From Betaproteobacteria bacterium (GTDB lineage Bacteria > Pseudomonadota > Gammaproteobacteria > Burkholderiales > SG8-41), in assembly GCA_029863175.1 (NCBI GenBank), contig JAOTVX010000047.1, positions 1-23,919 of the forward strand: a stretch of DNA of 23,919 nucleotides, read 5' to 3'. The translations under genes and the position numbers were made by a program. Position 1 is the stretch's first letter. The number at the start of each line of letters is the position of its first letter. Positions 1 through 23,919 of this stretch are shown piece by piece. A model generated the notes under the pieces. It had not been told where the DNA came from and did no database searches. It saw only the letters and a list, made by a program, of their open reading frames with translations.

Positions 1-351
1 TGATGCGTGACGAGTGATGGGTGACGGGTGGCTCGTTCAAATCCTGTGAGTCCCGTTAACGTGGTTTGGCAGGTATTTTAACCGGCGCACGTCGTTCGAG
101 GGCGGAAGGCGGAAGGCGGAAGGCGGAAGGCAGAAGCCGGAAGGCGGAAGGCAGAAGCCGGAAGGCAAAAGGCAAATGGCAAGAAACGCTGACCCGTCAC
201 CGGCAAAGCGAAAGGCGAACGTTAGAAGTGTAGAGGAAGACCAAGGGCTCTCCGCCGTATTCCACCCTTGGCGTTGTCTTGGCGTCCCCGGCACCCTTCG
301 CGGTGAAGCTTGGTTGTGAGTCGTCGGCCGTCAGTCGTCACGTGTCACCCG
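1..351. repeat. Gene-free repeat region (7-mer arrays plus family D)
   Basis: No credible gene. Four heptamers (TGATGCG, TGACGAG, TGATGGG, TGACGGG) lie at 1-28. Eleven consecutive 7-nt units of GGCGGAA type fill 101-177: GGCGGAA x4, then GGCAGAA, GCCGGAA, GGCGGAA, GGCAGAA, GCCGGAA, GGCAAAA, GGCAAAT. A family D stretch with CTTGGCG and CTTCGCGGTGAAGCTT lies at about 264-312. Six heptamers (GTGAGTC, GTCGGCC, GTCAGTC, GTCACGT, GTCACCC, GTCACGT) fill 316-357. The first and last arrays are roughly reverse-complementary (GTGACGG against GTCACCC), so the whole block could be one nested two-arm element. The open frame across 37-294 on the minus strand is only repeat translated and is not a gene. Confidence 0.85.
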
Positions 352-1086
352 TCACGTTTTGGGAGCAACAGTCAAACCACGCACGCCATTCTTCTCGATC
401 GTTTTCGCGACCAGCCCCGAGGCCTTGATGTCCTCGACGAACTCGCGCAAGTACTTTGCGCCGGCATCGCGGCCCTTTGGGGTGCCGATCGCCTGTTGAA
501 CCGCGGTAAAACGCCCTTCGAGAATCTGCGACCCGGGGAGGTTCTCCTGATCCATGACGAGCCGGGGCCTGAGCCCGGCGATGGTTTCGAGCTTGTCCTC
601 GATGAAGCGCTTGAATACGTTATCGGCGCCCACCTCCCGCACGAGCTGGGCGTGTTTGAGGTGCCGTGTCAGGTAGAGGTCGTAGGCGCTCTTTCCCGAT
701 ATCGCGATGCGTACGCCCTCGCGGTCCACATCGGCGATGGTTTTGATCGGCGATCCGGGCGGCACCAGATAGGTGGCCTCGATCTCCACGTAGGCCGCGG
801 TGAAATCGATCTGGTTCGCGCGCTGCGGTTCGGCACCGAGGAAGCCGACGTCCCAGGCGCCCGTGCTCACCGCATCGGCCAGCGCGCCGGGTGACGGGTA
901 ACCGATGACCTCGACGCGAACGCCGAGACGCCGGCCCAGCTCCTTTCCAAGGTCCACGGCAACACCCGTGAACTCGCCGGTCTTGGGATCCTTCGCGGTG
1001 AGCAGGAAGTTTCCGAGATTGATGCCAACTCGCAGCGTGCCGGTCGGCGCGAGTTCGGAGCGGACAGCGGGGGAGGGCTCGTTCAT
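352..1086 (-). CDS. Substrate-binding-protein family 3-like protein without signal peptide
   Basis: 244 aa, matching the periplasmic amino-acid-binding fold (SBP_bac_3). Visible family features are the early strand LRVGINLGNFLL (about residues 18-29), the GVAVDLGKELGRRLGV helix, the WDVGFLGAE strand and the FTAAYVEIEATYLVPPGSPI hinge region. The ATG at 1086 has a good ribosome-binding site (GAGGAAAAGCA just upstream), so the mature-like N-terminus appears genuine: there is no hydrophobic leader or lipobox. No permease or ATPase gene is adjacent. It may be a cytosolic ligand-binding protein or an enzyme of the cyclohexadienyl-dehydratase-like side of the family; substrate unknown. The TGA stop lies inside the last heptamer of the 316-357 repeat, so the final residues (APKT) run straight into repeat DNA. 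Confidence 0.8.
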   Translation of the reverse strand: MNEPSPAVRSELAPTGTLRVGINLGNFLLTAKDPKTGEFTGVAVDLGKELGRRLGVRVEVIGYPSPGALADAVSTGAWDVGFLGAEPQRANQIDFTAAYVEIEATYLVPPGSPIKTIADVDREGVRIAISGKSAYDLYLTRHLKHAQLVREVGADNVFKRFIEDKLETIAGLRPRLVMDQENLPGSQILEGRFTAVQQAIGTPKGRDAGAKYLREFVEDIKASGLVAKTIEKNGVRGLTVAPKT

Positions 1087-1344
1087 TGCTTTTCCTCTAA
1101 TTTCTCGACGATTGGAACCGCCGCATTAGACACCGAAGGGCCATGCGCTGTCATCCTTGGGTCAAGGCGTGACCTCTGAGCCGTGACCTGTGACCACTGA
1201 CTGGTTTTGGGTCGCGCGAATCGACGGCGGTGTAGATCTGCGGTTCGCGCAGCTTCCGGCCCACTCACGACTCGGGAGTCGTTGCCGCCCCGGTTTCGTG
1301 GGCGGGTGCCAACGCCAAGCCCTGGCAAACGTTCGGCCGGCCAC
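1087..1344. other. Intergenic region with 7-mer array and hairpin
   Basis: Contains five 7-nt units at 1169-1203 (GTGACCT, CTGAGCC, GTGACCT, GTGACCA, CTGACTG) and a small perfect hairpin, ACGACT-CGGG-AGTCGT, at 1267-1282. It separates the stop of the CxxCxxCC gene from the start of the binding-protein gene, both on the minus strand. No clear promoter is visible. Confidence 0.6.
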
Positions 1345-1995
1345 CTAAACGCCCGATACTTCGGATGTCTCAGACAATTCGGCGCTGATCGATTCGAGCC
1401 CGGCGGGCTGCATGACAGGCACGATAGGAATGATGCGGCGCGCGCTGGCCTCGGGGTCGCGAACCGCGTTGAAGCCGGGGCAGCGATACAGCACGATCTC
1501 CGGCCCGTCGAGCGGGTAGCGGCTACAGTTCGCAAACATCACTTTCCAGAGCTTTTTCCCGTAGATTTGGCAGCGCGACTGCCCCCGCTCGTCGAAGGCC
1601 AGGAACACGCAAGCTTGGTCGAGGCAGCATCTGCCGCAGTGCGTGCAGTTGCCGACGATGCGCTCGGGGACGGTGCGCTCGACCGGCGTCAGCCGCCGCG
1701 CCACCATGCGCGAGATCGCGCGCGTATGCCAAACGGCGCGGATGTGCCCGATCATGCGCGCGAGCGTTATCCGATAGCGTCGCAAGTAACCGCATTCTCG
1801 CAAGGCTGCGGCGGCGAGGATCGGCCATAGCGGTAGTAGCAGCCAGGCGCCGAAAACAACGAAGAACTCGCTCGTTCGGGCCAAGCCCCGGATCGAACCT
1901 TCCCTTGCTGCCTCGATTCCGGCCGCGGCGCGCTGCCGCAGGCTGCCTGGCTCAAGCGTCAGGGTATTGCTTTCGCGCATTATCGTTTCGTTCAT
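1345..1995 (-). CDS. YkgJ-like CxxCxxCC cluster-binding protein with N-terminal membrane segment
   Basis: 216 aa. The diagnostic motif CTHCGRCC (Cys117, Cys120, Cys123, Cys124) is the CxxCxxCC signature of the YkgJ/UPF0153 family, proposed to chelate zinc or iron. It is followed by Cys129, Cys142, Cys157 and Cys172, giving eight cysteines in about 55 residues, enough for an Fe-S or Zn centre. Residues 44-66 (FFVVFGAWLLLPLWPILAAA) form one hydrophobic segment, an uncommon addition suggesting the cluster domain is membrane-tethered. The ATG at 1995 has no strong ribosome-binding site; a second ATG at residue 6 is possible. The substrate and partner are unknown. The downstream gap carries a heptamer array. 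Confidence 0.8.
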   Translation of the reverse strand: MNETIMRESNTLTLEPGSLRQRAAAGIEAAREGSIRGLARTSEFFVVFGAWLLLPLWPILAAAALRECGYLRRYRITLARMIGHIRAVWHTRAISRMVARRLTPVERTVPERIVGNCTHCGRCCLDQACVFLAFDERGQSRCQIYGKKLWKVMFANCSRYPLDGPEIVLYRCPGFNAVRDPEASARRIIPIVPVMQPAGLESISAELSETSEVSGV

Positions 1996-2256
1996 GTGAA
2001 GTTATTCAGCACAGCCGGCCCGAAATAATGCTCTCACCGGCAATCTGACGCGCACCAGGTGACGGTTGGCTTACAAATAGGATACCGATCGATTACGAAT
2101 TCAATAACTGCACACGGTCCATGTCAAGCAACCGGCAGAGTTTGTGGCATATTTGGTCTCCATCACGTCGTCAGGGCTTTCCATGCCCTTCACAGTTCGC
2201 CAGCGGATCCGCATCGGGCTGCGGGTGGTCGTCAGGCCTCAATCGTCCCCCGATTT
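1996..2256. other. Intergenic region, nothing recognised
   Basis: 261 nt between two minus-strand genes. No open frame resembling a known protein, no tandem array and no convincing terminator could be seen. It is one of the few gaps of this size without short-period repeats, so it may be remnant coding sequence or a promoter region for the CxxCxxCC gene. Confidence 0.5.
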
Positions 2257-2934
2257 TTAGGCTGGCTCCATGCCCTTCTTCCGGATCACCGGGGCTGCCG
2301 CCGGCGCGGTCAGGAACCTGATCAGCGCCTTCGCCGCATCAGGCTCTTTTACACTCACGTGAAGGCCGGCCGAGAAGGTGGTGATCTGCTGCACGTCGGG
2401 GGGCAGCGGGCCGACAAGGTCGATGCCAGGCACGGGCAGCAGCTCGCTCACCTGCTGGAAGCCGATCTCCGCTTCGCCGCGGGCGACCACCGCGCCGGCT
2501 GGCTCACCCTGCACCTGCCTGAGCTTGGGCTCCAGCTGGTCCGTGATGCCCATGCGCTGGAACAGGCCGGCGAGGTAAATGCCGCTCGGCCCGGTGGAAT
2601 AGACGATTGATTTCGCCGCCAGGACCGTGCGCTTGAGCGCCTCACCCGAACTGATGTCCGGTTTCGGCGCGCCGGCCCGGACGGCGACCCCGACGCCCGA
2701 CGTCGCAAGATCGACGCGGCTGCCGATGATCCCGGCCTTGATGAGCTCGTCGAGTGAAGCTGCCGACAGAATAACGACATCGACCGTCTCGCCGCCCTTT
2801 AGGCGGCTCATCATTTGCACGCTTGGCACCCAGAGCGTCGTCACCTTGTTGCCGGTCGTGCGCTCGAATTGCGGCACGAGCTCCAGATACGCTTCCCTGA
2901 AGGCTGCGGAGGCCATTACTTTGATTTCGGACAT
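2257..2934 (-). CDS. Substrate-binding domain protein (ModA/SBP_bac_11-like), no signal peptide
   Basis: 225 aa, starting MSEIKVMASAAF. It resembles molybdate-type or extracellular solute-binding domains (SBP_bac_11): FERTTGNKVTTLW, VDVVILSAASLDELIKAG, VYSTGPSGIYLAGLFQRMGI and GEAEIGFQQVSELLPVPGIDLVGPLP are typical family segments. The ATG at 2934 is chosen because AAGGAAG sits 6 nt upstream and sequence further upstream is repeat-rich. As with the gene at 352-1086 there is no export signal and no ABC permease or ATPase next to it, so export or transport cannot be assumed. Relatives in Bradyrhizobium and Burkholderiales are often annotated as ABC substrate-binding without evidence. Ligand unknown. 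Confidence 0.78.
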   Translation of the reverse strand: MSEIKVMASAAFREAYLELVPQFERTTGNKVTTLWVPSVQMMSRLKGGETVDVVILSAASLDELIKAGIIGSRVDLATSGVGVAVRAGAPKPDISSGEALKRTVLAAKSIVYSTGPSGIYLAGLFQRMGITDQLEPKLRQVQGEPAGAVVARGEAEIGFQQVSELLPVPGIDLVGPLPPDVQQITTFSAGLHVSVKEPDAAKALIRFLTAPAAAPVIRKKGMEPA

Positions 2935-3381
2935 TGGCGTCTTCCTTATTCCCAGGGGATCACAATTGCAAGCGCCCCATGAAGTGATGGAAACTGGTGA
3001 TGGAAACTCGCGATGGAAACTGGTGATGGGGCGGCTTTGCCTGAAGGATGAAGGCGGAAGTATGACCGGGGGCTTTTCGTGTGTGCCACTCTTGGCGTTG
3101 CCTTCGCGACCTTTAGAGCCGTGAGCAGTAACCGCTGACCGGCAACGCGAAAGGCGGAAGTCGGAAGGCAATAACCCTCGTGACCCGTGACCGGAGCTGG
3201 TGCGCTTTGTGATTTCTATTTGGAATCCTTCGCGTCCTTGGTGTGCCTGGCGGTAGGGCCTTTATCTTCCTTCGCGGCTTTTGCGCACTTGGCGGTGAAG
3301 CTTTTCTGTTCCTTAGCGGCCTTCGCGGTAAAGCTTTTCTTTTCCTTCGCGCCCTTTGCGGTGAAGCTTTTTCGTAACTCG
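2935..3381. repeat. Repeat-filled interval: solo 13-nt arm, inverted repeat and family D tandem
   Basis: 2983-3028 holds four 13-nt units of type GGTGATGGAAACT (AGTGATG, GGTGATG, CGCGATG and GGTGATG heads). This is a lone right-type arm, inverted relative to the paired elements elsewhere. 3095-3102 (GCGTTGCC) and 3141-3148 (GGCAACGC) are perfect inverted repeats. 3157-3192 has GGCGGAAG and GTGACCC-like heptamers. 3226-3373 has about four degenerate copies of a family D unit ending CGGTGAAGCTTTT, spaced 33-42 nt apart. No gene is credible here. The 3' part of the alpha-hydroxy-acid dehydrogenase (3382-4000) is missing exactly where this block begins. Confidence 0.85.
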
Positions 3382-4000
3382 TCACTTCGTAAGGAATTCC
3401 GCGCCGCGCGCGGGCGTCAGAAGCTCCCGCCGTATCTCCGCGAGCCTCGTGATGCCGAGCAGCGGCATGCCGTGCAGCAGTAGCGTGCGCAAAAACATGC
3501 CGAAAAGCCAGCGCGGGCGGGTAATGCCGTCCCAGGCGAGGCGCACGCTGGGGCGCAGCGGTGTGGTGAAACCGCTGCGCATATTGTTCTCGCGGTTCGC
3601 GGCGACAGGCACGTCGACGGTGAGCACGAGCGTGTCGTAGCCCGCGCGCGCGACGCGGTCCACGAGGTCCGTGATGGTGTCGGTCTCGCCGGGAAGATAG
3701 GCCTGGAACCACGCGGTCGGTCCTTCTTCCGTCACCCGTTCGAGGGGCGTCAGCGAGGCACCGCTCAGGATCATCGGAACATTGGCGGCGGCCGCGGCGC
3801 GGGCGAGCACGAGTCTCTGCGCCGCCCGAGACATAACCAAAGATCGGCCGCGGAATGTAACGCCGCGCTGGCTGCTCAAAATCATCCAGCGCGAGCATGC
3901 GGCGCAGAATCCGCGGCGCCTTCCGCTCCGCTCGTGCAGCAGCGTCCCCTGCCTGCGCGGCGGGAGTGGGTTCACTCAATTCTTGTTTGCCAGTTGTCAT
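3382..4000 (-). pseudogene. FMN-dependent alpha-hydroxy-acid dehydrogenase (LldD-like), internally deleted and truncated
   Basis: Two frames carry parts of one protein of the L-lactate/mandelate dehydrogenase family. From ATG 4000, about 63 residues read through RRYIPRPIFGYVSGGAET, the family N-terminus. At about 3805-3820 the similarity jumps to another frame, RLVLARAAAAANVPMILSGAS, followed by WFQAYLPGETDTITDLVDRV, DTLVLTVDVPVAANRENN and RPRWLFGMFLRTLLLHGMP. Between the two parts roughly 50-60 residues expected for the family (FMN-binding strand region) are absent, and the join changes frame. The C-terminal half, with the catalytic His of the SNHGGRQ motif and the phosphate-binding loop, is gone. 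The frame ends in a TGA that lies in repeat sequence. Total about 206 residues against about 380 for intact enzymes; it cannot be active. Confidence 0.85.
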
Positions 4001-4267
4001 TTGATTTATTCGTAAATCGTGAGTCGGACTCCGTTTAGAACCCAGAATTAGCCGCAGATAAACGCAGATAAAGACAGATAAACGGCGGCCGAGTTCGAGA
4101 ACCCTTTCGCCTTTCTTCTTCCGCCTTTCGCCTTCGGGCTGCCCGTCACCCGTCACCCGGCACTGGTCACTGGTCAATGGTCAATGGTCAATGGTCAATG
4201 GTCAATGGTCACTTCATATCATGTATTGTATTGGAATTTCCCGCCCAACCAATTGGACAAAGCAGTG
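4001..4267. repeat. Divergent intergenic region with 10-nt and 7-nt repeat arrays
   Basis: 4048-4086 is a family C element (10-nt period; on the minus strand three ATCTG-type units ending GCGGCTAA). 4103-4137 has five heptamers of CCTTTCG type. 4142-4211 is an unbroken run of ten heptamers: CCCGTCA x2, CCCGGCA, CTGGTCA x2, then ATGGTCA five times without a mismatch. The array ends about 56 nt before the dehydrogenase start codon at 4268, so any promoter for that gene lies in or just after it. The intervening A/T-rich stretch (about 4213-4242) is the best place for a -10 element. Confidence 0.85.
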
Positions 4268-5254
4268 ATGAGCAAGCCCATCGTCCTGGTGACGTCCACA
4301 ACCGTGTCGGAGGAGGCGCAGAGCCTGCTGCGCGGGGCCGGCATCGACATCGCCTTCATGCAGGGTCCGATCACCGAGAAGTCCCTGATATCGGAATTCT
4401 CGCGCCAGAGCATCACGGCCGTCATCCTGCGCGGGCCTGCACCCTTCACGCCGGCGGTCTTCGCGGCGGCAAAGAATCTGAAGATCATTGCGAAATACGG
4501 CGCCGGCATCGACTCCGTCGACCTGCAAAGCGCCACGGCGGGCGGCATTGCCATCATGGTAACGAGTGGCGCCAACGCCGACGGAGTTGCTGAGCATTCG
4601 CTCGCCCTTATGCTTGCCCTCGTGCGGGAACTGCCGCGCTTCGACCGTGAGCTGCGCAAAGGTGTCTGGAAAGACCCGCGTTACATCGTGCGGGACTTCC
4701 GGGAGCGCACAGTCGGCATTGTGGGCTACGGCCAGATCGGCCAGAGGACGGCCCGGCTGGCGAGCGCCTGCGGGGCCAAGGTCGTCGTCTACTCACGCAG
4801 CCGAGCCGAACTGCCGCCGGAGATGATGTGGGAAGACAGCCTCGACGGGCTCCTCGGTCGCGCGGACATCGTGAGCCTGCACTGTCCTCTGACCGATCAG
4901 ACACGCGGCATGATCGGGCAGAAGCAGTTGGGGTCGATGAAGCCGGGCGCACTTCTCATCAATACCTCGCGGGGCAAGCTGATCGACGAGCCCGCGCTCA
5001 TCGCCGCGCTGAAAAGCGGACGCCTGGGGGGCGCCGGGCTGGATACCTTCGCGACGGAGCCACCCGACTCCGCAAATCCACTGTTCGCGCTGCCCAACGT
5101 GATCTGCACCCCGCATATTGCCTCATCCACGACAGGCGCCGGTGTCCAGATGGGCACCATCGCCGCTAACAGTATTATCAGCTGCTTGCGCGGGGAGATA
5201 TTCGACCGGCGGAATCTCATCAATCCGCAAGTGCTCGAGAAGCGCGACGGGTGA
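4268..5254 (+). CDS. D-2-hydroxyacid dehydrogenase (phosphoglycerate-dehydrogenase family)
   Basis: 328 aa, NAD-dependent oxidation/reduction of a D-2-hydroxy acid or 2-keto acid. The Rossmann loop is GYGQIG (153-158). The catalytic triad is Arg235 (NTSRGKLIDE), Glu264 (FATEPPD) and His283 (TPHIASST), and the substrate-loop motif KYGAGIDSVD is at 76-85. All family residues are present, so the enzyme should be active; the substrate cannot be read from sequence. The ATG at 4268 is preferred because the in-frame extension upstream is translated ATGGTCA repeat. The stop codon TGA (5252-5254) is part of a GTGACGG heptamer, and the last two residues (Asp-Gly) run into the repeat. It is divergent from the LldD-like pseudogene, another hydroxy-acid dehydrogenase. 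Confidence 0.92.
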   Translation: MSKPIVLVTSTTVSEEAQSLLRGAGIDIAFMQGPITEKSLISEFSRQSITAVILRGPAPFTPAVFAAAKNLKIIAKYGAGIDSVDLQSATAGGIAIMVTSGANADGVAEHSLALMLALVRELPRFDRELRKGVWKDPRYIVRDFRERTVGIVGYGQIGQRTARLASACGAKVVVYSRSRAELPPEMMWEDSLDGLLGRADIVSLHCPLTDQTRGMIGQKQLGSMKPGALLINTSRGKLIDEPALIAALKSGRLGGAGLDTFATEPPDSANPLFALPNVICTPHIASSTTGAGVQMGTIAANSIISCLRGEIFDRRNLINPQVLEKRDG

Positions 5255-5277
5255 CGGGTGACGGTTGATCAGTGAAG
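5251..5277. repeat. 7-mer array bridging a stop and a start codon
   Basis: Units GTGACGG, GTGACGG, TTGATCA and the beginning of GTGAAGA run in 7-nt register. The first unit carries the TGA stop of the upstream dehydrogenase; the fourth supplies the GTG used as the likely start of the downstream secreted protein. No separate Shine-Dalgarno sequence is visible between them. Confidence 0.75.
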
Positions 5278-5976
5278 AGAGTTTTGTTCAAAGTTCCATT
5301 TCGATCGTTTGCGTTGCCGGGACGGTTCCTGGCGCTGCTGCTGGCCGCCGGAACGCCCGCACTGGCGGACGAGGAGATACGGGTCATAGAGACCCGGAGC
5401 ATTCCCATCGAGCAAGTCCCGGTAGCGAACGGCGCGTCGCACGAGTTCCGGTTGTCGCTCTACACGTTTTCCGGGACGCGCTGGTCGGGCGAGGAGATCG
5501 AAGCGGCGGCACTCAAGGGAGCGGGCCTGCTGGCGCAATGCGGCGTCGCGCTTTCCGGCGCCGAGCTGCGGGTTGTCGAGGCGCCGCGCCGGTACCGTTC
5601 TTATTACACACCGGTATCGCGCGAATTGTTGCAGCGGATAAAGGTCCACAAGCCCGCCATATTTTTTGTCGATGACACGCACAACAACCCGGCGTTCGAG
5701 GCGGAGGCCATTGGACGCAAAAACGCCCGCACCCAGCCGGAACTCGCCGATACCGTCTGGGTCGCGCACGGCGCGCGGGACCTGCCGCAGACGTTGGCTC
5801 ATGAGCTGGTACATGTCCTGTCTAACGACGGCGGTCACAGCAATGAGCCGGGCAATCTTATGCGCGCCCACACCTCCTGGCGCAACACGCATCTCACCGA
5901 TACGCAATGTGTCCGATTGCGCTCGCGGGGTGAGGCGAACGGCCTTCTCGCAGCCAGGCCCAGCGCTCCGCGGTAG
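5272..5976 (+). CDS. Putative secreted HExxH metalloprotease-like protein
   Basis: 234 aa. The N-terminus has basic residues (KR, K, R) then a hydrophobic core RFLALLLAAGTPALA and a likely signal-peptidase site near Ala32, so it is predicted to be exported. The metal-binding signature HELVH (177-181) is followed by His189 (NDGGHS) and by a Met-containing turn EPGNLM (192-197), the arrangement of zincin metallopeptidases (HExxH plus a third ligand). Cys90 and Cys213 could form a disulfide in the periplasm. The GTG at 5272 is the only start that keeps the signal peptide; it has a poor ribosome-binding site and lies in a repeat unit. I do not recognise a named family. Substrate unknown. Confidence 0.7.
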   Translation: MKRVLFKVPFRSFALPGRFLALLLAAGTPALADEEIRVIETRSIPIEQVPVANGASHEFRLSLYTFSGTRWSGEEIEAAALKGAGLLAQCGVALSGAELRVVEAPRRYRSYYTPVSRELLQRIKVHKPAIFFVDDTHNNPAFEAEAIGRKNARTQPELADTVWVAHGARDLPQTLAHELVHVLSNDGGHSNEPGNLMRAHTSWRNTHLTDTQCVRLRSRGEANGLLAARPSAPR

Positions 5977-6251
5977 CGGCAGCAAGCCGAGCAAAATCCG
6001 TGATCCGTGATTGACCTGGGTTCTTGTCATCCGAAGCGGTCTCAAAAGGCCGCAGCCGTCCGAACACCACCAACCACGGAACCACGGAGAAGGGCGCGGA
6101 ACGTAACTCATCCTCGCTTATTTTTTTTACTTTCGTCCGTGTATTTCCGTGTGATTCCATGGCTGTAATCGATCTTGAGGTTGCTTTTAGTCACCGGCTT
6201 TTGACTCATCACTCATCACTGATCACTCGTCACCCGTCACTCATCAATTTG
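5977..6251. repeat. Convergent intergenic region with nested two-arm repeats
   Basis: Outer arms: two heptamers ATCCGTG at 5996-6009 and six heptamers of ACTCATC/ACCCGTC type at 6204-6245. Inner arms (family E): AACCACGG twice at 6072-6087, and TCCGTGTATT, TCCGTGTG at about 6136-6153, which are roughly reverse-complementary (CCACGGA against TCCGTGT). Between the inner arms is a run of eight T at 6121-6128. The right outer arm touches the MFS gene, whose TGA stop (6252-6254, complement) immediately follows. This could act as a bidirectional terminator, but no compact GC hairpin directly precedes the T run. Confidence 0.75.
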
Positions 6252-7511
6252 TCACCTCGTGCGTCCGCTGAACGCCAGCAGCCCGGCGGTTACTGCGAGC
6301 AGGGTCATGGCGCTTAAGGCGAGCGACCAGTGAATACCGATCATGCCGCCCACGACACCAATGGTAACGCCGCTGAAGGCGCGTAGGCCGAGCGCGGACA
6401 TGTTGTAGAGGCCGATCACGCGGCCGCGGATGTGCACGGGCGCTTGCAGTTGCACCAGCGTCATCGCCATCGCGTTGAACGAGAGCTCCAGAAACCCCGC
6501 CACGAATAGCAGTATGAGGGCAATCTCGTAAACGGGGGCAATCGCGAACCCGCCGATTGCGAGACACCAGAGAAAAGCGAGGCCGAGCGCGGTGCGCGGG
6601 TTCGGCGGAAGCAATCCGCGGCTCTCGAGAACGATGCCGGCCAAAAAAGCGCCCGCAGCATTCGCGGCGAGCAGCATGCTGTAGGACACGCCAACATTGT
6701 CCTGGCCGAGGTCATGCGCGAAGCCGGGCATCTGCGCCTGATAGCCTTGACCGATGAAAAACGAGGCGCAGCCTGCGAGCAGGATCATGGACACGATCGT
6801 CGGGTTTCCGGCGACATCGCGGATCGTGCCGGTAATGTCGCCGAAGCCGCGCACGACACGCGCAGGCGGTGTGTAGTCCTTTCTGAACCGCGGGCCGTAC
6901 GGCGCCTTCCACAGCCACAGCACCATCGGCAGGTAGATGAGCGCGTTGATCAAGATTCCGATCGAGGGCCCGAGCGCGAGCATCAGACCCCCGCCGACCG
7001 CCGGGCCGAGAAATATTCCAAGCCAGCGCGCCGTGGCGCTCAAGCGCACCGCGCTTTGCAGATGCGCCGGTCCCACAATGTCGTGTATCAGCATTTGGGA
7101 GGCCGGGGCCCACAGCACGCCAGCGAAGCCGTGGATGACCAGCAGCACGCACGCGTGCCAAACCTGGAGCGTGTCGGTGACGAAGAGCACGCCCCAGGCG
7201 AGCGACACGATAACGAACAGGCCCATGCCGAGTTGGATGACGCGCCGAGGGTCGAAGCGGTCGGCGAGATGTCCGGAATAGACCGAGAACAGCAGAAACG
7301 GCACCCAGTGCGAGATGACAGCGAACCCCCCGAGTTCCGGCGACTGGAACTTCTCGAAGATCACCCAGTAGCTGATGACGTGCTCGATGTTGTCCGCCAT
7401 CATCGCCAGCGCCGTGGTGACGAAGTACACCCGGTAGCCGGGGTGGCGGAGCGCGGCGAACGATAGCCGCGGAACGGCGGGCGGTGCGGCGCTTTCTTGC
7501 GGACGGGCCAA
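6252..7511 (-). CDS. MFS transporter (MFS_3/enterobactin-exporter-like)
   Basis: 419 aa polytopic membrane protein with about 12 hydrophobic segments, probably a proton-driven exporter. The loop between helices 2 and 3 carries the MFS motif A variant GHLADRFDPRR. The segments WAPASQMLIHDIVGP and LSATARWLGIFLGPAVGGGLM are typical of the EntS/MFS_3 branch. The start is a TTG at 7511; a TAA lies two codons upstream in the same frame, so the protein cannot extend further, and the next Met is at residue 37. The charged N-terminus (MARPQESAAPPAVPRL) supports the TTG. The TGA stop touches the 6204-6245 heptamer array. Substrate unknown; the neighbouring monooxygenase and methyltransferase would fit efflux or uptake of an aromatic compound. 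Confidence 0.88.
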   Translation of the reverse strand: MARPQESAAPPAVPRLSFAALRHPGYRVYFVTTALAMMADNIEHVISYWVIFEKFQSPELGGFAVISHWVPFLLFSVYSGHLADRFDPRRVIQLGMGLFVIVSLAWGVLFVTDTLQVWHACVLLVIHGFAGVLWAPASQMLIHDIVGPAHLQSAVRLSATARWLGIFLGPAVGGGLMLALGPSIGILINALIYLPMVLWLWKAPYGPRFRKDYTPPARVVRGFGDITGTIRDVAGNPTIVSMILLAGCASFFIGQGYQAQMPGFAHDLGQDNVGVSYSMLLAANAAGAFLAGIVLESRGLLPPNPRTALGLAFLWCLAIGGFAIAPVYEIALILLFVAGFLELSFNAMAMTLVQLQAPVHIRGRVIGLYNMSALGLRAFSGVTIGVVGGMIGIHWSLALSAMTLLAVTAGLLAFSGRTR

Positions 7512-7566
7512 GCGTTACTTTCTGCTCGGTATTGGCGAAGGCGCCACTATATCAAGGCCGAGGCCA

Positions 7567-7641
7567 GTTCCAAGTTCAATGTTCAAAGCGGGGAACTTCG
7601 TATTCGTGAGTCGTCCGACTTTGCTTGAACCTTGAACAAGC
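7567..7641. repeat. Two-arm 7-mer element (GTTCAAT / TTGAACC)
   Basis: Left arm: heptamers GTTCCAA, GTTCAAT, GTTCAAA at 7567-7587. Right arm: GCTTGAACCTTGAACAAGC at 7623-7641, with TTGAACC and TTGAACA units. The arms are reverse-complementary in 7-nt register and are separated by about 36 nt. The element lies between the MFS start and the monooxygenase stop (both minus strand). It shows that the facing-arm layout recurs with a sequence unrelated to GTGATG. Confidence 0.8.
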
Positions 7642-7654
7642 TCGCGTTCAGTGG

Positions 7655-8887
7655 TCAGCCGGCAGCCAGCTCCGCAATATCGACCGAAGAGGATCCAATC
7701 TCCTGCATCAGAACCTCCGCTGGCGGTTCTTGCTCGGCCTCGGTCCGCTCTGCCGCCGGCTTCAGCTGCGCCTCGAGGTAGGCGCCCAGCCTGCGCGCGC
7801 GCGAGACGATGCGCTCACCGAACACACGCCGCTCGGCCTCGTAGCGCGCAAGCGACGCGTCGACATCGTCGCCGGTCTTCTTGAGCGCCGCGGCAAGGCA
7901 CTCGGCGTCTAGCGCCGCTTTGGTGACGCCCATGCCCACGTGGGGCCGTGCCATGAACGCGGCGTCGCCCAACAGTGCGACGCGACCCAGGGTCATCGCG
8001 GGTGACTCGAGATCAAAGATGGCGTGGAAGAACGGCTGCTCCGTTCGCTCGACAATTCCTGCGATCTGGGGCGCTAGCAGCGCGCGGGCGGTGGTTTTGA
8101 TATCGGCAACGACCTCGGCGCGGATCAGCGGGGGTGGAATCGCGATGCCGTGGCAGTGCCCGGTGGCGTCGGTGCAGAGCTGCGGGAGCGCGCGATCGGG
8201 GTCCGTCGGCCGGTACCAGATGTGGTTGTAGCCGCGATGTCCCGGCCGCGTGTCGTTGTCGCTTCCCGGCACGGGGTAGGAGAGCATCATCTCGCCCTCG
8301 GGCAGGCAGAACGTATAGCACTCGAAAAGCTCGCGGTGGACGTCAGGCGGGAACGACGACTCATCGACAAGCCCGCGCCACGCGACATAGCCCGCGTAGC
8401 GCGGTTGCGCCTCGGGCATGAGGATCCCGCGCACGGTCGAGCGGATGCCGTCCGCCCCGACGAGCAGTTCGCCGCGCGCACGCGAGCCGTCGGCGAACAC
8501 GGCCGTGACACCGCCCGCGTCCTGCTTGACGCCGGTGAGCTGCATTCCGAAGTGATAGTTCCCGGCCGGAAGCGCGTCCTTAAGGAGCCGGTAGATGCGG
8601 GACCAGGCACTCATGCGTTGCGGCTTTCGCATCTCGTGGATGACGCGGCCGCTGCGGTCGAGGCAAATGCGATCCTCCACCATGACGCTGACTGTTCCGT
8701 CCACGGGCAGGCCGAGCCGCCCTAGCGCCACGTGCAATTCATCATGGGTGCCGATCCCCGCGCCGCGGCTCGCAAGATCGTCCCCGACGCGCTCGAACAC
8801 GTCCACGTCCCATCCGCTGCGGCGAAGCCAGTTGGCGGCGAGGAGGCCGCCGAGGGAGCCGCCGATGACGATTGCGCGCTGCTTCAT
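7655..8887 (-). CDS. FAD-dependent aromatic monooxygenase (2,6-dihydroxypyridine hydroxylase-like)
   Basis: 410 aa flavoprotein of the class A hydroxylase group. FAD-binding motifs are GGSLGG (9-14, dinucleotide fold), GADGIRSTVR (144-153, DG motif) and LLGDAAFMARPHVGMG (305-320, GD motif). Overall order and segments such as RYAGYVAWRG (163-172) and SYPVPG (203-208) resemble 2,6-dihydroxypyridine 3-monooxygenase, so an N-heteroaromatic or phenolic substrate is plausible but not proved. The ATG at 8887 begins MKQRAIVIGG, right at the first strand. The region before the start lacks a normal Shine-Dalgarno sequence: the minus strand reads ATCACCTCCTT, a copy of the 16S rRNA 3' tail. The TGA stop lies beside CTGACC/ACTGAAC repeat units. 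Confidence 0.9.
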   Translation of the reverse strand: MKQRAIVIGGSLGGLLAANWLRRSGWDVDVFERVGDDLASRGAGIGTHDELHVALGRLGLPVDGTVSVMVEDRICLDRSGRVIHEMRKPQRMSAWSRIYRLLKDALPAGNYHFGMQLTGVKQDAGGVTAVFADGSRARGELLVGADGIRSTVRGILMPEAQPRYAGYVAWRGLVDESSFPPDVHRELFECYTFCLPEGEMMLSYPVPGSDNDTRPGHRGYNHIWYRPTDPDRALPQLCTDATGHCHGIAIPPPLIRAEVVADIKTTARALLAPQIAGIVERTEQPFFHAIFDLESPAMTLGRVALLGDAAFMARPHVGMGVTKAALDAECLAAALKKTGDDVDASLARYEAERRVFGERIVSRARRLGAYLEAQLKPAAERTEAEQEPPAEVLMQEIGSSSVDIAELAAG

Positions 8888-8897
8888 ACGAGAAGGA

Positions 8898-9073
8898 GGT
8901 GATGAAAGATGGTGATGATTAATGGTGATGATTAATGGTGATGAAAAAGGGTGATGAAAAATGGTGATGAAAAATGGTGATGAAAAATGGTGATGAAAAC
9001 CGTCAGCAGGTTTGTAGTGCCCTACGCATCACCAGTATCTCATCACCAGTTTCCATCACCAGTACCCATCACC
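8898..9073. repeat. Paired 13-nt array E2 (8 left units / 4 right units)
   Basis: Left arm 8898-9001: eight copies of GGTGATG exactly 13 nt apart, with 6-nt A/T-rich linkers (AAAGAT, ATTAAT twice, AAAAAG, AAAAAT three times, AAAACC). Centre: two small hairpins, AAACC/GGTTT (8997-9013) and GTAG-TGCC-CTAC (9014-9025). Right arm 9027-9073: CATCACC four times with linkers AGTATCT, AGTTTC, AGTACC (spacing 14, 13, 13). The left arm begins 11 nt outside the monooxygenase start. The last right-arm unit contains the stop codon of the methyltransferase (9069-9071 complement). Confidence 0.95.
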
Positions 9074-9761
9074 GTTTCTTCAGCGTGATGCCCACTCCTG
9101 CAGCGTCCATGTTGACGAATACCGTTTCGAGCGCTGGATCCGTTGTGACAGCGCGAACATACTCGGGGTCGGGGGGAGGCGAGGCCATATTATGAGCGAC
9201 GATCAAGCCGCCGGCGCGAACGAGAGGCAGCAGCTTGCGCAGGTAGTCGGGATAGCCTCCCTTATCGGCGTCGATGAAAACCAGGTCGACCGGATCGTTG
9301 AGCTTCGTGACTTCCTCATGCGCGTCGCCGAGCACGAGAGCAGCCAGGGCGCCGACGCCGGCGCGCTCGAAGTTTTCGCGCGCCGTCGTGTGGCGGCCCT
9401 CATCGATTTCGTAGGTCACGAGCTTCCCGCCCGCCTTTCTCAACGCGAGCAGCAGCCACAGCCCGGAGTAACCGGTCGAAGTGCCGAGCTCAACGATGCG
9501 CTGTGCGCCGATAGATTCAGCGAGGATGCGCAGCAACCGGCCGTCTTCGGGCGGGACGCTGAGGTAGCGGTGGTTGCGGTAGACGTCCTCGATGACGTCG
9601 AGAATGCGGCGCTCCTCGGCGGAGTGGGGCCTGGGTGACCCTTCCGCCGCGTTTCCGCGCTGGCGGTACTGGGCCCGCGCTAATGCTGTGGGAATCAGCG
9701 CCGCCAGGCCTGCGGCGGCGCCCAGTGCGCGGCGGCGGGACGGATCGCGCGGCTTCGACAT
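9069..9761 (-). CDS. O-methyltransferase (COMT-like) with a Tat-type N-terminal leader
   Basis: 230 aa. The methyltransferase domain (about 45-230) shows SAM motif I VELGTSTGYSG (90-100), the acidic ribose ligand in YEIDEG (117-122), and the metal-site motif IDADKGGYPDY (163-173). In catechol/caffeoyl-CoA methyltransferases the next metal ligands are an Asp-Asn pair; here the same place reads His190-Asn191 (VAHNMASP). The N-terminus SRRRALGAAAGLAALIPTALARAQ matches a twin-arginine leader (SRR-x-hydrophobic, A-x-A-like end), unexpected because SAM is cytosolic. The ATG at 9759-9761 is the natural start; a shorter start after the leader is not obvious. The TGA stop lies inside a CATCACC repeat unit. 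It may act with the neighbouring monooxygenase on a catechol-like compound (inference). Confidence 0.85.
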   Translation of the reverse strand: MSKPRDPSRRRALGAAAGLAALIPTALARAQYRQRGNAAEGSPRPHSAEERRILDVIEDVYRNHRYLSVPPEDGRLLRILAESIGAQRIVELGTSTGYSGLWLLLALRKAGGKLVTYEIDEGRHTTARENFERAGVGALAALVLGDAHEEVTKLNDPVDLVFIDADKGGYPDYLRKLLPLVRAGGLIVAHNMASPPPDPEYVRAVTTDPALETVFVNMDAAGVGITLKKR

Positions 9762-9894
9762 CGCCTATGAGAACCTACAAAAAGAGGGCCACCAGTTTAA
9801 CGCCAGGGGCCTTAGCGCTCCAGCGCCGGGAGGGCGCGAGAAAGACCGCGGAAGCTTCGAGTATGATGGGCGAAACGAAGGCTGCGAGGGGTTC

Positions 9895-10812
9895 GTGCCC
9901 GTACGCGTTGCGTTCATCGGATTCGGCGAGGTCGCGGCGGCGTTTGCCGCGGCGCTGGCGCAGCGCGGCGTCCCGGTCCGGGCATACGATGTGCTGCTGG
10001 AGCGGCCCGAAGGACGGGAGCGCCTGGAGGCGCGGGCGCGCGGCGCGGCGGTCCAGTTCTCCGCGCTTCCGCAGGCGCTCGTCGATGCCCACTTCGTGTT
10101 CTCAACGGTGACGACGACGGTTGCGCGGGAGGCGGCGCGCCTTTGCGCCGCGCACCTGGTTTCGGGGCAGACCTACGTCGACTTCAACGCGACCGAGCCG
10201 TCAGTCAAGAGCGAGATCGCGCGCATCGTCGCGCCCAGCGGAGCGGACTTCGTCGAGGGTGCGGTGCTCGGCGCGGTCGGGTTAACGGGTGCCCGCACCG
10301 AGATCCTGCTCGGCGGGCCGCATGGCGAGCGCGCGGCTCGCGAGCTCGCGAACGAGCTCGGCTTGAACGTGCGCTTCTACAGCAAGGACATCGGCCAGGC
10401 CTCGACTTTCAAGATGCTGCGCAGCGTCTTCTCGAAGGGACTCGAGGCGCTGCTGCTCGAGTTTCTTGTCGCGGGCGAGCGGGCCGGCATTCGTGAAGAC
10501 CTGTGGCGAGAGGTGACCGATCTCTTCGATAAGAACCGGTTCATGACAGTAGCGGCCAACTGGGTCTGCAGCCACGCGGTCGCGCATGAGCGCCGTCATC
10601 ACGAGATGGCGGATGTCGCCGGCGTGCTGCGCAGGCTCGGCGTGGATCCGGTGTTGACCGCGGCGACGGAGGCTGTGTTCGGGCGCTCCGTCGAACTGGG
10701 GATGAAGAATGCATTTGCGACCCGGCCGGAACGGATGGAGGACGTGATCCGCTTCCTCGAGGAACGTACGCAACTCGATGCGAAACGGAACGGCATCGAA
10801 GGCGATGCCTGA
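9895..10812 (+). CDS. NAD(P)-dependent dehydrogenase with DUF1932 C-terminal domain
   Basis: 305 aa of the 6-phosphogluconate/3-hydroxyisobutyrate dehydrogenase superfamily. The nucleotide fold begins at once: RVAFIGFGEVAAAFAAAL, with GFGEVA near residues 9-14. Family segments VDFNATEPSVKSEIA and DFVEGAVLGAVGLTGARTEILLGG are present, followed by KDIGQASTFKMLRSVFSKGLEALLLE (catalytic-Lys helix) and the DUF1932-type C-terminus. The GTG at 9895 is chosen: GAGG lies about 6 nt upstream and the Rossmann strand starts four codons later. Its stop overlaps the start of the aldolase gene, indicating translational coupling. Together they could reduce or cleave a hydroxy-keto acid. The substrate is unknown. 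Confidence 0.88.
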   Translation: MPVRVAFIGFGEVAAAFAAALAQRGVPVRAYDVLLERPEGRERLEARARGAAVQFSALPQALVDAHFVFSTVTTTVAREAARLCAAHLVSGQTYVDFNATEPSVKSEIARIVAPSGADFVEGAVLGAVGLTGARTEILLGGPHGERAARELANELGLNVRFYSKDIGQASTFKMLRSVFSKGLEALLLEFLVAGERAGIREDLWREVTDLFDKNRFMTVAANWVCSHAVAHERRHHEMADVAGVLRRLGVDPVLTAATEAVFGRSVELGMKNAFATRPERMEDVIRFLEERTQLDAKRNGIEGDA

Positions 10813-11593
10813 GCTCATGAAAACAAACCGCATGAAAGCAAAGCTCCTCGCCGGCGAGCCCGTGTTCGGGGCTTCGGTGATGATTCCTTCACCGCAGCTC
10901 GTCGAGATGCTCGGCGCCTTCGGCTTCGACTGGGTGCTGCTCGACTGTGAGCACGGCACACTCACGCTCGAGAGCGTGGAGCTGATGGCGATGGCGGCTG
11001 AAGCGAGTGGCATCACCGCGATCGCCCGCCCCGTGACACGCAGCGCCGAACACATCCTGCAGGTGCTCGACCGCGGCGTAATGGGCGTGCAGGTGCCGCA
11101 CGTAAACACCGCGGCGGATGCGCGGGAAGTCGTCCAGGCCGTGAAGTACTACCCGAGCGGGCAGCGCGGCCTCGCGGCAGGAACCCGCGCCGCGGTCTAC
11201 GACGCGCACGGCACTATGGTCGACTACGTTCGCGCCGCCAACGAGCAGACGTTGATCGCGATTCAGCTCGAGGAACGCGAGGCCATCGACAACCTGGACG
11301 ACCTGCTGAAGGTCGACGGCGTGGACGTGTTTTTCATCGGCCCGTCGGATCTCTCTCAATCGATGGGGCACCCCGGCAATCCCAAGGCCGCGCCCGTCGC
11401 GAAGGCGATCAACTGCAGCTTCGAACGGATCGTCGCGGCGGGCCGCATCCCGGGAACGCCTGCGACGGCCGAGAGTGTTGCCGGCGTCCTCAAGCAGGGC
11501 GTGCGCTATATCTATACCCACGTGCCGCGGTTGATTGCGGCGAGCGCCAAGGCTTTTTTCGAGAAGGCCCGCCCCTCAGGGGATGCCAGCTGA
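10805..11593 (+). CDS. HpcH/HpaI-type class II aldolase
   Basis: 262 aa from ATG 10805, which overlaps the upstream stop by 8 nt; ATG 10817 is an alternative. It cleaves or forms 4-hydroxy-2-oxo acids (pyruvate aldolase), divalent-metal dependent. Family residues are in the expected spacing: His50 in LLDCEHG, Arg75 in IARP, the metal ligands Glu156 (IQLEE) and Asp182 (GPSDLS), 26 residues apart as in HpaI, and the substrate motif YYPSGQRG (115-122). The product may be pyruvate plus an aldehyde from an aromatic meta-cleavage or sugar-acid pathway; 4-hydroxy-2-oxoheptanedioate and 2-dehydro-3-deoxyglucarate are both possible. Co-transcribed with the DUF1932 dehydrogenase. Confidence 0.92.
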   Translation: MPELMKTNRMKAKLLAGEPVFGASVMIPSPQLVEMLGAFGFDWVLLDCEHGTLTLESVELMAMAAEASGITAIARPVTRSAEHILQVLDRGVMGVQVPHVNTAADAREVVQAVKYYPSGQRGLAAGTRAAVYDAHGTMVDYVRAANEQTLIAIQLEEREAIDNLDDLLKVDGVDVFFIGPSDLSQSMGHPGNPKAAPVAKAINCSFERIVAAGRIPGTPATAESVAGVLKQGVRYIYTHVPRLIAASAKAFFEKARPSGDAS

Positions 11594-11668
11594 TACCGCA
11601 TGACTGGCGACTAATCGTTCGAGCTTCTGTTTACTGTTCCATCCAGCGATCAGGGCTGAAGCGACGAT

Positions 11669-11720
11669 CCGGCGTAGCGGGTTTAGCGCCGGTCACCCCT
11701 CAAGCCCTCATGCGGAGGGG
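11669..11720. other. Two hairpins downstream of the aldolase operon
   Basis: CCGGCG (11669-11674) pairs with CGCCGG (11687-11692) around a 12-nt loop. CCCCTC (11696-11701) pairs with GAGGGG (11715-11720), or CCCTC/GAGGG at 11705-11719 with a 5-nt loop. No T tract follows, so a classical intrinsic terminator is not supported. The pair could be a terminator aided by Rho, or structured 5' RNA for the HIG1 gene. Confidence 0.35.
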
Positions 11721-11786
11721 GTTCAGGCCTAGTCCCTGGTCGCAAGTCACGCTCATGAGGCAAACGCAGGCCCGCCGATAGAATCT

Positions 11787-11800
11787 TTGATCCTGGTCAA
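11787..11800 (+). promoter_or_regulatory. FNR/ANR-type box upstream of the HIG1 gene
   Basis: TTGATCCTGGTCAA matches the FNR/ANR consensus TTGAT-N4-ATCAA with one substitution. Its centre is 66 nt before the ATG at 11860. Placed at -41.5 (class II activation), transcription would start near 11835, with TAGCTT (11822-11827) as a weak -10 and a short leader containing the Shine-Dalgarno sequence. Confidence 0.6.
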
Positions 11801-11845
11801 AAACGCTTCGTACCGAGGGCGTAGCTTGTCAGAGTGCTATAGCCG

Positions 11846-11855
11846 TAAGGAGGTG
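11846..11855 (+). promoter_or_regulatory. Strong ribosome-binding site for the HIG1 gene
   Basis: TAAGGAGGTG is a near-complete complement of the 16S rRNA 3' end and ends 4 nt before the ATG at 11860 (6 nt counted from GGAGG). It fixes the start of this very small gene and predicts high translation. Confidence 0.8.
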
Positions 11856-11859
11856 GGGC

Positions 11860-12042
11860 ATGACATTCATGACAGCGATGGTTCTGGCGGCGGCCTTTGT
11901 TGTGGCTCTTTCCCTGGCGCTCGGCGTGACCTCCATGGCGAAGGGAGGCGAGGTCGCGCATCACACCAGCGGCGAATGGATGGTGGCGCGCGTCGGCTTA
12001 CAGGCGCTGGCGCTGGCACTGCTGTTGCTCTCGCTGTTATAG
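11860..12042 (+). CDS. HIG1-domain (twin-transmembrane) small protein
   Basis: 60 aa. Two hydrophobic helices (about 5-23 and 44-60) flank a short loop MAKGGEVAHHTSGEWMVARV, which fits the hypoxia-induced HIG1 pattern of two helices around a GGE...S..M..RV motif (PF04588 type). Such proteins sit in the inner membrane, and in bacteria and mitochondria are linked to assembly or tuning of cytochrome oxidase. The start is certain from the excellent ribosome-binding site. An FNR-type box 60 nt upstream agrees with oxygen-dependent expression. It is convergent with the malic enzyme gene, 90 nt apart. The family assignment rests on pattern recognition of a short sequence. Confidence 0.78.
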   Translation: MTFMTAMVLAAAFVVALSLALGVTSMAKGGEVAHHTSGEWMVARVGLQALALALLLLSLL

Positions 12043-12132
12043 CAACGCGCGCTCGACTCGCGCAGGCGCCCCGGCCAGGCACCGCGGTTACCGCTCGATT
12101 TTTCCGTTGGGCTCCCCGTGCGGCCGTTAGCG

Positions 12133-13791
12133 TCAGATGTAGCTCTGGTAGCGCGGGTCGTACATTTGCGCCTTGATATGCGCCGCTAGGTCGCTCGGCG
12201 CCGCGCCGGTGCTCAGGCTGCGCCGGTGAGCGACTTCGGCGACGGCGATGGCAATGTTGCCCGACACCTCCCGGATGCGCGGCAGCGCCGGGTAGAGGCT
12301 GCCCTGCGCGAGGTCCGTCTCGGTCACGTCGTGCGCCAGAGAATGCGCCGCCGTCATGAACATCTCGTCCGTGATGCGCTGCGCGCCGCTCGCGATCGCG
12401 CCGAGCCCGACGCCAGGGAAGATGTAGGAATTGTTGCCCTGGCGCGGGACAAAGGTCTGGCCGTTCACGGTCACGGGGTCGAAGGGGCTGCCACAGGCAA
12501 AGAGCGCCCGGCCCCCAGTGTAGCGGTACGCTTCCTCGGCCGTGCATTCCGCTTTCGACGTCGGGTTGGAGAGCGCGAAGATGATCGGCCGCTCGTTCAG
12601 GCGCGCCATTTCCTCGAGCACTTCCCGCGTGAAGGTGCCACCGACCGCAGCGACCCCAATGATCGCAGTGGGCCTGAGGGCCTTGATGACCGAGAGGAAA
12701 TCGCCAACGGGCGCGTGCTCGTGCGCGTAGGGCAGCTTGTGCTCGACAAGATCCGTGCGGCTCTTGACGACGAGCCCGCGGGAGTCCACCAGCCAGCAGT
12801 GGCGGCGCGCATCATCCTCTTTCATGCCCTGCGACGCCATTGCGGAGGCCACAAGATCGGCGATGCCCGCGGCCGCTTCACCCGCGCCAAGAAACAGAAT
12901 CCTCTGGTCGGTCAGCTTGCCGGCGGTAACGCGCAGCGCGGAAAAAATTCCAGCGAGCGCGACGGCCGCGGTGCCCTGGATATCGTCGTTGAACGTCGGG
13001 ATGCGCTCGCGGTACCGGTTGAGAAACCGGAATGCATTATGGTTGGCGAAGTCCTCGAACTGGATCACCACGCCCGGAAATACTTTCTGCGCCGCGGTAA
13101 TGAATTCCTCCACCAGCTCGTCGTAGGCGCTTCCGCGCAGCCGGCGCTCGCGCACGCCGATGTAGAACGGGTCGTCAAGCAGCTCCATGTTGTTGGTGCC
13201 GACATCCAGCATCACCGGCAGGCAGGCGTTGGGATGCACGCCGGCGCAGGCGACGTAGAGTGACAGCTTGCCGACCGGGATCCCCATGCCGTTCGCGCCG
13301 AGGTCGCCCAGCCCGAGAATGCGCTCGCCGTCGGTCACCACGATGATCCCGGCGCGGTAGGGCCAGTTCTCCAGCACCTTCGCAACCCGGCCCCGGTCGC
13401 GCACGGAGATGAACATCCCGCGCGGGCGCTGGTAGATGTGCCCGAAGCGCTGGCAGGCGAGCCCCACGGTCGGGGTGTAGATAAGCGGCTGCATCTCGTC
13501 GATGTTGTCGCAGATGACGCGAAAGAACAGGGCCTCGTTGCGATCGTGCAAGGCGTTCAGCGCCACAAACTTCTCGAGATCGTTCGGCAGCCCCCGCAGG
13601 TTCTCGAGGATGCGCGCGACCTGCTGTTCCTGGGAGAGCACGACCGATGGCAGCAGCCCGCGCAGCTTGAGCGCGTCGCGCTCGCGCTCGGTGAACGCGG
13701 TTCCCTTGTTGAGCGCCGGATCGCGCAGCAGCGAGAGGCCTCGGTGGTTTTCCGAAACCACGGGCGTATCGTGTCTATTTTGTTCTGGCAT
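12133..13791 (-). CDS. maeA: NAD-dependent malic enzyme
   Basis: 552 aa, the usual length of the bacterial MaeA/SfcA group. It decarboxylates L-malate to pyruvate and CO2 with reduction of NAD. Catalytic and binding residues are visible: Tyr105 (IYTPTVG), Lys175 (GIPVGKL), metal ligands Glu246 and Asp247 (FEDFAN) and Asp270 (FNDDIQGTAAV), and the nucleotide loop GAGEAAAGIA (302-311). The absence of a phosphotransacetylase domain separates it from MaeB. The ATG at 13791 has AGGAGGAC about 8 nt upstream. A perfect FNR box lies upstream at 13866-13879, suggesting oxygen-regulated expression. It stands alone as a transcription unit. Confidence 0.96.
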   Translation of the reverse strand: MPEQNRHDTPVVSENHRGLSLLRDPALNKGTAFTERERDALKLRGLLPSVVLSQEQQVARILENLRGLPNDLEKFVALNALHDRNEALFFRVICDNIDEMQPLIYTPTVGLACQRFGHIYQRPRGMFISVRDRGRVAKVLENWPYRAGIIVVTDGERILGLGDLGANGMGIPVGKLSLYVACAGVHPNACLPVMLDVGTNNMELLDDPFYIGVRERRLRGSAYDELVEEFITAAQKVFPGVVIQFEDFANHNAFRFLNRYRERIPTFNDDIQGTAAVALAGIFSALRVTAGKLTDQRILFLGAGEAAAGIADLVASAMASQGMKEDDARRHCWLVDSRGLVVKSRTDLVEHKLPYAHEHAPVGDFLSVIKALRPTAIIGVAAVGGTFTREVLEEMARLNERPIIFALSNPTSKAECTAEEAYRYTGGRALFACGSPFDPVTVNGQTFVPRQGNNSYIFPGVGLGAIASGAQRITDEMFMTAAHSLAHDVTETDLAQGSLYPALPRIREVSGNIAIAVAEVAHRRSLSTGAAPSDLAAHIKAQMYDPRYQSYI

Positions 13792-13865
13792 GGTAATTGT
13801 CCTCCTCGAATAGCGGAACCAGCATGTGCAATAAATTAATCTTGCGCCGCCACGGGCCGGGCTTC

Positions 13866-13879
13866 TTGATGCAGATCAA
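13866..13879 (-). promoter_or_regulatory. Perfect FNR/ANR box upstream of the malic enzyme gene
   Basis: TTGATGCAGATCAA matches TTGAT-N4-ATCAA in both half-sites. Centred at 13872.5, it would place a class II start near 13831 on the minus strand, about 40 nt before the ATG. The A/T-rich run TTAATTTATT (minus strand, 13839-13830) lies within a few bases of where the -10 element is expected. Confidence 0.72.
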
Positions 13880-14004
13880 ACGCGCCGCGGCTGCCCGCGA
13901 CGCGCGTCAGGCGGGTCTTCACGGTCCGCAATGGCGCGGCCCCGGCTGGGGCGTTCCGCAAGGATCCGGGAGCGACCTCTGGGCAGCGGGGGCGTCTACT
14001 GGAC

Positions 14005-14117
14005 CTTGATGGGAAAGGGTGATGATTCCGGGTGATGTACACAGCCGATGACGCTTCCTTATCCTTTTCTCTTATCACATTTATCATCACCAATTCCCAT
14101 CACCACTTCCTGCCACC
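14005..14117. repeat. Paired 13-nt array E3 (about 3 left / 3 right units)
   Basis: Left arm: CTTGATG, GGTGATG, GGTGATG at 14005, 14018 and 14031 (13-nt pitch; linkers GGAAAG, ATTCCG). Right arm: CATCACC at 14085 and 14098, TGCCACC at 14111, with a more degenerate TTATCAC before them. This is the most eroded copy. Its right arm ends 2 nt before the alpha/beta hydrolase stop codon. The rest of the 13792-14119 gap holds the malic enzyme promoter region and a GC-rich stretch with nothing recognised. Confidence 0.8.
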
Positions 14118-14119
14118 AG

Positions 14120-14980
14120 TCAGGCCTGCGCGGAGCCGGCAGGGGCGATGGCGCGTTCGAGGAAACCCGTAAAGATCGCGGCGATCTCGTCGTCCTTCTC
14201 CTGCCACTCCTCCGGGGGCACCAGGTCCATGTCCTCGTCCTTGTCGAAGAGCTCGTGCAGCTCGCAGTCCGGGAGCAGCCGTGCCAGGTTCCGGCCGGTT
14301 TTGATGTCATGGGTCCGGTCGTTGCCGGGAATGACGCAGGCCGGGAGCTTGATGGACTTCAGGTCCGCCTCGGAGGCGCCGATGATCGGCAGCTCGGCGC
14401 CCTGGAGAAAATATTCGCGCCAGCGTGACATGGCCTCGATGAAGTGCTTCGAATCCATCTTCATCAGATAGTCGCGGTTGGCGCCGCGTGCCGCGATGCG
14501 CTCCTGCCAGTGCTCTGTTGCGCACACTGCGGCCATGCCGCCGCTTTCTGCAGCCTCGATGTACTGCGTGTAGTACTGGCGCGCCAACCGCTGCGCGGCA
14601 AACTGGCCGCCGGTAATGCGCCACAGCAAGAGGGCGGTGACGAGCTTCGCGTAGCGCAGGGTGAAAAGGATGGCGAGCCGGCAGCCCGAAGAGCCGCCGC
14701 CGATAATCGCGGGAAGGGCGCCGAGCTGCCCCAGCAACTCGTGCAGATCATCCGCCCAGATCTCGTTCTCGGGATCGTTTCCGCCGATGGTCACGTCGGA
14801 GGCCCCGCAGTTGCGCCGGTCGTGAATGACGACGCGATACCCGGAGTCGGCCATGCGCTGCGCGAGCGGCTTCACGCCCTGCAGCGGGCGCCTGCCGCCG
14901 GGCGAGAGCGCCATCCAGGGCCCTTTCGTGCCGAGCACCTCGTAGTTGATGTGGACGCCTCTTACATTCGCGCTTGGCAT
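14120..14980 (-). CDS. Alpha/beta-hydrolase-fold protein lacking an obvious catalytic histidine
   Basis: 286 aa. The nucleophile elbow GGSSG (95-99, Ser97) and the early HG-like segment MALSPGGRRP (23-32) mark the alpha/beta hydrolase fold. RVVIHDRRNCGASD (49-62) is the standard strand before it, and CVIPGNDRTHD carries the candidate acid. Where the catalytic His normally sits (a GH near the end of the domain) the sequence reads HELFDKDEDMDLVPPEEW, with no His after the acid other than the one in HEL. Activity may therefore be altered, or another His may serve. The ATG at 14980 is preceded by GGGGAGAAG. The gene is bracketed by paired arrays E3 (3') and E4 (5'). Confidence 0.85.
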   Translation of the reverse strand: MPSANVRGVHINYEVLGTKGPWMALSPGGRRPLQGVKPLAQRMADSGYRVVIHDRRNCGASDVTIGGNDPENEIWADDLHELLGQLGALPAIIGGGSSGCRLAILFTLRYAKLVTALLLWRITGGQFAAQRLARQYYTQYIEAAESGGMAAVCATEHWQERIAARGANRDYLMKMDSKHFIEAMSRWREYFLQGAELPIIGASEADLKSIKLPACVIPGNDRTHDIKTGRNLARLLPDCELHELFDKDEDMDLVPPEEWQEKDDEIAAIFTGFLERAIAPAGSAQA

Positions 14981-15022
14981 CGATCTTCTCCCCGGACAGG
15001 ACTGTTGGCAGTCTTAGGAAAT

Positions 15023-15155
15023 GGTGACGAATAATGGTGATGACTAATGGTGATGAAAAATGGTGATGAAAAGCGATCAGTTAGGAAGGCGAATGGACGG
15101 GGTTTCGTCCATCACCAGTACTCATCACCGGTCTTCATCACCAGTATCCCATCAC
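15023..15155. repeat. Paired 13-nt array E4 (4 left / 4 right units) with central hairpin
   Basis: Left arm: GGTGACG at 15023, then GGTGATG at 15036, 15049 and 15062 (strict 13-nt pitch; linkers AATAAT, ACTAAT, AAAAAT). Centre: perfect hairpin ATGGACG-GGGTTT-CGTCCAT at 15093-15112. Right arm: CATCACC at 15110, 15123 and 15136, then CATCACT at 15150. It lies between the hydrolase start and the SDR stop, 13 nt from the latter. Confidence 0.95.
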
Positions 15156-15168
15156 TCGTTGTAAGGCG

Positions 15169-15924
15169 TCAGCCGCGTCCGACAAAGGGCATCTTCGTCG
15201 CCATGATCGTCATGAACTGGACGTTCACGTCGAGCGGTAGATTGGCCATGAAGAGCGCGGCATTGCCGACATGGTGCACGTCCATGCGTGGCTCCGGCGT
15301 GATCGTGCCGTTGGCCTGCATGACGCCTTTGGCCATGCGCTCGGTCAACGGCGTGATGGCGTTGCCGATGTCGATTTGCCCGCACGCGATGTCGTACTTG
15401 CGCCCGTCGAGCGAGATCGTCTTGGTAATGCCGGTGACCCCGTGTTTCGTCGCCGTGTAGGCGATCGAATTGGGACGGGGCGTGTGGGCGGAGATCGAGC
15501 CGTTGTTGATGATGCGCCCGCCGCGCGGATCCTGGTCCTTCATGATGCGGAACGCCTCCTGCGCGCAGATGAACATGCCGGTGAGATTCACGTCTACGAC
15601 ACCTTGCCATTGCTCGAAGGTGAGATCTTCCAGGGGCGCCGTCGCGCCGCCGCCGGCGTTGTTGAAGAGCACATCGAGCCGGCCGAACTGCTGCTTCACG
15701 GCGGCGAACAGCGCCCGCACGGCGTCGAGCTTGCCCACGTCGGTCGGCACGACAAGTGCGTTCTTGCCGACCGGCCCGGCTTCCGCAACGGTCTGCTCGA
15801 GCATTTCCTTGCGGCGCCCGGCGAGCGCGACCCGGTAGCCGTCCTTGAGGAACGCGAGCGCGACCGCCCGGCCGATTCCGGTGCCGGCGCCGGTGACGAC
15901 GGCGGATTTGGTCGGTGATGCCAT
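15169..15924 (-). CDS. Short-chain dehydrogenase/reductase
   Basis: 251 aa, classical SDR length. Cofactor loop TGAGTGIG (11-18), structural NNAG (88-91), catalytic Ser143 in NNGSISAH and the catalytic pair Tyr156/Lys160 (YTATK) are all present. Oxidises or reduces an alcohol/ketone with NAD(P); substrate not determined. The ATG at 15924 has GCGGAGACAG upstream. A paired array flanks it on each side (E4 downstream, E5 upstream), so the transcript would begin and end in repeat RNA. It is divergent from the hydroxyisobutyrate-dehydrogenase-like gene. Confidence 0.93.
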
Positions 15925-15946
15925 CTATCTGTCTCCGCTTTGAACT

Positions 15947-16077
15947 GGTGATGATTAATGGTGATGAAAGATGGTGATGATTAATGGTGATAATAACCGC
16001 CGCTCGCGAGAGCGAGGGGTAGGGTTTTGCCCATCACCAGTACTCATCACCAGTTTCCATCACCAGTACCCATCACT
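15947..16077. repeat. Paired 13-nt array E5 (4 left / 4 right units) in a divergent promoter region
   Basis: Left arm: GGTGATG at 15947, 15960 and 15973, GGTGATA at 15986 (linkers ATTAAT, AAAGAT, ATTAAT). Centre: hairpin CTCGC-GAGA-GCGAG at 16003-16016 with a GNRA-type loop. Right arm: CATCACC at 16032, 16045 and 16058, CATCACT at 16071 (linkers AGTACT, AGTTTC, AGTACC). The element fills most of the gap between two divergent start codons (15924 minus, 16182 plus). Confidence 0.95.
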
Positions 16078-16181
16078 TCTTATGCAGGTATAAGAGGCGT
16101 AAATGGTAACGCATGCGCCGCCATGCGCGCGAGCCGCGTAAAATGGGGTCTTTCGAGGATTCATCGGGGCGGGGAGGTTGC

Positions 16182-17063
16182 GTGGAAGCGGTCGGGGTAA
16201 TCGGTACGGGACTGATGGGTACGGCGTGCATCGAGCGCCTCAAAGGGACAGGCCTCGACGTCGTCGCCTACGACGTGGACGAAGCGAAGCGCGCAGCGGC
16301 GGCGAAGCTCGGCGCGCGCGCCGTGGTATCGGTTGCGGAGGTCGCCAGGCAGTGCGAGAGGATCGTGCTGTGCGTTTTCACGACCGACCAGGTCGAGCAG
16401 GTCATCGAGGGTACGGGCGGAATCGCCGAGGCCGCCCGCAAGGAACCACGGATTGTGATCTGCACCAGCACCTGCGACCCGGACCGGCTGGCCGCGCTCG
16501 CGTCCCGGGTGGAAGCCCATGGCGTGCACTTCCTCGAAGTGCCGATCTCGGGCACCAGCCGCCAGGTGGCGGAAGGTGATGGCGTCGGGCTCGTTGGCGG
16601 CGATCGCGCAGCCATGGAACGCGCAGCGCCAGTGCTCGATGCGATCTGCCCGCGGCGCTTTCACTTGGGTGCGGTGGGAAACGGCTCCCGTACCAAGCTT
16701 GCCGTGAATCTCATCCTGGGCATCAATCGCGCGGCGATGGCCGAAGGCTTTGCCTTCGCGGAGCGCCTGGGCCTCGACACGCTCGCGTTCCTCGAGGTCG
16801 CCAAGGCCTCCGCGTGTCATTCGCAGGTCATGGACGTGAAGGGGCACATGATGGCGCGCCGCGAGTTCGACAACGTCCAGGGCCGCGTGGACCAGTCACT
16901 GAAAGATTTCAAGCTAATGCTCGAACAGGCCAGCAAGGCCGGGCAGGCTCTGCCGTTCGCCACGATCTATGCGCGGATGCTCGAGGATTGCGTCCAGAAC
17001 GGCGAGGGTGCCTGGGACAACATGGCCATTCTCGAGGCCATACGCCGCCGCCGAGCGCTGTAA
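16182..17063 (+). CDS. 3-hydroxyisobutyrate dehydrogenase-family oxidoreductase
   Basis: 293 aa from GTG 16182, chosen because GGGGAGG is 5 nt upstream and the Rossmann strand EAVGVIGTGLMG follows directly. Motifs: GTGLMG (8-13), the substrate-binding segment EVPISGTSRQVAEGDG (119-134), and the catalytic lysine Lys172 with Asn176 in GNGSRTKLAVNLILGIN. NAD(P)-dependent oxidation of a beta-hydroxyacid or reduction of a semialdehyde (glyoxylate/succinate semialdehyde or tartronate semialdehyde reductases are the same family). The TAA stop is followed after 5 nt by array E6. It is divergent from the SDR gene across E5. Confidence 0.9.
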   Translation: MEAVGVIGTGLMGTACIERLKGTGLDVVAYDVDEAKRAAAAKLGARAVVSVAEVARQCERIVLCVFTTDQVEQVIEGTGGIAEAARKEPRIVICTSTCDPDRLAALASRVEAHGVHFLEVPISGTSRQVAEGDGVGLVGGDRAAMERAAPVLDAICPRRFHLGAVGNGSRTKLAVNLILGINRAAMAEGFAFAERLGLDTLAFLEVAKASACHSQVMDVKGHMMARREFDNVQGRVDQSLKDFKLMLEQASKAGQALPFATIYARMLEDCVQNGEGAWDNMAILEAIRRRRAL

Positions 17064-17068
17064 AAAAT

Positions 17069-17154
17069 GGTGATGATGAATGGTGATGATAGGTGGTGAT
17101 TGAGAAGCGCCTTATCCGGCCTGTCACCAGTTCCCATCACCAGTTTCCATCACT
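17069..17154. repeat. Paired 13-nt array E6 (3 left / 3 right units) with REP-like core
   Basis: Left arm: GGTGATG at 17069 and 17082, GGTGATT at 17095. Core: GCGCCTTATCCGGCCTG at 17107-17123. Right arm: TGTCACC at 17122, CATCACC at 17135, CATCACT at 17148 (linkers AGTTCC, AGTTTC). It separates two convergent genes, starting 5 nt after the TAA of the plus gene and ending 14 nt before the stop of the minus gene, where a strong hairpin could serve as a shared terminator. Confidence 0.93.
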
Positions 17155-17168
17155 TACTCATCAAGGCA

Positions 17169-18329
17169 CTAGCCGGCGCGGAACCGCCGCACCTGCTCCT
17201 CATTCACTTCCACGCCAAGCCCCGGACCCCGCGGACGGGCGACGCGGCCGCGCTCGACGCGTAGCGGAGTCACGGCCAGGTCCTCGGCAAGATAGTGGTT
17301 GGTAATGCTCAAGCCCCAGTTCAGATTGGGTGCCAGGCAGGCGAGCTGCACGATCGCCGCCGCCCCCAGGCTGGATTCGGCGACCTTGCACGCAAGATTG
17401 ATATTGAGGCCCAGCGCCGCGCACACCGACATGGCGTGCACCGTGACCCCAATGCCGCCCAGCTTGATCGTCTTGATGTTGGCGCCGTGGATTGCGCCCA
17501 AGCGGTGCAGCGCGATGATGTTGGCGATGCTCGCGATCGACTCATCGGCGCACTGCGGAATCGGGCTCTCTCGCGCCAGCGCAGCCATGCCCTCGAAATC
17601 CTCGGCGGCGAGTGGCTGTTCCATGAAGAGCAGGTTGGCCTCGCGGGCGCATTCGGCGAAACGCCGGGCATCGGCGTATTGCATTCCCATATTGGCGTCC
17701 GCACACAGCGCAACCGTGTCGCCAAGGTGGCGTCGAACTGCGATTGCCGCCGCAGCCTCTTCGGCCGGCGCCTTGATCCCGATCTTGAGCTTGAAAAAGG
17801 TCCAGCCCTCCTTCAGCTTGCCCGCAGCCTCCGCGATATCGTCCTCGACCCTGGGATTGCCGAGCAGGTACATCGGCTCGGCATCATCGCGCAGCGCCCC
17901 TCCGAAGAGGTCGCAGAGCGAGACGCCGAAGTGGCGCCCGACGAGGTCGTTGAGGGCCATGTCGAGCGCGCATTTCGCCCCAGTGTTGTGCAGCAGCGCA
18001 CCCGCGCAACGGGCCGCCAGTCCGGCACGATTGAGCGCATCCTGTCCGCGCACGAGCGGCGCGAGGTGATCGGCCACGGCGGCAACCATTCCGGGCAGCA
18101 TGTCGCCGGTCATGAGCGGTGCGGCCGAAGCTTCGCCCCAGCCGACGAGACCGTTCGCGGCCTCGATCCGTACCAGCAGCGATTGCGAGCGCTCGATGCG
18201 CTCGCCCGCCATGACGACGGGCTTCTTCAGCGGCAGCGCGACGGGGATCGCATCCACGCGCGCGATGGTGAGCGGAGCCGCGGCGGTGCGCGCCGCAGCC
18301 GGGAATGACGATGCTGCAGTGAGAGCCAT
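17169..18329 (-). CDS. Mandelate racemase/muconate lactonizing enzyme family protein
   Basis: 386 aa from ATG 18329 (GGAG 6 nt upstream); a TTG four codons earlier is less likely. Enolase-superfamily residues in MLE order: Lys180-x-Lys182 (FFKLKIG), metal ligands Asp211 (ADANMG), Glu237 (FMEQPL) and Asp262 (CADES), and Lys286 (NIKTIKLGG), 24 residues after Asp262 as in muconate cycloisomerase. The N-terminal capping domain has IPVALPLKKPVVMAGERI. All catalytic positions are kept, so it should be active, perhaps as a cycloisomerase, dipeptide epimerase or acid-sugar racemase; substrate not resolved. It begins about 72 nt downstream of nnrS on the same strand and may be co-transcribed. Confidence 0.92.
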   Translation of the reverse strand: MALTAASSFPAAARTAAAPLTIARVDAIPVALPLKKPVVMAGERIERSQSLLVRIEAANGLVGWGEASAAPLMTGDMLPGMVAAVADHLAPLVRGQDALNRAGLAARCAGALLHNTGAKCALDMALNDLVGRHFGVSLCDLFGGALRDDAEPMYLLGNPRVEDDIAEAAGKLKEGWTFFKLKIGIKAPAEEAAAAIAVRRHLGDTVALCADANMGMQYADARRFAECAREANLLFMEQPLAAEDFEGMAALARESPIPQCADESIASIANIIALHRLGAIHGANIKTIKLGGIGVTVHAMSVCAALGLNINLACKVAESSLGAAAIVQLACLAPNLNWGLSITNHYLAEDLAVTPLRVERGRVARPRGPGLGVEVNEEQVRRFRAG

Positions 18330-18401
18330 GGTCTTCTCCAAGGATCGTGTCCTTCTTTATAGCCCCGTCGCCAAAGTAGATCAATCCTCGGCGCCCGCGT
18401 C

Positions 18402-19598
18402 TTAACCCACGCGCCCGTCGACACGAGGGCGGGTGAGTATGGGCCAGTACGCGACGGTGAAGATTGCAAAGGCGAGGGACCACAGCACGCCAGAAACCCC
18501 GGTGGCCGCCAGGTAGACGGCCGGCCACGCTATGGGCAAGAGCACGCGCGCCGCGGCGGCAAGCTGGATCAGCACATAGGACGCAGTTTCGGCGCGCCCG
18601 GCAGCAAGCGCGCGGCCCGTGTGCCCCAGGGCGGTACGCGTCATCATTCCCAGCGTCATGCCGCCGATCGCGCCAATGGTGAGCGCGTGCGTTGCGAGCC
18701 CCGGTGTGATCCAGTCGAATCCGGCTGCGGCACGCAGCGCAAGGTGCACGACGATCCAGGCGTAGGAAGCGTGCAGGATCCAGAGCAGCGGATTGCGGCG
18801 CGCCCGGAACGGCGACCAGAGCACGAGCCGCGCGCCGTGGGCAAGGGCGCCCGCCGCCGCGACCACCGCGGCGAGCTGCGCGTGACCGTAGAGGTCCGCA
18901 GCAAGGAGGACGAGCACGGTGCCAAGCGCTGCGACTTCGACGGCGCGCATCCGGCGCGCGCCAGCGCCCGGTACCGTATTGTTGGTGAACATCGGCACGA
19001 CGCGACCGGCGATGACCGCGATGATGAAGAGCACGATATCGAGGCCGACGGCCAGCGCCTGTGCCGGGGAGAATGGCGCGGTGCCGAGCAGCGCGGTGTA
19101 AAAAGCGAGGTTGGCGGCGCCGAGGGCCAGCACGAGGAAGACGAAGAAGAAGTTGCGGGAAAGGCCCGAGCCGATGAGCGGGCGGCCGATGCCGGCTGCC
19201 ACCCCGAGCGCGAACAGCGTGTCGGTGAGCATGGCCCATTCGCGCCACGAAGTGAGCGCGAGCACGCGCCCGCCAAGCCAGACGGCCGCGAGCAGCGCAA
19301 GGGGCACTCCGGTAGGCGTTGGCAGCTGCGTCCAGTTTCGAACAGCGGTGAAAAGAAAACCCGTCATGACCGCGAACGCGTAACCAAAAAGCATCTCGTG
19401 CGCGTGCCAGTGGGATCCCTCCAGCAGGTATGCGGCTGGAACATGGGCCGAGAACTGCGCGGCCCAGAGCCCGATGCTCAAGGCTCCGAACGCGCCCGCC
19501 AGCAGATAGAACGGGCGGAATCCCAGGGCGAGTACGGCGAACCGCGCCGGCTTTGAGGGCTTTCGTGGGGCTGGCGGAGGCACGACAGGGACATTCAT
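18402..19598 (-). CDS. nnrS: NnrS family membrane protein
   Basis: 398 aa, about 12 transmembrane segments. NnrS proteins are inner-membrane haem/copper proteins that relieve nitric oxide stress and are usually under NnrR/Dnr/FNR control. Family landmarks: ALGFRPFYLLAG (24-35), the histidine cluster GSHWHAHEMLFGYAFAVMTG (61-80), FTAVRNWT, and RVVPMFTNNTVPG in the middle. His-rich positions 63, 65 and 67 could bind the cofactor. The ATG at 19598 has only a weak ribosome-binding site. No nitrite or nitric oxide reductase genes are in the window. Its upstream gap (19599-20010) holds an FNR-type palindrome, though 264 nt from the ATG. Confidence 0.92.
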   Translation of the reverse strand: MNVPVVPPPAPRKPSKPARFAVLALGFRPFYLLAGAFGALSIGLWAAQFSAHVPAAYLLEGSHWHAHEMLFGYAFAVMTGFLFTAVRNWTQLPTPTGVPLALLAAVWLGGRVLALTSWREWAMLTDTLFALGVAAGIGRPLIGSGLSRNFFFVFLVLALGAANLAFYTALLGTAPFSPAQALAVGLDIVLFIIAVIAGRVVPMFTNNTVPGAGARRMRAVEVAALGTVLVLLAADLYGHAQLAAVVAAAGALAHGARLVLWSPFRARRNPLLWILHASYAWIVVHLALRAAAGFDWITPGLATHALTIGAIGGMTLGMMTRTALGHTGRALAAGRAETASYVLIQLAAAARVLLPIAWPAVYLAATGVSGVLWSLAFAIFTVAYWPILTRPRVDGRVG

Positions 19599-20010
19599 GA
19601 CTATTGGCCAAAAGCGATCTCAATAAATACAAGAAACAAGACTAGCCGCAGATAAACGCCGATGAGTCGAGTAAATAGAAAATGGCAAATAGTAAATGGC
19701 AGAAACGCTTGAACCGGCATGCATGCTCCTACTATTTCCTGTTTCCCCATTCCCTATTTCCGCGCAGCCGTGGGCGTCCCTCAACGGCTATAGGTCAGCA
19801 ACGGTTTCCGGTGAACGGCCAGCGCGGCAGGGAGCGCGTTGAGTATCGCAGGCGCCCGCCCCGCGCGCCCTTGATTTCCATCAAGGGCGCGCGAGCGGTT
19901 CGGCGCTGCGCAGGCGGCAACGCGCAGGCGCAACCGTGAGAAAAGGCGCTGGGCTCGCCGCGCGGGCGCGGCATGAGCTATCCTTGCGCCTTTTCAGATC
20001 GCGGGTTCCG
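19599..20010. repeat. Divergent intergenic region: 10-nt element, two-arm 7-mer element, long palindrome
   Basis: 19642-19668 is a family C copy (minus-strand reading ATCGGCGTTT, ATCTGCGGCT, AG). 19673-19707 has five heptamers (AAATAGA, AAATGGC, AAATAGT, AAATGGC, AGAAACG). 19717-19726 is the perfect palindrome GCATGCATGC at the apex. 19734-19761 has four heptamers (ATTTCCT, GTTTCCC, CATTCCC, TATTTCC), roughly complementary to the left arm. The 14-bp palindrome at 19862-19893 is listed separately. The gap separates nnrS (minus) and ettA (plus). Confidence 0.8.
19862..19893. promoter_or_regulatory. 14-bp perfect inverted repeat containing an FNR-type site
   Basis: CGCGCGCCCTTGAT, loop TTCC, ATCAAGGGCGCGCG: all 14 pairs match. 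Its core TTGATTTCCATCAA (19871-19884) equals the FNR/Dnr consensus. It lies 118 nt before ettA and 264 nt before nnrS; nnrS is the expected target. As RNA it would be a very stable hairpin, but no T tract follows on either strand, so a terminator is not supported. Confidence 0.6.
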
Positions 20011-21684
20011 ATGGCTCAGTACGTCTACACCATGCGCGCCGTGGGCAAGATCGTGCCTCCGAAGCGTGCCATTCTCAAGAACATCTCGCTGTCGTTCTTT
20101 CCTGGCGCCAAGATCGGCGTGCTGGGGCTGAACGGCTCGGGCAAATCCACGCTCCTCAGGATCATGGCCGGAGTGGAAAAGGACTTCGAAGGCGAAGCCG
20201 TTCCAATGCCCGACATGCGGATCGGACTCCTGCCGCAGGAGCCGCAGCTCAATGCCAGGAAGGACGTGCGGGGCAACGTCGAGGAGGGCGTCGGCGAGAT
20301 CGTCTCAATCATCAACCGTTTCAATGCGATCAGCGACCGCTTCGCCGAGCCGCTCGAAGACGACGAGATGAACAAGCTGCTGGAAGAGCAGGGGGAGTTG
20401 CAGGGGAAGATCGACGCCGCTAACGGCTGGGAGCTCGATCGCAAGCTCGAGGTCGCGGCTGACGCGCTGCGACTGCCGCCGTGGGACGCGGACGTAACGA
20501 AGATCTCCGGCGGCGAGCGTCGCCGCGTAGCACTGTGCCGGCTGTTGCTCTCCGAGCCCGACATGTTGCTGCTCGACGAGCCGACCAATCACCTCGACGC
20601 GCTGTCGGTGCAGTGGCTGGAGCAATTTCTCGAGCGCTATCCGGGCACCGTGATCGCGGTGACTCATGACCGCTATTTTCTCGACAACGTCGCAGGCTGG
20701 ATCCTCGAGCTCGACCGTGGCTACGGCATCCCGTGGCAGGGCAATTACTCCTCCTGGCTGGAACAGAAGGAAAAGCGTCTCGAGGTCGAGGCAAAGCAGG
20801 AGTCCGCGCGCATCAAGACCATGCAACAGGAGCTCGAGTGGGTACGGTCGAACCCCAGGGCGCGGCAGGCGAAGAGCAAGGCGCGGCTGGCGCGCTTCGA
20901 GGAGCTCGCGTCTACCGAAGTCCAGAAACGGAACGAGACGAACGAGATCTATATTCCGCCCGGGCCGCATCTGGGCGACGTCGTCATCGAAGCCGACGGG
21001 CTCAGGAAGGCGTATGGCGAGAAGCTTCTTTTCGAGGGGCTCTCATTCCGGTTGCCGCGCGGTGGCATCGTCGGCGTGATCGGTCCGAACGGCGCGGGCA
21101 AGACGACGCTCTTTCGCATCCTCGCCGGCCAGGACCAGCCCGATGCCGGGAAGCTGCGCATTGGCGACACGGTGAAGCTGGCCTACGTGGACCAGAGCCG
21201 CGACACGCTCGACGGCGAAAAGACGGTATGGGAGGAAATCTCGGACGGGCAGGACCTCATCCAGGTGGGAACCTACGCCACGCCCAGCCGCGGCTACGTC
21301 GCGCGCTTCAACTTCAAGGGCGCCGACCAGCAGAAGCACGTCGGCGAGCTCTCGGGCGGGGAGCGCAACCGCGTGCACCTCGCGAAGGTTCTGCGACGCG
21401 GCGGCAATCTGCTGTTCCTCGACGAGCCAACCAATGATCTCGACGTCGAGACGTTGCGCGCGCTGGAGCAGGCGCTGCTCGATTTCCCCGGCTGCGCGGT
21501 GGTGATCTCGCACGACCGCTGGTTCCTCGACCGCATCGCGACCCACATCCTCGCGTTCGAAGGCGACAGCCAGGCGGTCTGGTTCGAGGGCAACTACGCG
21601 GATTATCTTGCCGACCGTCGCCGGCGCCTGGGTGATGACGCGGACAAGCCGCACCGTGTGCGCTACAGGCCGCTGATAACCTAG
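20011..21684 (+). CDS. ettA: Energy-dependent translational throttle protein EttA (ABC-F)
   Basis: 557 aa, the EttA length. Cytosolic ATPase that binds the ribosomal E site and gates the first peptide bond according to the ATP/ADP ratio. Two ABC domains: Walker A GLNGSGKS (39-46) and GPNGAGKT (358-365), signatures SGGE (166-169) and SGGE (448-451), Walker B LLLDEP (near 190) and LFLDEP (near 472). The EttA-specific arm lies between the first Walker A and its signature (about 95-140), and the inter-domain linker with its charged helices at about 245-305 ends in [13 protein letters not shown], a family hallmark. No membrane domain. The ATG at 20011 gives [20 protein letters not shown], the standard EttA N-terminus; upstream in-frame sequence is not conserved. 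Confidence 0.97.
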
Positions 21685-21867
21685 GAACAGATAGACCAGT
21701 TACCCGTTTAGTCGCCGATGAACGGCGAAGGAAGCAAGTGAATGGTGAATGGAAAAAACGATAAACACCACGCCATTAGGTTCATCCGCTCACTACTCAC
21801 TACTCACGATTCGCGGATCTGATCGGCGTTTGTCTGCGGCCAATGTTTCGGGATTTCTTGCGGGCTC
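21685..21867. repeat. Convergent intergenic region: two-arm 7-mer element and 10-nt element
   Basis: Left arm GTGAATG twice at 21738-21751. Right arm CACTACT twice then CACGATT at 21791-21811 (reverse complement GTGAGTA type). A family C copy, ATCGGCGTTT GTCTGCGGCC AATG, lies at 21822-21845. The block sits between the stop codons of ettA and glgA, so the facing arms could work as a bidirectional 3' hairpin. Confidence 0.75.
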
Positions 21868-23427
21868 TCAAGCAGCGGGGCGGTGCGCTTCAGGAACCGT
21901 GGCTCTGGCGCGCGCATCGAGCAACGCGGCTGGCGCAGCGGGCTTGTCGACCGGGGTCGGGCCCGGCCAGTTCTCTCCCGCAGCGGTGCGATACACATCG
22001 ACATAAGCCGGCGCGGCTGCTGTCCAACTGGAGTCGCGCGCCATCGCATGGCGCTGCAGCGTGCGCCACAGGATGGGCGCGCGGTAGGCATCAAGGGCGC
22101 GCTCGACCGTCGCAACGAGCGTCTGCGCCGTCAGAGGCGAGAAGGAGAATCCGGTCGCGGTTCCCGCACGGAGCGTGTCCGCATGGGTGTCGACCACCCA
22201 GTCGGCTAGTCCGCCCGTGGCGTGCGCCACCGGCAACGTTCCGTAACGCATGCCGTGGAGCTGGGGCAGCCCGCACGGCTCGTAGCGCGATGGCAGGAGG
22301 ACGGCATCGGCACCGGCAACGATGCGATGGTTGAGCCGCTCGTCGAAGCCGACCCGCACTACGATGTCGCGCGGATGTCGCGCGGCAAGCGCGAGCAGCG
22401 CCTGCTCCATATCGCGATCGCCCTGCCCGTTCACGACGATTTGCGCACCCATCTTCACGATCGCGGGTGCCGCTTCAATCAGAAGGTCCACGCCCTTCTG
22501 CCAGACCAAGCGGGTCACCATTCCAAGCACTGGCACGTCACGTCCTTCCGGCAAGCCGAGCTCGTGCTGCAGCGCCACCTTGTTGCGAAGCTTGCCGTCG
22601 AGCCGGCTGGCATCGTAATGGTGCTCCAGATAACGATCGTCGGCCGGATCCCAACGATGCAGATCGATGCCGTTCGAAATGCCTGTCAGTTCGCCGGCGC
22701 GTCGGCGTAGCAGCGGGTCCAGGCCGAAGCCGAGCTCGGGTCCCTGGATTTCCTTCGCGTAGGAGCGGCTCACCGTGGTGATGCGCGTGGCGTAGCTGAG
22801 CCCCGCCTTGAGCAGGGATACGTTGCCGTAATACTCGAGCCCGTCGATCGTAAACGCTTCGCGCGGCATCCCGACCTCGTCGAGCACGTGGCGCGGGAAA
22901 ACCCCTTGGTAAGCGAGATTGTGGATGGTCATCACGGTGGGCGCGTGCCCACCGTCGCGGTGAGCAAGGTACGCGGGGGTCAGCCCAGCTTGCCAGTCAT
23001 GGCAGTGGATGACGTGTGGATGCCAAGCGAGCGGGCTGCCGGCGCCGCCAAGGATGGCGGCGATGCGCGAGAGCAGGCCGAAGCGCAGGTGATTATCGGG
23101 CCAGTCGATGCCCTCGGCCGACTGGTAGAGGCCCTGGCGCGCAAAGTACGCCGGGCAATCTACGAGATAAATCAGACGCGAATCTCGCACTTCGAGCAGC
23201 CGCGCAGGCGCGAGCGCACCACCGGGCGCGGGGAACTCCGCTACGCACTGCGCATCGGGAAGCGATGCGGTGAGGGCTGGGTACGCCGGCACGAGAATAC
23301 GCACGTCCAGCCCGGCGTTCGCCAGCGCGCAGGGCAAATCGCGGGAAATTTCACCCAGGCCGCCGATCTTGGCCCAAGGCGCAAGCTCCGGCGTAACGAA
23401 AAGAACCCGGCCCGCGGCGCGGTTCAT
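21868..23427 (-). CDS. glgA: Glycogen synthase (ADP-glucose)
   Basis: 519 aa from ATG 23427; a TTG six codons upstream is possible. GT5 family enzyme adding glucose from ADP-glucose to alpha-1,4-glucan. The N-terminal ADP-glucose motif is KIGGLGE (20-26; the common form is KTGGL). Other landmarks: HCHDWQAGLTPAYL, TIHNLAYQGVFP, GISNGIDLHRWDP, MVTRLVWQKGVDLL, and the C-terminal E-x7-E region SRYEPCGLPQLHGMRYG. The C-terminal tail after DVYRTA is about 40 residues, Pro/Ala-rich and probably disordered, longer than in the E. coli enzyme. No other glg gene is complete in the window. Confidence 0.96.
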   Translation of the reverse strand: MNRAAGRVLFVTPELAPWAKIGGLGEISRDLPCALANAGLDVRILVPAYPALTASLPDAQCVAEFPAPGGALAPARLLEVRDSRLIYLVDCPAYFARQGLYQSAEGIDWPDNHLRFGLLSRIAAILGGAGSPLAWHPHVIHCHDWQAGLTPAYLAHRDGGHAPTVMTIHNLAYQGVFPRHVLDEVGMPREAFTIDGLEYYGNVSLLKAGLSYATRITTVSRSYAKEIQGPELGFGLDPLLRRRAGELTGISNGIDLHRWDPADDRYLEHHYDASRLDGKLRNKVALQHELGLPEGRDVPVLGMVTRLVWQKGVDLLIEAAPAIVKMGAQIVVNGQGDRDMEQALLALAARHPRDIVVRVGFDERLNHRIVAGADAVLLPSRYEPCGLPQLHGMRYGTLPVAHATGGLADWVVDTHADTLRAGTATGFSFSPLTAQTLVATVERALDAYRAPILWRTLQRHAMARDSSWTAAAPAYVDVYRTAAGENWPGPTPVDKPAAPAALLDARARATVPEAHRPAA

Positions 23428-23445
23428 ATACGACGCTTTTTCCAA

Positions 23446-23831
23446 TCACGAAACCAAGACACGGCCCACACTGCGCGGTTAGTTCCTCGAAGCAGTATCA
23501 CAGAAGCACGCCGGCAGCGCCTTGCGCTGGATCAACTTTGCTTCACGGGGCATCGACAGGGGCCGTGTCAGGGCAGCGAGGCACGGTGACGCTTACTCGA
23601 CACTCTCAAGCCGCGGTTCAACGGGGAGTTGATTGCTCTAAAGCGCCTGATTCGACGAGGATCCGATCAGCGTGTATCTGCGCTGATCTGCGGCTAATGT
23701 TCTTGATCTTGTTACGCGCTCCAATTGAATTTGGAGTTGGCCTTCATCGGCGTAAATCGGCGTCCATCGGCGGCTTATGCTGCGTTCTGAACGGGGTCGG
23801 ACTCACGACTCACGACTCACGATTCACGGGT
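23446..23831. repeat. Intergenic region with hairpins, two 10-nt elements and a 7-mer array
   Basis: CAGCGC-CTT-GCGCTG hairpin at 23515-23529. Family C copies at 23666-23699 (ATCAGCGTGT, ATCTGCGCTG, ATCTGCGGCT, AATG) and 23743-23779 (ATCGGCGTAA, ATCGGCGTCC, ATCGGCGGCT, TATG) in the same orientation, flanking a perfect hairpin CTCCAA-TTGAAT-TTGGAG at 23719-23736. GACTCAC three times then GATTCAC at 23800-23827. No gene seen. Confidence 0.8.
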
Positions 23832-23919
23832 TCATGCCTTGTACGCGCGGCTCACCGCCCGGCTGGCAACGGTGATGCCATGCATCACGAGGCTGCTGGG
23901 CGATCCCGATCCCCCGGCG
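23832..23919 (-). CDS. 3' end of an unidentified gene, cut by the window edge
   Basis: 28 codons reading into a TGA at 23834-23832 on the minus strand, ending SSLVMHGITVASRAVSRAYKA. It is open to the window edge, has high-GC coding-like composition, and the GACTCAC heptamer array starts within a few bases of the stop, as with most genes here. Too short to assign a family; it may be chance. Confidence 0.4.
   Translation of the reverse strand, partial: AGGSGSPSSLVMHGITVASRAVSRAYKA

Follow-up and report, generated by a model that had tools for sequence, protein, structure and literature searches.

Why should five intergenic gaps of a single betaproteobacterial contig carry the same arrangement of short repeats? 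In the window, i.e. the whole analysed stretch of 23,919 nucleotides (contig JAOTVX010000047.1 of assembly GCA_029863175.1), GGTGATG heptamers spaced by linkers face CATCACC heptamers across a short core. A preliminary description, made from the sequence alone, recognised one shared architecture in the five gaps, and all five are indeed built as described. It further proposed that the arms pair in register, found matching unit numbers in several copies, and suggested testing for equal arm lengths and for compensatory changes in the heptamers. Here, we describe how far these elements form a family, where they lie relative to genes, how their arms vary and which explanations may account for them.

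Elements in the window

The two strands of the window together contain 41 copies of the heptamer GGTGATG, compared to 3.0 expected copies and a maximum of seven over 100 shuffles. The 13-nt-pitch pattern GGTGATG-N6-GGTGATG, allowing up to two mismatches, was found 31 times versus 0.09 expected. The window also contains many heptamer arrays with a pitch of 7 nt. The left arm of element E2 (8898..8995, + strand) consists of eight GGTGATG units at a pitch of 13 nt with A-rich linkers, and it is separated by the core, or loop (8996..9026), from a right arm (9027..9073, - strand) of four CATCACC units with steps of 14, 13 and 13 nt. The TGA stop codon of the O-methyltransferase gene (9069-9761, - strand) sits inside the outermost right heptamer (9067-9073). 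E3 (14005..14117) is eroded, with exact units at 14018, 14031, 14085 and 14098, and adjoins the 3' end of a hydrolase gene (14120). E4 has four units in its left arm (15023..15068, + strand; AAT-type linkers), the first being GGTGACG, a core (15069..15109) that folds into a hairpin with the stretch GGACGGGGTTTCGTCC, and four units in its right arm (15110..15156, - strand), of which the last is CATCACT after a step of 14 nt; this arm lies close to the 3' end of a short-chain dehydrogenase gene (15169). E5 is located in a divergent gap and comprises four units on the left (15947..15992, + strand; innermost GGTGATA), a GC-rich hairpin core (15993..16031) and four units on the right (16032..16077, - strand; last CATCACT). 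The convergent gap of E6 harbours a left arm of three units (17069..17101, + strand; innermost GGTGATT), which starts 5 nt past the stop codon of the + strand gene 16113-17063, a core (17102..17121) and a right arm of three units (17122..17154, - strand; innermost TGTCACC, last CATCACT), which ends 14 nt short of the 3' end of the - strand gene 17169-18341. The 14-nt steps noticed previously in E2 (first right step) and E4 (last right step) are thus present. The unit numbers given for E2 (8/4), E4 (4/4) and E5 (4/4) are correct as well; the 3/3 count of E6 depends on including GGTGATT and TGTCACC, and E3 shows 2/2 clear units plus eroded ones.

A hairpin whose heptamers pair in register is predicted for each of the five elements, as had been proposed. 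For RNA from the + strand, the z scores of the minimum free energy (100 dinucleotide shuffles) are -7.1 (E2), -4.1 (E3), -4.9 (E4), -8.2 (E5) and -4.2 (E6); the values for the - strand are -7.5, -2.4, -7.4, -7.8 and -3.4, respectively. A hairpin within the core, previously noted in at least three copies, appears in the + strand folds of E4, E5 and E6. A search of the window against Rfam gave no match at the gathering score. The window also contains a lone arm in the opposite orientation, E1 (2983..3028, + strand), on which the text of the preliminary description is silent. E1 has four GGTGATG-like units, two of them exact, with GAAACT linkers and without a facing partner, and it shows no fold (RNA MFE z +0.8).

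A family of facing elements in SG8_41 and its relatives

In the related genome Betaproteobacteria SG8_41, one contig of which is syntenic with the window at 76-84%, 66 loci (341,707 bases) contain at least 85 facing elements, while the same loci reversed yielded a single one. The number 85 is a lower bound because the loci were chosen by one-arm patterns; of the places matching these, about 100 out of 119 and 100 out of 180 were covered. In addition, 17 unpaired multi-unit arms were found in these loci, and no everted neighbouring arms occur within 150 nt. Thus, the arms mostly face each other, and the possibility raised at the outset that they rarely do so does not apply. A family of defined, facing elements is thus distributed genome-wide in SG8_41 and also present in relatives. 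The equality of the arms noted for several copies of the window does not hold over the SG8_41 copies. Unit numbers of facing arms are uncorrelated (Spearman 0.10, p 0.34) and equal in 22 of 85 elements versus 25.6 by shuffling; arms are within one unit of each other in 68 of 85 elements (61.4 +- 3.2 by shuffling). In the relative G057, nine of 12 elements are 4/4.

The core between the facing arms is variable in length. AA[AC]T is preferred just outside the outermost heptamer and no strong preference exists from position -5 outwards, which gives the elements sharp ends. SG8_41 has an element beside the genes matching those of E2, E4 and E6, at the last of which about 1.1 kb of other DNA lies between the element and the second gene; E3 is absent from the corresponding gap. 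The core of E2 could not be aligned by eye with that of the corresponding SG8_41 gap. The heptamers are conserved and the linkers change, as had been noticed in the window, and the cores change as well.

The same layout was seen at the sites inspected in eight further relatives, mostly with GGTGACG/CGTCACC units. In most elements of most relatives, the ACG form is found in both arms together, and this joint change from ATG to ACG between species would be explicable by pairing of the arms or by a co-changing binding protein alike. In one scan, 56 candidates were scored per genome; G008, G058, G037 and G007 contributed two elements each and G010 one, all chosen by model matches. R1 rests on 37 of the 39 elements that were eligible. 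Among 399 genomes of the order, the facing GGTGATG pattern was detected in SG8_41 itself and in no other. The pattern of facing GGTGAYG units with 6-7-nt linkers was present in 17 of 74 genomes of the family. It also matched 15 of 399 genomes of the order, namely G057, two further family members and 12 genomes whose matches by eye are 7-nt-pitch arrays, including facing ones, or apparent coding chance. Of 398 genomes of the phylum, four matched, SG8_41 and three with single matches. GGTGAT matches the complement of the 3' end of the 16S rRNA, and a role in Shine-Dalgarno-like pairing was considered; this idea was dropped because the relatives use GGTGACG.

Elements are located mostly at gene ends

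Called genes lie within 400 nt on both sides of 115 of 137 elements, and their gaps are tandem in 75, convergent in 31 and divergent in nine cases. The other 80-600-nt gaps in the same loci (n=176) comprise 110 tandem, 19 convergent and 47 divergent ones. Accordingly, the element gaps are depleted of divergent (OR 0.23, p 6e-5) and enriched in convergent arrangements (OR 3.0, p 5e-4), and 106 of 115 are tandem or convergent, as judged by a crude gene caller, which failed to call the O-methyltransferase gene in the window. The stop codon TGA is part of the outermost heptamer at 24 of 132 gene 3' ends that fall between 25 nt inside and 60 nt outside an element edge. The elements had also been called directional. 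The linkers of the two arms do differ in general, but the sense of this difference shows no link to transcription (24 versus 18 with one tie among 43 elements in tandem gaps).

Facing linkers are kept from pairing

Facing linkers are less complementary than expected by chance; in SG8_41 this shows in their sequence, in the relatives in their length. At the four inner linker positions, 137 facing linkers form 171 Watson-Crick pairs compared to 243 +- 11 after shuffling. Across 130 elements in ten sets, the identity of facing linkers is 0.239 versus 0.330 +- 0.018 when arms are swapped between elements. In G057, a 13-nt-pitch arm lies opposite a 14-nt-pitch arm in 11 of 12 called elements, the exception L197 being doubtful, and in element L143 steps of 13/14/13 alternate against 14/13/14. 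Facing linkers of 7/6 or 6/7 nt make up 92 of 312, and the 7/7 combination is missing once the two doubtful elements, L197 and L165 at 1049, are dropped; each contained one 7/7 case, the only two seen, and both were left out of the linker-identity, gene-placement and heptamer-position counts. Thus, the non-pairing linkers between the heptamers, as noticed in the window, are a maintained feature, here referred to as the hetero-arm rule. Neither this rule nor the 13/14-nt pitch was found described in a full-text literature search, and we regard the rule as new.

The register specificity of the rule is modest: it is significant in SG8_41 (p 0.0017-0.0018), the other sets together gave p 0.19, and p was 0.63 with a simpler caller, in which the register is shifted because degenerate inner units are missed. 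Comparisons between elements did not reach significance in G009 (p 0.11) or in the small sets including the window (p 0.12). Chimeric arms fold slightly more stably than natural ones (-45.6 +- 0.6 versus -43.2 kcal/mol; 48 of 85 elements folded). The core ends were taken from 67 of 85 cores.

Heptamer variation within genomes does not follow pairs

Compensatory changes in the heptamers, for which a test had been suggested, were not detected pair by pair within a genome by a position-by-position test. At the innermost position 7 in SG8_41, facing units carry A/T (23), G/T (22), G/C (20), A/C (17) and others (3), as if the arms varied independently. Matches at position 7 (0.739) exceed within-element shuffles (0.636 +- 0.019), an effect of the frequent A in the innermost units of either arm; against between-element shuffles, p is 0.28. 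Likewise, position 1 in the other sets gave p 0.045 within and 0.115 between elements, and outermost units often carry A. Both signals track the place in the arm, not the pairs. Outside SG8_41, 160 of 200 facing units match at position 6 (0.608 +- 0.041 expected), but with species mixed; 52 of 76 units match inside G009 (0.560 +- 0.069, p 0.04), and p is 0.21 inside G002. Moreover, an RNA stem would predict a G.U bias, and no asymmetry was observed between sense 5' and 3' arms (70 transitions in 140 units versus 85 in 158). Most deviations from the heptamer are transitions (88 of 112, versus 980 of 1886 in orthologous DNA); this count is unweighted since the unit weights favour certain transitions.

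Possible functions and alternative explanations

We tentatively favour, at somewhat less than an even chance, a bidirectional gene-end element, in which a REP/BIME-like hairpin ladder with loops kept open acts at transcript ends. The two facing arms, typically of three to four heptamers at a 13- or 14-nt pitch, would pair on either strand into one long stem around the variable loop. This stem would resemble a ladder, in which helices of 7-9 bp alternate with internal loops that stay open because complementarity of the facing linkers, in sequence or in length, is avoided. The element lies mostly just past stop codons, between tandem or convergent genes. We infer that the stem forms in the cell and might mark and protect transcript ends in both directions, as REPs and BIMEs are thought to do, either by stalling or terminating RNA polymerase or by blocking 3'-to-5' decay. 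The open loops may prevent the formation of a perfect duplex of at least 20 bp, which would be attacked by RNase III as RNA or by hairpin nucleases as DNA. Counting against this explanation are the lack of heptamer compensation and of G.U asymmetry, the modest register specificity, the higher stability of chimeric arms and the divergent gap of E5.

A bolder version, which we consider rather doubtful, is a lineage-wide, sequence-programmed class of bidirectional transcript-end elements, in which selection would bar every facing linker from pairing, by sequence in some species and by 14- versus 13-nt pitch in others. A long stem composed of nothing but segments shorter than one helical turn would then escape enzymes cutting duplexes or palindromes, and the heptamer would change jointly in both arms between species (ATG or ACG). 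If true, this would define an unnamed class of gene-end elements with its own design rule, namely helices capped at 7-9 bp by enforced mismatches. It would also provide a natural test of what limits bacterial inverted repeats, be it RNase III on RNA, SbcCD-type enzymes on DNA or a binding protein, as well as a transcript-end marker for a little-known betaproteobacterial lineage seen here through metagenome-assembled genomes. Repeat finders tuned for perfect palindromes or contiguous tandem repeats may miss such families.

A serious rival, although on balance unlikely, is an array of DNA sites, in which a putative nucleoid or topology protein recognises the heptamer on double-stranded DNA. The dyads near convergent and tandem gene ends could then absorb or mark supercoils, and the linker differences would only reflect the loss of long perfect palindromes from DNA. 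BIMEs are said to bind gyrase or IHF. The independent variation of the heptamers between arms, equal with respect to transcription, is in line with this idea, as are the gene-end placement and the joint change to ACG, which resembles a co-change of site and protein. Furthermore, paired sites in Geobacter metallireducens have been read as possible sites of global regulators such as IHF/HU (PMC2700814). However, pitches of 13 and 14 nt within one element are odd for phased binding, and divergent gaps, the expected home of promoter regulators, are avoided. It is quite unlikely that the elements are miniature mobile or selfish repeats of the foldback or REP type, whose arms are recognised by a transposase. 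Their ends are sharp and symmetrical, E3 is present in the window and missing in SG8_41, and the carriers possess genes for Y1 transposases (nine Y1_Tnp matches in four of four genomes), the type to which the RAYT enzymes encoded between REP repeats belong. However, no element lies in the four of these nine loci that were examined, SG8_41 shares elements beside the genes of E2, E4 and E6, and the 85 SG8_41 elements lack the traits of insertion-type MITEs: direct repeats at their ends are no commoner than in shuffles (4 nt: 16/85 versus 17.0) and no cores are near-identical (best matches 11 nt at E <= 0.01). We judge it about as unlikely that the elements are a functionless mutational by-product, in which heptamer arrays grow by slippage and become inverted via hairpin-templated repair. 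The 7-nt-pitch arrays in the window and the order, the variable and unmatched unit numbers and the lone arm E1 would fit. However, slippage or hairpin templating would yield complementary arms, the opposite of the hetero-arm rule, and the conservation of heptamers amid changing linkers and cores as well as the strong gene-end placement also argue against it.

Comparison with known systems

The full-text search found no description of such a family. The earlier statement that nothing comparable is known does not stand entirely, since facing pairs of hepta- or octamers, the nearest system in print, are known from the delta-proteobacterium G. metallireducens. Each of its "global regulator binding sites" of classes 1-3 is described as containing three to five hepta- or octanucleotides in tandem (GTTGCTYN, TCTCCGTS[Y], MTYCTGA), and the sites are paired on opposite strands, with 24, 21 and 8 pairs in the genome and a variable distance in classes 1 and 2 (PMC2700814). 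Paired 7-8-mer arrays on opposite strands at variable distance are common to both systems; in the betaproteobacterial elements, however, the unit is GGTGAYG and heptamers are spaced by linkers, and the available part of the Geobacter description mentions neither 6-7-nt linkers nor a hetero-arm rule. The P6b stem-loop of the Nostoc tRNA-Leu intron is likewise a stem of seven-nucleotide repeats varying in number on one or both sides, but it is part of one group I intron, and dispersed gene-end copies are not described in the text available (PMC4476775). The TAACTGA arrays of the Beggiatoaceae are also genome-wide and mostly intergenic heptamers, in two to six copies; they differ in being direct repeats, with one inverted case, located mostly just upstream of start codons (PMC4679880).

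The arm plan of the elements also has a counterpart among mobile DNA. Eukaryotic foldback transposons have inverted arms of short direct repeats around a loop; these transposons are mobile and far longer than the ladder elements. REPs and BIMEs had been named as the nearest concept, which applies to location and not to the unit. REPs are palindromes of 20-40 bp with a stem of 5-13 bp and a GTAG or CGTC tag (PMC3733652). In the ladder elements, by comparison, the dyad is made up of two arms, each a series of heptamers, the unit of GGTGATG plus 6 nt is no palindrome and lacks the GTAG tag, and CGTC occurs in the relatives only as part of the heptamer CGTCACC. Judged by its unit, the element is not a REP. 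What it has in common with REPs and BIMEs is that they are high-copy intergenic dyads, most of which lie close to 3' ends in tandem or convergent gaps (PMC3733652).

Facing heptamer arrays in the window

As the preliminary description had claimed, GGTGATG and CATCACC arrays face each other at a 13-nt pitch in all five gaps, i.e. E2 (8898-9073), E3 (14005-14117), E4 (15023-15156), E5 (15947-16077) and E6 (17069-17154), including the 14-nt steps noted as exceptions. The heptamer occurs 41 times in the window (3.0 expected), and there are 31 heptamer pairs at 13-nt pitch with up to two mismatches (0.09 expected). When folded, each of E2 to E6 formed a long hairpin in which the heptamers are in register; a lone arm at 2983-3028, oriented opposite to the others, formed none. 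The genes beside the elements are ordinary metabolic genes (FAD monooxygenase-like, O-methyltransferase, malic enzyme, alpha/beta hydrolase, short-chain dehydrogenase, 3-hydroxyisobutyrate dehydrogenase-like and mandelate racemase-like).

The window also contains many tandem arrays of 7-nt pitch with differing heptamers (GGCGGAA, TGGTCAA, ACTCATC, GACTCAC), among others at 101-182, 4103-4213, 6204-6246, 21738-21807 and 23800-23828, which resemble the cyanobacterial STRR heptamers. At 19673-19755, visual inspection revealed 7-nt-pitch arrays that face each other (AAATAG/AAATGGC followed by CTATTTC/CCATTC), possibly a 7-pitch relative of the facing-arm layout. Four other genomes of the order (G368, G216, G194 and G282) carry facing GGTGATG/GGTAATG arrays of 7-nt pitch, and the 13/14-pitch ladders may be derived from such arrays. 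Further intergenic repeats (33-nt unit; AACCACGG and TCCGTGTAAT types) lie at 3283-3371 and 6072-6158.

Occurrence and anatomy

Exact matches to the facing pattern lie in seven stretches of the genome collection, six from the MAG Betaproteobacteria bacterium SG8_41 and one from the groundwater betaproteobacterium G002. Much of window 348-15873 is syntenic with one SG8_41 contig (76-84% identity). The exact pattern GGTGATG-N6-GGTGATG occurs 119 times in SG8_41 and never when read backwards. The 66 SG8_41 stretches picked by one-arm patterns yielded at least 85 facing elements plus 17 multi-unit arms with no partner, and reading these stretches backwards gave one call. A simpler caller that considers mismatches alone identified 71 facing elements in SG8_41; at distances up to 150 nt, it detected neither everted neighbours nor ones of the same direction. 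Thus, the proposed family of elements with mostly facing arms is supported. The suggested covariance-model search also reached relatives: a model of 37 copies matched 22 of 74 family genomes at E <= 0.001, and order and phylum pattern searches showed that the elements are rare beyond the family. At chosen places in eight relatives (G002, G057, G009, G008, G058, G037, G007 and G010), the plan is common to all and GGTGACG/CGTCACC prevails, with both heptamer types mixed in G002 and G009. Arms are long at the G009 loci L098, L101 and L158, reaching 12 units in L101, and ATG and ACG heptamers are mixed in this one genome as if it were intermediate between the two types.

In SG8_41, 373 of 396 steps have the 13-nt pitch, three or four units make up 127 of 170 arms, and the linkers follow the pattern A..R.T. 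At position 7 of the innermost unit, A is about as frequent as G. The element ends are sharp: AA[AC]T directly borders the outermost heptamer on the outside, and base preferences further out are not strong. Core length ranges from 14 to 74 nt (first set, n=56), and no copies common to different SG8_41 cores were found. The equal unit numbers described for the two arms did not generalise, as the numbers are uncorrelated across SG8_41 elements. The SG8_41 locus L114 (2447-2632) has arms of six and seven units; the right arm, with six identical ATCAAT linkers, is likely a recent expansion of one arm only.

Comparison of single gaps with SG8_41 revealed that E2 has kept its place and polarity, with 8/4 versus about 4/2 units and a different core, and that E4 has kept its place with reversed linker polarity. 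The SG8_41 gap corresponding to E3 contains heptamer-like repeats instead of an element. The racemase-like gene beside E6 is also accompanied by an element at the same end in SG8_41, where about 1.1 kb of other DNA separates this element from the second gene. Therefore, place and plan seem to outlast linkers, cores and polarity among the few gaps compared. For E5, the contigs G001:C128 (start) and G001:C58 (end) both stop where its gap would be, and the assembly may break at such elements.

Facing linkers are kept non-complementary

Full pairing of the arms would require complementary linkers at facing positions. Instead, complementarity falls below chance (the hetero-arm rule): 171 Watson-Crick pairs were counted over the four inner positions in 137 facing linkers, versus 243 +- 11 after shuffling linkers across facing pairs. 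By index from the core, the depletion is strongest at like indices (z -5.0, -3.1, -3.0) and weaker at unlike ones (z -1.5 to -2.7); permuting the linker order within elements gave p 0.0018. Outside SG8_41, this within-element test was not significant (p 0.19). The between-element test was significant in G057 (p 0.0007) and G002 (p 0.009), and not in G009 (p 0.11) or the small sets plus window (p 0.12). With the simpler caller, the between-element effect was seen again (0.314 versus 0.415 +- 0.024), and the register effect was lost (p 0.63).

G057 follows this rule by length: a 14-step arm faces a 13-step arm in 11 of the 12 elements called there; the sole exception, L197, is a doubtful call, and L143 alternates, with 13/14/13 facing 14/13/14. 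In ten sets with 130 elements altogether, facing linkers measure 6/6 in 215 cases and 7/6 or 6/7 in 92, with five other combinations and no 7/7; the only two 7/7 pairs had been dropped beforehand with two doubtful elements. The difference between the linkers of the two arms, claimed in the preliminary description, is a general rule. The directionality claimed there did not hold relative to transcription, with which linker-type polarity shows no consistent relation (24 to 18).

Placement and possible roles

A called gene lies within 400 nt on both sides of 115 of 137 elements. Their gaps comprise 75 tandem, 31 convergent and 9 divergent ones, versus 110, 19 and 47 among other 80-600-nt gaps of the same loci. 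At 24 of 132 nearby gene 3' ends (in a range from 25 nt inside an element edge to 60 nt beyond it), the TGA stop lies inside the outermost heptamer (SG8_41 14/88, G057 5/12, G009 5/17, G002 0/7, others 0/4, and window 0/4, where the gene caller apparently missed E2's gene, whose stop does sit in a heptamer).

We tentatively favour a hairpin ladder acting at transcript ends, although the case falls short of even odds. The gene-end placement together with the two-way symmetry favours such a role, and the kept-open loops suggest that the stem forms often enough to matter and has to remain interrupted. The main rival, an array of DNA-binding sites, is less likely; it is kept alive because facing heptamers do not show the anticipated compensatory changes pair by pair within a genome, and because strand asymmetry is absent as well. 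Heptamer transitions are about equally frequent in the sense 5' arm and the 3' arm, so that G.U tolerance in RNA is not seen. Transitions account for 88 of 112 heptamer deviations versus 980 of 1886 differences in orthologous DNA, an excess that fits pairing as well as a purine/pyrimidine-tolerant site. A mobile repeat appears improbable, and we give still less credence to a mutational by-product.

Comparison with known systems

A full-text literature search found no description of the heptamer-ladder family. Among the published systems compared, the nearest layout is that of the tandem hepta/octamers of G. metallireducens, which occur as facing pairs and were interpreted as possible global regulator sites (PMC2700814). 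Looser parallels are a Nostoc intron stem of seven-nucleotide repeats (PMC4476775) and the TAACTGA arrays (PMC4679880). Nearest in placement are the REPs, likewise found mainly in tandem and convergent gaps near 3' ends (PMC3733652; REP elements are also treated in PMC12306157). A REP-type transposase association was looked for at four of nine Y1 transposase matches, and no element was found in these four loci; the heptamer ladders also lack the defining REP unit.
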